Source: Novipirellula aureliae
GTDB lineage: Bacteria; Planctomycetota; Planctomycetia; Pirellulales; Pirellulaceae
Reading direction: 5' to 3'
DNA: 64,000 nucleotides
Assembly (NCBI RefSeq): GCF_007860185.1
Contig: NZ_SJPY01000009.1
Location: 26,316-90,315 of the forward strand
Shown here: in pieces, positions 1 through 64,000 of the stretch
Layout of the letters: each line of letters opens with the position of its first letter
How positions within the stretch are numbered: position 1 is the stretch's first letter
Program-made: the position numbers and the translations under genes
The notes under the pieces: generated by a model
The model's input: the letters and a program-made list of their open reading frames with translations, nothing else
Told to the model about the DNA's origin: nothing
Database searches by the model: none

Positions 1-2
1 GG

Positions 3-128
3 CATAGGCGATTCTATTCTGCGCCAACTTGCATTGCGGTGGGTGCGTTCGTCGGTGTCAACGCCGCATTGTTTGCGCCGCCTGGTTACGGTGTCTACGC
101 AACAGTCGGTGGACTACTTGGCGGCTAG
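3..128 (+). CDS. C-terminal end of a small hydrophobic protein (partial)
   Basis: An open frame runs in from the left edge and stops at a TAG at 126-128. The translated end is rich in Gly, Ala, Val and Leu and ends in TVGGLLGG, which reads like a membrane-spanning or glycine-zipper-like segment. The start lies outside the window, so the family cannot be named. Another frame on the same strand is open here too, so the assignment rests only on composition. Confidence 0.3.
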   Translation, partial: HRRFYSAPTCIAVGAFVGVNAALFAPPGYGVYATVGGLLGG

Positions 129-919
129 GCATGCAGTGGAACCGCGACCAAGGGTGCAGTAGTGACGGCGAAGTGCTACGAGAAAAGCATAACTCCAAAT
201 TAACCGATCGATGATCTCAGCCATTAGGCTCGGTCTAGAATCGATGATCTAAAAACGCGAGAAACGGTGCCATTTCATTTCTTTCAAATCCCAATCGCAA
301 CGATTGGTCGTCGGGCACGTCGCTATTGGGCGTGAACAAGTGAGTGCCGTCGAAGTACGGCACGCACGCTGTCATCTTTTTGTCAACTTCGGCCCGCTTT
401 TTCGCGTTGACACGTTTGGTACATGCCGTAGGCCAATTCGCGAGCAGCTTCGCCATCGACAATTAAGCTCCACGGCCCACTTTCCTGAACCTGATCCACG
501 GTCGGCTCACGATCGCGAACCGGCTAGCTCGCTAGCGAGCGTACCGTCACTGGCACGACATTCACCTTGGCGGGGCAAACCGATCTGTGGACCAAGTGCG
601 AGCGATGATCGAGACAGCAAAATCGGCACAGTAGCGACTTGCTAACTACTTAATCTCGCCGTTCGGTTGGTGTCGATAAACCGCCATACCCGCAATCGAT
701 TCGTGGTGTCGCTCCACACTAGTTTAAGAAAGGGCCAGGCACGTGTGTTCATAGATACCGGGGCAGTCTCTGGTGAGTTGTTTATACGCTCGTGCAGGTT
801 GTGTCGCATGCTCTAACGCATCAACAGCTTTAAGAAATTGGATTGTTCACCGCCGCGAACATATCCGGTAAACAACAACCAAATGCAACCCTCCACTAAG
901 CGAATTAGAGCTTCTCGCC
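129..919. other. gene-poor stretch, no supported gene
   Basis: I see no intact gene here. On the minus strand around 400-460 a short frame reads GEAARELAYGMYQTCQREK before a stop. This resembles the C-terminus of large DUF1156-type DNA methyltransferases, so the stretch may hold the worn end of such a gene. The continuing 75-codon frame (462-235) has no recognisable match. Decay is an inference. Confidence 0.3.
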
Positions 920-1234
920 TCAGCCAACGACACATTCGCAGGACCCCTCGAGCCGAAAAGAGCAAATAAGTAAGACGCTGAACAAAACAGGTGAATCAGT
1001 CGGTCGGGTATCGTCCCCGAAACACAGCTGTTCAATGCAGCGTAGTTCCACGTTAGTTACAGTGGCCAACGGAATCATCCGAGTCAGTCCGGCTTGCGAA
1101 AGTTGTTCGGCACGCCCCGCGTCCCATTCAATAAGCGACTCTCGGCTTCTTTTAACAGTCAGGGAATATTCTCGCGGCTGTACAACGCTCACCTCGCTAC
1201 GGCGATACTCAAATTCGGGGGCAGCGGTCATCAC
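920..1234 (-). CDS. hypothetical protein, possibly coupled to the upstream gene
   Basis: This 104-codon frame opens with ATG ATG two bases after the stop of the 227-residue gene upstream on the same strand, which would allow translational coupling. The product is mixed in charge at the N-terminus and has a hydrophobic patch (VLFSVLLICSF) near the C-terminus. No family is recognised. The opposite strand is also open over much of this span, so I rate it as plausible only. If real, it is the second gene of a two-gene unit reading leftward. Confidence 0.4.
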   Translation of the reverse strand: MMTAAPEFEYRRSEVSVVQPREYSLTVKRSRESLIEWDAGRAEQLSQAGLTRMIPLATVTNVELRCIEQLCFGDDTRPTDSPVLFSVLLICSFRLEGSCECVVG

Positions 1235-1236
1235 CG

Positions 1237-1920
1237 TCAGATCCAGTGCAGCCGAATGTGGTCTCGGAACTCGGCCGCTGACATAGTGTTTTGAAGTCCG
1301 TCGTACGCTTCACCAGATTGTCCAAACTTCGATGCCTTACAAACGAAGACGAAGATCCCGCCCATGTACCTCGTCGCGAGTTTGGCACCTTTCGGCAACT
1401 CAATCTCGTATCCGTGTTCATCGTACGTCACTCCATCGTCCCAACCAATTCGACTAGTGTATGTGCCGTCGCGCAGCCGCACCAGCTCTTCATCTTTAAT
1501 GTTCGGTGATTCGGTGTCTCCCTCCGGTGCGAGGCTGCTGCACTCGAGGCGGAAATAGGAATGTTCCAGGCTGTCTTTAAAAATTTCGCACGTCAACAAC
1601 TTGGGCACCATTGTGTGGATATGGCCGTGGTCGATAATGTCAATACATCTAGAATCGGGGGAACGGGCCACTCTATCAATATCAATGCCGCCACTCGATG
1701 GAAGAAGCATATGACATATGTCTGCGGTAGTTACCAATTCTTGCAGAATGGCAAATATATCGTCCAGACGATTCCAACTGACGCTATTTGGTAAAGCGAT
1801 TGGAAAAAGTTTGCGAAGTAACGTCTCCCATTGCGGAAGCATCTCACCGCGAAAATCTTGTGTGCACATCGAATAAGTCTCTGAGTTGAGGGTTTTTGGA
1901 ACCACGAACATACATGACAC
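1237..1920 (-). CDS. hypothetical protein (227 aa)
   Basis: I do not recognise the family. The product is a soluble-looking protein with balanced charge, several Trp and Cys residues, and a C-terminal half (DGTYTSRIGWDDG, YEIELPKGAKLATRYMGGIF) that looks like beta-rich globular sequence. There is no signal peptide or membrane segment. The frame is long, and its composition is like that of real soluble proteins. It sits next to mobile-element remnants to its right, so it may be accessory. The start at 1920 is the first ATG; a GTG upstream at 1931 is in another frame. Confidence 0.6.
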   Translation of the reverse strand: MSCMFVVPKTLNSETYSMCTQDFRGEMLPQWETLLRKLFPIALPNSVSWNRLDDIFAILQELVTTADICHMLLPSSGGIDIDRVARSPDSRCIDIIDHGHIHTMVPKLLTCEIFKDSLEHSYFRLECSSLAPEGDTESPNIKDEELVRLRDGTYTSRIGWDDGVTYDEHGYEIELPKGAKLATRYMGGIFVFVCKASKFGQSGEAYDGLQNTMSAAEFRDHIRLHWI

Positions 1921-1967
1921 TGGGTTACCATGGCTATCCTGCCTAAGGGCTCTAATAACGAGGTCCC

Positions 1968-2507
1968 TTAGCCCGGATTATTCACAAACATTTAGATTTG
2001 GGATCGTCTGGAAAAAATTTGGGTGAGATTCGCAGGGGTAGGTGCTTTGGTGCCCGATCAGCGCGGAACGCCCCCTTTCCCCCATTCAGAATTTCGTCTC
2101 GCCTCTGGCAGATTTAGGCACTGTTGAGGTCGGGCCGAGCGTAGCCCGATAGCAGATCCGCAACACGCTTGAGATGATTGGCCCACGGCCAACTCGATGA
2201 GAATTGCACGCGGACTCGCCGCGTGCGGACGATCACTCGGCACGCGACCTTGATCACGTGAGTCCGCCACGTGCAAGCGTGACCTTCTCCCAGAGGGTCG
2301 CGGCGACGGCGGCGAGTGTGATGACGACGCTTGCCCCCAGGCGACTGAGCTTCCAAAGGAATCTCAGCATTGGCGAACTGATCAATCTCAGGCACTATCT
2401 CGACAATCTGCCGAATTCGCACCAGCAAGTTCGCCGCAACGCTGTGCATCATCACGCGGAACAGATTGGCCATGTAACGATGGTCACTGAGGCGATCACA
2501 ACACAAT
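1968..2507 (-). pseudogene. truncated IS1380-family element: left end and C-terminus of transposase
   Basis: This stretch matches, almost base for base, the left end and the C-terminal part of the complete IS1380-type element at 34658-36349. It begins with the element terminus (TTAGCCCGGATTATTCAC) and runs through the transposase C-terminus. Identity stops abruptly at about 2505-2508, where the sequence becomes a different transposase. The N-terminal two thirds and the right inverted repeat are absent, so it cannot code for an active enzyme. It is a relic of an older insertion, with scattered differences from the intact copy. Confidence 0.85.
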
Positions 2508-3050
2508 CCTGTAGGTTCCCTGGAGCGACGTCATCCCATTCAGAAAAAGTCTTAACCGCGATTGCCGCACGGATCTTTTTCTTGGGTCGAATTTGTTTTT
2601 TTCCAGTTGCCTTCTCACGTATCGGTCGGAGGAGTCGGTCGATGGTCGCGGAACTTGCCGACAGCACCCGTGTTCTCAGGGATTCGTCAAGATCCATGTG
2701 GCCATGTGATTCCACCGGTTTGATTAACTCTGGCAGAATCGCTTTGAGACGCTTTCCGCATAATCGATCCGAGGATTCCCAAAGCGTAACAAGCACTTCT
2801 TTAACCGCGCAGTCGTATATTTTTCGGCCCACTACTTCGCAATCGACAGAGACGAAGCTTCTCGGTGAGCGAACAGCCGTAATGCGTACTTGCGTTGGTG
2901 CCCGGTAATCGCGACCAACTCATCAAGTATTCGAGACTTGTCCTTTTTTCGGGCGCCGTAGTATCGCGTTCGAATTAAGTCAATCAGCTCTGCTTTTGCA
3001 TGCATTTCCATGGCGGCACCTACGATTCTGGTATCTTTCACTTGAGGCAA
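2508..3050 (-). pseudogene. frameshifted, truncated integrase-type transposase
   Basis: Two minus-strand frames join into one protein. The first (3050-2832) carries an N-terminal helical DNA-binding stretch (SRILDELVAITGHQRKYALRLF). The second continues from about 2860 with CGKRLKAILPEL and then KTFSEWDDVAPG, which is typical of the segment just before the DDE core in integrase-like (IS481-type) transposases. A one-base shift near 2835-2865 separates the frames. The gene is cut at about 2507 by the IS1380 remnant, so the whole catalytic core is missing. I infer an old insertion followed by deletion. Confidence 0.65.
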
Positions 3051-3425
3051 CCATTATCTTTCGGTATCCGATCCGCTGAGGCAATGCGCTTTTGATAAAG
3101 AACTCGCTCATTGAACGTCTTTTCTATTTGGGTAGTGAATACCCCCGAATATAGAGAGAGACATATTGCAGAACAACCAAAGTCGCTGTGACAAAATGCC
3201 GCTGCGACAAGTTGATAGCTAGTTGGTGTGGCGAGTTGCTTAAAGATCCGATTGCAACCAGCTACCTTGGAGAAGGCTTGAAAGCCAGTGTTTCGTTCTA
3301 TGCTAACCCGCTAAGGCGACTCTTTGTCGATTTCAGTAAGCTTTTCGAACCGACTCACTTTTATTTCCTACAATGCCAGGTTGACTAAACGTTGGTATCA
3401 TATCCGTTTTCCATGGAGAACTCGC

Positions 3426-3995
3426 TTGCACATCCCAACCAACTTTGTTCATCCAGAAAAACCGACGCCTTGCAATCGCACCTATTGGGTTATTGACGAT
3501 GTTTTACTCGCTGGGGCGTACCCCGGTCGGCCAGATCCAGCTGACCATAGGCAGCGGATCGCGTCGCTCTTCAACGCCGGCATGCGGACGTTCATCAACT
3601 TGCAAGAAGAAAACGAAACCAACAATTTCGGAAAGCCGTTCGTTCGCTACGACAATGAACTGCGAAGGCTTGCAAGCGATCGTAGCGAGCAAATTGCTCA
3701 CCTGCGTTTTCCGATCCCGGATGGCGGAACAACGTCTATCGACCGTATGCGGTGTATCCTCGACGCAATCGACCTATCTCTCGCTGCCGATCGCCCCGTC
3801 TATATCCACTGCTTCGGAGGAATGGGACGCACCGGTACGGCGGTCTGTTGTTGGCTGCTACGTCATCGGCTAATCTCTACTGAAAACGTTCTCGAGCGAT
3901 TAACCCAACTGCGGCAAGCCGACGTGGAACGAGCGAGTTGGAAAGCACCCGAAAATGCTGATCAAGCGGCCTTCGTTTTGTCCTGGTTGGGTTAG
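3426..3995 (+). CDS. dual-specificity / tyrosine phosphatase family protein
   Basis: The protein has the cysteine phosphatase signature HCFGGMGRTG, that is HCx2GxGRTG, with the catalytic Cys and the phosphate-binding Arg in place, about two thirds along. Upstream are the expected LLAGAYPGRP and FINLQEE segments and a PDGG loop that could carry the general acid. It should act in the cytoplasm on phosphorylated proteins or another small phosphate ester; the substrate cannot be told. The start is uncertain: no ATG is available, and I prefer TTG at 3426 because GGAGA sits eight bases before it, while TTG at 3324 is also open. It stands alone among mobile relics. Confidence 0.8.
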   Translation: MHIPTNFVHPEKPTPCNRTYWVIDDVLLAGAYPGRPDPADHRQRIASLFNAGMRTFINLQEENETNNFGKPFVRYDNELRRLASDRSEQIAHLRFPIPDGGTTSIDRMRCILDAIDLSLAADRPVYIHCFGGMGRTGTAVCCWLLRHRLISTENVLERLTQLRQADVERASWKAPENADQAAFVLSWLG

Positions 3996-4089
3996 GCAAG
4001 GCCAAATCGAGTATAACATCAGAGGATTAATGGAGTCAGCTCAAGTAAGGAACCATGTTATCAAAGCGATACTCGTAAGAATTGGAATC

Positions 4090-4454
4090 GATCAAGCGTT
4101 TGACAATTAGAACGCTCCCGTTGCCGAGGATGGTAGTTTCGTTTTTGTTCCCCCCCCACACGTCAATTCGACGTCGACAATCAGTACTCGATCCGGCTTG
4201 CGGCCATTTAAAAACTAACACTTCCTGGTTGACTGCTAGTCAAGCCAATACGAACACCGATCCCGAAGACGGCGGATGCTACACCGTCAAACGTTATCAC
4301 TCCACCAATAGATGAACGATGACGGCTGGCAACACAACACGATCGAGCTACAACCACTCAACAGCGATTACCAGCCAATCCAAATCACCGAAGAAATGCC
4401 GATGACGTTCGGATCATCGGTGAGTTCGTCACGGTCTGTAAATCGGAGAGGTAG
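4090..4454 (+). pseudogene. decayed S24 (LexA-like) peptidase domain
   Basis: Fragments of one protein appear in different plus-strand frames. Near 4259-4312 the text DPEDGGCYTVKRYHS carries the TVKR motif that holds the catalytic Lys of LexA/S24 peptidases. From about 4319 GWQHNTIELQPLNSDYQPI follows, and in a third frame DDVRIIGEFVTVC ends at a TAG (4452-4454). This order is the usual C-terminal half of S24 domains. At least two frame changes and internal stops make it nonfunctional. The part with the catalytic Ser is not recognisable. It could be the remnant of a phage-type repressor or of a helicase-fused S24 domain. Confidence 0.5.
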
Positions 4455-4518
4455 CTAAGAGAATTTGCATCGCCATGGTGATTTCCGAAGTGACATTTTT
4501 TAAAAAGAGAGTATATCC

Positions 4519-5559
4519 ATGTTTGAACTACGCGGACTATCCATCCGGCAACCTTATGCTTGGGCAATTTGCGCAAATCTCAAGACGATTGAGAATCGCA
4601 CTTGGACAACGGACCGCCGCGGGACGATTGCTATTCATGCATCAACAAGTCCTCAAAACGTTAATGAGATGATTCGGGAGTGCGAACTCGAATTGGTGGA
4701 TCGCAACTGGTTTCCATACGGTGCCATCATCGGACTTGCTGACATCGTAGACATCGCATCCTATGGCCCTGAGCACGAAGACGATCCATTCGCCTTCGGT
4801 CCCTATTGTTGGAGGATGGGCAACGGTCGCTTGCTGAAAGAGCCACTGCCGCTGAAGGGGAAACTAAATCTGTTTAAGATGCCTGAGTCGTTTCAACGGC
4901 AGATTCTTGAAGCCGAGTCGTACGAGGTGGATGTTGATTCGAACCCCGTAGCAAGTGAAATCGCTGAGGCGATGGACGGCGAACCCGATCCGGTTCTCTG
5001 CTACATCGACCTGTTTCAGGAATATCAGGAAACGGGTAATCATCGCGGCGCCGTCGTGATCGCAGCGTCGCGGTTGGAAGATTTGGCACCAGAAGAACCA
5101 GACGCATTCATCGTTCGTGGCGAGCTGCTTATCCAAGAGGAGAACTACGAGGGGGCCGAAGAATTGTTTCGCGAAGTGGTCCGGCTCGATTCCCAGAGCA
5201 TCGAAGGATGGGACCGACTCTTTTATATTTACGATGCCCTCGGGAGAAAAGCCGAACTGCTAGAAGTTGCAGAAAACCTTCTGGACATTGCACCAGAGAT
5301 GGCTATTGTACACGCGATGCATGCATACTCATTCGTTATGAACAATCGTTATGAGGAAGCCGTTCAAACCTGCAACCGTTCACTTGAAATGGATCAAGAA
5401 AACCCGCTGGCTTGGCGAGTGCGAAGCGCAGCGAAACGAGGGCTGAACGACAAAAAAGGGGCACTAGATGATATTGATCAAGCAATTCGGCTTGCACCGG
5501 AAGATGACTCGCTTGTCGCAGTCAAAGAAGACTTGCTGTTGGATATGGATAACCAATAG
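4519..5559 (+). CDS. ASCH-domain protein fused to TPR repeats
   Basis: Residues 1 to about 115 form an ASCH/PUA-like domain: LSIRQPYAWAICANLKTIENR and a following RRGTIAIHAS are the hallmark start of this fold, known to bind RNA or modified bases. From about residue 150 to the end are tetratricopeptide-like helices (for example YEGAEELFREVVRLDSQ, YEEAVQTCNRSLEMDQENP). The fusion suggests an RNA- or nucleotide-binding head with a protein-docking tail; the exact role is unknown. The start at 4519 is preceded by an AAAGAGAG stretch at proper spacing. No membrane segment is present. It has no operon partner on its strand. Confidence 0.85.
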   Translation: MFELRGLSIRQPYAWAICANLKTIENRTWTTDRRGTIAIHASTSPQNVNEMIRECELELVDRNWFPYGAIIGLADIVDIASYGPEHEDDPFAFGPYCWRMGNGRLLKEPLPLKGKLNLFKMPESFQRQILEAESYEVDVDSNPVASEIAEAMDGEPDPVLCYIDLFQEYQETGNHRGAVVIAASRLEDLAPEEPDAFIVRGELLIQEENYEGAEELFREVVRLDSQSIEGWDRLFYIYDALGRKAELLEVAENLLDIAPEMAIVHAMHAYSFVMNNRYEEAVQTCNRSLEMDQENPLAWRVRSAAKRGLNDKKGALDDIDQAIRLAPEDDSLVAVKEDLLLDMDNQ

Positions 5560-5654
5560 CAAGGCAAACCGGTTGGGTGCATGCGACGTAAAGCAAGTGT
5601 GACTCGCCCCAGGCAGGTTCGGATGAGTAAAGCGACGTTCGGTTCGCCATGGTC

Positions 5655-6872
5655 CTACTCCTTCCAAGCCCCGAAGGCAGCGAAGCAACTGTTTTTGTGC
5701 AGCAGTTCGACGTGGGCGAATCCAACGCGGCGAAGCAAGTCGAGCTGGTACGTCATTGGTCGCGGCGAATCCTCGCGGTCGATGTATTCAAAGACTTTTT
5801 GGCGGTAATCGACGCCGCCGAGTCCCTCAAGATAATCGCCGTAGCGCGACCCCATCAATTCGTGGACGGGCATGGTTTCTTGAACAACCAGATCGGTGAT
5901 CCAGAACGATCCGCCGGGACGCAACACCGAGATGATCTTTTCAAACGCGGCTCGCCAATCCTCGTCGTCACGCATGTGATGCAGCACCGCAGCGGCGAGC
6001 ACGACGTCGTAGCTTTCCTTCGGTAGCTCGGCATCGCGGAGATCAGAATGCCAAGTCGTGACCGCCTCAATCCCGGCCTCGTTCACCCGCTGCCTGGCCC
6101 GCGCGAGCATTGGGACGCTCAGGTCGAGAAGGTCGCTGGCAAACGGTTTTCCGTAGACATGCCGAAGTTTCAGCATGTTGTTGCCGGCTCCACAACCGAT
6201 GTCTAACACCCGCTCAATATTCGGCGTCAGTCGGACCGCGGCTTCGGTGATCAATTGCATTGAAAGGGGAGCGTCGATCGTCGCGGACTGGCCGGTTTCC
6301 AAGTTGCTGAAGCGTTCGACGTCGCCATCGAAACGCGCGGTAATAACGTCCGTGCTCGACTTCGCTGAAAAGTCCTTCACCCTGTACTTGAGTTCCGCGG
6401 ATCGCTCGAAACGCAAGAAATTTTTATCGGATTCCAGACGTCCGAGCTGACGAAGCTGCTCCATTTCTTCTTCCGTGCAAGGACGGTCGAAGCCTTCTTC
6501 AGGCTTGAAATCGCCACGTTCCAGCCGTGCGATTTCTTCCGCGTCTGTGATCTCCGTGTCCTCATGGAAATTCAGAAAACGATAGCGACTCATTTCCAGC
6601 GGTGTTCGATACTCCGAATTCCCCGGCGGAATGGTCCCAAAACCGATGTGTTTGCGACGAGGATCGGAATCGTGGGGGTTGAATTGATACGAACCATCTG
6701 GCCCGAAGCACCAATGATCACCCTGGTGGCCGACGACACCTTGGCAGCGATGATTAAAGAGAATCTTCTCTGAGCATTGGACGCCCCCCACAAGCTTCAG
6801 CCACCTCCCCTTACCGTCGGAATAAAGCGTCACCTCTGGTTGTGAAGCATCATACGCTTCATCGTCCATCAT
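5655..6872 (-). CDS. class I SAM-dependent methyltransferase, long N-terminal extension
   Basis: The C-terminal half is a Rossmann methyltransferase: motif I VLDIGCGAGNN, then SYDVVLAAAVLHHM and LRPGGSFWITDLV as motifs II and III. The first 200 residues are unusual, with a Cys/His-bearing segment (CSEKILFNHRCQGVVGHQGD, then HWC) that could bind metal, and a charged linker. The substrate is not known; the late strand arrangement fits small molecules or lipids as well as macromolecules. The tandem ATG start at 6872 is used. It is convergent with the ASCH-TPR gene and divergent from the small gene at 7015. Confidence 0.9.
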   Translation of the reverse strand: MMDDEAYDASQPEVTLYSDGKGRWLKLVGGVQCSEKILFNHRCQGVVGHQGDHWCFGPDGSYQFNPHDSDPRRKHIGFGTIPPGNSEYRTPLEMSRYRFLNFHEDTEITDAEEIARLERGDFKPEEGFDRPCTEEEMEQLRQLGRLESDKNFLRFERSAELKYRVKDFSAKSSTDVITARFDGDVERFSNLETGQSATIDAPLSMQLITEAAVRLTPNIERVLDIGCGAGNNMLKLRHVYGKPFASDLLDLSVPMLARARQRVNEAGIEAVTTWHSDLRDAELPKESYDVVLAAAVLHHMRDDEDWRAAFEKIISVLRPGGSFWITDLVVQETMPVHELMGSRYGDYLEGLGGVDYRQKVFEYIDREDSPRPMTYQLDLLRRVGFAHVELLHKNSCFAAFGAWKE

Positions 6873-7014
6873 TCAGTTCCTGCTGGTTGCCAAAACAGAC
6901 CGTTGTCAATACGAACCCGATTCTACGACAAACGTTCGCTGGATTCGACCGGCCTAGCGGTTCGTCGATTTGGTAGAATGCCTGTTGATCCACGATCATT
7001 GTGAGGAAAACGAA

Positions 7015-7326
7015 ATGGCATGGCGACCCGAGCGACTTTTTAAAACCGACGAACTTGGCCACTTCGCGGCTCAACTTGGCGACTTCACGTTTGATCCGAA
7101 GTCTGTGATGTCCACCCTAACGCCAGACCAAACCGCTGCATCCTTTCCCGTCGTTACACTCAAAGGCAGTGGCGATATTGGTCGGGCTTGGAGCCGAATC
7201 AACGTATTTTTGACTATCTCAAACAACTCAAATTGGCCCAAGCAAACGTGGCTAACGGACCAAAATCTTGAACGAACACCTAATCTACTCCGTTGGCACT
7301 CAGGTCGTGGCCCCAAAAAGACGTAA
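7015..7326 (+). CDS. hypothetical protein (103 aa)
   Basis: I choose the ATG at 7015 because GAGGAAAAC lies just before it; an upstream ATG at 6970 has no good ribosome site. The product begins MAWRPERLFKTDEL and is a small soluble protein with no motif I recognise. It lies between the methyltransferase and the regulator of the defence island, reading toward the island but facing the regulator gene head on. It could be a fragment of a larger gene. Confidence 0.45.
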   Translation: MAWRPERLFKTDELGHFAAQLGDFTFDPKSVMSTLTPDQTAASFPVVTLKGSGDIGRAWSRINVFLTISNNSNWPKQTWLTDQNLERTPNLLRWHSGRGPKKT

Positions 7327-7415
7327 TGGCGGTGAACGATCGTATTGCTTATCTGGCAGGTGCGATTATCCACCGCGGCGATAGCTTCTTAATCCATCTT
7401 CGGTGCCCTAATTCG

Positions 7416-7754
7416 TCAAGCCTTGCTCGGTGGCTTCGGTAGGTCGCCCATCAGCTTGTCGATCTGCTTGTCATTCATCTTCGCAATAATTTGAAAAACC
7501 TCTGGTCTCTCACGAATGCGTCGCCGAATGGACAAAGGTACCTTACCCGCCAACATCAAAAGCTCATCTTCATCCGCTTCCAATTCCTCGGCCAGCTTGT
7601 GGATGAACTTTTCAGAGGGGTAATCACCGGAGTGCAATCGGCCGCGTTCCACTTTGCTTATATACGACATGCTGACATCGAGCCGCCGAGCAAGCTCAGC
7701 CTGCGTTAGTTGGCAATTGTTTCGGAGCGTTTTTACGTGATCGCCAAAGTTCAT
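7416..7754 (-). CDS. XRE-family HTH transcriptional regulator
   Basis: Residues 1 to about 60 form a Cro/C1-type helix-turn-helix: VKTLRNNCQLTQAELARRLD, then VSMSYISKVERG. This is followed by a helical segment (KFIHKLAEELEADEDELLML) and a short tail that may mediate dimerisation. The start at MNFGDHV (7754) is preferred to an ATG twelve codons upstream because it fits the usual N-terminus of the family. The gene is divergent from the long defence run that begins at 7882, so it is the obvious candidate to repress it. No operator could be picked out by eye in the 127-bp gap. Confidence 0.9.
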   Translation of the reverse strand: MNFGDHVKTLRNNCQLTQAELARRLDVSMSYISKVERGRLHSGDYPSEKFIHKLAEELEADEDELLMLAGKVPLSIRRRIRERPEVFQIIAKMNDKQIDKLMGDLPKPPSKA

Positions 7755-7881
7755 CAGCTGCACCCCAACAAAATGCTTTGATCGGATCACAAACTGATCC
7801 GACCGGTGATTGTGGTCTTCTCCTACTGAACGTATACTGTTGGGACTTTTAGGTCAAGCTGCAACGTTGCTGGGGGCAAGG

Positions 7882-10800
7882 GTGTCCAAGTTTTTCGACG
7901 ATCCCATTCTGAATTCGCCTTACGAGTACCCAAACTCCCATTGGGAACTTGACGAAACGGGTCAGCCTACGCAGCAGGTCACGTCCTCGCGACGCGTTGC
8001 ATCATTCATTACGCCAATTCCTAAACCGAAAAAACGTCGAGGCAAAAAAGAATCGAAGACCGGCGTGCAAAGCGAAATGATCTTCGCCGACGAAGAAGGC
8101 CTGTCGACTGAAAAACAACAGTACGATCCAAATCCCGTCATCAACGAACTCCGTCGCGAGATCGACAAGTGGCGTCAAATCGACAATCCATCCAACTGGA
8201 AAGTCACCCCTGAAACGGCTCGCCTGCTGCTGCATTGGCGGGGTAATCACTTCAGCAGCATTCGGCCTTTTTTCTGCCAAGTCGAAGCCGCTGAAGTTGC
8301 GATTTGGCTGACCGAGGTCGCACCGAACCTCGACAATAAAGTTGGTAACCGCTTTCTCGATGCGCTCTATTCAGCCAATGAAGCGGCCAACCCAGGCCTC
8401 TCCCGACTGGCCTGCAAACTGGCAACCGGTGCCGGCAAGACCACCGTGATGGCGATGCTGATCGCATGGCAAACGATAAATTGGGTTCGCCGCAAAACCA
8501 GCAGTCGGTTCACCCGTGGATTCCTTGTCATTGCGCCTGGCCTGACGATCAAGGATCGTTTGCGAGTCTTGCAACCCAATGATCCCGACAGCTACTTCAA
8601 GTCTCGCGAACTAGTTCCTGGCGACATGCTGCCGGACCTCGAGCAGGCTCGTATCGTTATCACGAATTACCACGCCTTTAAGCTTCGCAATACGCTGGAC
8701 CTGTCCTCGGGAGGCCGAGCGTTGCTTCAAGGTCGTGGGCCAGAATTGAACACGACCGAGACCGAAGGTCAGATGATCAAACGCGTCATGCCTGAACTGA
8801 TGGGTATGCGGAACATCATGGTCATCAACGACGAAGCCCACCACTGCTATCGTGAAAAGCCGGCGGACGAATCCGAAGAATCCGATCTAACGGGAAAAGA
8901 AGAGAAAGACGAAGCCAAAGAGAACAATGAAGCCGCCCGGTTGTGGATCAATGGCATCGAAGCGGTCAATCGAACCATGGGCGTCAGCCGCGTCATGGAT
9001 CTATCTGCGACGCCTTTCTTTCTTCGCGGCAGCGGTTACGCCGAAGGAACGCTGTTCCCTTGGACGATGAGCGACTTCTCGTTGATGGACGCGATCGAAT
9101 GTGGCATCGTCAAACTGCCTCGCGTTCCGATCGCGGATAACCTGCCTGGCGGTAACGACGAGATGCCGATGTACCGCAACCTGTGGGAACACATCCGCAA
9201 AGACATGCCCAAGTCCGGCCGCAGCAAAGTGTCTGACCTCGACCCCGGCAAGATTCCAACGCCGCTCGAAACTGCACTCGACGCTCTCTATGGGCACTAC
9301 GAAAAGACGTTCAAGCTTTGGCAAGAAGCCAGCATCGACGTCCCGCCCTGTTTCATCGTCGTTTGCAATAACACCTCTTCATCGAAGCTCGTTTACGACT
9401 ACATCAGCGGCTATGAAATACAAAACGAAGACGGCACGTCGCACACCCGCGCCGGCCAGCTCGCGTTGTTCCGCAACTTCGACCCCGACAACCACGAGCC
9501 GTACCCGCAACCGCGAACCCTGTTGATCGACAGCGGCCAGCTCGAATCCGGCGAAGCGTTACACGCCGACTTTCGAAAATTCAATAGCGATGCCATCGAG
9601 CAATTTCGCAAAGAGATCGTCCAGCGAACCGGCGACCGCCAGAAAGCCGACAACATCAGTGACGAAGAAATCCTGCGCGAAGTCATGAACACCGTCGGCA
9701 AAAAAGGCCGGCTTGGCGAATCCATCCGCTGCGTCGTGTCTGTGTCGATGCTGACCGAAGGCTGGGACGCCAACACCGTCACGCACGTCCTGGGCGTTCG
9801 CGGCTTCACGACTCAATTGCTTTGCGAACAAGTCATCGGCCGCGCCTTGCGTCGCCAATCCTACGACCTCAACGCCGAGAACAAATTCGATGTCGAGTAC
9901 GCCGACGTGCTCGGTATCCCGTTCGACTTCAACGCCAAACCCGTCGTCGCGCCACCGCAAAAGCCACGCGAAACGGTGCAGGTCAAAGCCGTCCGTCCCG
10001 AACGCGACGAACTCGAAATCCGATTCCCTCGCGTCAGCGGCTACCGCGTCGAACTACCGACCGAACGCATCAAGGCCGAGTTCACCGACGACCACCGCAT
10101 GGTCGTGACACAACAAATGGTCGGCGCGACCGAGACACTCAACAGTGGCATTATCGGCGAACCGGCCGAATTGAACCTCGTCCACACCAACGAACTTCGC
10201 AACAGCCGCCTGCTTTACAAACTGACCGAACGGCTGGTCATGGTCAAATGGAAGAAGCCTGGCGAAGCACCGCGGATGGACCTGTTCATGCCGCTCAAAC
10301 GCATCGCCGGCCAATGGCTCAAAGGCTACACCGAATTTCAAGGCGGCACGTATCCGGCGCAGCTCATGTACCAAGCCCTGGCCGACCAAGCTTGCGAAAA
10401 GATCAGTGCGGCGATTGTCCGCGCCCATCAAGGCGATAATCAAATCAAAGCGATGCTCGACGCGTACAATCCATCGGGCAGTTCACGGTTCGTCAACTTC
10501 AACACTTCCAAAGCCGACCGTTACCAAACCAGCGTGAATCACTCTCACGTCAACTGGGTCGTGCTGGACAGCGATTGGGAAGCCGAATTTTGCCGCATCG
10601 CTGAAAAACACCCCGCAGTGCGTGCCTATGTCAAGAATCACGGTCTCGGTTTGGAAGTCCCGTATCGGTTCATGGATGAAGCACGCAAGTATCGGCCTGA
10701 CTTCATCGTCCAAATCGACGACGGCAGAGATCCGCTTTCCGACGGCACGCCCGATCTGCTCAACCTCGTCGTCGAGATCAAAGGCTATCGCGGTGAAGAT

Positions 10801-11025
10801 GCCCGAGAGAAAGCCAACACGATGAAGACCTACTGGATCCCCGGCGTCAACAACCTTGGCTCGTTCGGACGGTGGGCCTTTGCCGAATTCACCGAAGTGT
10901 TCCAAATGGCATCTGACTTCGAGCAACAGGTCGCCGCCCAATTCGATCAGATGGTCGACGAAGCCATCCGGTCACAACCCGAACCCTCAATCCGATCCGC
11001 GGGAGCATCCCACCTTGAAAGCTAA
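7882..11025 (+). CDS. type III-like restriction endonuclease subunit (BPTD_3080-type)
   Basis: This is a large SF2 helicase-nuclease. Walker A is ATGAGKT at residues 181-187, motif II is DEAH at 317-320, and SATPFF starts at 375. A PD-(D/E)xK nuclease follows near the C-terminus, with P939-D940 and E965-x-K967. The early text FFDDPILNSPYEYP is the usual N-terminus of the BPTD_3080 family, so I place the start at GTG 7882, with TGGGGG just upstream, and not at TTG 7810. It should translocate and cut DNA together with the methyltransferase encoded two genes on. It overlaps the next gene by 11 bases. Confidence 0.9.
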   Translation: MSKFFDDPILNSPYEYPNSHWELDETGQPTQQVTSSRRVASFITPIPKPKKRRGKKESKTGVQSEMIFADEEGLSTEKQQYDPNPVINELRREIDKWRQIDNPSNWKVTPETARLLLHWRGNHFSSIRPFFCQVEAAEVAIWLTEVAPNLDNKVGNRFLDALYSANEAANPGLSRLACKLATGAGKTTVMAMLIAWQTINWVRRKTSSRFTRGFLVIAPGLTIKDRLRVLQPNDPDSYFKSRELVPGDMLPDLEQARIVITNYHAFKLRNTLDLSSGGRALLQGRGPELNTTETEGQMIKRVMPELMGMRNIMVINDEAHHCYREKPADESEESDLTGKEEKDEAKENNEAARLWINGIEAVNRTMGVSRVMDLSATPFFLRGSGYAEGTLFPWTMSDFSLMDAIECGIVKLPRVPIADNLPGGNDEMPMYRNLWEHIRKDMPKSGRSKVSDLDPGKIPTPLETALDALYGHYEKTFKLWQEASIDVPPCFIVVCNNTSSSKLVYDYISGYEIQNEDGTSHTRAGQLALFRNFDPDNHEPYPQPRTLLIDSGQLESGEALHADFRKFNSDAIEQFRKEIVQRTGDRQKADNISDEEILREVMNTVGKKGRLGESIRCVVSVSMLTEGWDANTVTHVLGVRGFTTQLLCEQVIGRALRRQSYDLNAENKFDVEYADVLGIPFDFNAKPVVAPPQKPRETVQVKAVRPERDELEIRFPRVSGYRVELPTERIKAEFTDDHRMVVTQQMVGATETLNSGIIGEPAELNLVHTNELRNSRLLYKLTERLVMVKWKKPGEAPRMDLFMPLKRIAGQWLKGYTEFQGGTYPAQLMYQALADQACEKISAAIVRAHQGDNQIKAMLDAYNPSGSSRFVNFNTSKADRYQTSVNHSHVNWVVLDSDWEAEFCRIAEKHPAVRAYVKNHGLGLEVPYRFMDEARKYRPDFIVQIDDGRDPLSDGTPDLLNLVVEIKGYRGEDAREKANTMKTYWIPGVNNLGSFGRWAFAEFTEVFQMASDFEQQVAAQFDQMVDEAIRSQPEPSIRSAGASHLES

Positions 11026-12931
11026 CATCCTGACGTTCTCAAAGATCGTCGATAGCACCCACGGTGCCCGGGAGCATTACCACATCCCGAAGTATCAACG
11101 CGAATACACATGGGGTAAACGCAATTGGGAAATCCTAGTTCAAGATATCGACGACAACGATCCCGGATACTTCATGGGAGCGATCATCGTCGTTCGTGAT
11201 TCCGACGACGACATCAATGGCTGCCAAATAATCTTCGAGGTTGTCGACGGACAGCAACGACTGACGACCTTATCGCTTTATATGCTCGCTCTCTACGAGA
11301 AGATGGTTTCCCTGCGAGGCACAACAGACTTTGAAGACGAAGAAGAACGAAGCGACTTTGAGAATTGTCTCGCTAGTCTTCGCAACAAGCTGGTGCTCAA
11401 GGTCAAGACCGAAGAGGACTTGACCGAACCCCATCATCGCGGATGGCTCGAAAGGGGGAAGCACTGTTATCTGCGGGTTCACCCATCGACCCAGAAAGAC
11501 AATTACGAAGACTACCGATACGCCATGGGGCAAATTGGGCTCGTCGGCTCCGTGGCCATACCGACACGATTTGGCAATCGCCGAATCTCTCGGGCACTCA
11601 ACTTCTTTCGCGAGAACCTTCCCAACGATATCGGAGGGTGCATGTCGTTGTTCGCGAAGATAAACCAATTGCAATTCGTCTTCATCGCCGTCGGATCACA
11701 AGCCGACGCCTTCACGCTCTTCGAGACGCTTAACAATCGGGGCGTTCCGCTGTCGGCCATCGACATCGTCAAAAACAAGATGCTGGCCGAGATGCAGAAG
11801 CAACACCAAACCAGTGTGGATGAATCATTCGACCAGTGGCAGCAGATCGTCGACAACATCGAAGAAACCGACGAGCAAGAGCGGTTCCTGCGTCAGTTCT
11901 ACAACGCAAATCACTGGGACGACGACATCCGAGTCGCGGGGATAAACCGGGCCAACAAATCCAAGATCATCGCGATCTATGAAAAGGTCATCTCCCGCAA
12001 CCCCCAGGCCGTGTTCGACCGATTGTGCGACGCTGCGGGCCACTACGGTTCGCTAATCTCGCCGGAAGACTACGAGCTAGACACCGACATTCAATCCGCG
12101 CTAGTGGATCTGCAAAGAATCAACGCCGCACCGGCCTACCAACTGCTGCTTTATCTTTTCACCGTTGACGATGACGTCTTTGTCGAAGATGACTTTTTGC
12201 TTCGGGCGATCAACCTCCTGCGAAAGTTCTATGTGCGTCGGAATGTCACCGATACGCCAGGCACGTCCCAGCTCGACCAGTCCCATGTCGACACGATTGG
12301 TGCCTGTCAAAAAGAAATCGAGCAAACCGGCAAGCTGAGCTACGCGTTCCTGCAAGGACAAGTGCTTGCCAAAGATCGGTACGCGTCACTCGATACCTTT
12401 CGCGAGGAATTGGGCGGTTACATCTACTACGAGAACGTAGGGATGGCTCGTTACCTGCTAATCAAGCTCGACGAAGAACATCACCATCGTGAGTACAAAC
12501 CCGATCTGTGGTCCCGCAACAACAAAGACAAATACATCTGGACCATCGAGCACGTCTTACCGCAAACCGAAAACCTCTCCAAAGAATGGATCGCTGATCT
12601 CGCCGATGGAGACGCCGACCGCGCTGCGGAACTTCATCTTGAATACGTCGATCGACTCGGGAACCTCACCCTCAGCGGCTACAACTCGCGACTTTCCAAA
12701 GCCTCTTTCGCTAAAAAGCAGGCTCTTGCGGGCGCGAAAAAGATTGCCGGTCAGAAAATCGCGATCGGTTACAAGAACAAATTGGCGTTGAACACGTTGC
12801 AGTTTGACTGCGATGGCCAGACAACCAGCCTCGCAGAGACTCACACCTGGAACGCCGACTTGATTCAGGCACGCACCAATCGCATGGTTGATCTGCTAAT
12901 CGACATGTTCGCGTTCGACGAAGAAGCCTAA
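11015..12931 (+). CDS. DUF262/DUF1524 (GmrSD-like) endonuclease
   Basis: An N-terminal DUF262 domain shows YQREYTW from residue 27 and VDGQQRLTTL near 76-85; this ParB-like fold uses NTP in GmrS-type enzymes. A C-terminal DUF1524 domain carries IEHVLPQ with His513 and later LGNLTLSGYNSRLSK, which matches the His-Asn nuclease pattern. Such fused proteins belong to type IV restriction and to BrxU/SspE-like defence. The start is TTG 11015, inside the upstream gene's end and after GGGAG. Its place between restriction subunit and methyltransferase is unusual for classical type III systems and suggests a joint operon. Confidence 0.9.
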   Translation: MKANILTFSKIVDSTHGAREHYHIPKYQREYTWGKRNWEILVQDIDDNDPGYFMGAIIVVRDSDDDINGCQIIFEVVDGQQRLTTLSLYMLALYEKMVSLRGTTDFEDEEERSDFENCLASLRNKLVLKVKTEEDLTEPHHRGWLERGKHCYLRVHPSTQKDNYEDYRYAMGQIGLVGSVAIPTRFGNRRISRALNFFRENLPNDIGGCMSLFAKINQLQFVFIAVGSQADAFTLFETLNNRGVPLSAIDIVKNKMLAEMQKQHQTSVDESFDQWQQIVDNIEETDEQERFLRQFYNANHWDDDIRVAGINRANKSKIIAIYEKVISRNPQAVFDRLCDAAGHYGSLISPEDYELDTDIQSALVDLQRINAAPAYQLLLYLFTVDDDVFVEDDFLLRAINLLRKFYVRRNVTDTPGTSQLDQSHVDTIGACQKEIEQTGKLSYAFLQGQVLAKDRYASLDTFREELGGYIYYENVGMARYLLIKLDEEHHHREYKPDLWSRNNKDKYIWTIEHVLPQTENLSKEWIADLADGDADRAAELHLEYVDRLGNLTLSGYNSRLSKASFAKKQALAGAKKIAGQKIAIGYKNKLALNTLQFDCDGQTTSLAETHTWNADLIQARTNRMVDLLIDMFAFDEEA

Positions 12932-12964
12932 CTGACAAAACAACAAGATTACGACAAGATAAGC

Positions 12965-15900
12965 ATGGCCAAGAAAGCATCACGGAAGAAAGCCACCAAG
13001 AAAACCGTCGAGACGCTGCGGCATGCCGACAGCCGGCGGACGAACATTCCTACCGCCGAACAGCAGTCGGTGATGGAGACCGAGGACAAGTATTCAATCC
13101 GCGTCGCGTACGAGCGCCGTAATCGGGACTTGGACCCGCAATTAGTGTGGCGGGGCAAAGACGAACAGGACGCCGGACCGCTGGTCGCCAACGCGCCGCC
13201 GCTGTACATCCAGGAAAAAGTTCACCCCAAGGTTCTGATCGACGACCTGATGCGTCGGACCGATGCCTTGAAAGAGAAAGGCAAGGCGGAGCAGCTCGAC
13301 TTATTCGGCGACTTCAACGGCTTGCCCGAGGAGGCACGCAGTGCCGAGTTCTACCAGCACGACGCCAACTGGACCAACCGCATGATCCTGGGCGATAGCT
13401 TGCAGGTCATGGCGTCACTGGCCGAACGTGAAGGATTGCGAGGTAAAGTCCAGTGCATCTATTTCGACCCGCCCTACGGCATCAAGTTCAACTCAAACTT
13501 TCAGTGGTCTACGGAAAACAACAGTGTCACCGATGGAAAACGAGAGCACATCACCCGTGAGCCTGAGCAAGTAAAGGCGTTTCGCGATACGTGGAGTGAC
13601 GGGATTCACAGTTACCTTGCTTATCTACGAGATCGATTGATTGCGAGTCACCAACTATTGAGCGAAACCGGCTGCATCTTTTTACAAATCGGAGATAAAA
13701 ACGTGCACAATGTCCGCGTTTTGCTTGATGAAGTTTTTGGTTCACAAAACTGTGTTGCGACTATCACATACAAGTCAGCTGTGGGCATGGGCGCCAAGCA
13801 CCTCGATGAAGTAGCAACTTACTTACTTTTCTATGCGAAAGACAAAGCCAGCCTAAAGTATAGAACACTGTTCAAACCGCTGACCATCGGCGAGCCAGGC
13901 GCAACTCGTTACCTGATCAGTGACGAGCAGATGGTTGAGACACGCAAGAGTATCGTGGAAGCGCAGCAGGGTTACGAGGCGGGCACCTGCAACCCATTTT
14001 TCAAACAGGGTCTAACTTCGCGTTCGGGCGGTGATTCAACTCAGTATCCCGTTTCGTTCAGGGGAAAGAAATTCCGGCCAACTACCGGCGGTTGGCGAAC
14101 CAATGTGAGCGGCATGAACCGTGTAAAAAAAGCATCTCGCATTGCGATTGAAGGAACCCGCTTGGCCTACAAGCGGCGATTCGGCGATTTCCCTTTTACA
14201 GGATTCGACAACATCTGGGACGACATTAGCGGAGGCATCAAGTCACGCAGCGATCCAAAAGTTTATGTAGTGCAAACGTCGACCACGCTCATTGAGCGTT
14301 GCATCTTACAAGTGACTGATCCCGGCGATCTGGTCCTCGATCCAACATGTGGAGCGGGAACCACCGGATTTGTTGCTGAGCAATGGGGGAGACGCTGGAT
14401 CACAATTGATACTAGCCGCGTTGCGTTGGCACTCGCGCGCTCCCGCATTATTGGTGCTCGATATCCTTACTATCTCTTGAAAGACAGTGAAGAGGGAAAG
14501 AAGAAAGAAGCAGAACTTGGAAGCAGTGCCTCAGAAATAACGAAGCCGACCAATGACTTGCGGGTTGGGTTTAGTATGGAACGGTATGCTCGCATTTCTC
14601 TCCGCTCGATTGCGCATAACGCCGAAATCGACGTCATCTACGATGCCTTTCAAACCAAGCTCGAACCGATTCGAGAAGAACTCAACGCGGTGCTCGGTGA
14701 GTCTTGGGAAGATTGGCAAATTCCTCGCGAAGCAGGGCAGCGGTGGGAGAATGAAGCGGTCGCGCTGCACGCATCACTGATCGACCATCGCAAACGACTG
14801 GCCTCGACCCTCGAAGTGCTCGATACTGTCGAGCTGTCCCAGCACGCCGACAAAGTCCGCGAGATTATCGCTGCCGAAGTCTCCGCCGACCTGAAGAAAC
14901 TCAACGCCTTGGTCGGCATGAAGGGCAAGGACGCGTTCACACTCGACACGCTGCCCGAGGAGCCTCGCGACCCGTGGCCTGACGAAGCCAAGAAGCTGCA
15001 CGCGAAGTGGTGGAAGCTGCGCATCGAACGCCAAAAAGAAATCGACGCCTCGATCGCGGCCAAGGCGGACTTTGAATATCTGTACGACAAACCCTATGAA
15101 GACAAAACCAAAGTCCGCGTCGCCGGTCCCTTCACCGTCGAATCGCTCTCGCCCCACCGCACGCTATCGGTTGGAGAAAACGACGAACTGATCGACCCGC
15201 TCGATGCACCCGCCACGCGTACCGGCGGCGAGACCACCGAGATCGCCGACTTCGCTACCATGATCCTAGACAACCTGAAAAAGTCCGGCGTCCAACAGGC
15301 TCACAAAGAGGACAAGATCGACTTCACCTCCCTGGTCCCTTGGCCCGGCCAGTACATCGCCGCCGAGGGTCGGTTCAACGACGAAAGCGGCAAAGAACAA
15401 CGCGCCGGCATCTTCATCGGCCCCGAGTTCGGCACGATCTCCCAGCCCGACTTGAAAGCCGCCGCCCGCGAATGTGGCGACGCCGATTTCGATGTCCTGA
15501 TTGCTTGCGGCTTCAATTACGAAGCCCACGCGACCGAGTTCAACAAACTGGGCCGCATCCAAGTCTTGAAAGCCCGCATGAACGCCGACATGCACATGTC
15601 GGCCGACCTGAAGAACACCGGCAAGGGCAACCTATTCGTGATCTTCGGCGAACCGGACATCACTGTCCGCCGCAGCAAAGCCAAAGCTGCGAAGATGGAC
15701 GACATCGAAGTTCAAATCAACGGCGTCGACGTCTTCCAACCCAGCACCGGCGAAGTCCGCAGCGACGGAGCCGAGGGTATCGCGTGCTGGTTCGTCGACA
15801 CTGACTACAACGAAGAATCGTTCTTCGTCCGTCAAGCCTATTTCCTAGGCGCCAACGACCCCTACAAGTCCCTTAAGACCACCCTGAAAGCCGAAGTCGA

Positions 15901-16042
15901 CAAAGAAGCCTGGGACAGCCTCAACAGCGATGTCTCCCGCCCCTTCCCCCAACCCAAATCCGGCCGCATCGCAGTGAAAGTCATCAACCACCTCGGCGAC
16001 GAAGTGATGAAGGTGTTCCGCGTGAAGGAGGTACTTGAATGA
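12965..16042 (+). CDS. site-specific DNA methyltransferase (type III Mod-like, beta class)
   Basis: The DPPY catalytic motif is at residues 168-171 and the SAM-binding motif DPTCGAGTTG begins at 459, so the order is DPPY before the G-motif, as in beta-class N6-adenine or N4-cytosine enzymes. The stretch between them is the expected target-recognition region. About 450 further residues follow with no motif I can name. A Lys-rich N-terminus (MAKKASRKKATKK) may help DNA contact. It should methylate the host at the site cut by the restriction subunit upstream. Its stop overlaps the next start as ATGA (16039-16042). Confidence 0.92.
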   Translation: MAKKASRKKATKKTVETLRHADSRRTNIPTAEQQSVMETEDKYSIRVAYERRNRDLDPQLVWRGKDEQDAGPLVANAPPLYIQEKVHPKVLIDDLMRRTDALKEKGKAEQLDLFGDFNGLPEEARSAEFYQHDANWTNRMILGDSLQVMASLAEREGLRGKVQCIYFDPPYGIKFNSNFQWSTENNSVTDGKREHITREPEQVKAFRDTWSDGIHSYLAYLRDRLIASHQLLSETGCIFLQIGDKNVHNVRVLLDEVFGSQNCVATITYKSAVGMGAKHLDEVATYLLFYAKDKASLKYRTLFKPLTIGEPGATRYLISDEQMVETRKSIVEAQQGYEAGTCNPFFKQGLTSRSGGDSTQYPVSFRGKKFRPTTGGWRTNVSGMNRVKKASRIAIEGTRLAYKRRFGDFPFTGFDNIWDDISGGIKSRSDPKVYVVQTSTTLIERCILQVTDPGDLVLDPTCGAGTTGFVAEQWGRRWITIDTSRVALALARSRIIGARYPYYLLKDSEEGKKKEAELGSSASEITKPTNDLRVGFSMERYARISLRSIAHNAEIDVIYDAFQTKLEPIREELNAVLGESWEDWQIPREAGQRWENEAVALHASLIDHRKRLASTLEVLDTVELSQHADKVREIIAAEVSADLKKLNALVGMKGKDAFTLDTLPEEPRDPWPDEAKKLHAKWWKLRIERQKEIDASIAAKADFEYLYDKPYEDKTKVRVAGPFTVESLSPHRTLSVGENDELIDPLDAPATRTGGETTEIADFATMILDNLKKSGVQQAHKEDKIDFTSLVPWPGQYIAAEGRFNDESGKEQRAGIFIGPEFGTISQPDLKAAARECGDADFDVLIACGFNYEAHATEFNKLGRIQVLKARMNADMHMSADLKNTGKGNLFVIFGEPDITVRRSKAKAAKMDDIEVQINGVDVFQPSTGEVRSDGAEGIACWFVDTDYNEESFFVRQAYFLGANDPYKSLKTTLKAEVDKEAWDSLNSDVSRPFPQPKSGRIAVKVINHLGDEVMKVFRVKEVLE

Positions 16043-17499
16043 GTACAGAAGGAGAACCGAAGCTCACCGCAAAAACGAATGTCCTCAAAACGCGTGACGA
16101 CATACACCCAGTTCTATTTGAGCAAACCGAGTGTGAAGAGGGCATGTCGCCACCCTGTTTCAAACTCGTATCAGACAGTGGCTGTAGTTGGGTGCGGCCA
16201 GGTGAATTGTTCGGAAAGAAGAAACTGAGGGAAAGAATTGAGCCATGGTTAACATCACTTTGTCAGTCTGAGCACCTTTCTCTACTTTTGGGTTCCGGTC
16301 TCACCAATGCGGTCCATCGGCGCGCGACTGGAAGTGGCGTGCCCGGCATGGCAAAAGCAAATTTTGAAGAATTTGATGAGATTATCCAGGCCGAAGCATT
16401 GAGATCCGCACATGCATGCGGCCGAAGTGAGGGCAACATCGAGGATCAACTTAGAATTGCGAACGAGTACCATCGTGGGGTCGAGATTGCCGCCGCCCTG
16501 GGCGATGCAGAAGCAACCAGCAAGGCAATCAGGTTGCGAGAGTGCATCCAAGACGTGCTCATAATGTTCTCGACTTTCATCTACACGGGCGAACAAGGGA
16601 TCGCGAACGCTGTACCAGAAAAGCGAGAAGACGCGTTTAGCTATCTCGTGAGCTTTCTCATGTCCTTTGCTTCACGATCTGGCACACGGGATCGACTCCA
16701 CATATTTACTACGAATTATGATCGTTTGATTGAAGCTGGGGCTGATGCCGCTGGCATGCACCTGCTGGATCGTTTCGTTGGTTCTGTATCTCCTTTGTTT
16801 CGATCTTCGCGTCTTGATCTTGATGTTCACTACAATCCACCTGGAATACGCGGAGAACCTCGATATCTCGAAGGGGTCGCGCGGTTCACAAAACTGCACG
16901 GATCACTCGACTGGCTTGATATTGAACGGAACATTCGGCGTATTGGCTTGCCTTTTGGTGGCAAAAGCATGCAGCTTGTCTCGTCCGCGTTTGCTGAGAT
17001 TGGCACAGATGCTTCGCAGTTGATGATCTTTCCAAATGCCGCAAAAGATCGAGAAACCACCTTCTATCCCTACACGGAGTTGTTCCGCGACTTCGCTGCT
17101 TCGTTGTGCCGACCCAACCATACGCTTGTGACTTTCGGTTACGGCTTTGGCGATGACCATTTGAATCGCGTGATCAAGGACATGCTTACAGTTCCTTCGA
17201 CTCACTTAGTGGTGATATCGTACAACGACCCGTTGGATCGCATTATGAACATGTACGAAGAACTCGGGCGGCACGCGCAGGTGACGCTCTTGTTGGGCGA
17301 CCACATCGGCGAGTTTGGAACGTTGGTCGATTCCTATCTGCCGAAACCTGCGATTGACCGAGCTACGTTCCGTATGGCGGAACTCCTGAAGGCTCGGTTC
17401 GGTACACGGTCAGCCGAAGCCACTAAAGTCGAACCCGCACCATCGCAAGTTGCAGAGCCGAAGCCAGGCGACACCGAACTTGATTTGGAGGGGCTATGA
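16039..17499 (+). CDS. SIR2-family NADase, partner of HerA
   Basis: SIR2 motifs are in order: LLLGSGLT (G85-S86-G87), TTNYDRL (N226), KLHGSLDW (H287), and a late FGYGFGDDH that closes the Rossmann fold. Asn226 and His287 are the residues used for NAD+ cleavage in defence sirtuins. It has no other domain apart from about 80 leading residues and an acidic tail. Translation is coupled to the neighbours by ATGA at both ends. SIR2 next to HerA is the known Nezha-type anti-phage pair, where infection triggers NAD+ loss; this role is inferred from family and context. Confidence 0.9.
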   Translation: MSTEGEPKLTAKTNVLKTRDDIHPVLFEQTECEEGMSPPCFKLVSDSGCSWVRPGELFGKKKLRERIEPWLTSLCQSEHLSLLLGSGLTNAVHRRATGSGVPGMAKANFEEFDEIIQAEALRSAHACGRSEGNIEDQLRIANEYHRGVEIAAALGDAEATSKAIRLRECIQDVLIMFSTFIYTGEQGIANAVPEKREDAFSYLVSFLMSFASRSGTRDRLHIFTTNYDRLIEAGADAAGMHLLDRFVGSVSPLFRSSRLDLDVHYNPPGIRGEPRYLEGVARFTKLHGSLDWLDIERNIRRIGLPFGGKSMQLVSSAFAEIGTDASQLMIFPNAAKDRETTFYPYTELFRDFAASLCRPNHTLVTFGYGFGDDHLNRVIKDMLTVPSTHLVVISYNDPLDRIMNMYEELGRHAQVTLLLGDHIGEFGTLVDSYLPKPAIDRATFRMAELLKARFGTRSAEATKVEPAPSQVAEPKPGDTELDLEGL

Positions 17500-19652
17500 G
17501 TGAAACACCCTTCTCGCTCGCTGAAAGCCTGCGAATTGGAGCTGTCGACTTTGTCTCTCCTGACGAAATTCGAGTTCTGCTCGACATCGAAGCACCCGAT
17601 TCCGTTGCTTTAAACACGGGCGGTGCGAGACCGTTTCCGCGGATCAACGGATACGTGCTGGTTCCGATCGACGACGGTTTCGTGGTAGGGCAAATTGAAT
17701 GGCTAACGATCGAGCGTTCATCATTTCCAAAACGGCGTGGTGTCAAAGACTTTGGCGTGATCGACCTGCCATACCCCCTGCGGAAACTTTGCCTAAATCC
17801 ACTTGGAACACTGCGCCAGACCGATACGAGTTATTCGTTTCGTCGTGGTGCCGGGCTCCTTCCCACGGTCGGATCAGCTGTCGTATTGCCAACGACTGAA
17901 CAACTTCGCTCGATAGTCGAGTCGGGTGAAAATCGTCGTGTACGCATCGGAGTGAGTCCGCTAGCGGAAAACGCAGAGGTTAGCATCGACCCAGACCGTT
18001 TGTTCGGGCGACACCTTGCGGTGCTTGGAAATACGGGAAGCGGTAAGTCATGCACCGTCGCCGGATTGATTCGATGGTCGCTCGAAGCCGCCAAACGAGA
18101 GCGAGAAAGCAACGGAACAACTGGAAGGCCGAATGCTCGCTTTGTAATCCTTGATCCGAATGGAGAGTACGCAAGAGCGTTTCACAACGAGAAAGAGAAA
18201 AACACCGCCCGCGTGTTCAAACTTGACCCAGGCGACAGTGAGCATCCTCTGCACGTTCCGCTTTGGTTTTGGAACAGCGCGGAATGGTCTTCGTTCACCC
18301 AAGCCACAGCGAAAACTCAACGTCCAATGCTTCGTCGTGCATTGCGGGATGTGAAGGCAGGACGCGGGCTCACAGATGGTGATACTTACGAGGAGAAAAA
18401 GCTTGGACTGCGTCGCTATCTTACAAGCGTAGCCATTGGTGTCAGGAGAAGGCTTTCCACCGGTGAAATCCGAGATGATCCCACTAAAACAGGTTTTTGG
18501 CTGAAGTCCGCTTGTGAAGATCTGTCGGCTAAAACAATTGACTTTGATGATGTTCCTCTATCCGAGATCACTAAATGTATTAAGTCGGCCCTCGACAAGA
18601 GTTTTAGCTCGTTCCCGAAGGATGGAGAAACGATTGAATACTACAAACCATTTTCTGAGAATGACGTTCGATTAATCGTTGCTGCTATGGACGGCGCTCT
18701 GGACTGCCTCGGTGGCCTGTTGTACGAAGACGGACCGGACGAAGACATGCCGATTCGTTTCAAAGGGATTGAGCTTGCCGATCATCTTCAACTAATCGCG
18801 GCGCAAGAGAACGCCAGTCAGTTCGTCGACTTTCTCGTTTCACGTATCCGAACCTTCCTTAGCGATTCCCGCTGCAATTCAATTGTCGAGGGAGATAACT
18901 CGCCGACACTCCAGCAGTGGCTCGAAACCTATGTCGGCAGCGAGAATGAGGATGAAAGCCCGATTTCGATTCTGGATCTTTCCTTGGTTCCGACGGAGAT
19001 TGTCCATGTAGTGATCGCGGTTTGCAGCCGGATGATTTTTGAATCACTTCAACGTTACCGCAAGATCCACAAGAAAGCACTGCCGACAGTTTTGGTGATG
19101 GAAGAAGCCCACACCTTCATCAAACGCTACAAGGACGATGTTGACAATCACGATGCGGCAAAGGTCTGCTGTCAAGTCTTCGAGCGAATCGCACGCGAGG
19201 GACGTAAGTTTGGCCTTGGACTGGTCCTTTCGTCTCAGCGTCCATCTGAACTCTCACAGACGGTGCTTTCGCAGTGCAATACCTTCGTTATGCACCGCAT
19301 CAGCAATGACCGCGACCAAGAGCTCGTTAAGAAGCTTGTTCCCGACAACCTCCGAGGTTTGCTACGCGAATTACCGTCACTGCCTTCGCAGCACGCGATC
19401 ATCCTTGGATGGGCAACGGAGTTTCCGCTTTTGGTACGGATCGACGATTTGAAGAAGGAGCAACAACCACACTCTGATGACCCGGACTTCTGGGACGTTT
19501 GGACAGGGCAAGATGACTGCAATGAACCGGTCGACCGTCCAGCAAATTGGGATTCCGTAGTTCATGACTGGCAAGGCGTGGTCAAAAAAATTACCGACGA
19601 TGGTACGGGCGAAGACGCTCAATCGGTCGATCCAGACGACGCACCTTTTTAA
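17496..19652 (+). CDS. HerA-like ATPase (SIR2-HerA defence pair)
   Basis: This 718-residue protein has the HerA/FtsK-type fold. The N-terminal beta-barrel (HAS-like) region covers about residues 1-110, Walker A is GNTGSGKS at 178-185, and Walker B is LVMEEAHTF with E536-E537. SSQRPSEL and the Arg-rich MHRISNDRDQELV sensor and finger segments follow. HerA proteins form hexamers that pump DNA or act as scaffolds; with SIR2 they build a large NADase complex. Its start is inside the SIR2 stop (ATGA at 17496-17499). The length suits the family and no lesion is visible. Confidence 0.9.
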   Translation: MSETPFSLAESLRIGAVDFVSPDEIRVLLDIEAPDSVALNTGGARPFPRINGYVLVPIDDGFVVGQIEWLTIERSSFPKRRGVKDFGVIDLPYPLRKLCLNPLGTLRQTDTSYSFRRGAGLLPTVGSAVVLPTTEQLRSIVESGENRRVRIGVSPLAENAEVSIDPDRLFGRHLAVLGNTGSGKSCTVAGLIRWSLEAAKRERESNGTTGRPNARFVILDPNGEYARAFHNEKEKNTARVFKLDPGDSEHPLHVPLWFWNSAEWSSFTQATAKTQRPMLRRALRDVKAGRGLTDGDTYEEKKLGLRRYLTSVAIGVRRRLSTGEIRDDPTKTGFWLKSACEDLSAKTIDFDDVPLSEITKCIKSALDKSFSSFPKDGETIEYYKPFSENDVRLIVAAMDGALDCLGGLLYEDGPDEDMPIRFKGIELADHLQLIAAQENASQFVDFLVSRIRTFLSDSRCNSIVEGDNSPTLQQWLETYVGSENEDESPISILDLSLVPTEIVHVVIAVCSRMIFESLQRYRKIHKKALPTVLVMEEAHTFIKRYKDDVDNHDAAKVCCQVFERIAREGRKFGLGLVLSSQRPSELSQTVLSQCNTFVMHRISNDRDQELVKKLVPDNLRGLLRELPSLPSQHAIILGWATEFPLLVRIDDLKKEQQPHSDDPDFWDVWTGQDDCNEPVDRPANWDSVVHDWQGVVKKITDDGTGEDAQSVDPDDAPF

Positions 19653-19880
19653 TTGACTGGCTTGAATCCAATGCAATCTCGGATCTCCGTTACCTTCACC
19701 GGCATCGTCATCCGCCTGATTTCCCACAAGCCAAAGACGATTGAGGCAACCGTGTTTATCTTGCACGTGAATTCTGCCAGTCCGGAACAGCAGCCTCAAA
19801 CCGTTATGCGATACAAAGACAGTGTCATCCGGCTGATACGAAGTGGTCTAGGATTGAGAATCGGAGTTCGGGCACGATGA
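19653..19880 (+). CDS. possible small ORF between herA-like and ABC-3C genes
   Basis: An open frame of 75 codons fills the only sizeable gap in the run. Its stop TGA (19878-19880) overlaps the next start as ATGA, the same arrangement used by real neighbours here. Possible starts are TTG 19653, directly after the HerA stop, or ATG 19671. The product is basic and slightly hydrophobic (ISVTFTGIVIRLISHKPK) with no known domain. It could equally be a chance frame over a leader or promoter for the ABC-3C genes. Confidence 0.3.
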   Translation: MTGLNPMQSRISVTFTGIVIRLISHKPKTIEATVFILHVNSASPEQQPQTVMRYKDSVIRLIRSGLGLRIGVRAR

Positions 19881-20968
19881 CAACTCAACCCGCTAACAAC
19901 GAACTCGCTCCGTTGCCACGACCGAAGCAGCCAGAAAACGTCACCCCTGAAAATGTGGGCACCGGAATTCTCGTGCCGCCAATCAAACTCATCCGGTTGT
20001 TCAGCCCGGACGATTGGGAGGAGTTTGTCTTGGAGTGGGCGGACTCGTTTCGCGACGATTACTTCAGCGTGAACCGATCCGGTGGTGCGGGGGACATGGG
20101 GCGTGATGTCGTGGCGAGCGTCGATGACTCGGAAACCGTCTGGGAAAATTTTCAATGCAAGCACTACAAGTCCGCCATCACGCCGTCGGATATTTGGTGC
20201 GAGTTTGGAAAATTGATTTATTACGCGTGCCGCGGTGAGTTCACTTATCCGCGAAAGTACGTGTTCGTTGCATCACAGGGAGCCGGCAACAAACTGGCGA
20301 AGTTGCTGAAGGATCCAGAGAAGCTGAAGAATGAGCTGAAAGCGAACTGGGCATCCTATTGCGAAAATGCAATCACGGAGACGACGGCGATCCCTTTGAA
20401 AGGCCAATTGCTGAAGTTTCTCGACAAAGCTGATTTTGGCATTTTTAGTGCGATTCCACCGTTGCGGCTCATCGAGCAGCATCGGAAGACTCCGTACCAC
20501 GTCTACCGTTTCGGCGGTGGCTTGCCGAATCGCCCCACTGACATGCTTCCGCCCGCCGCGGTCGCAGACATCGAAGTCAGGTACGTGCGGGCCTTGCTCG
20601 ATGCATACGGAAGCAATCTGTCTCGCGTCCTGAATGACGCTGATGAGTTGAAATCCTTTGCGGAGTTGCGGGCTCATTTCGATCGCTCGCGTCACGAGTT
20701 TTACAGTGCTGAGTCGTTGAAGCGTTTTTCACGTGACACGCTGCCGCCAGGTTCTTTTGAAGAGCTTCAGCGGGAGTACTTTGACGGGATTATGGACGAG
20801 GTTGATTCAGATCACAGTGATGGTTTCGCTAGGGTCAAAGCCGTGATTAAGTTGGCTCGTGTGCTTCAGATTACGTCGCATCCGCTGGTTCCGCGGATGG
20901 AGACACGTGATCGCGGAGGCATCTGCCACCAACTTGCGAACGACGAACGGGTGAGGTGGGTTAAGTGA
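19877..20968 (+). CDS. ABC-three-component system effector with Mrr-like nuclease domain
   Basis: The N-terminal domain has the restriction-endonuclease pattern GDMGRD (D73 to D77) followed by FQCKHYK (Q93-C-K95), typical of Mrr-like PD-(D/E)xK nucleases in which Gln replaces the Glu. The C-terminal 130 residues match the shared C-terminal domain of ABC-3C effectors (SFEELQREYFDGIMDE). It is followed without gap by a middle component and a RecF/SMC-type ATPase, which fixes the system. I infer that the ATPase senses something and releases the nuclease on DNA. The stop overlaps the next start (GTGA at 20965-20968). Confidence 0.85.
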   Translation: MTTQPANNELAPLPRPKQPENVTPENVGTGILVPPIKLIRLFSPDDWEEFVLEWADSFRDDYFSVNRSGGAGDMGRDVVASVDDSETVWENFQCKHYKSAITPSDIWCEFGKLIYYACRGEFTYPRKYVFVASQGAGNKLAKLLKDPEKLKNELKANWASYCENAITETTAIPLKGQLLKFLDKADFGIFSAIPPLRLIEQHRKTPYHVYRFGGGLPNRPTDMLPPAAVADIEVRYVRALLDAYGSNLSRVLNDADELKSFAELRAHFDRSRHEFYSAESLKRFSRDTLPPGSFEELQREYFDGIMDEVDSDHSDGFARVKAVIKLARVLQITSHPLVPRMETRDRGGICHQLANDERVRWVK

Positions 20969-21477
20969 GTACCGGATCGAATGAAACAACCGTTTCGCCA
21001 TTCAATAGCCCTGTCGAGTTGGGTTTTCGAACACTGGTTTTTTTAAACGAAGCTTTCCCGAATGAATTTTCGCTTCGGCAGCTCGTTATCTTCGACTATT
21101 TGATGGTTCACTCGGATGACGTTGCGGGTGGCCCTGAAGGACTGCATCCGCAGACCCCGTACCGCAGCGGCGAGTTGCTCGTTCGCCGCGAGCCCTTGCA
21201 AGCTGGAATACAGCTTTTCCACAGCCGAGGCTTGATCGAAAAGCTCTATCGTCAGACCGGTGTTTTCTTCGCAGCGAGCGATCGCACCGAATCGTTTCTC
21301 GATGTCATTGAAGCGGATTATTCAGTCACCCTGCGGAATCGAGCGAGCTGGGTAGCCGAAACGTTCGGGGATAAGTCTGTCGAGTACCTTGACGACTTTG
21401 TAGCCGCCAACCTTGGCAAGTGGGGCGCGGAGTTTGAGATGGCCTCCGTCCTTTGGAATGGGGTTGCAGATGACTGA
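20965..21477 (+). CDS. ABC-three-component system middle component (type 2)
   Basis: This 170-residue protein opens with PFNSPVELGFRTLVFLNEAF and continues with FDYLMVHSDDVAGGPEGLHP and YRSGELLVRREPLQ, which is the recognisable signature of ABC-3C middle component 2. It is a winged-helix-like adaptor between effector and ATPase. The start codon is GTG, overlapping the effector stop; the end overlaps the ATPase start by eight bases (21470-21477). Length is normal for the family and no residue appears lost. Confidence 0.9.
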   Translation: MSTGSNETTVSPFNSPVELGFRTLVFLNEAFPNEFSLRQLVIFDYLMVHSDDVAGGPEGLHPQTPYRSGELLVRREPLQAGIQLFHSRGLIEKLYRQTGVFFAASDRTESFLDVIEADYSVTLRNRASWVAETFGDKSVEYLDDFVAANLGKWGAEFEMASVLWNGVADD

Positions 21478-23332
21478 CTACGGTTTCTACATCGAACGAG
21501 TCTGGCTGACCGGTCCGGACGTAGCGGAAGCGGCGGTCGATTTCCAAGACGGCTTGAACGTCGTTTCCGGCCCATCAAATACCGGCAAGACGTACATCTC
21601 CCAGTGCATCGACTACGCCTTTGGCCGCAAGAATGCCCCCAAGGAAATCCCTGAAGCACGCGGATATGACGAACTTCACGTTCGAATACAACCGAGGTCG
21701 AAGCCCCAATCGCTGACGATTCGACGAAGCCTGCGGTGTGGCAACACGGGAACAGTGTCGGAAATCGGAGACGAACGGGTTCTCAAAGCCACGCACTCGG
21801 ATGATCGCGACGACAACATCTCAGCATTGTTGCTCGAGCTGTGCGGACTGCGAAACAAACGAATAACGACCAATGGTAAGGGCAAAACACGGAGCGTCAG
21901 TTTCCGGGACATTTCCCATCTCACGATCATCAGCGAAGAACAAATCATTCGCAACGATTCGCCGATTTGGTCCGGAAATTACCAAGAGCACACTCTTCGT
22001 CAAAGTATTTTCCGGCTTCTTCTAACCGGCGTCGACGATTCCTCGGTTATTGAAAAGAAAGAAGAGAAGGTCAGCCGTGCTGAGAATCGTGGCAAAGGCG
22101 AAGTCCTGGAGAAGATCAAATCTGACCTTCAAGTGCAAATTGCCCAGTACAATAGTCGCGGTAGCGCCGACGAACTTCGCTCGCAGCGAGATCGCTTGGC
22201 CAGAACAATTAATGAGCTGTCAGCGTTCCTTGAGACGCAGAAGCAAGACTTGGCAGGCATTGAGTCAGAACGTCTTCAGACTTGGACCGAATTGCAGCGA
22301 ATCGAATCTCGGCAAGAGGTCGTCGAGCAACTCTTGGTTCGGTTTTCGCTTCTTGCGGAGCAGTACGAATCGGATCGCAGGCGGCTTGAATCCATCAACG
22401 AGGTGGGCAATCGACTCGAAGAATTGAGTGAGGAGCGTTGTCCTATCTGTGGAGCACCCTCGGAATACCATAGCGAAGATCACAAAGAGGGCTCGGTGTC
22501 GCCGGAAGAGGTTTCAGTTGCTGCGGCTGCTGAAATCACGAAGGTAAATCGGCTACAGAAGGATCTGACAGACACCATTCGGGATACGAGAAACGAAAGT
22601 GACGATCTCGCGTCTCAACGAGTCTTGCTTGAAACGTCGCTGACGCAGGTGACGCAACGGCTTCACGGTGAATATCAGCCGAAAGTCGCGGATACACTTC
22701 AGCAGTACCAGCAACTGCTCAAGCAACAGACAAGTATTGCTGAATTGATTGGTCTTTACGATCGTCTGGAGCAACTTGAAGCGATCGAGTTCGAAGCAAA
22801 GGCGATTCTGGCCGCAGAGACTAGCGGTGATCCAATCATCACTAAAATTTCGAGTGATCTCGCCGCTCCGTTCTGTTTGGAAGTCGAACGTTTGCTGGAG
22901 GCGTGGCAGCTTCCCGATCGCGGGCGTGTCGCGTTCAGTGAAAGCAGCCAAGATATCGTCATTGGCGACCGTGCCCGAAGAGTCGACGGGAAGGGAATCC
23001 GTGCCATTACCCATGCAGCATTCTCGTTCGCCCTGAACAATTATTGCGTTAATCGAAAGCTTCCCACGTCCTCGATCGTCATCCTTGACTCGCCGCTTGT
23101 CGTCTACCGTGAACCCGATGAAACGGAATTGGAATTCTCACTTGACGTCAAAGCCAACTTCTATAGCCAGCTAGCGAACGGTTCGGACGATCGGCAAGTC
23201 GTCATATTCGAGAATGATGATCCACCCACCGACCTATCAGAAACTGTCAACATGATTCACTTCACAAAATCAGAGGATGGGCGGTACGGCTTCATTCCAA
23301 GAAACCTCGATGCCGCAGATAGCGGGGAGTAA
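21470..23332 (+). CDS. ABC-three-component system RecF/SMC-like ATPase
   Basis: Walker A is GPSNTGKT at residues 34-41 near the N-terminus, as in RecN/SMC-like ABC ATPases. Long coiled-coil arms follow (about 195-310 and 335-430), joined by a CPIC hook (C324-C327) that could pair in a Rad50-like zinc hook. The C-terminal lobe carries SSIVILDSPLVVY as a Walker B and D-loop. I start it at MTDYGFY (21470) and not at the upstream ATG because of the tight overlap with the middle component. It provides the ATP-driven sensor of the trio. The stop and next start form TAATG. Confidence 0.88.
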   Translation: MTDYGFYIERVWLTGPDVAEAAVDFQDGLNVVSGPSNTGKTYISQCIDYAFGRKNAPKEIPEARGYDELHVRIQPRSKPQSLTIRRSLRCGNTGTVSEIGDERVLKATHSDDRDDNISALLLELCGLRNKRITTNGKGKTRSVSFRDISHLTIISEEQIIRNDSPIWSGNYQEHTLRQSIFRLLLTGVDDSSVIEKKEEKVSRAENRGKGEVLEKIKSDLQVQIAQYNSRGSADELRSQRDRLARTINELSAFLETQKQDLAGIESERLQTWTELQRIESRQEVVEQLLVRFSLLAEQYESDRRRLESINEVGNRLEELSEERCPICGAPSEYHSEDHKEGSVSPEEVSVAAAAEITKVNRLQKDLTDTIRDTRNESDDLASQRVLLETSLTQVTQRLHGEYQPKVADTLQQYQQLLKQQTSIAELIGLYDRLEQLEAIEFEAKAILAAETSGDPIITKISSDLAAPFCLEVERLLEAWQLPDRGRVAFSESSQDIVIGDRARRVDGKGIRAITHAAFSFALNNYCVNRKLPTSSIVILDSPLVVYREPDETELEFSLDVKANFYSQLANGSDDRQVVIFENDDPPTDLSETVNMIHFTKSEDGRYGFIPRNLDAADSGE

Positions 23333-25407
23333 TGATGCAATTCCGAATCTCCGACACGTTCACCGACAGCCTGACGCGGTTGACCGGCGATGAACAGAAA
23401 GCGGTCAAGACGACCGCGTTCGACTTGCAGGTGAATCCGGCCAATCCCGGATTGCAGTTCCATCGCATCGAGCGTTGCAAAGACAATCATTTTTGGTCAA
23501 TCCGTGCGGGCCGTGATATCCGTGTGATTGTTCACAAGACGGACGCGAGCTTGCTGCTGTGCTATGTCGATCACCATGACAAGGCGTACCAGTGGGCCGA
23601 AAAACGGAAACTGGAACGACATCCGAAAACGGGCGCGGCGCAATTGGTAGAGATTCGCGAGACGGTGCGCGAGATCGAGGTGCCGACATACGTGGAGGCG
23701 ACTCCGCAACCATCACCACCATGCTTGGCAGGTATGGTCCGCGAGGACTTGCTGACTTATGGTGTACCGGATCAATGGGTCGACGATTGCCTCGCCGCCG
23801 ACGAAGACCGCTTGCTAACAATCGCAGACCGGTTGCCCGGCGAAGCTGCCGAGGCGTTGTTGATTCTGGCGACGGGGGGACGACCGGAACCGCGGACGGT
23901 GGCCGATGTCGATGATGATCCGTTCAACCACCCGGACGCACTGACGCGATTCCGCGTTCTGGACGATGCTGATGAACTGGCGGCGGCGCTCGATGCCCCG
24001 TGGGAAAAGTGGATTGTCTTTTTGCATCCGGCCCAACAGGGCTTTGTCGATCGACGCTTCAACGGTCCGGCCCGCGTGTCAGGCAGTGCCGGAACAGGGA
24101 AGACCATCGTGGCGATTCACCGCGCAGCGGCGGCCTTGAAGTCGGCGCCCCTTAAAGCGGCGACGATGCACGTTTTGTTGACAACGTTCTCCGAAGATTT
24201 GGCGAAGGCTTTGGTGCAGAAGGTGCGGTACCTGATACCTTCCGAACGGATCTCGCGTACTTTGCCAAAGCCGGACGGCGAACCGAAACTGGTGGTGGCT
24301 TCGCTTGATGAAATCGCTAAACAATTCCACGCCATGCAACATGGGACGCCGGCCGACTGCATTGACGACGAGAAACTGCTTGACCGGATTGAGGCGATCA
24401 TCGCTAAATCCGACGGTGTATCGCTTACGCCGCGGTTCCTCTTGGATGAATGGAACGATGTGGTTGACGGCTGGAAATTGGCATCGTGGTCGGACTATCG
24501 GGATTTCAAGCGGCTAGGACGTAAAACGCGTTTAAGTGAATCCGGACGCGAGCAGGCTTGGGGCGTCTTTGAAGAATTGCGTGCCACCCTTCGATCAAGG
24601 GGACAAAGCACGCCGGCAATGTTGTACGCCGATTTGGGTCAGTCGGAGCATCGCCCGTTTCACAGCGTGATCGTCGACGAGTGCCAAGACGTTAGCCCGG
24701 CACAATTGCGATTCCTGGCCAACCTGACTAAGAATCATTCTGGTGAATTGTTCTTTGCCGGCGATTTGGGACAACGAATATTTCGTACACCGTTCTCGTG
24801 GTCCTCTCTTGGCGTCGAGGTTCGCGGACGAAGCCGGACACTAAGAATCAACTACCGAACGTCACACCAGATTCGGCGGATGGCAGACAGGTTGCTCGAC
24901 GGATCATTGACGGATGTTGATGGCAACGAAGAACATCGAGATGGGACCATCAGCGTGTTCAACGGCCCCCGTCCATCGGTTTACATGGCCGATGATGAAA
25001 ACGCCGAATCCGATCACGTCGCAGACTGGCTGCTCGCGCGGATCAACGAGAACGTCGATCCTTCAGAAATCGCGATTTTTGGACGCACGATCGATCAATT
25101 GGCCCGTGCTCGCGACGCAGTCCGAAAAGCATCGGACATTTCCGGTCACGGTTTGGGAGCCATTCGTTTGGCGACGATGCACGGAGCGAAAGGTCTCGAA
25201 TTTCGCTGCGTCTGCGTGATGGCTTGCGATGACGACATCGTCCCACTGGAAGAACGTATTCGGGCAATCGGTGATCATGCGGACCTCGAAGACATCTACA
25301 ACACCGAGCGCCACTTGCTTTACGTCGCCTGCACCCGAGCCCGCGATCAACTGATGATTACCGGCGTCGATCCGGCATCGGAGTTTCTTGAGGACTTCAA
25401 TTGTTGA
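23332..25407 (+). CDS. RelE-like domain fused to UvrD/Rep-type helicase
   Basis: Residues 1-95 form a RelE/ParE-like fold (LQFHRIERCKDNHFWSIRAG, then DIRVIVHK and YVDHHDKAYQWAEKR). A linker follows and then a superfamily 1 helicase: Walker A GSAGTGKT at 251-258, motif II DECQD at 449-453, GDLGQRIF as motif III, and LLYVACTRARDQL near the end. The RelE fold may cleave mRNA or may only be structural, since family members fused to helicases are uncharacterised as far as I know. The start overlaps the ABC-3C ATPase stop, so it is probably co-expressed with the trio. Confidence 0.85.
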   Translation: MMQFRISDTFTDSLTRLTGDEQKAVKTTAFDLQVNPANPGLQFHRIERCKDNHFWSIRAGRDIRVIVHKTDASLLLCYVDHHDKAYQWAEKRKLERHPKTGAAQLVEIRETVREIEVPTYVEATPQPSPPCLAGMVREDLLTYGVPDQWVDDCLAADEDRLLTIADRLPGEAAEALLILATGGRPEPRTVADVDDDPFNHPDALTRFRVLDDADELAAALDAPWEKWIVFLHPAQQGFVDRRFNGPARVSGSAGTGKTIVAIHRAAAALKSAPLKAATMHVLLTTFSEDLAKALVQKVRYLIPSERISRTLPKPDGEPKLVVASLDEIAKQFHAMQHGTPADCIDDEKLLDRIEAIIAKSDGVSLTPRFLLDEWNDVVDGWKLASWSDYRDFKRLGRKTRLSESGREQAWGVFEELRATLRSRGQSTPAMLYADLGQSEHRPFHSVIVDECQDVSPAQLRFLANLTKNHSGELFFAGDLGQRIFRTPFSWSSLGVEVRGRSRTLRINYRTSHQIRRMADRLLDGSLTDVDGNEEHRDGTISVFNGPRPSVYMADDENAESDHVADWLLARINENVDPSEIAIFGRTIDQLARARDAVRKASDISGHGLGAIRLATMHGAKGLEFRCVCVMACDDDIVPLEERIRAIGDHADLEDIYNTERHLLYVACTRARDQLMITGVDPASEFLEDFNC

Positions 25408-25435
25408 CATGGGCTGAAGCGAACTCGTGATTCCG

Positions 25436-25730
25436 TCAGTCGATGCCGATGATTTCGCGGCATTGGGGGTAGTTGTTACAGGCCCAGAAGCGTTTGTCGG
25501 AGTGTTTGCCTTTGGCTGCTTTTCGCTGGATTTTCGCGGGATTGCATTTGGGGCAAGCGGGTTCGTTTGACCGAGCATGCAATGGTCGTGGATAGCCAAC
25601 CTCGATTGCCGACTTCGGCGTTGCATCGGTCGATGAGTGCATTGTCGGATAAATTCGATAGTTGGTCGGCAAAACCGTAATTCGCTTCGAGTTCGGATCG
25701 CGTGGGTTTGTTCGCGTTGTTCTTGTTCAT
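25436..25730 (-). pseudogene. small protein with topoisomerase-type zinc finger, frame broken
   Basis: A frame opening at 25730 (MNKNNANKPTRSELEANYGF) shares an ATGA overlap with the stop of the gene upstream. In the other frame, from 25672 or later, comes a typical topoisomerase C4 zinc finger: ACPKCN, then RFWACNNYPQCREI. The two halves read as one small protein if the frame slips once near 25600. Either it is a frameshifted gene or two overlapping small genes. Known zinc ribbons of this kind bind single-stranded DNA. Confidence 0.5.
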
Positions 25731-26341
25731 GATCGTGACTCCGAATATTGGGTCTTATCTTGTTTCCAGAGTGTAAACCACGACGGATGTGGAGTGGACC
25801 AGTGGTCGATGTTGTTTTCACACACCAACAGGTAGCCACGCCATTGCATCGCGGCCGGTTCGCCTCGTGGAATACGAGCAGGAACGGTAAACGCGTGTCC
25901 GCCTCTCGAAACGAACTGACCATCAACAAAGAACTGGGTGTCGTGGACGCCACTACCGGGGCCAGATGAGCTTTGTTTGATGTAATCGACGTGAACCGAG
26001 TGACCATCAAGATCAAACGTCGTGTGGTAGTGCGAGCGTTGACCACCGTGCCGAGGTGGTGATGCGTTAGCGTCTACCCATTTATGATTTGGCACGGAAG
26101 CTCGCCGCCAACAAACGCCATTGACGCAGACCTCGTTTACTAGCTTGTCACTGCAAGCGGTGTTGATGACCTTTCGGCAAGACAATACCTGCGGATCGTC
26201 CCAGCCGGTCGTCTCACGATAAGTCGGGTCATTTTCTTCTCGTCGACGGTAGAAGTTGGAAGCTTCCTCGAACGCTGCGGTCAGGTCCCCGAGAGGACAG
26301 CAGTGCTCAGTGTTGTCTTTTTGGGTTTTCTTCGTCATCAA
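25727..26341 (-). CDS. hypothetical protein (204 aa)
   Basis: No family is recognised. The middle has several Cys residues (CRKVINTACSDKLVNEVCVN, then GVCW) that could form a metal site or disulfides, and a later His-rich stretch (HYHTTFDLDGHSVHVDY). No signal peptide or membrane segment is seen. The gene is convergent with the RelE-UvrD gene and its stop overlaps the start of the zinc-finger frame (ATGA). The pair seems to be a small accessory unit on the minus strand. Confidence 0.55.
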   Translation of the reverse strand: MMTKKTQKDNTEHCCPLGDLTAAFEEASNFYRRREENDPTYRETTGWDDPQVLSCRKVINTACSDKLVNEVCVNGVCWRRASVPNHKWVDANASPPRHGGQRSHYHTTFDLDGHSVHVDYIKQSSSGPGSGVHDTQFFVDGQFVSRGGHAFTVPARIPRGEPAAMQWRGYLLVCENNIDHWSTPHPSWFTLWKQDKTQYSESRS

Positions 26342-26873
26342 ATTCTCTCCACAGAGTTAGTGAGAAGAACTGACGCAAGTGGGTCCGCTTTGTTGCCAAG
26401 CTCGGCCACATGCCTGTGTTGCAGATCGCAATGACCTGGACGCAGGGACCACCTTGCCCGGACAGGGCAGGTTGGCGAGGGCGTCAGCCCTACTCTTCAT
26501 GAAATAAGCGGAGAGCGACATCTACTCTCCTCCTATACGATAGTGATATTCGATGAGAATTCAGGGCGCGATATTTATTGATATCTCATAAAAGAAATCC
26601 CCGCGACTGATTGCTCTGCTGCGGGTGTTTTGGTTTGTGTCGCCAGGAAGGATCACGTTGCGGATAACGTCCGACGTTGCTCGAAGATTCGTCTGCGAAC
26701 CTACAATGCGTCGCTCCATGCTGCTAAATTAGGCTTCGGGAACGACGCAATGTCGTACCTTGCCGGACTCGTCATCCTCTTCGGCAAAGCTGATGCTGCT
26801 CGTCCAGTCTGCTTGCAAACCCTTAGCTGAGCTACGTCCACCCTATTCGATCGGTCGTGACATAATCGAAGCT
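26342..26873. other. intergenic stretch, no supported gene
   Basis: I see no convincing gene. A plus-strand frame at 26630-26830 has a TTG start, no ribosome site and no recognisable motif. The stretch before it contains a pyrimidine- and GC-rich part (26440-26530) without a clear repeat. It probably holds the promoter of the minus-strand gene ending at 25727. Confidence 0.4.
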
Positions 26874-27308
26874 TCAGAATTGATCGTCTGTAAAAGCATC
26901 ATTCTCATCATCTTCATCGTCATCGTCCATATCGTCGTCGTTCGCGCGTTCTATAAACTTTTCTATTACCGTATCTTGCATGCTTAGCAAGTCTTTTGCG
27001 TCGTCCATGGAAAGTCGATACTCGAATCGTACCGGATTTTTAGTCATTGGATCGTTGCGCCAAAGGCGTAGGATAAAAACACCGGGCGTGTCTTCAGACT
27101 CGTGAAGAATATCGAGCATTGCTTGTTGCGCAGGCTCCGTATCAGGTTCCGACTCGCAAAATCTCCTTAGGTAGTCCCTGGGACTGATTTCTCCCAGCAA
27201 TAACCCGAGAGCAGAAAAAAGCTGCTGCAGCTCTAGAGCAGAAAGAGGGAACCTAATTCGATCGTTAGTAATTTGGAAACTACCTCTACAAAATTCGATA
27301 TTCCACAT
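26874..27308 (-). CDS. hypothetical acidic-tailed protein (144 aa)
   Basis: The family is not recognised. The N-terminal hundred residues look globular, with LSALELQQLFSALGLLLG as an amphipathic helix. The last 25 residues are almost wholly acidic (DDDMDDDDEDDENDAF). Such a tail is seen in DNA mimics and in proteins that bind basic partners, but no function can be assigned. It stands alone; the flanking gaps on both sides exceed 250 bases. Confidence 0.6.
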   Translation of the reverse strand: MWNIEFCRGSFQITNDRIRFPLSALELQQLFSALGLLLGEISPRDYLRRFCESEPDTEPAQQAMLDILHESEDTPGVFILRLWRNDPMTKNPVRFEYRLSMDDAKDLLSMQDTVIEKFIERANDDDMDDDDEDDENDAFTDDQF

Positions 27309-27523
27309 TTTCTAAACTCCTAAACCGGAAAAAAACAATCTAAATCCTGAACGTCGTACTAGCTTGACGCCGAACGCCGAATCAGGGAGTAAACGATAGA
27401 GCATTAAAAATTCGTTGCAGCAAAGGCTGCGGTGAACAAAAAACACAACTTGCTATAGTAGGCACTGACGGGAATCGCACGGAATCGAGAGCAATGTTAG
27501 TAGTGTCAAATATTTCGCTGTCC

Positions 27524-27555
27524 TGCTAATACCCCGAACTTGCTAATAGCCCGAA
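27524..27555. repeat. two 15-bp direct repeats
   Basis: TGCTAATACCCCGAA (27524-27538) and TGCTAATAGCCCGAA (27541-27555) are direct repeats with one mismatch, set 17 bases apart. They lie just past the stop of the minus-strand gene at 27579. The role is unknown. Confidence 0.5.
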
Positions 27556-27578
27556 TACGAGTAACCTACACAAGCCGA

Positions 27579-27908
27579 TCAAGACGGACTCGGGCGAACC
27601 TTCGACGACGGTTCGGTGAGGCGGCGAGATTCTTGCATCGCGGCAATTAGGTCTGCAACGTCCGCAAACGCCGCCCTGCGCTCGCGCACCGACATTAAGC
27701 CCTTTTGCCTTATTTTGCCGTTTGCCGCACTGGCGGCCTTCCCCTGGTCGGTTCTCGGGCCTGTTGACTGTTCCCACGGGCGATTCGCCAGAGCTGCGGC
27801 ACGAAGCCGTTCGCGGCCCTCGTCGGTTAAGTCACCGCGCAGCGACCGGTTGCGCTTCCCGGCTGCGACTCGGCGCGGATTGGTTAAAGGCTGAGTTGTC
27901 TTCGGCAT
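27579..27908 (-). CDS. small planctomycete-type protein (109 aa), RPW motif
   Basis: The sequence has the pattern NPRRVAAGKRNRSLRGDLTD, then ERLRAAALANRPWEQSTGPR and QGKAASAANGK. I recall this arrangement as common in small uncharacterised planctomycete proteins. It is very basic at the N-terminus, so nucleic-acid binding is possible. It overlaps the end of the upstream gene by 77 bases in another frame, so the two are almost surely co-translated. No function is known. Confidence 0.65.
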   Translation of the reverse strand: MPKTTQPLTNPRRVAAGKRNRSLRGDLTDEGRERLRAAALANRPWEQSTGPRTDQGKAASAANGKIRQKGLMSVRERRAAFADVADLIAAMQESRRLTEPSSKVRPSPS

Positions 27909-28452
27909 AGCCGATTCCTTTCTGGTGCTTACTTCCTACTTCGGTGTCATGGTTCTTTTTTTCTGTTCCCTCACTGCCTTCGACATAAGCGATCTGCTGA
28001 TTGGTTGCTAGATTTTGCTGGCCGACGACTGTGACCTGCTTCGCCGGAGTTGGTTCCCGATATTTTTTGATCGCCAAACAAAGCCTCCGAAACTCGCCAA
28101 GCAATGCTACGATCATCCGTTGATAAGTTTCTATCTTTTCGGGTACATCCGCAGTCGCTGCAAGGACATACAAACGACCAACTCGATGGTGAGCCATCGC
28201 TGCTTGCTCGACCATCATCACCGCCATCGGATCCTCGGGATGCCCCGCATCCGCGAGTAACTGATTTCGCATGGCAACGAAACTATGGGCGTCTGCGGCT
28301 GCCCCAAACATGTCGCGGCCAATTGCATAAAGATAAGCGCCGCCAGCCCCCTCTTTGACCCTAATCGCACCCACTTGCGCGCTGCTAAGGTGCGTTTGTG
28401 CGTTAACCTCAGTAGAGCGGTCCGCAGGAGGCGCAACGTAATGGTCTTCCAT
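27832..28452 (-). CDS. planctomycete-type hypothetical protein, partner of the 109-aa protein
   Basis: The centre (VEQAAMAHHRVGRLYVLAAT, then IVALLGEFRRLCLAIKKY) is helical and the end reads QVTVVGQQNLATNQQIAYVEG. This composition recurs, as I recall, next to the small RPW-type gene in planctomycetes. It has no membrane segment or known catalytic motif. Its 3' end overlaps the downstream gene by 77 bases. The pair seems to be carried in repetitive, variable parts of such genomes, which fits its place beside the RT module. Confidence 0.65.
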   Translation of the reverse strand: MEDHYVAPPADRSTEVNAQTHLSSAQVGAIRVKEGAGGAYLYAIGRDMFGAAADAHSFVAMRNQLLADAGHPEDPMAVMMVEQAAMAHHRVGRLYVLAATADVPEKIETYQRMIVALLGEFRRLCLAIKKYREPTPAKQVTVVGQQNLATNQQIAYVEGSEGTEKKNHDTEVGSKHQKGIGYAEDNSAFNQSAPSRSREAQPVAAR

Positions 28453-28538
28453 GACCTAACTCCAATTAAAAAAAGTAATTTTAGTAGTGGTGCTCGAATA
28501 ACATATTCGAGATCGGCAAGCATTCAAATAAAAATAAT

Positions 28539-28830
28539 GGGGAGTGATTCATCGACATCCGAACCAGGAATGACAGAAAACGTAACATCAATCGCGTCAG
28601 CGTCGACCGAATCATCGAGGGGATCGATTGGTGGCCCCATTGACGCAATTGACAATGCGTCAAACAAATGGTTGGCCGTGATTAAAGAATTGCGACCCAC
28701 GGGAGTCGCATGCGAGTTTTGGCTTACAGTTGAACCTCGCGCGATGTTAACCAACTCGCGTGAGCAGAACGTCTTTTTGAAAAAATCGATCATGAGGCAT
28801 CCATTGAAAGCACTGCGTTTTAATCAATAA
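28539..28830 (+). CDS. doubtful small ORF, strand uncertain
   Basis: A plus-strand frame from ATG 28539 gives a 96-residue protein ending in ACEFWLTVEPRAML and basic residues, with balanced charge. The minus strand also has an 89-codon frame over the same bases (28793-28524). The plus frame looks more protein-like in composition, but no family or ribosome site settles it. Confidence 0.25.
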
Positions 28831-28852
28831 GAGCCGAGGATATCGGCTAACG

Positions 28853-29002
28853 CTACACTGTGCTGCCTGCCTTCACTACAACCTCATCGCCATCATTAAT
28901 ACCGTGGATACTAAACATGTCTGATGACTTCACATCGGCTCTAAAAGTATAACCAGATAACCGCGCGAGTACAATGCGCATTCGATTTGATCTTCCCGTC
29001 AT
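28853..29002 (-). CDS. 49-residue protein coupled to the MerR-like gene
   Basis: The start ATG at 29002 overlaps the MerR-like gene's stop as ATGA, so translation is probably coupled. The product is MRIVLARLSGYTFRADVKSS followed by a short segment ending DGDEVVVKAGSTV, which looks like a small beta-barrel or SH3-like piece. A longer frame starting at 29068 is less likely because it runs through the upstream gene. No family is known; a regulator accessory role is only an inference from coupling. Confidence 0.5.
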   Translation of the reverse strand: MTGRSNRMRIVLARLSGYTFRADVKSSDMFSIHGINDGDEVVVKAGSTV

Positions 29003-29625
29003 ATGTCGACACGGCGTGTTCCTCGTTCGCGCGTTCGACCCGATGGAACGTTGTGCTTCGGAAAACAATCGGTCAAAGGGACGACGAGCAAGGCGGCACT
29101 CGCTTCGCCGCTCTGCTGCGTCAACATGACTGTTACCTCAGTGGAGGAAGCCACTGTCGCACTCGTTCCGTCCCATACCAAAACAACATCATATCCGTTG
29201 CCTGCCAGACGGTGAGCCTTATCCACAAGCTCCTCTGGAAACAGTGTAGATGCCGTCGGCGTCGCGTTGCGATCCCGAAATGCTCGCACGGCAGCAAGCA
29301 CGATCTTCCGCGCCGCAAGCAATTCACGCTTTACGCCGCTTGAATCGGATCCCGGTTTCGACTTGCTTTTTGGCTTCTTGTTTGTGAACTCAGCGTCGAT
29401 CTTTTGCTTCACTTCCGCGACCGACCTGCCGTCCATGAAAAGCTCTTGCAAGCGAATGCAAAGTGCGACGATTGCCCGGTCCCATACAGCAACGCGTCCC
29501 TTCTTGCCTGCGAGTGCGATACGCTGCGGCGGCGGGATTAACCCCGCCTGCCGCCATCGCGTCAGTGTGCGTCGATCGACGCCAATTGCAGAAGCTAAAT
29601 CAGCGGTACTAATTTTTTCGGACAA
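28999..29625 (-). CDS. MerR-like HTH regulator
   Basis: Residues 5-40 give a MerR-type winged helix (STADLASAIGVDRRTLTRWR, then QAGLIPPP), followed by a second helical part (ALCIRLQELFMDGRSVAEVK). The middle is Lys/Ser/Pro-rich and the last 90 residues are unlike standard MerR effector domains (NGYDVVLVWDGTSATVASST). It is divergent from the parB-like gene, with a palindrome in the 80-bp gap, so self-regulation and control of parB are likely. A second copy of the palindrome core lies before the helicase-RT genes, which makes those a possible target. Confidence 0.85.
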   Translation of the reverse strand: MSEKISTADLASAIGVDRRTLTRWRQAGLIPPPQRIALAGKKGRVAVWDRAIVALCIRLQELFMDGRSVAEVKQKIDAEFTNKKPKSKSKPGSDSSGVKRELLAARKIVLAAVRAFRDRNATPTASTLFPEELVDKAHRLAGNGYDVVLVWDGTSATVASSTEVTVMLTQQSGEASAALLVVPLTDCFPKHNVPSGRTRERGTRRVDI

Positions 29626-29641
29626 CTGGGCTTGCCTTTTC

Positions 29642-29665
29642 GGGACATGGTGTCAACAATGTCCC
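29642..29665. promoter_or_regulatory. palindrome between merR-like and parB-like genes
   Basis: GGGACAT (29642-29648) and ATGTCCC (29659-29665) form a 7-bp inverted repeat with a 10-base spacer. Inside it, GACATGGTGTC is an imperfect palindrome whose core recurs at 30632-30646. The site lies in the divergent promoter gap and is a likely operator for the MerR-like or ParB-like protein. Confidence 0.55.
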
Positions 29666-29705
29666 ATGCACAGGGTTTGAAAAAACAAATTAACGGGAAC
29701 CAAAA

Positions 29706-30554
29706 ATGCGATCGAAAAAAGTAAGAATTGAGAACCTTACCCATCATCAGTGGCAAGGCAGTATTATATCAGACTTGCAACCGAAAGAATTCGCCTCGCT
29801 AAAAAATGATATTGAACAGCGAGGACTGCAAACCCCCATCCTCGTCACTCGCGATTTTATGGTGATCGACGGACATCAGCGGCTGCGGGCGTGTGTCGAA
29901 TTGAAATTCGACGAGATCGATGCTGTTTATTTTGAGCCCACGTCAGAGCACGAACGTGATCAAGCATTCTTATTAAACAATATCCAACGACGGCAGATGG
30001 GTGTCGTCGCGCGAGCCCGAGCGATCCAAAAACTTGTAGAAATAGAACGCGCGAAAATGTTTGGTTGTCGCAGTCGTCCGACGGCATCACAACTCCGTGA
30101 TCGCATTGCTAAATCGATCGGTGGCTCAATGAGCGGTCGTACCGTCGACCGCTATATCCAACTGCTCAGGCTGCCGACTTGGTTGCAAGACTGCGTCGAC
30201 CGCGGCGAGGTCGGTTTGGTCCTGGCCCTCAAATGCGAGCGATTAGATCGCGCAACCTTAGAGTCGATCGAGGCCAAAATACTAACTGGAGTGCATCCGA
30301 AAAAACTTATTAAATCCGCGCTCGATGAAAAACCGACAAGCCACGCCGTGGGCGTCGAAACGGACACCGAGGTCAATCCGTACGACGAATTTCTGGACAC
30401 CGCGGCATGGTTTCTGAACTGGCTCGACGACGATATCGATTCAATCGTAGGCACAGCTGCCGTGGATTTGGATATTGTCGCAACGCTTGATCGAATGATC
30501 CAAACATGCACTGCTGTTCGCGACGGCGAAGCGACGCTATGTGAGAGTTCGTAA
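29706..30554 (+). CDS. ParB/RepB/Spo0J-family protein
   Basis: The N-terminal domain has the ParB pattern: GLQTPILVTRDF, then VIDGHQRLRAC in place of the usual GEHR box, and DQAFLLNNIQRR as the third block. A helix-turn-helix-like region follows (GGSMSGRTVDRYIQLLRLP). The last 80 residues are acidic and unique. ParB-fold proteins bind palindromes and hydrolyse CTP; here no ParA gene is next to it, so a regulator or a host-factor role is as likely as DNA partition. A terminator-like hairpin lies 30 bases past the stop. Confidence 0.85.
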   Translation: MRSKKVRIENLTHHQWQGSIISDLQPKEFASLKNDIEQRGLQTPILVTRDFMVIDGHQRLRACVELKFDEIDAVYFEPTSEHERDQAFLLNNIQRRQMGVVARARAIQKLVEIERAKMFGCRSRPTASQLRDRIAKSIGGSMSGRTVDRYIQLLRLPTWLQDCVDRGEVGLVLALKCERLDRATLESIEAKILTGVHPKKLIKSALDEKPTSHAVGVETDTEVNPYDEFLDTAAWFLNWLDDDIDSIVGTAAVDLDIVATLDRMIQTCTAVRDGEATLCESS

Positions 30555-30584
30555 CGCCGCAAACTGTGTTTCAAAACAGATAAT

Positions 30585-30613
30585 GCCAAAAGCAAATTTG
30601 GCGGTTTTTGTTT
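30585..30613 (+). terminator. terminator-like hairpin after parB-like gene
   Basis: GCCAAA (30585-30590) pairs with TTTGGC (30597-30602) over a six-base loop, followed by GGTTTTTGTTT. This fits an intrinsic terminator or attenuator between the parB-like gene and the helicase-RT pair. The stem is short, so efficiency is uncertain. Confidence 0.5.
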
Positions 30614-30631
30614 ACCATTTCCACACTTAGC

Positions 30632-30646
30632 CGGACACGGTGTCCG
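30632..30646. promoter_or_regulatory. perfect 15-bp palindrome before the helicase-RT genes
   Basis: CGGACAC (30632-30638), a central G, and GTGTCCG (30640-30646) form a perfect palindrome. Its core GGACACGGTGTC differs by one base from GGACATGGTGTC between the merR-like and parB-like genes. It lies 46 bases before the helicase-like start and after the terminator-like hairpin, so it is a likely operator for this transcript. Confidence 0.6.
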
Positions 30647-30691
30647 AGCGACAACCCTGACGGTTTTTAACTGCCGTCCTCACGAGATATT

Positions 30692-32254
30692 ATGTCGACA
30701 CAATCAGGCCATTACCTCGCGCTTTTCGACGGGGCCTCGCCCGCTCCGTATACGATCGAGATCCTTGGAACCTTTTCTAAGGTCGGCGATCAGTTACAAG
30801 CTATCGCCTCCGAGACGCTGGTCTATGAAACGATAGAGCCGAGTGCAATTGACGTCGGCACGATCCAGTTTAAGATGCGTCCAATCAGCCTTTGTTGGCA
30901 AAAACACGGCACGTTTTTTATACCTACTGGCTTAGTGCCGCGACTGAATCGCGAACTGCAAAATCGAGCCGTCGCAGCGAGCATTGTCGATCGACGGTAT
31001 TTCGATCCGCGTTGGTTTAAGGTTTCCGAATCGGACGCAAAGACCGTAGAGGGCGTTGCCTCCGGATTTGCGGACGCAATCCGTCTTCCCACCGAATCGG
31101 TTATTGAGGTGCTGCGTGGCCGCCGACGTTGGAAGCTGATTGCAGCGGTTTGTAGTTTCTTTCGTTGTGCCAAGGTCTTCGTTATCACGGCGAGGAAAGC
31201 AGACGCGGCTGAGGGGGCGGATTGCATAAGTGAGTTTGGTAGCCAAGCCAAGGCCGTCCATGGAACCGCATGGCGCGACACCACTCGCGTGGTTGTTGGC
31301 ACCCACCGTGCATTCGCAAACTGCTACCAGGAGGATTGGCACGCTATCATTTTGGAGGATGCGGCTGAGTCATACCGCTACGAGATCCTTGAGCAGCTTT
31401 CGGTTTGCTATCGGCATCGGGTTTTTGCGTTCGCCAACCCTGGCGAGACAGCGAGAACGAAAGCGAACCTCATGCGTTTCGAGCATCTTGCCGGTCCGGT
31501 CATCTACCCACCTCTTGCTGCGAAAAACTTGCCGCCTATTCTGCATGCCGCGTCTTATCGAGCGCCGCAGCGAATCATCTCGCAGAATCGCCGAACACGA
31601 ACGGAAGAAATCTATCGGTTTGAGGATAGAAACCTGGCGATTGCGAGGATGGCTGATGCCGTTGCGCGACGTGATCCCGAGAGTTTGCTCGAGTACGGTT
31701 TGGATTTTGGCCCGTCGCTAGGCGTGGCAGGGCAGATGATCAAGATTTGGGTGGAATCGAGGGCTCATGGTGAGATCTTGAAACGCATGCTACCATCAGC
31801 ATGGATGATTCGATCCATCTCTGACGCTTATCAAGAAATCGACGACATTGATACAGAGCTGAGCCCTCGTGACATCGTAACTAGCACGGCGATAGCCCAC
31901 CAGGGTCGAATCGCTGCTGATTTTATCATTGTCGCAAGCGGCAGCCTACCGCTTTCCTTACTGCGAATCTCACGGTTCAGCGCAACGCGTACCACGATCA
32001 TCGACCTTTTGGACGAAAGCAACGACATCCTCGCAGCCGAGTGTCGGCAGCGATTCGAGGGTTACAGGCAGGCCGGTTTCGAGTTGGCAAACCTTAGTCG
32101 GCTTACGGCGCTCGACGCATGGAGTACTCAAGACACGGAAGACACCCAAGGAGCTCGCATCCGTAACTCAAATTCATCTTATTCCCGCCGAAAGCGATCG
32201 CGACGCAATCGGCAATCCGCATCAACGAATCAAAGGAGACCTAACAATGTATGA
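30692..32254 (+). CDS. degenerate SF2 helicase-like protein, partner of the RT
   Basis: The 520-residue protein follows the SF2 layout but lacks the catalytic signatures. Where Walker A should be it reads EVLRGRRRWKLIAA (139-152), with no GK(S/T). Motif II is IILEDAAE (219-226) in place of DEAH. The preceding VVVGTHRAFAN and a late IAHQGRIAADFIIVASG look like motifs Ia and V of an active ancestor. It is therefore probably an RNA/DNA-binding or docking subunit without ATPase activity. A Lys/Arg/Ser-rich tail (SRRKRSRRNRQ) closes it. It overlaps the RT gene by eight bases (ATGTATGA), so the two act together. Confidence 0.7.
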   Translation: MSTQSGHYLALFDGASPAPYTIEILGTFSKVGDQLQAIASETLVYETIEPSAIDVGTIQFKMRPISLCWQKHGTFFIPTGLVPRLNRELQNRAVAASIVDRRYFDPRWFKVSESDAKTVEGVASGFADAIRLPTESVIEVLRGRRRWKLIAAVCSFFRCAKVFVITARKADAAEGADCISEFGSQAKAVHGTAWRDTTRVVVGTHRAFANCYQEDWHAIILEDAAESYRYEILEQLSVCYRHRVFAFANPGETARTKANLMRFEHLAGPVIYPPLAAKNLPPILHAASYRAPQRIISQNRRTRTEEIYRFEDRNLAIARMADAVARRDPESLLEYGLDFGPSLGVAGQMIKIWVESRAHGEILKRMLPSAWMIRSISDAYQEIDDIDTELSPRDIVTSTAIAHQGRIAADFIIVASGSLPLSLLRISRFSATRTTIIDLLDESNDILAAECRQRFEGYRQAGFELANLSRLTALDAWSTQDTEDTQGARIRNSNSSYSRRKRSRRNRQSASTNQRRPNNV

Positions 32255-34187
32255 CCGGCCGGCCTGGCGGGCGGCCTCAATCAGCCCCGCCAGCGCTCAT
32301 GCCCGCCATGATCCTTATGCGATCCGTCACACGGACCGCGAAGGTTTCTTGCGCCGTCATGAAGTAGAAGCCAACCAAGCCGCCCGGAGCAGCAAATGCG
32401 AACGCAACGCATTCGCTCAAAAACTGCTGGCCCGGGCAGTTGATGCTAAGAATATCCGTATTGCAATCGATAAGTGCGCCGTCCCAGGCAAAGCTCCGGG
32501 ACCAAGCGGCGTAAGGGGTGAAGACCTAGATGACAAGTCGCGGTGGGAGCTTGCAAATGTGCTCTCCGCCGCGATGAAGTCTGAAAGTTTCTGCCCCGGA
32601 CCGACCCGCAGCGTTCGCATCCCGAAGATTGCTACCGATACCACGCCCCCGGGGCACGCCCCAACGGATTTCCGCGAACTGCGGATCCAAAATATTGAGG
32701 ACCGCGTGGTAGAGCGAGCGATCTTACAAGCTATACGGCCGTACCTAAGTCCGACCTACTCCGATCTATGTTTTGGGTCTCGCTACCCAGGACGATCAAG
32801 GGAAGAGGCACTAGCGGTAGCCGAACATTTGAGCCACGACCAAAACAGATGGGTCTGGCTGTGCGAGGACATCCGTGGTGCATTTGACCATGTTCCCATT
32901 GGCCGGTTGATGGACGTCATACGGAAACGCATCCCGTGTGACGCCCTCTGCCGGCTGATGGAAACTGTTATCCGTGGTAATGTCTTGAGTAGAATAGGAA
33001 TAAGACAAGGCAGCCCACTTTCAGGCGAAATGCTAAACCTATTCCTAGATCACACACTTTACCGATGGTGGAATAAACACCATGGCGAAACCCCAATACT
33101 GAGCTTTGTGGATGATCTTCTGATCCTAACCACAAATAAACAAGAGGCAACAACCCTTTGTAAGCAATTAAGAAACAGACTCCTGGATATAGGTCTTCAG
33201 CTAAAGGGAGACCCGGGAAAAACTGCTATTAACATGCAGCACGGGAAGAGTGCCGAATGGCTCGGTTATAGTGTGAGGAAAGTGTCAGGACGGTTAAGCG
33301 TACGGATAGCTGCCAAAGCGTGGTCCAAACTAAGAGCTAACCTGTATCAGTGCTGGGAAAAAGACTTACCGTCTATCCGAGCTAATCAGGTAATCGAGGG
33401 ATGGATTAGGCAGATGGGGGCAGCTTACCAGCAATTAGACGTTAATCCTACATATGACCGGATCACTCTGGAGGCGAGGATGATGGGATTCGATGAAACC
33501 CCTAATATCCAAACTATCCAAAAATGGTGGAGTATAGCCCATAGTCACCATTGGATCCGTACGAGACGGTATGTAGCTATTACACGACCTAGGAGCGTGA
33601 TAGGACAGCATCAGTGTTTTGCGAATGGCTTCGCCGATTCACATGTTTTTTTTGAGCAATTACCGATTGGACAGCAGTCAATCGAAGATTCAGTAAGGCC
33701 GGAGCAGAATCGCCCAGGGCAACACCAGCACCGCGAGCTGGAACTGTTCTGCGGCGGTCACTGTTCCAATCGCGGCCAAGTCGGGGGCTGGGCGTTTTCG
33801 CTCCAGACCCCCGCTGGTCGCGTTTTACAAGAGGCGGCGGATTCGCATCCTCGGGCGTCTCTACAGCGAATGCACTTGATGGCAATTGACCGCGGCCTAC
33901 GACATTGTTCCGGCGGCGCTATCGTGACCCTGGTTGTGACGGACCAACTGGTCGAGGACATAATGGCACGCCACCTTCGCGACTGGCTCCGACACGGGTG
34001 GCGGTCAATTCGGCATCGAGCCAATGCGAGGCTTTGGACACGCATCGGCGGGCAACTCCGTCGTGTCAATCTACGGGTACAATTCGTCAAAGCGGAGCAT
34101 GGCAATCGACGCGTCCAGTCGGTTTGCGATAGGGCCAAGATGGCATCGTCTCATACTGAGCAAATTGCGGTGGCGAATGAAACATAA
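32247..34187 (+). CDS. reverse transcriptase with degenerate C-terminal RNase H-like domain
   Basis: RT blocks are all present: GKAPGPSGV (81-89), FRELRIQNIEDRVVERAI (142-159), EDIRGAFDHV with D208, RQGSPLSGEMLNLFLD (253-268), FVDD at 287-290, then LQLKGDPGKT and WLGYSV. Both catalytic Asp of FVDD and D208 are kept, so polymerase activity is expected. From about 497 an RNase HI-like domain follows (LFCGGHC, QRMHLMA, VVTDQLVED, EHGNRRVQSVCDRA), but the first Asp is Gly503 and the Glu is His543, so cutting is unlikely. The start at 32247 follows AAGGAGA. No group II intron domain V or retron-like RNA was seen after it. Confidence 0.85.
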   Translation: MYDRPAWRAASISPASAHARHDPYAIRHTDREGFLRRHEVEANQAARSSKCERNAFAQKLLARAVDAKNIRIAIDKCAVPGKAPGPSGVRGEDLDDKSRWELANVLSAAMKSESFCPGPTRSVRIPKIATDTTPPGHAPTDFRELRIQNIEDRVVERAILQAIRPYLSPTYSDLCFGSRYPGRSREEALAVAEHLSHDQNRWVWLCEDIRGAFDHVPIGRLMDVIRKRIPCDALCRLMETVIRGNVLSRIGIRQGSPLSGEMLNLFLDHTLYRWWNKHHGETPILSFVDDLLILTTNKQEATTLCKQLRNRLLDIGLQLKGDPGKTAINMQHGKSAEWLGYSVRKVSGRLSVRIAAKAWSKLRANLYQCWEKDLPSIRANQVIEGWIRQMGAAYQQLDVNPTYDRITLEARMMGFDETPNIQTIQKWWSIAHSHHWIRTRRYVAITRPRSVIGQHQCFANGFADSHVFFEQLPIGQQSIEDSVRPEQNRPGQHQHRELELFCGGHCSNRGQVGGWAFSLQTPAGRVLQEAADSHPRASLQRMHLMAIDRGLRHCSGGAIVTLVVTDQLVEDIMARHLRDWLRHGWRSIRHRANARLWTRIGGQLRRVNLRVQFVKAEHGNRRVQSVCDRAKMASSHTEQIAVANET

Positions 34188-34271
34188 TCCGGACGTTGGT
34201 GCCACCAGAACCATTGTAGACGCGAGTGTTAAGGTGATGGGTTTCGCCACGTTTCTCAAACGGGAGATCCT

Positions 34272-34661
34272 ATGTCTCAAACCAATGCCGCCCAAGCTTG
34301 GGACGATCGGCTCGCTCGATTCGATCGCCTCGACATCACTGTTCGTCAGTTCTGCCTCAACGTAGGTGTCTCGCAGGTATCTTTCTATTACTGGCGCGCG
34401 AAGCGTTGCGGCAGCCGCTCTGACATCGAGCATCACCAACCCAAATCGTTAGCAAGATGCATTCCGGTTTCTTTGGCCGTGCCTGAACCGCCAAAGCCGC
34501 AATCGGCGATGGCTGTGAAGATGGCTGTGGATCTGCCCGGTAGCATTCGTATCCGATGTTGGCCCTCCGCCGTTAGTTCCATTGTCTGTCTCTGGTCGGG
34601 GAACGTTTCGAGCAACACGAGTGAGAGGCTTGCCGCCAGATCGACAATGCAGGCTGACTAG
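34272..34661 (+). pseudogene. remnant of an IS66-type accessory gene (TnpA)
   Basis: The frame begins MSQTNAAQAWDDRLARFDRL and has VRQFCLNVGVSQVSFYYWRA, the helix-turn-helix typical of IS66 accessory protein TnpA. A later LPGSIRIRC fits its second conserved stretch, but the following bases lose similarity and the frame ends at the TAG of the IS1380 terminus. No TnpB or TnpC follows because the IS1380 element is inserted here. It is a dead fragment. Confidence 0.65.
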
Positions 34662-36349
34662 CCCGGATTATTCACGAGCGTTCTGATTTGAGAACGTTTG
34701 AAAGAATTTGGGTGAGATTCGCTGGGGTAGGTGCTTTGGTGCTCGATCCGCGCGGACCGCCCCCTTACCCCCATTCAGAATTTCGTCTCGCCTCTGGCAG
34801 ATTTAGGCACTGTTGAGGTCGGGCCGAGCGTAGCCCGATAGCAGATCCGCAACACGCCCCAGATGATTGGCCCACGGCCAACTCGATGAGAATTGCACGC
34901 GGACTCGCCGCGTGCGGACGATCACTCGGCACGCGACCTTGATCACGTGAGTCCGCCACGTGCAAGCGTGACCCTCTCCCAAAGGGTCGCGGCGACGGCG
35001 GCGAGTGTGATGACGACGCTTGACCCCAGGCGACTGAGCTTCTAAAGGAATCTCAGCATTGGCGAACTCATCAATCTCAGGCACTCTCTCGACAATCTGC
35101 CGAATTCGCACCAGCAAGTTCGCCGCAACGCTGTGCATCATCACGCGGAACAGATTGGCCATGTAACGATGGTCACTGAGGCGATCACAACACAATTCAC
35201 ACTTGAGTTCCTTGTTACGATTTTCGCTCTCGCCACGATCGGCGTACTCGTCATAAACGCCGCCCGGACAAACACTCACACCCGGGCGATTGGTAACCAC
35301 AGCGCGGCGGTTAGTCCCTTGGGATTGAACCTCGCACTTGACCACGATGCTGCGAGATCGCGGCCAACCTTTCGCTCGGTAATCAAGCAAGAGGAAGTTC
35401 CGTTGAGACTCGCCGGAGGATTCGAACGCGGCCACACTTTGCTGCAAAAGCTCGCTACTTTCGCGTTTGACGCGTGCATTCATCTGATAGCCGATGCTGT
35501 AGAGAACGCCATCGAGCCGTTCCAATGTGTCATACATTTCAGGGACCGCGAACCCTGAATCGGCACGAACGTGAATGGTCACATGCGGGAATCGCTGGCG
35601 AATCTTTTCAATGACTCGGGCCAGATCGTCGGCAGCTCCCAAGCTGGCGTGAGCCGAGCCGAACAGCAAACTTGGCAACACGATCATGTCGTTCTCGGCA
35701 CACGTGATCGCACGGACTTGATACTGGTACTGGTTGTAGAAACCGTGAAAGAGGACGAGTTGTTGATTACCGTGAGCAGGATCATCAAACGTATCGATAT
35801 CCAGCGTGAGCTCGTTAGGCTCTTCGGTGAAGGACTCCACAAAACGATCGATGAACCAGTCTTCCATTTTGAGGAGATCGCCTGCAGTGACCGAGTTTTC
35901 CAATCGTGAGATCGTCGGTTGGCTGGCCAAGTCGTCGCCGTCGGGTGATTGTTCGGCGATAAGTTTGAAGACAGGATCGCTTCGCAAGGAGTCGTGGTCG
36001 TTCTGATCTTCGTATCCCGCGATGATCCCGAAGATGCGTTGACGAACGATCGACAGAGCGGTGTGAGTGGGGTCGGATCGCGGGTCGGAGATGAGGTTCG
36101 CCAGGGATTTTGTCCAACCGAGTTTTTGATCGAGCTGATAGAAGGCGATCAGTCCGCCATCGGAGGATAGATTCTCCTCGACTTGCTCAAATTCGATCGG
36201 TTTATTGTCCCAAAAGCCCAAGACAAATTGCTGCGCAGACTGTAAACTCATGAAGGGTCTTCCTTGTTTGTCGAAAGTGCTTTGTTGTTAAACACTTAGA
36301 CGCAAGAAAGGCCCTTTTTGTTTGGTGTCTCGTGAATAATCCGGGCTAG
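34658..36349 (-). mobile_element. complete IS1380-family insertion sequence
   Basis: The element is bounded by perfect inverted ends that start CTAGCCCGGATTATTCAC (34658 onward) and mirror at 36329-36349, and it holds one full transposase gene on the minus strand. The 21-bp arms are identical. If CTAG is counted as target, each end is flanked by CTAG, which fits a 4-bp duplication. The element splits an IS66 remnant on the left from a methyltransferase remnant on the right. Intact ends and gene suggest recent or ongoing activity. Confidence 0.9.
34803..36251 (-). CDS. IS1380-family transposase
   Basis: This is a 482-residue transposase of the IS4/IS1380 DDE group. The N-terminus reads SDGGLIAFYQLDQKLG and IIAGYEDQNDHDSLRSDP; then SRLENSV, LDIDTFDDPAHGNQQ (first catalytic Asp region), HVRADSGFAVPEMY (second Asp), and YADRGESENRNKELK (the Y-E segment with the Glu). 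All three acidic positions look kept, so the enzyme is probably active. A basic tail after residue 400 (KRRHHTRRRRRDP) is present. It fills nearly the whole element. Confidence 0.93.
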   Translation of the reverse strand: MSLQSAQQFVLGFWDNKPIEFEQVEENLSSDGGLIAFYQLDQKLGWTKSLANLISDPRSDPTHTALSIVRQRIFGIIAGYEDQNDHDSLRSDPVFKLIAEQSPDGDDLASQPTISRLENSVTAGDLLKMEDWFIDRFVESFTEEPNELTLDIDTFDDPAHGNQQLVLFHGFYNQYQYQVRAITCAENDMIVLPSLLFGSAHASLGAADDLARVIEKIRQRFPHVTIHVRADSGFAVPEMYDTLERLDGVLYSIGYQMNARVKRESSELLQQSVAAFESSGESQRNFLLLDYRAKGWPRSRSIVVKCEVQSQGTNRRAVVTNRPGVSVCPGGVYDEYADRGESENRNKELKCELCCDRLSDHRYMANLFRVMMHSVAANLLVRIRQIVERVPEIDEFANAEIPLEAQSPGVKRRHHTRRRRRDPLGEGHACTWRTHVIKVACRVIVRTRRVRVQFSSSWPWANHLGRVADLLSGYARPDLNSA

Positions 36350-36643
36350 GGGTTTTATGACCGAATCAGTCATGCATGGGATCTGATCGCGGACGGGAGA
36401 GAGTGCGTGGCTCGCGAGCGTGATCCGGAATCACTTGCATTGAATCAGGGCGAGTCGGTTTTGGAGATCGGATTTGGAACCGGCCATTCCTTGGTCGCGT
36501 TGGTCGATGCGGTTGGCAATGCGGACAGTGTTGCGAGCGTCGATACTTCCTGGGGAATGCGGGACGTTGCAATGAAACGACTGGCAGCGATCGGCAAGAC
36601 CAGCGTTGGCCGAGATCAATTGGTAAGTCAAGTTTCACCCTAG
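36350..36643 (+). pseudogene. fragment of a SAM-dependent methyltransferase
   Basis: In one open frame from the IS boundary the text reads FYDRISHAWDLIADGRE, then SVLEIGFGTGHSLVALVDAV (motif I) and SVASVDTSWGMRDVAMKRL. This is the N-terminal third of a class I methyltransferase of the ubiE type. The true start is lost to the IS insertion and the frame ends at 36643 in a CTAGCCCGG stretch, before motifs II and III. It cannot be active. Confidence 0.7.
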
Positions 36644-36979
36644 CCCGGAGCCCGAAACATCCGCTGCCGGTGGCGCGTGTCACCGGAATGGATGGCAACC
36701 GAACCATTCGTGGTGCGTCAAGGTCTCGTTTTGGGGCGTGGACGAGGTAACGAGTCCTTACCGATGTGACCGCCGAATCGGAGGCGTCGTCCTGACTTTG
36801 GACGATGGAAAGACCATCCCGCTTGCACCGTCGTCGCACCGTCGTAATCGACGGCTTCGCGAACGTTCAGATTAACAGCTGCAAACGGAGCGCCCCATTT
36901 TGTCGCCTTCGGGATCGGTGTGTACTCGGCACCCGTTTGAAACTGGTGTCGCTTCGCTCCGCCAGCCGCATGAAACGAG
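36644..36979. other. intergenic stretch, no supported gene
   Basis: I find no convincing gene. CTAGCCCGGA at 36640-36649 repeats the first ten bases of the IS1380/MITE terminus, so a deleted element may have lain here. The remainder is GC-rich with no clear hairpin or repeat. Confidence 0.4.
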
Positions 36980-38725
36980 TTAACGACTCACCTTTTCCGC
37001 ACAAGCGACCGATCCAGCGGTTCGGATAACTCGTGTCGCTTGATAGACGTGTTGGTGTCGCGGCGAGGCGGTCAACCGATGTGTTGCTTCAAGCTTCTGG
37101 CGAGTCCGTTCGATCCGAGCGTCGTCAGTGACCAGAATAAAATCGTCTTGTTCTGCCGCGAAGCCAACGAATTCTTCTTCGCACTCGATCGGAAAGGCTA
37201 ACGTTTGCTGTGTCGACAAATGAAACCTCGCGCCGTGCGAGTTTTCGCCAAAGAATACAATCACCGCCTTCGGATGGGTGCCCGCTACTCGCTGTGTTTC
37301 GACAAAAACCGATCGTTCGTTTGAAATCGTTGGTAGCAAAACCGTCGACACGAGCATCAACACTCCGACCGCAACCGCTGTGGTACCGGCCCAAGCCAAG
37401 CGACCGAAAGCGATGTCGCGATTCCAATGGATGACGACAAAAATGCATGATGCAACGCAAACGATCGACGCGAGCACATCGACAAGGAAAACACTGTCGT
37501 TGAGGAAGATATTGACGCCCGTTACCGCCGCACAAGAGGCCAACAGAATCAGCGTTGCTCGCTGCGGGAATGGCTTTAAATAGTTCGTGATCCGATCGAC
37601 GGACCCGGCTCGAAATACGGTCTGATCTAGCATGACGCCCATCGTCAGACAAAGAAATGGTAATGCGGGCAAAATGTACGTTGGCAATTTGCAACGGGCT
37701 GCCGAAAAGAAGGCCAACATCCAGAACGCGGCGCAAACGAGAAAGCCGAGATCCTTTGACCTTAGCGAGCGTTTCCGATTGCTCGAACTGACTAAAAACA
37801 CGCCGACCGACGGTAACAACAACGAGGCTGGGAACATCGCCGCGAATACCACTGGCACATAGAACCAAAACGGTTGTTCGTGGTTTGATCCCTGCATGAA
37901 ACGTTGGTAGTTATGTTCCCAGAAGAAATAGTCCAGGAACTGGGGATTGAATTTCGCCACTGCGACGTACCACGGAACGCACACTGCGACCATCGGCATG
38001 ACAAACGCGACCCAGTGCAAGACCCGAGTGCGACTGTGATCGGCTCGCAGCCAACCGCTCACCACGAAAGGCGGCGCACACAACACGAATGCCAAAGGGC
38101 CTTTGGTTAGCACCCCCAAAGCGCAAGCTACCCCCGAGACCATCCACCAACCCGGGCGATGGTCTTTGCCTCGCACGGCGATGTAGCCGGAAAGCAAACA
38201 AGTGGTCGTAAGGAACGCCAGCAGCGAATCCAAAATGAGAAACCGACCCGCTAGCATAAATCCGCCACATAGCGATAACGACATTGCGCCCAGCCAAGCC
38301 GAACGACGTCCGACAATACGACTGCCCCAACCGAACGTCAGGCTTATCGTCGCGAGGGCCGCTAACATCGACGGCAGTCTCGCTGCCGTTTCGTTCGTAC
38401 CGAACATCTGGAACGACAATGCCGTCAACCAATACATCAAAGGAGGCTTATCCAGATATGCTCGCCCGTCAAGCGTCGGCGTAACCCAATCACGAGCTTC
38501 ATTCATCTCAATCGCAATCTGTGCGTACCGTGTCTCATCAGGTTCGATCAACGGGTATGCCAAGTTTGGCATCAACACCACGCAGGCAGTTAGTATCAAC
38601 GTTGCCCAGGCAACGAGCCGTTGCTGTCGGGACCAGCTCGAAGCGACGGAAGCTGCGTGCTGAGTTCGGGCGGGAAAGTGCTCTCTCCATACTCGCCGCA
38701 ATTTCGATTTGTAAGGTACATACAT
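36980..38725 (-). CDS. ArnT-like membrane glycosyltransferase (GT39/GT83-type)
   Basis: This 581-residue polytopic protein has about a dozen hydrophobic segments and the first-loop motif LAYPLIEPDETRYAQIAIEM, with the acidic pair used by ArnT/PMT enzymes. DKPPLMYWLTALSFQMFGTN follows, also typical. Such enzymes move a sugar from a polyprenyl phosphate to lipid A, protein or another acceptor on the outer face of the inner membrane. It starts six bases after the LptF/LptG stop, so it is the third gene of an operon. The acceptor is unknown. Confidence 0.9.
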   Translation of the reverse strand: MYVPYKSKLRRVWREHFPARTQHAASVASSWSRQQRLVAWATLILTACVVLMPNLAYPLIEPDETRYAQIAIEMNEARDWVTPTLDGRAYLDKPPLMYWLTALSFQMFGTNETAARLPSMLAALATISLTFGWGSRIVGRRSAWLGAMSLSLCGGFMLAGRFLILDSLLAFLTTTCLLSGYIAVRGKDHRPGWWMVSGVACALGVLTKGPLAFVLCAPPFVVSGWLRADHSRTRVLHWVAFVMPMVAVCVPWYVAVAKFNPQFLDYFFWEHNYQRFMQGSNHEQPFWFYVPVVFAAMFPASLLLPSVGVFLVSSSNRKRSLRSKDLGFLVCAAFWMLAFFSAARCKLPTYILPALPFLCLTMGVMLDQTVFRAGSVDRITNYLKPFPQRATLILLASCAAVTGVNIFLNDSVFLVDVLASIVCVASCIFVVIHWNRDIAFGRLAWAGTTAVAVGVLMLVSTVLLPTISNERSVFVETQRVAGTHPKAVIVFFGENSHGARFHLSTQQTLAFPIECEEEFVGFAAEQDDFILVTDDARIERTRQKLEATHRLTASPRHQHVYQATRVIRTAGSVACAEKVSR

Positions 38726-38731
38726 AAGAAG

Positions 38732-40141
38732 TCACGCGGGTTGATAAACAAGTCGGCGCATCATCATGATACTGACGACGATAAACAGTAAATTGGCGAT
38801 CCAAACACCTTGTGGGAACAATTGGCCGCCCTTCGCCATGTCCAACGTCAAAGCGAAGATTGGGTAATAGATCAGCACCGTTGGAAGAAAGACGAGGCCA
38901 AACGTCGTCATGGTGTCGGACGTTTTCATGCGGATCGCCAGTGGAATGCCAATCATCGACATTGCCAGACAAGTGAATCCGCTGGCCCAACGCCGATTCA
39001 TTTCCGTATCGAGACGATGCACACGTTTTCGGCTTTGCTCGACACCAGCGTCACGTGCAATCGCATCGGAATCGCTGATTTCGTCGAGGTGGGAGGACAG
39101 CAGACTGAAGCCAACGCGGACGGCGATTTCGTTCTCTCGGCACCGCACGTCGTCGGATTGGCGCAGCGACGCCTTTGGCAAATCTCGCATGGACATATGA
39201 GAGGGATGTGCGGTCAGCAAGTTGTGACTCGATTCCAACCCCAGTGGAATGGTTTGCACAAACGTGTCTGGGAAATGGAACGACGCCACACCACCGATGT
39301 CTGCTTTCCCGCTGGTAATACTTACTTGCAGGCTTTCGTCGTCAGGACGATAGGTCAGTTGTGCGGTGCGGGCGGTGATATGGACTGGTTCGGCCCCCGT
39401 TCGCAGGATTTTGATTTTCGGTTCAACCAAATCACGTCCTTGGACATCGCGAACCGAGATGGAAAAGCAGTCGTGCTGAAAGTTATGATCACGGCGGAGT
39501 TTGTTGTAAGCGATTTTCTCGACCGATGATAAGGCAACACGCTGAACCCCATGGAATCCCCAAGTAAACGCAACGTTAATCAGCCCCACGGTCGCGATGC
39601 TTATGATGGCGGTCAACACGATGGCGGGAACCATCGCCGGCAACAACGAGATCCCCACCGACTGCATCGCAACCAATTCGTTGTCTGCTGACATACGACC
39701 ATAAACGCTGCAAACACTGAACAAAGCTGTACCGGGAACCGCTAACGAGAGAGCATTGGGAAGAGAAAACGGTATCAGCTGCATCACGCCCACTGGCCCG
39801 AGTCCTTGATTGATCGCCTCACGTGCTACACCGACGAACATCACCAACGTCGTGATGACAAACAACGACACACAAAATAGGGTGATGAGGTCGCGAGTGA
39901 TCCGAAGCGGGATCGTCCCCAATATGCTGATCTGGCCAACCCCTTTCGTCTCCACTCTCCCATCCTTATGCCACGCCCGACGGGCGTTTGTACACTGGAT
40001 TGAAGCTTGACGACGGACCTTATCTCTTGCCTCCAATCGTCCTGCCATCTGCTGAATGAGCAGCGAATCACGAGGGTTGCATTCATCCGAGCAGCGGAAC
40101 AAAGGTCGCACTGCAAAGAACCATCGAATCAACCACATCAT
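38732..40141 (-). CDS. LptF/LptG-family permease
   Basis: The protein has the YjgP/YjgQ plan: N-terminal membrane helices (DLITLFCVSLFVITTLVMFV, then PFSLPNALSLAVPGTALFSV), a periplasmic beta-jellyroll in the middle, and C-terminal helices (FTCLAMSMIGIPLAI). In known systems this family extracts lipopolysaccharide from the inner membrane. The first 70 residues are not membrane-like, so the true start may be a later GTG or TTG near the first helix; ATG 40141 overlaps the upstream stop as ATGA. Only one copy is in this operon. Confidence 0.88.
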   Translation of the reverse strand: MMWLIRWFFAVRPLFRCSDECNPRDSLLIQQMAGRLEARDKVRRQASIQCTNARRAWHKDGRVETKGVGQISILGTIPLRITRDLITLFCVSLFVITTLVMFVGVAREAINQGLGPVGVMQLIPFSLPNALSLAVPGTALFSVCSVYGRMSADNELVAMQSVGISLLPAMVPAIVLTAIISIATVGLINVAFTWGFHGVQRVALSSVEKIAYNKLRRDHNFQHDCFSISVRDVQGRDLVEPKIKILRTGAEPVHITARTAQLTYRPDDESLQVSITSGKADIGGVASFHFPDTFVQTIPLGLESSHNLLTAHPSHMSMRDLPKASLRQSDDVRCRENEIAVRVGFSLLSSHLDEISDSDAIARDAGVEQSRKRVHRLDTEMNRRWASGFTCLAMSMIGIPLAIRMKTSDTMTTFGLVFLPTVLIYYPIFALTLDMAKGGQLFPQGVWIANLLFIVVSIMMMRRLVYQPA

Positions 40142-42633
40142 CGCTGGGCTCCTTGGGCTTGGCCATCGGGCACCAAGGCCATTTGCGGCGGGCTTGCTGT
40201 GTTGGTTGCTTGGTAGATCAGCGCCGATCCGCGGTGCCCAATTTTGGTCAGTTTTGCAGTCTTAGGCAACTGATCGGCTAGATCGTTCGGCCCGATGAGG
40301 TCATCGACGATCAAGATCGACATTCCTGCCTGCGAAACGAAGTCGGCTACACCCGTGTCATTCACATTCAAAAAGTTCGGGATATCTCGCCTTTCCAAAT
40401 AGAATGGCACTTCGGAAAATTCATGGTCGATGGTTGCAATCGGCAAAGACTTCGCAACCGCCAACTGATCGCCCAAAGGCGAGGTTTCGCCAAACAGCGT
40501 TTGCGAGCGACTATACGCAGGCACCATTTGGTGCATCACCATCACGGTGAAAAGGAAAGCTGCTCCGGTCGAAGAAGCCCATGCAATCTTGGCTTGATGA
40601 CGGTCGGCCATTGGCAGCAATGAAACCATCAACCACATCGCCCAAATGGTTGCCCACCCGAACAACGCAAAGTTGGAATCTCCGGTCCAAACGACGACGA
40701 ACAAGACGAACGAGACTCCTGCGACACAAGTGGTGGCGGTCGCCGTTCGTGCAGACCACAACCGAGCGAAGAAGAATTCGGTCGGGTTGCCCGAGTCTTG
40801 TAGAATTTCATTCAGGTAGTGTCCGAGCATCAGCGCCAAAGGTGGTGCGGCAGGCAACAAATAGGTTGGCAACTTGCAAGCGGAGATCGAAAAGAACGCA
40901 AAGCACCAAAGACTGTACAGCAACATAAATCCCAACGCCGGTGGACGTCTGGCTCGAGTCGTTTCACCACGTCCAACTAAAAACTTGGCGTAGGGTATTG
41001 TCAAGAACGACCAAGGATGGCCGGCAATCAGCAGGACCGGAACAAAGAACCAGATCGGCTTTGGATGAAACTCTCCGGCGAAACGTGCGAAATGATGTTT
41101 GTAGAAGAATTGGCATAAGAAAGTCGGATCTTGCTGATGGGCGAGGATGAACCACGGCATGGCAATCATTGCCGCGACAGCACCGAGTAAACCATAGTGC
41201 CACCACCGCGGTTTCGCGTCTGCTTCCGATAGCCAGGCAAACGCAAACACCGGCGGCAGCCAAAGCGCGATTGCAATCGGACCTTTCGTTAGCAACGCCA
41301 AACCGATGAAAACGGACGACGCGATCCACCAGCCGAGCACTAATTTCCCCCTGCCGCTCGGAACGCTTCGAGAAGAAGGGTTCACGCGGATCGCTTCATA
41401 GGCAGTGAACAATGACAGGGAAACGAACAGCGTCAAAACGCCGTCGAGCAATAGGTACCGACTCGTAAACGCAAAGCCGACCGACAAGAACAACACCACT
41501 CCGGCGAACAGACCAACTCGCCGCCCAAATATCCGTGAACCAAAGAACATTGTGCAAGCGAGAGTCGCCAGTGCTGCTAGCGACGGAACCAATCTCGCCG
41601 ATGCTTCACTGATGCCGAACAATTTAAAGCTGATCGCACACAACCAATACACCAGCGGCGGCTTGTCGTAATAGGTATGGAAATTCAACTGAGGCAAAAT
41701 CCAATTGCCCGTTGCAATCATCTCTCTGGGGATTTCGGCGTACCGCGTTTCGTCGCGGTCAATGAGAGGGTAACTGAGATTCGTCAGCATGAAGACCGCA
41801 GCAATCAGAAGTAGTCCAATTTGCAGCATAGGAAGTCGCCAGGACTTTCGATCCTCCGCCTCGTCGGCCGAGATGGCGACACTCTTCACCCAATTGTCTA
41901 CGGGGCGTGGCGCCACAACCGCTGGGAACTGAATCTCGTTCCACCAATATCGAGTCAGCGACGTGAGGACCTTCGGGATGTGCTGTACCGACACGGTGCT
42001 CTCGCCCAACATTCGCGGTCGATGCGACACGCCGACTTCACAGACACTGCAACCGATTCGCCGAGCCTGAACCAACATCTCGGAGCTTACCAGAAAACCA
42101 TTGCCGGCAATCTGAATCCTCTTGGCCACATCGCGGTGAAACAATTTCAACGCGCAATCAACGTCGCGAACACCCGTTCCTAGCGTTAACCGAACCAGTA
42201 AGTTGTAGACCTTCGAGTACAAACAACGTAGCGGTGTGTCCTTGCGGTCGATGCGATAACCACAAACGATGTCGTAGCGATTCGACAACAGCACGAACCG
42301 ATCGAGTTCTGTCAAATCGAACTGGCAATCCGCATCTGTAAACACGACCAAGTCGCTGTCGGCCGACGCAAATCCCGATCGGATTGCAGCGCCGTAGCCC
42401 TGGTTGGGCGAATGCTCTACCAACCGCACGTGATCATTCGCCATCGCCAACTTGCGAACAATACTTCCTGTGTCATCCGTGCTCCCATCGTCGACCACGA
42501 TAATTTCATAGTCAACGGTGAGTTGTGAGAGTGCAGCGTCCGCTTCCGCGACGGCCGTGGCAATCACCTCGGCTTCGTTCCAAGCTGGTAAGATCAGTGA
42601 GATTGACTTTTGGTTTTGATCGTTGTCGTGCAT
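40138..42633 (-). CDS. GT2 glycosyltransferase fused to ArnT-like glycosyltransferase
   Basis: Residues 1 to about 230 form a GT2 domain like polyprenyl-phosphate glycosyltransferases: SLILPAWNEAEVI, VVDDGSTDDTG, FTDADCQFD (DxD). From about 270 a polytopic ArnT-like domain follows with LSYPLIDRDETRYAEIPREM and DKPPLVYWLCAISFKLFG. One chain could thus load a sugar on a lipid carrier and then pass it on. At 831 residues it equals the sum of two usual enzymes. It is the first gene of the operon with LptF/LptG and a second ArnT-like gene, overlapping the next by ATGA. Confidence 0.9.
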   Translation of the reverse strand: MHDNDQNQKSISLILPAWNEAEVIATAVAEADAALSQLTVDYEIIVVDDGSTDDTGSIVRKLAMANDHVRLVEHSPNQGYGAAIRSGFASADSDLVVFTDADCQFDLTELDRFVLLSNRYDIVCGYRIDRKDTPLRCLYSKVYNLLVRLTLGTGVRDVDCALKLFHRDVAKRIQIAGNGFLVSSEMLVQARRIGCSVCEVGVSHRPRMLGESTVSVQHIPKVLTSLTRYWWNEIQFPAVVAPRPVDNWVKSVAISADEAEDRKSWRLPMLQIGLLLIAAVFMLTNLSYPLIDRDETRYAEIPREMIATGNWILPQLNFHTYYDKPPLVYWLCAISFKLFGISEASARLVPSLAALATLACTMFFGSRIFGRRVGLFAGVVLFLSVGFAFTSRYLLLDGVLTLFVSLSLFTAYEAIRVNPSSRSVPSGRGKLVLGWWIASSVFIGLALLTKGPIAIALWLPPVFAFAWLSEADAKPRWWHYGLLGAVAAMIAMPWFILAHQQDPTFLCQFFYKHHFARFAGEFHPKPIWFFVPVLLIAGHPWSFLTIPYAKFLVGRGETTRARRPPALGFMLLYSLWCFAFFSISACKLPTYLLPAAPPLALMLGHYLNEILQDSGNPTEFFFARLWSARTATATTCVAGVSFVLFVVVWTGDSNFALFGWATIWAMWLMVSLLPMADRHQAKIAWASSTGAAFLFTVMVMHQMVPAYSRSQTLFGETSPLGDQLAVAKSLPIATIDHEFSEVPFYLERRDIPNFLNVNDTGVADFVSQAGMSILIVDDLIGPNDLADQLPKTAKLTKIGHRGSALIYQATNTASPPQMALVPDGQAQGAQR

Positions 42634-42877
42634 CCTTGCACCCTTTTCTACGATGGTCTTAGTAATTCAGCCGATGCGAAAAGTACGATGGGTGACGGCA
42701 TTGCCGCAACCCCAACTTTTAAGTAGTTAGTAATTCGATGCGAATTGCCGCTCGCCTTCATCGGTCCGGTTATCATTTTTCCGCGCGGGCGAGGCCCATC
42801 GCGGTGGGCCGTTTGCGCTCGTGGTCCCAATCGCCACGCCGTAGAACGAAAGAAGAAAGCTTCACAGCGTGTCCGGC

Positions 42878-43972
42878 TTAGATATCCTCGTACAGCAGTT
42901 CATGCATGTGCACGCCGTCTTCGAACATTTCAAAATCGCGAACATGCAGGTTTGCTTGATGCAATACCCCGGCTGTCCATGTCGGCCATGGCGACCAATC
43001 ACTTCGCTGTGACGCCATTGCGTTGGTCGGCAACCAAATTTGCTGCATGATCGCCGTGCAAAGCAATAGGCCAGCCATTGCCGCGATCGGTCGCCATCGC
43101 GATTGTGGCTTTTCACTCTCGGCCAATTTGACCAATCGGTTACTGCGACGGATCAAGGCACTGGGCTGATTGCCGAATGCCAATGTCCCCTCCGGTGCGT
43201 TGGTACACGATACGCCACTGCAACGCTCGGCAACTTTGGCTAGCGTCCGCAAATAGGCGCTGAACTTACCGGCGGTCTTCGCTGCCACCTCATCACATAG
43301 GTACTCTCGTGTCAGTTCGGCTCTATCAGCAGCCATCCAGACCAACGGATGAAACCAGAACAGCGTCGAACAAACGCCCTGCAGGAAATGTTGCATCGGG
43401 TGCTGCGTTCGTAAGTGCTCGATCTCGTGTAACAGAACGTGTCGCAACGTGAGTTCATCATCGCTGAGCAGAAAACTCGGCAAGACGATCACCGGTTGGT
43501 GCAACTGCCAACAGAACGGCCCCTGGATTTTATCGCTCGTTAGAATTGAAAGTTTGTCGTCGTCATGCGACGTTACGTTAGCTCGTGCCAGCAACTCCAC
43601 TGCATCAATGGGCTCACAGTGCATTTTCAAGAACCGCAACACCTCGAAGCATAAAATCACGCGACGCAAAATCGAACGAGTGGCACCAATCATCCAAACG
43701 CTAGCCAGGACAATCGAAAATCGGGTTTGCCAAACGACGACGCCTAACATGGTTTCGCGAGAAAAGCCACCAGGGAAATGCAACAGTCGACGATGTGGCA
43801 ATAGAAATGCGGTGGCGACCAGGACAATCACACCAACGAAACAGATCGTCCACAACCGGCACTGTGATCTGGCGTCCGCGACCCATCGCTGCAACAGAAA
43901 CGTGGCCAAGATCACAACCGTGATTTGCAAGCACAATGCGCAACCAACTTCAAACACAAGCCGGGAATCCAC
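42878..43972 (-). CDS. BlaR1-type M56 membrane metallopeptidase
   Basis: Hydrophobic segments cover the N-terminal hundred residues; the zinc motif HEIEH is at 182-186, in the text LLHEIEHLRTQHP, and ADRAELTREYLCDEVAA gives the downstream Glu. A late helix (IAAMAGLLLCTAIMQQIW) anchors the tail. M56 enzymes cut the BlaI-type repressor on signal. There is no penicillin-binding sensor domain, so the trigger is unknown. The start is GTG 43972, sharing one base with the BlaI stop (TAGTG). Confidence 0.88.
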   Translation of the reverse strand: MDSRLVFEVGCALCLQITVVILATFLLQRWVADARSQCRLWTICFVGVIVLVATAFLLPHRRLLHFPGGFSRETMLGVVVWQTRFSIVLASVWMIGATRSILRRVILCFEVLRFLKMHCEPIDAVELLARANVTSHDDDKLSILTSDKIQGPFCWQLHQPVIVLPSFLLSDDELTLRHVLLHEIEHLRTQHPMQHFLQGVCSTLFWFHPLVWMAADRAELTREYLCDEVAAKTAGKFSAYLRTLAKVAERCSGVSCTNAPEGTLAFGNQPSALIRRSNRLVKLAESEKPQSRWRPIAAMAGLLLCTAIMQQIWLPTNAMASQRSDWSPWPTWTAGVLHQANLHVRDFEMFEDGVHMHELLYEDI

Positions 43973-44355
43973 TACGAATCTCCCAACTGGTCAGCCGCTT
44001 GCTTCACTGCAGCGATATCGTCAGCAGAAACCGAATTGGATTGCAGCAGGCTGAGCACTAACGACCGCGTCGAACCACCGAACAATTGGTTGGCCAACGA
44101 TTTGATCATGCCCTCGCGAACCTGCTCTCGCGACACCATGGCTATGTAAGTGAACGCTCGGCCGATCTTGGGCCCGCGGCGAACGATCTTTTTGTCTTCC
44201 AAGATTTTCATCGTCGTCAGCACGGTCGTATACGCCAGATCACGGTCGATTGCTTCGACAACATCACTAACGGTCACGCTGGCCTTGTCCCAGACAATGT
44301 CCATGACTTCCGCTTCACACTTGGTCAACTCAACGAGTTTTTCGGTTCGTGACAT
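43972..44355 (-). CDS. BlaI/MecI-family repressor
   Basis: The 127-residue product has the BlaI winged helix (LTKCEAEVMDIVWDKASVTV, then AYTTVLTTMKILEDKKIVRR) and a C-terminal helical dimer domain (TRSLVLSLLQSNSVSADDIA). The start is ATG 44355; a longer frame to 44631 runs into the next gene's region. It should repress its own operon, which includes the BlaR1-type peptidase, until cleaved. A DUF1559 gene lies just upstream with the same orientation. Confidence 0.92.
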   Translation of the reverse strand: MSRTEKLVELTKCEAEVMDIVWDKASVTVSDVVEAIDRDLAYTTVLTTMKILEDKKIVRRGPKIGRAFTYIAMVSREQVREGMIKSLANQLFGGSTRSLVLSLLQSNSVSADDIAAVKQAADQLGDS

Positions 44356-44422
44356 TTTGGAAATATATCGTAATGAATTTATGGATTTAGAAATGGAATG
44401 CTGCGAGAGAGGGGCGAGCAAA

Positions 44423-45358
44423 TCACCGGTCACGCAACTTCGCCCATTGGTGATACAAAGGCAAGTCAACGTCTTCGGTGACAAACGATACGTGCCCATC
44501 ACCCCACAAGAAGTTCGCACCACTGGGATGACGGCTCGAATAATCACACTCATCCGCCAGCGGGTTGTTGATACCTTCGAGAGCCGATCCGACCAAACGC
44601 GCCGCAGCGTCTTCACCGGCCAAATCAACACCCAACCAAGTCGAGGGCACTTGCGCCATCATGCGTTCGCCAACGATGATCGTGTTGGAAAGTCCGCGAG
44701 CGAAATCGCGAAATCGAACCGGCCTGTTTTCAAGAAATGCACCGTCCCCGAGCGGGGCGGGAACCGAATCGTCGGCTTCCATCGTTCCAAACATCCCGAC
44801 GTAGTTGGCGGTGGGTAAGCGAACCAAAGGTGACGTTATCGAAGGCTCTAACACGTGCAACATGGCAGCCGAAAAGTCATTGCCTTCTTTCTCGTCATCC
44901 TCTTTATCCCCATCCTCTTCGTATAACACGAAGGTTGGCTCGGTGATATCTGACGGGCAAAGCATGATCGGCAACGGAGTCGCGCGGACGGCGTCGTGAA
45001 CGGGAGCGCCAACGCGTTGTTGACAATCCATGCGGCTGAACAACGCGGGCTGCTCCAGATACGGAAGCAATGGCACGGCCCAACCGTATGCTGACTGGAT
45101 ACTGGGATCGAACTTCCATCCGACCGGCAAAGTCCCGTTGGCGTCGTGATGGTTGTGTAAAGCCAGCCCAATCTCGCGCAGATGGCTGGTGCATTGAACT
45201 CGCCGAGCCGATTCGCGTGCAGACCCGAGCCCCGGAAGCAAAAGGCCGGCAAGCACGCCAATTATCGATACGGTAACCAACAATTCAAGCACGGTGAAGC
45301 CAGCTTGCGGAGCAAACGGGGAAGCGTCGAGGTGCCAGCGGGTAGGTGGTTGGTGCAT
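44423..45358 (-). CDS. DUF1559 protein with type II secretion-like N-terminus
   Basis: The N-terminal helix AGFTVLELLVTVSIIGVLAG is the prepilin-type signal; then RESARRVQCTSHLREIGLAL and HNHHDANGTLPVGW mark DUF1559, a family that is greatly expanded in planctomycetes. The C-terminus has the usual NFLWGDGHVSFV. It probably sits in the inner membrane with the body outside the cytoplasm; function is not known. I start at 45358 (MHQPPTRW) after AAGGACG, and not at 45421. Confidence 0.92.
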   Translation of the reverse strand: MHQPPTRWHLDASPFAPQAGFTVLELLVTVSIIGVLAGLLLPGLGSARESARRVQCTSHLREIGLALHNHHDANGTLPVGWKFDPSIQSAYGWAVPLLPYLEQPALFSRMDCQQRVGAPVHDAVRATPLPIMLCPSDITEPTFVLYEEDGDKEDDEKEGNDFSAAMLHVLEPSITSPLVRLPTANYVGMFGTMEADDSVPAPLGDGAFLENRPVRFRDFARGLSNTIIVGERMMAQVPSTWLGVDLAGEDAAARLVGSALEGINNPLADECDYSSRHPSGANFLWGDGHVSFVTEDVDLPLYHQWAKLRDR

Positions 45359-45440
45359 CGTCGATTGTCCACGTCCTTGCGGGTTGAAAAGACAATAATA
45401 CGAAACCTTTAGTTGTTTCACAACCCCGTTTTCTTATCCC

Positions 45441-45545
45441 CTAGCCCGGATGATTCGCAGACTGTTTTTCGAGCAATGAACGTAAACGCTTGAAGGCGTA
45501 GACGTTGGCAAAACAATTTGCAAGCCCATGAATCATCCGGGCTAG
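45441..45545. mobile_element. 105-bp MITE with IS1380-like inverted ends
   Basis: The arms CTAGCCCGGATGATTC (45441-45456) and GAATCATCCGGGCTAG (45530-45545) are perfect 16-bp inverted repeats. The first eleven bases equal the ends of the IS1380 element at 34658. The inside has no gene. This is a non-autonomous element that the IS transposase could move. Its right arm supplies the TAG stop of the acyltransferase gene. Confidence 0.8.
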
Positions 45546-46768
45546 GCAACCGGGCGGGCTTCGCCGGAGAGATTTTCCAACAAAGCGGTTAACGATTCGC
45601 GGATCGATGTCAAAATGGGGTCTTCGACTCCGCGCGGAGCTTTTTCAGCGGGAACATTGATCGATTCATCGACTTCGATCACCGCATGCAGCGGGATACT
45701 CGAATCCGCTTTTCCAAACAGGGTTTCCTGCATCCTCTGGATCGTCTCGACAAGTCGCATGTCGGTAACGGTTTCCTCCTGCAAGTAATTATCGGGGTAC
45801 GAGAATAATTCCTGAGCCAAATCGGCGGCAGCCAAATCCCCTCTTAGCGCTCGTTTCTCTTGGTCGTTTGGATTCCTCGAGAACCATCGCGTGTGGACTT
45901 CGCTTCGGATAACTCGCACTCGAGCGCGAACGTTTGATTCATTGGCGTCCGATACGGCATTCTCCAACTTCATCCGCTGTTCAGTGCTTGAGAGCAAATG
46001 TTCAATCAATTCGTCTCGTCTTGCCGGCAAAGGCCCGGTGCGCGACTTGCCGAAGTACTCGACTTCTCGCAATGCTAGCAGTGCTTCGACAACACGAAGG
46101 GTTCGCCCCAACAGTGGTAGGCTCACCGGTTTCTGCCAGCCCAATTGCGATTCGATTTGGCTAAGCTGAGCATTGGCCCAATCATCAATTTTGTCAACGC
46201 TGAGGTATTTGATTGCGACCGGATGAACGACGGTTTTGCCACCATCTTTTTTGTGTCGGCGGCGCGATGCCGTACGAGCAATAAAGGTGACACCTTCAAG
46301 CAGCGGCTTCAGTGCATCGTTGGTTCGATTGGTAGTGCCTTCGGGAAAGAGGATCAAGGCCCGATGGGCTTCGACAAGTATTTCGATGGCCGTTTCGAGT
46401 GCTTGTCGATCGGAGCCTTCACGAAAAATGCTAAAACCGCCCATTCGGTTAATGGCAAACGCATCAAACCACCCATTGTTAAACAGGTGCCATGACGCCA
46501 TGGCGTAAACATGACGTCCGGAATGTCGAGAGCACCACCCCAGTACCAATGGATCGGCATAACGGCAATGATTTGGAGCCAACAAGACGCCAGCACCCGA
46601 TGCAATTGATTGTTTCAACCGCTCGATGTTGCGGCAATCATAGCTGACCACCCCCTCTTTCTTTCGCAAATAATAATCGAAGATGCGAAATTTTTGGATG
46701 AACGCTGGCCATAGGTCGTTGCGGTTTGGCGGGATAAATTGGTAGGGCCGATCAAGAATGACAGTCAA
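45542..46768 (-). CDS. PlsC-like 1-acylglycerol-3-phosphate acyltransferase family protein
   Basis: The acyltransferase motifs are NHCRYAD with H67 and D72 (Hx4D), then FPEGTTNR from 141. Only the first 250 residues form the PlsC domain; the remainder is helical and may bind a partner. It should act at the inner membrane in phospholipid synthesis or remodelling, though no membrane helix is clear. The stop codon TAG lies in the end of a MITE, so the last residues may have been set by that insertion. Confidence 0.88.
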   Translation of the reverse strand: MTVILDRPYQFIPPNRNDLWPAFIQKFRIFDYYLRKKEGVVSYDCRNIERLKQSIASGAGVLLAPNHCRYADPLVLGWCSRHSGRHVYAMASWHLFNNGWFDAFAINRMGGFSIFREGSDRQALETAIEILVEAHRALILFPEGTTNRTNDALKPLLEGVTFIARTASRRRHKKDGGKTVVHPVAIKYLSVDKIDDWANAQLSQIESQLGWQKPVSLPLLGRTLRVVEALLALREVEYFGKSRTGPLPARRDELIEHLLSSTEQRMKLENAVSDANESNVRARVRVIRSEVHTRWFSRNPNDQEKRALRGDLAAADLAQELFSYPDNYLQEETVTDMRLVETIQRMQETLFGKADSSIPLHAVIEVDESINVPAEKAPRGVEDPILTSIRESLTALLENLSGEARPVA

Positions 46769-46888
46769 GGCTGGGAACTCTCTTCGTGGCGACGAGGCTT
46801 TGTCAAAAGGGGGCTGACCCTTTGCAGGCCATTCGTTTTGGTCATTTGGGGTTTACTTGGAGGGGGAGCCCTCCGGTTCGGACAAAGC

Positions 46889-48499
46889 CTAGGAAGTCAG
46901 ACGCGCCAAGTAAAAACCGATGGCGATGGCGATGATGAACAGCGCAAATGCTACCGCACCGAGTAGCAAGGGGTCGACCCCATTTTGTTTTCGGTAGCGG
47001 CCCGACCGATTTCCCGATTTGCTGCCTCGACCGCTTCGCTCGTCGGGATGCCCATAGATGTCTGATTCATCGCCGAGGTGGACGCCCGAACGCCCGGACC
47101 GGCCAAGGGTAGACGGCGATTGTGTGAACTTGGACGATTCATCTACTTTCGATGCATCGCTCGCTCGGGATGAGGAGGATCGGATGCTTGAACTTGGACG
47201 ATACCCAGACTCGGCTTGAATATCAATAAAGCTACCATCCAATAAATCGGGACGCGGTCGCACGTTGACCATTCGCCCACTATCACTGCTGCTGATCCCA
47301 TCACCGTGGAGCAATGCGGAGCGAGCACTCGAGATCGAACCTGAAGATTCTCCTGCCGGGTTCGTGGATTTCGAACTATCGTCCAAGCCTAGTGACGAAG
47401 AACTTGCCGATTCGTCGTACGAGGGCGTTTCTCCCAAACCAGCGACCAAGTTCGCGCCACGTGGCACCCGAGCAACAAATCTCTCCAGGACTTCCGCGAT
47501 ATCCTTTGCCGTTTGATAACGATACACAGGGTCTTTTTGTATCATCTTGACGCAAATGCCTTCTAGCTCGCCTGCGCAATCAGGACGCAAGGTGCGAATC
47601 GAGGTAGGCATTTCGGTTTGATGTTTCGCAATCCTTTGGGCCAACGTACCCTCACTAAACGGCGGACGCCCGGTAAGCAGATAATAGAACGTGCATCCGA
47701 GTCCGTAGATGTCGACACGATGATCGACCGTATGACTGTTGAGCGCCTGTTCGGGTGCTAGGTAGTCAGCGGTGCCCAGCACGTTTTCGTTGTTGGCGAC
47801 CGTTAGTGAGTCTTCTTCGCCAGCCAAAACGAGTGCCAATCCCATGTCGAGTAGCCGCACCCGGCCGCTTTCATCAATCAATAGGTTGGCTGGCTTGACG
47901 TCGCGGTGGATCACGCCACGCGAATGAGCATGCTCAAGCCCTCGTGCCGCTTGAGCAATCAGGTCGGCAGCCGTTGAAAAATCGAGCGGCCCATCACGTT
48001 TCACGAGTTGATGTAAATCGAGGCCGTCAACATATTCCATGACAATAAAGTGAACGTCCCCTTCGTTGTCGATGTCGTAGGCCGTGACAATATTGGGATG
48101 ATTCAGCGAAGCAATCGCCTGCGCTTCCAATTGGAACCGGGCTAAATAAGTCGAATCGTGAACTCGTTTTTTGGGCAGTACTTTTAAAGCCCGTTTGTCG
48201 TGCAATCCAACGTGTTCGCCAACGTAGACACTGCTCATTCCGCCGGTGCCGATGTGCCCGAGCAACTTGTAGCGGCCAAGGAAAAAACCTTTGTATTTTC
48301 CAGCCAGTAACTTATCGAGATGCCACTGCGTCAAAAGGCCTTGCTTTTTGAACACCATTGCCAACTTACGAGCATCTTCGGGCAACCCCCCGTCTAGCTT
48401 CGCGCGGACCTTCATGATCAAGCGATCGGATTTCGCTTTACTCACAAGACCGCTTTTCTCGACCATTTCGAGGAATCGTTGCGAGGTGATTTTAGGCAT
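46889..48499 (-). CDS. Ser/Thr protein kinase with C-terminal membrane anchor
   Basis: A leading helical domain (1-70, [20 protein letters not shown]) precedes the kinase. The glycine loop is [14 protein letters not shown], Lys106 is in RALKVL, the catalytic loop is [12 protein letters not shown], and DMGLAL replaces DFG, as often seen in planctomycetes. [10 protein letters not shown] closes the activation segment. A Ser-rich linker of about 150 residues leads to a single membrane helix at the very end ([19 protein letters not shown]). The kinase domain thus faces the cytoplasm. Targets are unknown. Confidence 0.93.
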
Positions 48500-48673
48500 T
48501 TAGAAAGTAGGTAGAGCGTGGCACAGGGGGGGTGTGACAGCCTAAAACGGGATGGACGATTTGCATAAAGCATATACCATTAACGGCTTGCCGGTGTGTA
48601 TCGTAACGAAAAACTCTTCATACGCTAACGTCTAGCACACCATGAGCCTAGTTTTAGCTGATCGGATGTAAAG

Positions 48674-49402
48674 ATGCAAAACCGTTCGAACCGAAAAAAC
48701 GGATATGCGACAATCGCGATCATGGCGAAATACTGGAATGCTGGGGACGTCAAAACTCGACTTGGAAGTTCGATTGGGATGGCCGCGGCAGCTCATCTAC
48801 ATCGAATTTTCACGCTTTTTCTCTGTCAAACACTAAACGATGCCGCTGACCGTCACCTGCTTGCGATCACACCGCTGTCACAGCAATCCCATTTTGCCAA
48901 TGCCTTGAAAACTCACGTCCCTAACAATAAATGGCATTTAGTCGATCAGGGCATTGGCGATTTAGGCTCACGGATGTCCAATCTTTTTCAAACCCAATTC
49001 ACCAATCTCGCCGATTCCGCTCCGCTGGTTCTGATCGGGGCCGATTGTCCACTGATTGACCCTTCCACCGTTCGCGAAGCCACCGATCGTTTGGCCGAGC
49101 ATGATGTCGTTCTGGGGCCGGCTGTCGACGGTGGTTACTATCTAATCGGTCTGGCGGCACCTTGGCGTGATTCCTACGATCGTCTATTTAGAGAGATGCC
49201 TTGGGGATCAAGCCACGTGCTCGAAACGACTCGAAAACGTATTCAGACGGGTCGTTTGACCTGCCATCTGCTTTGTGAACGAGAGGATGTTGATACGGTA
49301 ATTGAACTGAATCGTTTACGGTCTCATCTCAAATCCGCTCGAAAATCAAACGATCGACTTGCCAAGCTTGCTAATTCCATCGATCGCATACTGATTGAAT
49401 GA
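48674..49402 (+). CDS. TIGR04282-type (DUF2064) glycosyl/nucleotidyltransferase
   Basis: The start AIMAKYWNAGDVKTRLG is the usual opening of the family, followed by VLIGADCPLIDPSTVREA (the DxD-like metal site) and VDGGYYLIGLAAPW. Family members have been tied to arsenosugar synthesis by gene context, and related folds (CofC) act as guanylyltransferases, so the precise substrate is open here. No arsenic genes are nearby. It is followed 58 bases on by the ThiO-like gene on the same strand, which could share its transcript. Confidence 0.88.
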   Translation: MQNRSNRKNGYATIAIMAKYWNAGDVKTRLGSSIGMAAAAHLHRIFTLFLCQTLNDAADRHLLAITPLSQQSHFANALKTHVPNNKWHLVDQGIGDLGSRMSNLFQTQFTNLADSAPLVLIGADCPLIDPSTVREATDRLAEHDVVLGPAVDGGYYLIGLAAPWRDSYDRLFREMPWGSSHVLETTRKRIQTGRLTCHLLCEREDVDTVIELNRLRSHLKSARKSNDRLAKLANSIDRILIE

Positions 49403-49460
49403 TCTCGGCCGCTCGCGTCGCGAAAGATGACGATGTTCACTCCACCAAATTAAATCTGTT

Positions 49461-50624
49461 ATGTCTACTAAAAAAACTGATTCCAACCAACGTTCGACGA
49501 TGAGCCCCGACAGCCCTCTGGTTACCGTCGTCGGTGGTGGAGCGATCGGTATGTCAATCGCTTGGGAATTGAGACGTCGTGGCAAGCAAGTCCGACTTAT
49601 CGAACGCAATCGCATTGGCGATTCAACGTCACGCGTTGCGGCCGGAATTTTGCCACCCGCGAATTTAGAAACGGCAACGGATGCGATCGATCGACTACGT
49701 GGATACAGTCATATGCTGTTTCCAAAGTGGGCGAACGAATTGTCCGAAACGACCGGAATGGATATCGGACTACGTCGCTGTGGCGGTTTCTACCTTGGCA
49801 ACACGGCGGGCGAGAAGGCTGTCATGGCGGGCATGGTCCATTTTTGGAATGACATGCAAATTGAATGCGACCACATTTCAATCGACCAATTGGTGGCTGC
49901 GGAACCGGCAATCGCCCGGTGGCTTTCAAAACTCTCAAATGTTTCGGCATGGTGGGTGCCCGATGAGTACCAGGTTTGTACCCCCGCGTACCTCCAGGCT
50001 CTTCATCAAGCGTGCCAGCAAACTGGCGTTGAGATCATCGAGCAAACCAACGTGACAGACTTGCGATTCAGTGCGGATTCGACCGCCGTTTGCACCGAGT
50101 CCGGCTGGATTGAATCCGCGTCCGTCGTCTTGTGCGGCGGAAGTTGGACAGGGTTGGTTTGTGAATCGCTGGGACTCTCCGAAGCGCTGATTCCGATCCG
50201 CGGCCAGATTTTGGTATTCAAAACCGATCAACCGCTTCTTCGATCGATTGTCAACATCGGAAATCGTTATCTGCTTTCCCGCGACGATGGGCATTTGTTG
50301 GTCGGTTCGTGCGAAGAGGAAACCGGTTTCGATTGTCGCACGACCAAACCGATGATCGAATCGCTGAAGCAATTTGCGATCTCGATCATTCCAGAATTGG
50401 AAGCCGCAACCATTGTCGAAGATTGTGCAGGGCTCCGACCACTTACGTTTGATGGGTTCCCTATGATCGGTCGACACCCCAAAGCCTCAAACCTCTTCGT
50501 CGCAGCCGGCCATTACCGTAGCGGAATTCATTTGTCGCCCGCGACGGCCGTGTGTATGGCGGATATCGTATTAGGCAAAAAGCCGCCACTTAATCTAGAT
50601 GCCTTCCGTGTTGGTTCATCCTGA
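49461..50624 (+). CDS. FAD-dependent amino-acid oxidase, glycine oxidase ThiO-like
   Basis: The dinucleotide fold is VVGGGAIGMSIAWEL near residues 22-36, with RVAAGILPPANLE just after, as in ThiO and DAAO enzymes. Late motifs are CAGLRPLTFDGFPMIGRH and GHYRSGIHLSPATA, which close the FAD site. ThiO turns glycine to an imine for the thiazole of thiamine. No thi gene is adjacent, so I keep the role as probable. The ATG at 49461 is used; ATG 49500 is also possible. Confidence 0.85.
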   Translation: MSTKKTDSNQRSTMSPDSPLVTVVGGGAIGMSIAWELRRRGKQVRLIERNRIGDSTSRVAAGILPPANLETATDAIDRLRGYSHMLFPKWANELSETTGMDIGLRRCGGFYLGNTAGEKAVMAGMVHFWNDMQIECDHISIDQLVAAEPAIARWLSKLSNVSAWWVPDEYQVCTPAYLQALHQACQQTGVEIIEQTNVTDLRFSADSTAVCTESGWIESASVVLCGGSWTGLVCESLGLSEALIPIRGQILVFKTDQPLLRSIVNIGNRYLLSRDDGHLLVGSCEEETGFDCRTTKPMIESLKQFAISIIPELEAATIVEDCAGLRPLTFDGFPMIGRHPKASNLFVAAGHYRSGIHLSPATAVCMADIVLGKKPPLNLDAFRVGSS

Positions 50625-50639
50625 CGACGAGGGGCCTTA

Positions 50640-51752
50640 TCAAGACCCGCTACGCTCTTTCATCCGTTCGTACAACTCGGCGTGACGATGCACCATTGAC
50701 TCCACTGAAAATTGATCACGAATGCGTTTTATGGCACTCTCTTTGAATTGTGCCCTTCGGGAAGGATCGTCAAACAATTGGTTTGTCTGGCGTGCTAAAT
50801 CCGCTGTATCCCCCACCGCAAAAAAACAACCCGTTTGATTTGGGACAACCAAATCGCGATTGCCAGGGATATCGGATGCAATCACAGGAACTCCGGCCTG
50901 CATCGCTTCGATTACCGCATTGCTTTGTCCTTCATAATCGCTCCCGATCCAAAATGCGTCCGCGTGTGGCAATAGCTCGGCAACATCGTGGCGCAAACCG
51001 CAGAATCGAACTCGATCGGGAGTCGTCACCGAATCACGAAAACGCAATAATTCACCACGCTGAGGCCCATCACCCACAATCACTAGCGACGTATCCTCGC
51101 GAGCGGTCGCCAATAATTCGGCAGCCCAAATCAAATCACGATAGCGTTTTTGCGGCCACAAACGGCCTACCGCCAAGATCAAACGGCGTTTTGGGTCGAC
51201 ACCCAAACGGCGACATGCTTCGTCACGATCAATGTCGGTGCCGCCACGTGGCATGATCCCATTTGGGATCACATGAAACAGAGTCCTTGAAATTCCATGC
51301 GATGCATAAAAATCAACCACCCCGTTGCTATTGCTTGTTATCGCGCTGGAGCATTTGGCCAACTGACGATCAATCATAAAATGCGCCTCCGTTTTCCAGG
51401 GGTCAACGCATCGTTCGCTGCCGATAATGGTTGGTACGTTCGCCATCCGTGCTGCCGCGCGGCCAAAACTATTTGCGGCGAACAACCAGGTATGAACGAT
51501 ATCAGGGCGAAGCGACTTGAGTTTTCGGCGCAACCGGAACAGGGCACTTGGGTCGGCTTTGAAGCGTTTACCAATCAGCGTCACCGGAATTCCCGCAGCC
51601 CGCAGCCATTCGCTTCGCGGACCGTCACGCGTCAATAGGACGACGTGGACATCAAACGAATCACGCGGCAAATGGTTTGCCAATAAGCATAGTTGTTTCT
51701 CCGCACCACCCCGATCCATCGTTGGTATGACAAGAGCCACTCGAACCATCAT
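50640..51752 (-). CDS. GT4-family glycosyltransferase
   Basis: The fold is GT-B. The N-terminus VALVIPTMDRGGAEKQLCLL gives the glycine-rich acceptor loop, and the C-terminal half has ILAVGRLWPQKRYRDLIWAA and the E-x7-E motif in GSDYEGQSNAVIEAMQAGVP. It should act at the inner face of the membrane on a lipid-linked or surface sugar. Its start overlaps the end of the upstream transferase by ATGA, so it is the last gene of the hpt-GT-GT unit. Confidence 0.92.
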   Translation of the reverse strand: MMVRVALVIPTMDRGGAEKQLCLLANHLPRDSFDVHVVLLTRDGPRSEWLRAAGIPVTLIGKRFKADPSALFRLRRKLKSLRPDIVHTWLFAANSFGRAAARMANVPTIIGSERCVDPWKTEAHFMIDRQLAKCSSAITSNSNGVVDFYASHGISRTLFHVIPNGIMPRGGTDIDRDEACRRLGVDPKRRLILAVGRLWPQKRYRDLIWAAELLATAREDTSLVIVGDGPQRGELLRFRDSVTTPDRVRFCGLRHDVAELLPHADAFWIGSDYEGQSNAVIEAMQAGVPVIASDIPGNRDLVVPNQTGCFFAVGDTADLARQTNQLFDDPSRRAQFKESAIKRIRDQFSVESMVHRHAELYERMKERSGS

Positions 51753-53092
51753 GAAGCTGCCTCGATGGAGGAATTGGAAGAGCGATTTGACCGTTTTGGC
51801 GAATCCGAAGAACGTTTCAGTCGCTGAAACAAATCGAGGTAGCTTTCGATAACTTGACTTTGAGGCCGAGTACGGAGCAAGTGCCGTTTTAGCTCGATCG
51901 CTTTCGCTCGCCCCGCTGGTAAATCGTCAAGAATTTCACGAAGGCCCGCTCGTAACGACTTCGTCGTCGCGCCAGAAAACAGGCGTGCAAGGTTGGGTCC
52001 ATTCCCAATCTTTTCATTCCCGATCGAAGCGTTTCCAATGGCGGATCGATTCATCCCCAACACCGAACGCACCGCTGGTGTGTCGATTGCGACGATCGGA
52101 AGCGCTGCCGAAACCGCTGTGGGAAGAAACGAGTCCAGTCCATCCTCATCGGCTTGAACGTACACATCCGCCGCCGTGTACACGTCCGATAAATCATTAA
52201 ACGATCCGGGCATCGAGATCGAGTTACGAACCCCATCCCCTCGAACAAAATCGTGCATTGAATGGCGATTCGGGCCATCACCAATAAACCAAATCCTCAA
52301 ATCGGGATATCGAGCAATCAAAAGCCGTGCGGAACGAGCGAGCAAATCCATTCCTGAATCTCGCTGAAACCTACCACAACATACGACGACGGGCGTGTCA
52401 GGCATCGTTCGTAAATCAGTGTTGATATTTCCAAGTCGCCGCCGGGCGATGGTCTTCTCGCCGCTCGGTTTCCGATCGTCCGCCTCATCTAAAATCCCCA
52501 AAGTCAACTCATTGGGCAACCCGATCGATCCAGTGAATCCGATTGGAATTCGCTGGATTTTCTCGGCGGCGATCCCTTTGCCCAACAGCAACCGTTCGCT
52601 TTGGGCGTCCTTCACGACGACACAATGAGCCAGGTTTGCCGCTCCCGCACATCGCCGCGCCAGTCGTGAAGACTGCCACCAAGCAGGGTCACTTTGGCTC
52701 CCATATTGAGAGCTGATTAAGACGATTTTCGCAGCGGAACCAGCAGCCGCTTCGACGACGGCCAGTGCCTCTTCACGAATCGAATCGCAAACCACGATAT
52801 CGAACGATTGGATATTCGTTTTTAGCCAGGTTGTCAGATGACGGACATAGCGGCCCATCGACCAATCACTTCGCGGAGCCATTGCCGGTCGATGCACCAC
52901 CATCTCGCGGTAAACAAATCGCTCAGGACACGAAGCCGAATAGCGTGGCGTAAGGACTTCAACACGATGTCCGGACCGATCCTCTGCGCGATGCAAGTCG
53001 GTTGCCAATTGAACCAAAAAGCCTGAGGAATCAAAACATGCCAATGGCCAAAAGTGACGGCCGACCAATAGAATTCGCCCCGTATGATTCAC
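51749..53092 (-). CDS. GT4-family glycosyltransferase (second)
   Basis: A GT-B transferase with ILLVGRHFWPLACFDSSGFL at the N-terminus, VVCCGRFQRDSGMDLLARSA as the donor-domain start, and VYVQADEDGLDSFLPTAVSA with a modified E-x7-E region. The C-terminus is Ser/Arg/Asn-rich. It probably works in the same surface glycan pathway as the next gene. It overlaps hpt upstream and the other transferase downstream through ATGA, so the three are translated together. Confidence 0.9.
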   Translation of the reverse strand: MNHTGRILLVGRHFWPLACFDSSGFLVQLATDLHRAEDRSGHRVEVLTPRYSASCPERFVYREMVVHRPAMAPRSDWSMGRYVRHLTTWLKTNIQSFDIVVCDSIREEALAVVEAAAGSAAKIVLISSQYGSQSDPAWWQSSRLARRCAGAANLAHCVVVKDAQSERLLLGKGIAAEKIQRIPIGFTGSIGLPNELTLGILDEADDRKPSGEKTIARRRLGNINTDLRTMPDTPVVVCCGRFQRDSGMDLLARSARLLIARYPDLRIWFIGDGPNRHSMHDFVRGDGVRNSISMPGSFNDLSDVYTAADVYVQADEDGLDSFLPTAVSAALPIVAIDTPAVRSVLGMNRSAIGNASIGNEKIGNGPNLARLFSGATTKSLRAGLREILDDLPAGRAKAIELKRHLLRTRPQSQVIESYLDLFQRLKRSSDSPKRSNRSSNSSIEAAS

Positions 53093-53637
53093 CGTTGTTG
53101 TTCCGCTGCGGTTGCTGCAATCTCATCGGGTTCGAGGACCGCCAAATAGGGTAAATTCCGATACATGTCTAAATAGTCCAAGCCGTAACCAACGACGAAT
53201 TCATCGGGAATCTCAAAAGCGACAAAATCGGGTCGCAATTCGACGCAATGAGCTCGCTGCTTGTGAAGCAAGACCGCCGTCTTGATGCTTGAAGCACCAC
53301 ATTCCTCAAACATCATCGTTTTCAATCGGTCGAGTGTCCTGCCAGTATCGAAGATATCATCGACTAGTAACACATCTTTTCCAGCAACGTCAATCATCAT
53401 TTGCGAATCAACGTGTAATTCCCCCGAAACCGTGCCGCCCCGGTAGCTCGATGCCTGAACCACTCCTACTCGCTGTGGCATCGACAAACGGCGGATCAAA
53501 TCAGCAAACAGCACTAAGCTTCCTGTCATCACAGCGATTACCGTAAGTGGATGACGGCTACCATAGAACTGGTCAATTTCATCCGCCAAACGGTGGACGC
53601 CGTCATTTAACTCGGTCTCATCAAGAAGAACACGCAT
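53089..53637 (-). CDS. hpt: hypoxanthine phosphoribosyltransferase
   Basis: The PRPP-binding motif is VLLVDDIFDTGRTLDRL, with the acidic pair intact, and DEFVVGYGLDYLDMYRNLPY is the purine-binding end of HPRT. At 182 residues the size is normal. It makes IMP or GMP from free bases in the cytoplasm for purine salvage. It leads the unit with two glycosyltransferases, an unexpected pairing that is known for operons of mixed function. Confidence 0.95.
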   Translation of the reverse strand: MRVLLDETELNDGVHRLADEIDQFYGSRHPLTVIAVMTGSLVLFADLIRRLSMPQRVGVVQASSYRGGTVSGELHVDSQMMIDVAGKDVLLVDDIFDTGRTLDRLKTMMFEECGASSIKTAVLLHKQRAHCVELRPDFVAFEIPDEFVVGYGLDYLDMYRNLPYLAVLEPDEIAATAAEQQR

Positions 53638-53757
53638 TGTAATCTAGGGGGTTTAGGTTTGGGTTGCCAGCTGATTCGAAAATCGCGGTTATCAGAATTA
53701 TAAAATGCCGATGAAAGAACGACACGATTCTTTCCCTTGTTGCCAATTTTTTATCGT

Positions 53758-54129
53758 ATGACAAATTCTCAACGTTTGGCAGTCGTTCGCAACCACCTCA
53801 GCCGCTGGATCGCAGGCGTTTCCGGTAGATCATTGCAGGAAAATGGCGATTCGGGAATAGTGTCTGAATCGATGTTGATCCGCGACGGTTTCTTCTGCGG
53901 TCGCTGTTTCCAAGCCAATGGATTTCGTGCTGTGTGGTTTATGGAAGAAGATGAGCTGAAAATCTACGCCGACGATGGCAAACTTCAGCGGGTTTTTAGC
54001 GGTACAGAAATCACGGCAAGTGCAGAAAACCAAGTCGTCAAACCAGAAACCGGGCGAGAAAGGATCTTGACCATTCCTCAACAACAGCCCGAGGAAGAAC
54101 AACAACAAACGCACCGCCGAGCCGCTTAA
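53758..54129 (+). CDS. hypothetical protein (123 aa), Gln/Glu-rich tail
   Basis: The start ATG 53758 is chosen because an upstream in-frame ATG lacks a ribosome site. The N-terminal part (ESMLIRDGFFCGRCFQANGF, then RAVWFMEEDELKIYADDG) looks like a small beta-rich fold with a CxxC pair, and the end is rich in Gln, Glu and Arg. I do not know the family; conserved planctomycete proteins of this look exist. It is divergent from hpt. Confidence 0.6.
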   Translation: MTNSQRLAVVRNHLSRWIAGVSGRSLQENGDSGIVSESMLIRDGFFCGRCFQANGFRAVWFMEEDELKIYADDGKLQRVFSGTEITASAENQVVKPETGRERILTIPQQQPEEEQQQTHRRAA

Positions 54130-54148
54130 TCGAAGCGGGGGCGCCCAA

Positions 54149-54184
54149 AAGCTTGGTGTGGAGGCGTTCGACCTCCCTAAGCTT
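54149..54184. terminator. possible hairpin between convergent genes
   Basis: AAGCTT (54149-54154) pairs with AAGCTT (54179-54184) and GGAGG (54160-54164) with CCTCC (54172-54176), with a bulge between the stems. It sits after the small plus-strand gene and before the end of the dehydrogenase gene. No T-run follows on either side, so it may be a rho-independent-like stop in weak form or a chance palindrome. Confidence 0.3.
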
Positions 54185-54331
54185 CGCTTCAGAGAGCTGC
54201 TTAGGTTCTTCAGCGAAACGGATAAGTTGCATGAATTCTAAATCGGACGATCGGTAACGGTGGGACAAAAAGGTTTCGGATGGCTACTGTACCAAACCCG
54301 AATCTTGAGCACTCGCGTCCGACACATCCAC

Positions 54332-55624
54332 CTAGGCTTTGGTTACGTTTTGGGTACGTTCTAACTTCGCGGTCACGTTTCGTGTGTCGATGACAAGTTG
54401 TGACCAATCGACGAGTTGTTGATGGTCAACATTGGCGTGAGCGGTCGAGATGATCGCCGCATCGAAACCGGCTACGGTAGCCTGGTCCCATGCAACACTT
54501 TTTTTCCCAGCCCAATGGCCATGTTCGCGGCTCGGTCGAATCACTGGGACGTACGGGTCGTAATAAGCCACGTCAGCACCGGCAGCCTTTAACGCATCCA
54601 TCAAAACATAAGTTGGTGATTCGCGGTCATCGTCCACGTTGGCTTTGTAAGCAAGACCGACAAGCAGGATTTTGCTACCGTTGATCGGCTTCTTCACTCC
54701 ATTGAGTGCATCACCTGTTTTTCGCACAACGTGCTGGGGCATCGACGTATTGATCTCGCCCGCCAATTCGATAAACCGCGTCGCTTGGCCAAACTCACGT
54801 GCCTTCCAGGTCAAATAGAACGGGTCGATTGGAATGCAATGACCACCGAGACCAGGGCCAGGATAAAACGCCATGTAGCCGAACGGTTTCGTTTTGGCCG
54901 CTTCGATGACTTCCCAGACGTCAATTCCCATCGCGTCGTAAACGACCTTCAGTTCATTGACGAGCGCAATGTTAACGCTTCGAAAGATATTCTCGAGGAG
55001 CTTGGTCGCTTCCGCCGCCCGACAACTACTGACAGGCACAATTTTCTTGATCGCCCTGCCGTACCACTCTTGCGCTTTTTCGCTGCAAGCCGGCGTGAGC
55101 CCGCCAACCACTTTGGGGATAATCGCCACTTGGCTATCGGGGTTACCGGGATCTTCACGCTCAGGAGAAAACGCCAGATGAAAATCCTTGCCCGCCTTCA
55201 TGCCCGATCCGCTTTCGAGAACCGCTCGTAAGTCTTCGTCCGTCGTCCCGGGATAGGTGGTTGATTCCAGAACGACCAAGGTACCTGTTTTTAGGTACGG
55301 CGCGATCGCTTTACCAGTCTCTAGAATGTAAGAAATATCGGGTTCGCGGTTCTTGCCTAGTGGGCTTGGCACACAGATCAGGACCGCGCCACACTCGGCA
55401 ACACGGGAAAAATCGGTTGAAGCTGACAAACGACCCGCCGAGACCTGCTCCTCAATGGACTCCGCCGTGATGTGATGGATATACGACTTACCCGCGTTGA
55501 TTGCGTCCGTTTTCGCAGGATCGATGTCTAAGCCTAGGACATCCGTTCCGCAGCGAGCGAATTGAAGTCCAAGGGGTAAACCAACGTAGCCAAGGCCAAC
55601 GATGCCAAGCAGCGATTGTGTCAT
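54332..55624 (-). CDS. nucleotide-sugar dehydrogenase (WbpA/UDP-GlcNAc 6-dehydrogenase type)
   Basis: The NAD fold is GIVGLGYVGLPLG at residues 7-19. The catalytic region reads PGPGLGGHCIPIDPFYL, with the active Cys, and Lys is in AKTKPFGYMAF. ESTTYPGTT and EREDPGN are typical of the UDP-GlcNAc/ManNAc branch. It oxidises the C6 alcohol of a UDP-sugar to the uronate for a capsule or O-antigen. It stands near the glycosyltransferase operon on the same strand. The length of 430 fits the family. Confidence 0.92.
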   Translation of the reverse strand: MTQSLLGIVGLGYVGLPLGLQFARCGTDVLGLDIDPAKTDAINAGKSYIHHITAESIEEQVSAGRLSASTDFSRVAECGAVLICVPSPLGKNREPDISYILETGKAIAPYLKTGTLVVLESTTYPGTTDEDLRAVLESGSGMKAGKDFHLAFSPEREDPGNPDSQVAIIPKVVGGLTPACSEKAQEWYGRAIKKIVPVSSCRAAEATKLLENIFRSVNIALVNELKVVYDAMGIDVWEVIEAAKTKPFGYMAFYPGPGLGGHCIPIDPFYLTWKAREFGQATRFIELAGEINTSMPQHVVRKTGDALNGVKKPINGSKILLVGLAYKANVDDDRESPTYVLMDALKAAGADVAYYDPYVPVIRPSREHGHWAGKKSVAWDQATVAGFDAAIISTAHANVDHQQLVDWSQLVIDTRNVTAKLERTQNVTKA

Positions 55625-55908
55625 GAGAAAGCCAAACCGGACGATAGGATGAAGAGGAATATGCAGGATAGCGATTGAAGGGTAGTCTGATTTCCACTCG
55701 CTTCCATTGCAACACGACGAAGTTCGATCGGTGGCGAATCAATGAGCCACGAAAACGAAGCTAACGATTCTGCTGATTAACCGGATATGGTTTCAGGCGA
55801 ACTCGTTCAATCGCACGCCCTGTCAGACGGCGTGATGCCAAATGCAGAGCGCGTGGGGGGGACCCACGCGATGAAGCTAACCAACAAACCGATGCAGCAT
55901 CGATAAAC

Positions 55909-57408
55909 CTATTGGAACGTTGGATCGTTGTCTCGTCCGTAGACCGCTAACACCGTTTCGAACGTTTCCGATTTGATCTGATAGTCGGGTTGCGAATCGG
56001 TGTGCCGATTGCAATGGTCAACCAACACTCGGTAAAGGAAGCGAAATAGATGCCGTGGGACGCGCAGCGATTGAAACGCTGCCAGCATTCGTTGGTAGCT
56101 CAAGTCGTCTTCAAAAAGGTCTTTGGGCTCCGGCGACTTGCCTTCTTGCGAACAGGCAATCATACGGGATCGTGCCACATCGTAGAGCGCCTCTCCCGTC
56201 CACTGAAACGCCGGAATGACATTCTGTTTGTCCAAACGCGCACGCTCATGAAACTCTCTCGTTTCCCGTTCCACTTCTCGATGTAGCTCCTGCGGCAGCA
56301 TCATCTTGAAACCCATGCCGGGATGTTTGAGTAGTTTGTTATCCAACAGAGGCCAAACGAACTTTTGCATCCGCTCAGGTTTGCCGCCCGTCATATGCGG
56401 CTCATCCACTCGGTCCATCAAAACGATGATCCCGGTGTAGCCAAGATGGTTCAAGATGCCTTGAAATTTGTTAAGCAATTCGTATCGGTCGTCCGTCCGA
56501 TCGAATCGCGGCAATGGTTGACTCGCTAACTCTCCGGGTGGGATCGCTTCAAGTAATTTCCGTACGGAGTTGGTTTCACGTTTACCAACTCGCATATGCT
56601 TATGAATCCCTAACGCGGCGGTTTGGCATTTGAACATGCGGATCAAGTGCGGAGCCCAACCGATGAGAAGCAAGATCGGTAGTAGCCAAAGCGTTGCTAG
56701 TGAACGGGTGGCCCCTTCGGCGACCGGCCGGGTAAACATCCACAAGACAAAAATCACGCTTAACAGCGACCAAGCAATCGCGCCATAAAACGGAATCTTG
56801 GTCTGCCAGTTCGTGTATTGCAAATGCTTACGTAGCGAGTCCCAGCGATCTTGAAAAGTCGAATCGGTCGATTGATCGTAACAGGCGGCGAGTAAAAGTA
56901 GGTCCCGCGACGATGTGCGATCGAGCGTACGGATCGAGGCGTCGTCAAGCGTTTGTTTCTTGGAATCCGAGTTTCCCTTCAAAATCCGGTCAACCAAATC
57001 GGTCACGCCAATGCACAAGATGGAGTCGACATGATCCCACAATCGCCATGCATCGAGCACTTTTTCCGGTTTCTTGGCGACTCGCCGACTCAGCCGTCCA
57101 CTAAAATGATCTAGGAACGGATTGAAGTCATCGTAGCGAATGACAAATACCCGTTTGCCTGGATTCTCGTCGTTGTACCTGGTGAGATGACGATCGATTT
57201 GCAAACGCATCGCGGTTTTACCGGAGCCTTTCGGACCAAAAATGATTGAGGTCGATGGTTCCGTTGGATCGCCGTAGACTTTATCCCAAATCGGATGATA
57301 GGCATTGCGAATACAATGCTCTTTGAAGACCTGGTCGGTCTGAGCATCCTCTTCGGCAAACGGGTTGCGAACGATGCCGTGATGTTCGAGAAAAGATTGA
57401 ATATTCAT
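55909..57408 (-). CDS. P-loop NTPase with central membrane helices
   Basis: Walker A is FGPKGSGKTAM near residue 60, and a Walker B-like IIVLMDRVDEPHM lies near 335. Between them are two hydrophobic segments (AIAWSLLSVIFVLWMFTR and SLATLWLLPILLLIGWAPHL), so the ATPase is probably anchored in the membrane like KAP-type NTPases. The N-terminal part has EDAQTDQVFKEH. I cannot name its partner. The tandem hairpin array lies just upstream of its start, in what should be its promoter region. Confidence 0.8.
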   Translation of the reverse strand: MNIQSFLEHHGIVRNPFAEEDAQTDQVFKEHCIRNAYHPIWDKVYGDPTEPSTSIIFGPKGSGKTAMRLQIDRHLTRYNDENPGKRVFVIRYDDFNPFLDHFSGRLSRRVAKKPEKVLDAWRLWDHVDSILCIGVTDLVDRILKGNSDSKKQTLDDASIRTLDRTSSRDLLLLAACYDQSTDSTFQDRWDSLRKHLQYTNWQTKIPFYGAIAWSLLSVIFVLWMFTRPVAEGATRSLATLWLLPILLLIGWAPHLIRMFKCQTAALGIHKHMRVGKRETNSVRKLLEAIPPGELASQPLPRFDRTDDRYELLNKFQGILNHLGYTGIIVLMDRVDEPHMTGGKPERMQKFVWPLLDNKLLKHPGMGFKMMLPQELHREVERETREFHERARLDKQNVIPAFQWTGEALYDVARSRMIACSQEGKSPEPKDLFEDDLSYQRMLAAFQSLRVPRHLFRFLYRVLVDHCNRHTDSQPDYQIKSETFETVLAVYGRDNDPTFQ

Positions 57409-57454
57409 GCTGATTTCGTTGATGGAGTCGTCGTGTCTCTCCGAGCCACAAAAT

Positions 57455-57747
57455 ATCGCGTCTCGGAGAGACGCGGCTACTGAGCATATCGCGTCTCGGC
57501 GAGACGCGGCTACTGAACTATCGCGTCTCGGCGAGACGCGGCTACTGAACTATCGCGTCTCGGCGAGACGCGGCTACTGAACTATCGCGTCTCGGAGAGA
57601 CGCGGCTACTGAGCATATCGCGTCTCGGCGAGACGCGGCTACTGAGCATATCGCGTCTCGGCGAGACGCGGCTACTGAGCATATCGCGTCTCGGTGAGAC
57701 GCGGATAGTGAGCATATCGCGTCTCGGCGAGACGCGGCTACTGAACA
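57455..57747. repeat. tandem hairpin array, nine units of 32-33 bp
   Basis: Each unit is ATCGCGTCTCGGCGAGACGC followed by GGCTACTGAGCAT or a near variant. Inside each, CGCGTCTC and GAGACGCG form an 8-bp stem with a three-base loop, so the array can fold as nine small hairpins on either strand. Units differ mainly in the loop (GGC, GGA, GGT) and the end (GAGCAT or GAACT). There are no unique spacers, so it is not a CRISPR. It fills the gap between the NTPase gene and ispG. Confidence 0.9.
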
Positions 57748-57801
57748 TTTTGCCAGATGAAAGCAAAATACAGTAGGGGGGCGTTGCCGAAGAGCCTTTA
57801 C

Positions 57802-58938
57802 CTACCTCTTTGCCTCAATGATGGCGTCTAGTTCCTGTTGCAACTTCGGCAGAATTTCATCGTATCCAAACGCACCGAGTGCCTCGGTACCGCGTTTCAG
57901 ATTCACTTTGGTCGGACCGCACCACAAACCAAGATCCGCGTCGTCCGTTTCTCCAGGGCCGTTGACCCGGCATCCCATCACGGCAATCGTGATCGCGTAA
58001 TCCTTTGCATACTCGGTCATCTCTTTGACATTGGCAGCCAGATCGATGAACGCTTCGTTCTCCACTCGCGAGCAACTTGGGCAACTGATGATATTCAGTT
58101 TCGTGTCATCAAACACGACCACCGAGCGAACACGTCCCGCATAAATATCTTCGATGATCGATTTGCCAGCAGCAATCTCTTCGGGTTTTCGATCATTGGG
58201 AAGAGTCAGTGAAACGCGGACGGTATCGCCAATACCTTTGCCAATCAATTGCTCGAACGCGATTCGCGTTTTGACGATTCCATCGGGCGGCATCCCGGCT
58301 TCGGTGACGCCGAGGTGTAGAGGAACATCGGGCCGCCGCTGAGCAAATCGTTTGTTGACTTCGATCACGTGACGCGGATCGCTGTCTTTCAGTGAAACGA
58401 CGTAGCGATCAAAGCCAAGCGAGTCGACAAACTCACAATGCTCCAGTGCGCTTTCGAGCATTGGCGTGATCGAATCACTGGGGTCGTATTTCTCTTTTTT
58501 CTCTGGATCGACGCTTCCACAGTTCACTCCGATGCGAATCGCACAATCATGCTCCTTCGCTTGGTTGATAATGAAGCCGACCTTTTCTTGCCATGATTTG
58601 TCGCGTTGATGATGATACAAATGCCCTGGGTTGTAACGTATTTTATCGACAAACGGTGCCACAAGCTGGGCTAGGCGAAAATTTTCCTGCAGATCAACGG
58701 CTAGGTTGGCCGTGGTTTGTTTGCGAATTTCAGCAAGAGCGGCAGCATCTTTTTCACTGTCAACTGCAATGCGGACCACCCCAGCACCACGAACGCGAAG
58801 GGCTTCTGATTGAGCAACCGTGGCGTCAATATCTTGCGTCTTTGTGGCTGTCATACTTTGTACAGCTATTGGGTGCCTGGAACCAATGTGTACACTTCCA
58901 ATGCGAACGGGACGCGTTTCGTTTCTCTCGATAGTCAT
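57802..58938 (-). CDS. ispG: 4-hydroxy-3-methylbut-2-enyl-diphosphate synthase
   Basis: The product has the TIM-barrel text [20 protein letters not shown] and [10 protein letters not shown], and the Fe-S cluster Cys pattern SCPSCSR plus GCRVNGPGE near the end. [20 protein letters not shown] is also typical. It reduces the cyclic diphosphate in the MEP pathway of isoprenoid synthesis. I start it at MTIERNE (58938) and not at 59052, because the extra 38 residues are not conserved in kind. No other MEP gene is adjacent. Confidence 0.96.
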
Positions 58939-59128
58939 GAATGCCAATATTTTGCGTGCGTGGCGGGTTGTGTATGTTTTTAACGATTTAGACAGTGTGG
59001 CGTTTTGACTCAGCACTTCTTTTGGGTCTGAATTCGATGGCATGCGCTTCACCGACGAACTTTAATCACTGCTTCGCTAGTCGAGCGGCTTTCTTTGTCA
59101 TTTGCCCCATGGCATTTTAAGTCGCTCG

Positions 59129-60100
59129 CTAGCCTTCATTGACAGCTTCGCTTTCTTCAAACTCTCCCAACGGTGTGCCACATCGGTAGCAGTAGCGTGC
59201 TTCATCAGGGTGATCGGACGTTTCACAGGTTTGGCAGATTCGCCGCGATTTCAGCCCGTTTACTTTGGCCCCAACAATTTCCGCACTGACAAACCCCGTG
59301 GGCACGATGATCAAACTGTAACCAAGCAGTATCAAGGCAGCGGATATAAACTTACCGATTACGGTCCTAGGCACAACATCTCCGTAGCCAACGGTTGTCA
59401 TCGTCACGGTGGCCCAGTACATCGCCTGAGGAATCGACGTAAACTGCGTATCTGGTGTGACGCCGGTATCCGGGTCAACATTAAACGTCAACGTCTCGAC
59501 GTGGTACATCAGCGATCCGCTAATGGTGACGGCAACCAAAATCACGGCCAAAAAAACCACGATTTTGTTTCTTGCCCTCCAGATCGCTGTCGACAATTCG
59601 TCCGCCTCGTTCATCATCCGCCACAGCTTCATGACTCGGAAAACTCGAAGCAAACGGATGCTCCGGAGCGTCATCAGCGATCGCGACGAGTTGCCAATGA
59701 CAATTTCCAAGTAGCCAGGGACGACGCTTAGCAGATCGATAACCCCCCAAAAACTAAAGGCGTATCGCAGTGGGTGCCGCGAACAGATGAGTCGGAGCAC
59801 GTACTCGATCGAAAACAAGACGGTCAACCCCCACTCGGCATAATAGATCGCCGGTTGTTGATTCCGCTTAAATCCTTCAACGGTTTCGAGAGAAACGAAA
59901 AAGATGCTCGCCAGGATCGCGACGAGCAAACCGATGTCGAACCATCGTCCCGCGGGGGTTTCCGCTTCGAAAATGACGTCATACATCTGCTGCCGCCACG
60001 GCGACGAGAGCGGTCTTTGGCTCATTCGCCGCCTTGCGGTTTTCACCCCATGCGTCGACGACATTTGGTTGGAACTGACCATCAAGTTAAAATCTGGCAA
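59129..60100 (-). CDS. voltage-gated-type potassium channel with C-terminal zinc ribbon
   Basis: Six membrane helices are visible; S4 has the Arg ladder TLRSIRLLRVFRVMKLWRMM, and the selectivity filter is TTVGYGD (235-241). After S6 the tail carries C289-x2-C292 and C304-x2-C307, a zinc-ribbon pattern. The subunit should form a tetrameric K+ channel in the inner membrane, gated by voltage or by the tail. It has no obvious operon partner. The next gene on the same strand begins eight bases after the stop of the TPR gene upstream. Confidence 0.9.
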   Translation of the reverse strand: MPDFNLMVSSNQMSSTHGVKTARRRMSQRPLSSPWRQQMYDVIFEAETPAGRWFDIGLLVAILASIFFVSLETVEGFKRNQQPAIYYAEWGLTVLFSIEYVLRLICSRHPLRYAFSFWGVIDLLSVVPGYLEIVIGNSSRSLMTLRSIRLLRVFRVMKLWRMMNEADELSTAIWRARNKIVVFLAVILVAVTISGSLMYHVETLTFNVDPDTGVTPDTQFTSIPQAMYWATVTMTTVGYGDVVPRTVIGKFISAALILLGYSLIIVPTGFVSAEIVGAKVNGLKSRRICQTCETSDHPDEARYCYRCGTPLGEFEESEAVNEG

Positions 60101-60107
60101 CTCGGCA

Positions 60108-61949
60108 TCAGGTGTCGATCAGGTCTTCCGGTGCCAAAATTGGGACCTCGTTCTCTTTGACCTCTTGAACTTCACGCCAAGGTTTGTTTTCCTGATAGCT
60201 TTTCACCTCGTCTTTCAATTGGTCGAGTTGTTCGTCATCGTCTTCATCCGCCATTTCGACGGCTTTGCTACTCCATTCGATCGCTTTTTCGAAGTCACCC
60301 GTTTCGGCGTATCCGGCCGCCAACGTGCTGAGAATGTGTGCCTGTTTGTACTCGGTCAATTCGCAGGCACGCAGTCCCAATTCGACCGCTCGCTTCCCAT
60401 CACGAATCTCATCGGTTGGCGAGGTTGCTAAGACCCATGCCAAATTGTTTAGGATTCCTGCCAAATCAACATTGCTTTCATCCGCAAGTTCCATAGCACG
60501 TTCGTAGTCCGCAATCGCTTCTTTATGGTCGCCAACGCTTAGCAACGCATCGGCTCGCGAACGGTAGATTGCGGCGTTATTTGGATCACGATCGAGGACG
60601 CCTGTGAGCGTTTCGATTGCTTTACGAGGCCGATCGTCTCGGAGGTACAGATTGGCAAGTTGCAATTGTCGCTCGATACTGGCAGGATCGCGGGCGGCAA
60701 GCAACTTCATATCATTGATCGCATCGGCAAGCCGGCCTTCCTCCACCGCGATTAAACAGCGAACAAAGACGGTTTGATCCGCCTCGGCGATCTGCGGTGC
60801 AATTCGAATCGCCGCACGAAGGTCTTGTTTGGCCCCTTTCACGTCGCCGCGTGACAATGCGATTCCAGCTCGTTGTAACAGCGAAACAGGATCTTTGGGC
60901 TGCATCGCCAACGCTTTGTTAAGATCCGCAAGCGCTTCGTCCTCTTTTCCCTGCATCCGGTACAAAATCGCGCGGATACGATACATGCCTTCGCTCGGCT
61001 TCGCTTCCAAAGATTTGCTTACGAGCGCCAATGCATCGTCCATCCGTTCGCGGTCGATCAATTCGTTCACGGCGGCTTGAGCGATCAACTGGTTCCCCGG
61101 TTGTTCGATTAGAATTTGCTCGAGGTCGGCGATCGCTCCGTCGACATCATCTTTCTGCATTCGAAGCGCCGCCCGCGCTTGCAATGCTTCAATGTTGGTC
61201 GCATCCGCTTCGATGGCAGAATCGAGATCCTCCAGTTTCTTGTCGTCCGATTCTTGCGTCAGGGCACGTAGCAAATAGGCTCCACTTTGCTGTTCCGGTT
61301 CGTCACCAAGCAGCTCAATCGCCTTGGTCGTCGCCTCGGTAACACGACCGCGGTCGCCGTCGAGCACTAGGTTCAGACGAGCAATCAACAAATGACCCTC
61401 GACCAACGTCGGATCATTTTCAACCGCTTTTTCCAACACTTTCAACGCTTCGTCGCGCAATTCGAGTTGCCGTCGCCCGCGGACTCGCGTCATCACGGCA
61501 GCCAATTGTTGGCTTCGCTGCAACAACACACTACCGAGAATCTTCTTGGCAAATGCCGTGTTCTCTTGGTTGAGTCCTTTGGCGAGAGCCGATTCGAGCA
61601 ACATCGAAACCGCTTCGAGTTGCTGAGGCGTTTCGGCATCAATGCGTGCCAAAACCGCTTCGTCAAAATCTGCCTGGCCCGGATCGGGCGTGAAGGTTGG
61701 CGACGGTTGGGTCGTATCGACCGTGCCTGATTCCGTTGTGCCGCTCTCGCTGGTCTGCTGATCGTCAGCGTTCATTTCGGTATCCGAATCGACGACCGTT
61801 GTCGATTCTTCCGCGGGATGGGCTTTCGCTACCATGTTCTCAAAGGAAAGCACAAAGCTAAAAACCGCCAAAGAGACACAGAGATTTTTAATAAACGCAG
61901 CATTCGCTGCTCGCAAAATACGGCTTCGATCCATCAGTTGTTTATTCAT
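60108..61949 (-). CDS. secreted or envelope TPR-repeat protein
   Basis: The N-terminus has a signal-like helix (FIKNLCVSLAVFSFVLSFEN) and then an acidic linker rich in Ser, Thr and Glu. From about residue 120 to the end are about twelve tetratricopeptide-like repeats, for example EALADLNKALAMQPKDPVSL and EAIADYERAMELADESN. TPR arrays hold protein complexes, here probably in the periplasm. I start it at 61949 because the longer frame to 62003 opens with GTG and adds charged residues before the signal. Confidence 0.87.
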   Translation of the reverse strand: MNKQLMDRSRILRAANAAFIKNLCVSLAVFSFVLSFENMVAKAHPAEESTTVVDSDTEMNADDQQTSESGTTESGTVDTTQPSPTFTPDPGQADFDEAVLARIDAETPQQLEAVSMLLESALAKGLNQENTAFAKKILGSVLLQRSQQLAAVMTRVRGRRQLELRDEALKVLEKAVENDPTLVEGHLLIARLNLVLDGDRGRVTEATTKAIELLGDEPEQQSGAYLLRALTQESDDKKLEDLDSAIEADATNIEALQARAALRMQKDDVDGAIADLEQILIEQPGNQLIAQAAVNELIDRERMDDALALVSKSLEAKPSEGMYRIRAILYRMQGKEDEALADLNKALAMQPKDPVSLLQRAGIALSRGDVKGAKQDLRAAIRIAPQIAEADQTVFVRCLIAVEEGRLADAINDMKLLAARDPASIERQLQLANLYLRDDRPRKAIETLTGVLDRDPNNAAIYRSRADALLSVGDHKEAIADYERAMELADESNVDLAGILNNLAWVLATSPTDEIRDGKRAVELGLRACELTEYKQAHILSTLAAGYAETGDFEKAIEWSSKAVEMADEDDDEQLDQLKDEVKSYQENKPWREVQEVKENEVPILAPEDLIDT

Positions 61950-62247
61950 CTTTTCTAGCTCGTCACAAAGAGAGGCAAACGTTTTACGTCGGTGTCGTAT
62001 CACGTTGGCATTATGACGTTAAGCAAGCGTTTCGCGAAGTCGACGAAGCCCAATCGACGCCGAAAAGATCAAATTAGTGCAAAAACCCATGCGAAACCCA
62101 GAGTGGATGGTCGATTCCAAGCTCCCGACTGGAAACCAGCGTGGTCGCTGCAGGCTGGGGCAATTCGCTTGCTTTCGAAACGACGCAGACCCGGTAGCCA
62201 CAGCTTACGCGGATTTTGAAAAAGAGAATCTCTCGGTTTCGAAAAAC

Positions 62248-62718
62248 CTACGTTGCACTCACTCTTTCGAGGCGTAGAGATTGATTTTCAAGGCGGAGTC
62301 GCTCATTTTCCGCTTGCAACGTGTTGTATTCCTCAAGCATTGTCGTGAAGTCCGCCGCCACTTGAGGCCAAAAATCGCGTTTTCGAAACTGAATCGCAGT
62401 CACTTTTTCACCCTGAATGACCGATTTTATCGCCGATCGCAGTCGATACATTGGCCCGACAAAGCGGATACTCAAGGAAAGCGTGTCGCGGATAAAAACA
62501 GGCAGCAAGACGAACATGATGAGCATGATCGGGGCTTGGGCCTTGACCGCCGACATTACCGCTTCCTCAAAGGGTTGCTCGACGACGTTTACAAAAACTC
62601 GCACCGAAATGCTGACACCGATCAAACAGACAGCAAACAGAGCCCAATGGGCCATGACCCGACCAATAATCGTCCATTGAACTTGAGGGTCAACGAGTAT
62701 TCGAGTTCTTTTGTTCAT
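62248..62718 (-). CDS. membrane protein with HAMP-like segment and coiled coil
   Basis: Two hydrophobic segments (AHWALFAVCLIGVSISVRVF, and APIMLIMFVLLPVFI) flank a short outer loop. Then comes RFVGPMYRLRSAIKSVIQGE, which looks like a HAMP start, and a coiled coil at the end (YNTLQAENERLRLENQSLRL). This is the front half of a chemoreceptor- or kinase-type sensor, without a signalling output domain. The role is therefore unclear. Confidence 0.75.
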   Translation of the reverse strand: MNKRTRILVDPQVQWTIIGRVMAHWALFAVCLIGVSISVRVFVNVVEQPFEEAVMSAVKAQAPIMLIMFVLLPVFIRDTLSLSIRFVGPMYRLRSAIKSVIQGEKVTAIQFRKRDFWPQVAADFTTMLEEYNTLQAENERLRLENQSLRLERVSAT

Positions 62719-63024
62719 CGGTTTATTGTTTCATGGGATAAGTGTTTTTGGCCAAGCCTGTTTGATTTGTATTTCACGCCAAGTGAACACTAGGTCATCA
62801 ACTCTCAACTTTCTGATCTCTACGCTGCAAACTGCCAATGAAAGTGTGATTTTTCTAATCTATCGGTTGGAAGAGCCGCCGTAATCGTTAAGACCAACAC
62901 CAGATAGAGCAAAACCGGGGCTCGAAAACGATCGATGGACGATCGTTCCTAGCGAAAGAACCGATTGAATCAATCAGGTCGATGATCATCCGGTCGTTTC
63001 GTATTCACCCAAATATTGCTTCTC
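62719..63024. other. divergent intergenic stretch, no gene
   Basis: This gap of about 300 bases separates two divergent genes and should hold both promoters. I see no hairpin or repeat that stands out and no supported small gene. Confidence 0.5.
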
Positions 63025-63780
63025 ATGAATCGAAAAGTTCAATCATTCGCTATCGTGGCTACGGCGATCGTTTGTTGCGGCGGACAGGTCGGTGCCCAAC
63101 AAGTCGGTGCCCAAGGAGTCGATACCCAACAAACGGTACGGTTCGCGGCCTACTCAAAGATCCAGCAATGGGGTCGGTGGTGTGGTTGGGGATGGGGCGA
63201 TGGGTATCATGCGTGCCAGGACTCGTCCTGTCGCCCGCTTGCCGATTTGCCACCAAAATCGTTCTCTGAGAAATTTCGGCCGTCGCAAGCTTACGCTCCT
63301 CAACCGATGTATCATCCAGCGGCATCGACCAGGTTCCAACCGACAATGCCGGCTGGCCATCCAATACCGCCATTGATGATGTCGAGCCAGTCGAACAGCG
63401 ATATCGGTGTGTTCGGACCACCTTTAGTGCCACCTCAGCGTGACTTCGAGAGCAGGCCCTCGGAGCAAAATACGAAGACAGATTCCTACGAATCGAAGGA
63501 AGAAGAGGCTTCAAAGAACCGAAAATCCACCGGTGCTGAGTCCGACGCGGATGATTTGTCTGAACCTCTTAGAAATCTCGATCGGTTGGACGCTCGCACA
63601 AACCGATCGGTGGAGCAAAGTTTGGCGGCAGCCCGACTGCCGCAGCCCAGCAAGCCATCCAACAAGCAGCCAGATAGTGAGCTGCAAAGTTCTCGCCCGA
63701 TGCCCAAGCGACTCCCTGCTGCAACGCCAAAATCGCTTCGTTCGGCTCGACTGCCACGACCTCAGATACCCGCGTTTTAG
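63025..63780 (+). CDS. secreted Pro/Ser/Gln-rich hypothetical protein
   Basis: The start ATG 63025 is followed by a clear signal peptide (MNRKVQSFAIVATAIVCCGG and QVGAQ). The next 50 residues hold Trp and Cys pairs (WGRWCGWGWGDGYHACQDSS), a likely disulfide or surface module. The rest is low-complexity, rich in Pro, Ser, Gln and Lys, so largely disordered. I do not recognise a family. It could be a small envelope protein. Confidence 0.7.
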   Translation: MNRKVQSFAIVATAIVCCGGQVGAQQVGAQGVDTQQTVRFAAYSKIQQWGRWCGWGWGDGYHACQDSSCRPLADLPPKSFSEKFRPSQAYAPQPMYHPAASTRFQPTMPAGHPIPPLMMSSQSNSDIGVFGPPLVPPQRDFESRPSEQNTKTDSYESKEEEASKNRKSTGAESDADDLSEPLRNLDRLDARTNRSVEQSLAAARLPQPSKPSNKQPDSELQSSRPMPKRLPAATPKSLRSARLPRPQIPAF

Positions 63781-63889
63781 CAGCTAACCTAGAAGGTTTT
63801 AGCAGCTGGCCTGATGACTGGCCTGATGAATCGAGCAGGCTATTTGGGATCCGTTGCTGATACCGTGTTGCTGATTACGCGAGCGAACC

Positions 63890-64000
63890 CTACTCACCCA
63901 TTTCCCGTTGCAGCCAGGCTCTGGCATAGGCCCAGTTTCGCTTGGTCGTTCGTGGGGAAACGTCGAGCACCTTCGCCGTTTCTTCGATCGTGAGACCGGT
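63890..64000 (-). CDS. ECF-type sigma factor, C-terminal end (partial)
   Basis: The minus-strand frame entering from the right edge reads [20 protein letters not shown], then [15 protein letters not shown] and a TAG. This is sigma region 4 of the planctomycete ECF group, where the helix-turn-helix with SPRT touches the -35 box. The start lies outside the window, so the complete length and partners cannot be told. Confidence 0.85.

What the first reader, a model, noticed from the sequence alone, without database searches (positions are those of the whole stretch)
30692..34187. RT with RNase H-like domain paired with a degenerate SF2 helicase-like protein
Two genes overlapping by eight bases encode a reverse transcriptase with all main RT blocks and FVDD, ending in an RNase H-like domain, and a helicase-shaped protein without Walker A or DEAH. 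I know no described retron, DRT, Abi or group II system of this layout. The helicase-like subunit may guide or dock the RT. This is my leading candidate for a new retroelement-type defence or genome-maintenance system.
Basis: partly seen in the sequence, partly recalled or inferred. Interest (0 to 1): 0.88.

Follow-up and report, generated by a model that had tools for sequence, protein, structure and literature searches.

The report
Reverse transcriptase with dead helicase partner
Planctomycete bacteria carry an undescribed gene set in which a reverse transcriptase sits beside a helicase that has lost its motor, often with a conserved RNA hairpin and DNA-binding regulators, and it may defend the cell or maintain or move DNA.

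Summary
The pair is real. A group II-lineage RT (32247-34187) overlaps by 8 bases an SF2-fold protein (30692-32254) without ATPase motifs. The RNase H-like domain is real, but here three of four catalytic acids are replaced.

The pair recurs. Of 67 loci with the helicase-like gene, 58 have the RT directly downstream, 6 of them fused; whether such RTs also occur alone was not surveyed. In the window's class 47 of 397 genomes match. The RTs form one clade (99/98) apart from 38 other planctomycete RTs, split into YxDD (23 of 23; window; some with RNase H) and YxDN (37 of 37; no RNase H found).

Two further features: a palindrome GGACAnnnTGTCC close upstream in 13 of 15 loci with a ParB-like gene (nearby in the other two) against 2 of 52 without it; and a bulged RNA hairpin at the 3' end of the RT core or in the gap before it, in 22 of 60 RT loci, with covariation.

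The window copy lies beside a defence island. Best reading: an undescribed RT and dead-helicase system, probably defensive; function is inferred. It may include the orphan "G2L5" RTs (not tested).

The parts
28999..29625 (-). MerR-like regulator, divergent from the ParB-like gene
   Evidence: Pfam MerR_1 E 4.8e-05; 10 loci, the window included, by single-linkage blastp clustering, each on the strand opposite to the pair
29706..30554 (+). ParB-like protein (ParB_N / Noc-like)
   Evidence: NCBIfam parB_part E 2e-12, below its cut-off; found in 15 of 67 helicase-like loci, the window included
30633..30645 (.). palindrome GGACACGGTGTCC, candidate binding site of the ParB-like protein
   Evidence: 4 such sites in the 7.27 Mb genome, as many as the reversed control
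30692..32254 (+). dead SF2 (UvsW/XPB/RadD-type) protein, partner of the RT
   Evidence: AF2 model and fold search; motif columns
32247..34187 (+). RT (core about 32247-33578, FVDD) with C-terminal RNase H-like domain (about 33693-34097, degenerate)
33621..33642 (+). bulged hairpin HP1 GCGAAT-GGC-TTC-GCC-G-ATTCAC (5 of 6 outer pairs), at the 3' end of the RT core, inside the linker coding sequence
33664..33684 (+). possible second hairpin (6 bp), read by eye; weak in this copy
   Evidence: sequence; three-hairpin arrangement in some relatives

Best explanation
It is a domesticated, group II-intron-derived RT system of planctomycetes. Shown: (1) a motor-dead UvsW/XPB-type gene is nearly always followed by an RT of one clade, as close or overlapping genes or as one polypeptide; (2) a bulged, covarying hairpin is encoded at the 3' end of the RT core, or just before the RT gene, in over a third of the loci; (3) a ParB-like gene and a palindrome next to the pair occur together. 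Inferred: RT and partner form a complex. The RT recognises the hairpin on its own transcript and makes a cDNA from it, or uses the RNA as cofactor. The dead helicase binds branched DNA, or an RNA-DNA hybrid, and holds the RT there. The ParB-like and MerR-like proteins gate expression through the palindrome. The most likely role is defence against phages or other mobile elements. In the YxDD clade some RTs gained RNase H domains of two kinds; the YxDN clade keeps the RT fold but has Asn for the second catalytic Asp in all 37 rows seen, so its chemistry may differ.
For: Pair: 58 of 67 helicase-like loci with the RT directly downstream on the same strand, 2 of the rest at contig ends; 6 fusions in one ORF, at what look like two or more places in the tree. 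Own clade 99/98. Motif split 23/23 DD, 37/37 DN, 38/38 DD in other RTs. ATPase motifs missing in 49/49, fold UvsW/XPB/RadD. RT profile closest to group II RTs in the PDB: GsI-IIC E 1.5e-59; the fusion model also matches GsI-IIC RT. Palindrome in the set zone in 13 of 15 against 2 of 52; anywhere in the fetched stretch 15 of 15 against 3 of 52. Hairpin with GGC/GCC stem: 17 near RTs in 34.2 kb, 2 in 884 kb elsewhere on the same strand, 1 on the opposite strand; outer stem, not used for selection, 4 or more of 6 pairs in 21 of 22 against 11 of 69 elsewhere; covariation score 0.489 against 0.183 in shuffles, 0 of 500 as high. Defence island at 7.8-25.4 kb of the window: type III R-M, GmrSD, SIR2-HerA, Lmu. 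Patchy spread, several matches in some genomes.
Against: No functional or expression data. All family loci but L201 were found through the helicase-like gene (L076 and L077 through an RT alignment built from such loci), so RTs of this clade without it would mostly have been missed; L201, drawn by an RT survey, looks fused too. 7 of 67 helicase-like genes have no RT downstream on the same strand although there is room. Strings like a P-loop (1 of 59) or DExH/D (9 of 59) do occur somewhere in the domains, and an Asp one column from the control's DE Asp is kept in 37 of 49. Neighbour ORFs of other loci (103 of 220 listed, 15 loci) show few defence models: PD-(D/E)XK nucleases of DruK/Cas4 type in up to 4, others in 1 or 2 (25 of 34 families shown), and integrases in 3 and several transposases (25 of 61 shown), so mobile-element cargo explains the context as well. 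HP1 was found in 22 of 60 RT loci with the strict core (17 of 23 clade A, 5 of 37 clade B). With any upper stem the excess is only 0.61 against 0.12 per kb, and clade B is near chance (6 of 37 loci, 2.2 hits expected). Two of five covariation measures do not exceed shuffles (108 and 265 of 500 as high). The near-RT zones were drawn after the hairpin had been seen, and rows are related. The window's RNase H is probably inactive.
Confidence: 0.5

Rival explanations
1. A host DNA-repair RT, working like G2L4: the dead SF2 protein finds broken or branched DNA and the RT fills in or anneals ends, without any defence role.
For: Same group II lineage (G2L4 RT E 1.7e-25); a group II-like RT is known to act in end joining (PMC12337344: abstract text and passages seen). 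UvsW, XPB and RadD are repair or recombination proteins (fold; roles recalled).
Against: Patchy spread (47 of 397), strong divergence, diverged copies in one genome and settings among integrases, transposases and, in the window, defence genes do not fit a housekeeping repair gene; YIDD of G2L4 absent in 60 of 60 rows.
Confidence: 0.22
2. An autonomous or formerly autonomous non-LTR-like retroelement: the RT copies its own mRNA from the 3' hairpins (as LINE RTs do, recalled), and the partner finds the DNA target.
For: Cis hairpin at the 3' end of the RT core; C-terminal RNase H as in some LINEs (recalled); a 3'-anchored 89% similarity of 1.2 kb between two copies in one genome, most of the RT plus 3' UTR, with diverged upstream parts; several copies in some genomes.
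Against: No endonuclease domain found by Pfam in the window RT; no target-site duplications or dispersed 5'-truncated copies were shown; near copies in G882, G927 and G829 include the helicase-like gene and more, which fits DNA-level duplication; one copy only in the window's own genome.
Confidence: 0.18
3. Cargo of integrative elements that serves the element itself (replication or recombination) rather than the host.
For: A protein cluster whose example is a tyrosine recombinase (Pfam Phage_integrase, one member tested) recurs in 15 loci, in 13 of them 1.2-5.4 kb upstream on the same strand; recurring primase-like, PD-(D/E)XK nuclease and AAA neighbours ('primase-like' is my reading, Pfam gave no hit).
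Against: One example of each such neighbour searched against the window gave weak hits only, best E 0.007, and no neighbour cluster reaches more than 15 loci.
Confidence: 0.1

Closest known systems
G2L5 RTs (three planctomycete sequences of an earlier survey)
   Same: Group II-like RTs of Planctomyces (Gimesia) maris and Blastopirellula marina, without intron RNA and without a supported place in trees (PMC4244168, PMC8934634, PMC4424553: passages seen). One has HTH_Tnp_1 and Tra5 genes at its side; L024 has an ORF downstream of its RT that I read as an IS3-type transposase.
   Different: Sequences not held here, so identity is untested. The passages seen mention no partner gene, RNA or motif split, and 'helicase' has no occurrence in PMC4244168 or PMC8934634.
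Group II intron RT/maturase
   Same: RT fold and closest sequence profile.
   Different: Separate clade, no group II intron RNA match in the window or in 9 other loci, recurrent protein partner, window RT far below the maturase cut-off (124 bits against 300).
G2L4 RT (DNA repair)
   Same: Free-standing group II-like RT without intron.
   Different: G2L4 has YIDD and an RT3a plug; here none of 60 rows has YIDD, and a dead SF2 partner is added. The plug was not looked for.
DRT/UG and retron systems
   Same: RT, patchy spread, and in several of them an adjacent structured RNA; possible defence role.
   Different: Window RT matches DRT models weakly (best RT_UG4 52 bits against 117 for the generic RT model; Drt3a and Drt2 19-20 bits against cut-offs of 200 and 390); no such partner is known to me in them.
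T4 UvsW, XPB, RadD
   Same: Fold of the partner.
   Different: ATPase motifs lost.

Membership tests
Group II intron RT/maturase | Score above the curated cut-off of TIGR04416 | tested here: not met
   Window RT: 124 bits, cut-off 300
Group II intron RT/maturase | Intron RNA around the ORF | tested here: not met
   No Rfam group II match at gathering scores in the window or in 9 related loci
Group II intron RT/maturase | Place inside the group II clade | tested here: not met
   60 rows form one clade, 99/98, apart from 38 other RT rows; these references were not each classified, so calling most of them group II rests on score and appearance
G2L4 | YIDD active site | tested here: not met
   0 of 60 rows
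G2L5 | Clusters with the three named sequences | not testable with these tools
   Sequences not held; host group and one transposase context agree
DRT/UG/Abi | Match to a class-specific model above its cut-off | tested here: not met
   NCBIfam Drt2 and Drt3a far below cut-off; PADLOC gives no cut-offs, DRT models score below the generic RT model
DRT/UG/Abi | Protects against phage | not testable with these tools
   needs bench work
Retron | msr-msd RNA and branched msDNA | not testable with these tools
   No retron-named model among the 23 PADLOC families listed; no cDNA data
CRISPR-associated RT | Cas1 fused or adjacent | tested here: not met
   No Cas1 domain in the RT by Pfam; the PADLOC Cas1_IIIb hit covers the RT part only (residues 116-394); none among 10 window genes scanned
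SF2 helicase (active) | Walker A, DExH, motif VI | tested here: not met
   None of the three complete in 49 of 49; 2 of 49 have an Arg at the first Arg column of motif VI
SF2 helicase (fold) | UvsW/XPB-type fold | tested here: met
   best E 8.9e-13; TM-scores by query length only 0.25-0.43 in the list
RNase HI (active) | DEDD acids | tested here: not met
   Window: D10, E48 and D70 replaced, D134 kept; in L062 the first three are intact
ParB | ParB_N domain with a cognate palindrome | tested here: inconclusive
   Domain hit below Pfam and NCBIfam cut-offs; palindrome co-occurs; no binding data

The most novel reading that the evidence does not exclude
A new class of RT system: an RT permanently coupled to a motor-dead UvsW-like protein, recognising a bulged hairpin at the 3' end of its own message, with one whole clade using a YxDN active site. 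It would be a bacterial RT that starts on its own 3' hairpin, as LINE RTs do, and is steered to branched DNA, with a group II-derived RT, RNase H-like domain and SF2 partner that recall the parts of Prp8 and Brr2 (analogy only, recalled).
Probability: 0.35. Interest if true: 0.93.

Novelty: new variant of a known kind. Interest (0 to 1): 0.82.

Why it matters
Group II-like RTs outside introns have been recruited for spacer capture and DNA repair; PMC4424553 (2015, passages seen) left open what the other group II-like types do. This gives one planctomycete lineage a partner protein, a candidate RNA, a candidate operator and two chemically different subclades, so template, primer, partner binding and phenotype can each be tested. 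An RT clade with Asn in place of the second catalytic Asp, otherwise conserved, is a natural experiment on the RT active site.

Tried and rejected
Plasmids, phages and viral contigs: no relative, one query protein each, and the viral scans reach close relatives only. Outside the class: three weak hits; G462 (L213) is a helicase with intact motifs and no family RT in the 15 kb fetched, hence a useful active control; G584 (L214) gave no profile hit; G492 was not fetched. G029 reads as an SMC-like protein. G319 (E 7e-4) gave nothing. Empty site of the window copy: the right flank is conserved in a same-genus genome (G970), no left-flank ORF was found in its 20 kb, so there is no exact boundary. 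Retron, DGR, UG and CRISPR reference RTs were not added to the tree.

Rejected: degraded group II intron (no intron RNA, recurrent partner); chance neighbours (58 of 67, fusions); known DRT or CRISPR RT (models). Repeats around HEL-RT in L130 look like remnants of a former copy, not terminal repeats. Rows left out: of 220 neighbour ORFs listed, 103 were scanned; of 22 hairpins, 20 were given to the pair count, L063 and L065 being identical to L061 and L062 there; only domains over 150 bits and over 1,100 nt were used (49); RT references with 150 or fewer aligned residues were left out of the tree.
Full report
OBSERVATION. The RT carries RVT_1 and RNase_H domains and FVDD. Against E. coli RNase HI the window domain has G at D10, H at E48 and T at D70, with D134 kept (an Asp lies one residue after the T; residue roles recalled), so it is probably not a nuclease. 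In the relative L062 the first three acids are kept. The helicase-like protein has no sequence match in the PDB at E 1, but its AF2 model matches T4 UvsW, XPB and RadD. TM-scores by query length are low (0.25-0.43 in the list) and rmsd values high, so the fold rests on the Foldseek E-values.

RECURRENCE. A one-sequence search found one real relative in 296 order genomes besides the window (the third match reads as an SMC-like protein). Profiles built from the finds reached further: 9 of 392 (phylum, two-row profile, at least one of them doubtful), 22 of 170 (one family), 47 of 397 (the window's class, by inference Planctomycetia), 8 of 294 (phylum, of which three weak ones outside the class). 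The samples overlap, and all but that include the window's genome. L076 and L077 name their sources as a Planctomicrobium MAG and a Planctomycetaceae MAG. Annotating the fetched loci gives 67 loci with the helicase-like gene: 58 have an RT directly downstream on the same strand, 2 end at a contig end, 7 have none although there is room (some of the 7 are fragments, and L125 has an RT on the other strand). Six are single ORFs with both parts; a seventh, L201, looks the same by eye. These loci were found, nearly all, through the helicase-like gene; how many RTs of the clade lack it was not surveyed. Of the 41 RTs taken as references, 40 of them from an RVT_1 survey of 60 related genomes, only L201 fell in the clade.

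RT CLADE. An IQ-TREE tree of 98 RT rows (59 family, 39 other RTs, mostly from related genomes) puts the family in one clade, 99/98, together with L201, which had been drawn as a reference. Subclade A (23 rows, 98/93) holds the window; its nearest rows are L061-L065. Subclade B has 37 rows (100/99). At the catalytic motif A has xxDD in 23 of 23, B has xxDN in 37 of 37, the 38 remaining references have DD. The Asp of motif A and the first Asp of the motif are invariant in a 27-row alignment drawn from both subclades. RNase H of two kinds was found only in A: 8 rows with the E. coli type (the window's degenerate, L061's cut by the end of its contig) and 3 with another type. The B-type RT in the fusion model still matches GsI-IIC RT over about 375-450 columns. 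As a profile the family is closest to group II RTs, but the window RT scores 124 bits against a cut-off of 300 for group II maturases, and no intron RNA was found in the window or nine other loci.

DEAD HELICASE. L213, an SF2 helicase with intact motifs found at the edge of the profile's reach, served as active control. In 49 of 49 domains the Walker A Lys, the DE of motif II and the GR..R of motif VI are missing. An Asp one column from the control's DE Asp is kept in 37 of 49, and 2 of 49 have an Arg at the first Arg column of motif VI. In a plain string search 1 of 59 domains has a P-loop-like string and 9 of 59 a DExH/D string somewhere; none lies at the aligned motif in the 49.

PARB AND PALINDROME. 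A ParB-like gene was found in 15 of the 67 loci. In 13 of these 15, GGACAN(3-5)TGTCC lies within -450 to +60 of the helicase-like domain start; in L064 it lies at -484, in L008 between helicase-like gene and RT. Of 52 loci without the gene 2 have it in the zone, L116 (whose close sibling L117 has the gene) and L076, and a third (L113) far away. In the window's genome the 13-base form occurs four times in 7.27 Mb, as does the reversed control: the site is rare, and genome-wide no more frequent than chance. That the ParB-like protein binds it is inferred.

RNA HAIRPIN. Comparing linkers and gaps showed a hairpin NNNNNN-GGC-TYC-GCC-N-N'N'N'N'N'N'. It lies right after the RT core in many clade A and a few clade B genes: inside the coding linker when an RNase H follows, near the end of the gene or in the 3' UTR otherwise. 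In other clade A loci it starts 100-197 nt before the RT. The zones counted were chosen after this was seen. With five or six outer pairs and any upper stem: clade A 13 of 23 loci, 1.0 hit expected from shuffles; clade B 6 of 37, 2.2 expected. Density with any upper stem is 0.61 per kb near RTs and 0.12 elsewhere; with GGC/GCC it is 17 in 34.2 kb near RTs, 2 in 884 kb elsewhere on the same strand, 1 on the opposite strand. Selecting by the nine-base core only, there are 22 near (35.4 kb; 17 of 23 clade A and 5 of 37 clade B loci) and 69 elsewhere (1,837 kb); the six outer pairs, not used for selection, reach 4 or more in 21 of 22 and 11 of 69. On 19 distinct rows 87.7% of cells pair (shuffles 70.2%), 39 cells change on both sides (shuffles 14.7), covariation is 0.489 (0.183), and none of 500 shuffles is as high for these three measures; the other two measures do not exceed shuffles (108 and 265 of 500 as high); slides by one to three columns give at most 47% paired. 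Related rows inflate such figures. Further hairpins follow in several loci, in some with a run of T, so a terminator is probably part of the stretch there.

CONTEXT. The window's 7.8-25.4 kb hold a defence island: type III R-M with GmrSD, SIR2-HerA, LmuABC and a UvrD-type gene. Downstream lie a tnpA of IS66 type and an insertion sequence with 21-base inverted repeats at 34658-36349. In other loci a protein cluster exemplified by a tyrosine recombinase recurs (15 loci), with primase-like, nuclease and AAA neighbours; defence models are few there. So the pair behaves as mobile cargo, and the defence reading rests mainly on the window's own setting, the spread and analogy.

LITERATURE. G2L5 occurs in 3 of the 20 papers listed (of 44 found) for the group II-like names: PMC4244168, PMC4424553 and PMC8934634, of which I saw passages. 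They describe Planctomyces/Gimesia maris and Blastopirellula marina RTs without a function. Searches combining RT with ParB, helicase, RNase H, UvsW or planctomycete terms listed 14 and 2 papers, none on this system by title or abstract start (listings only). A search with DN motif words listed 15 of 317 papers, none of the 15 holding those words. Papers outside the held library were not seen.

VERDICT. Shown: recurrent pair with fusions, separate clade, motif split, lost ATPase motifs, palindrome association, covarying hairpin. Inferred: complex formation, RNA recognition, DNA docking, defence. 'New variant of a known kind' is chosen because recruited group II-like RTs are a known kind; the composition is unlike any described one that I could test.

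Noticed in passing
window 7810-25407: Defence island beside the finding: type III R-M genes, GmrSD/HEC-06-like, SIR2-HerA, LmuABC, UvrD-type protein (which also hits the PADLOC model RTasHel, E 8e-21, probably through its UvrD domain)..
   Followed up: partly
window 26379-26507 (-): SAM-I/IV riboswitch, 58.9 bits.
   Followed up: no
window 34658-36349: Insertion sequence with 21-base perfect inverted repeats just downstream of an IS66 tnpA ORF; relatives in G969 at 75-79% DNA identity over longer pieces, transposase 84%.
   Followed up: partly
L127 4822-6010 and L130 3286-4470: Two copies in one genome share flanking and intergenic DNA at 86-92% while the helicase-like and RT genes gave no DNA alignment: mosaic loci.
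   Followed up: partly
L110 6418-7644 and L112 9155-10370: 89% identity confined to most of the RT and its 3' UTR, diverged upstream: 3'-anchored conversion or copying.
   Followed up: partly
L018, L019 upstream of the helicase-like gene: Perfect 24-base palindrome GATTTCAAAAGTACTTTTGAAATC in loci where no ParB-like gene was found, perhaps another operator.
   Followed up: no
L111, L125, L132, L135, L136, L145, L147: Helicase-like genes without an RT directly downstream on the same strand, some clearly broken.
   Followed up: partly
L213 5422-7413: UvsW-like helicase with intact motifs in the same phylum outside the window's class, a possible active ancestor type.
   Followed up: partly
L018 10881-12637, L020 12682-14360, L117 5550-7247 and others: Two unnamed accessory genes (about 280 and 190-260 aa) recur near the pair, 9 loci each by blastp clustering; no Pfam hit over its cut-off.
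   Followed up: partly
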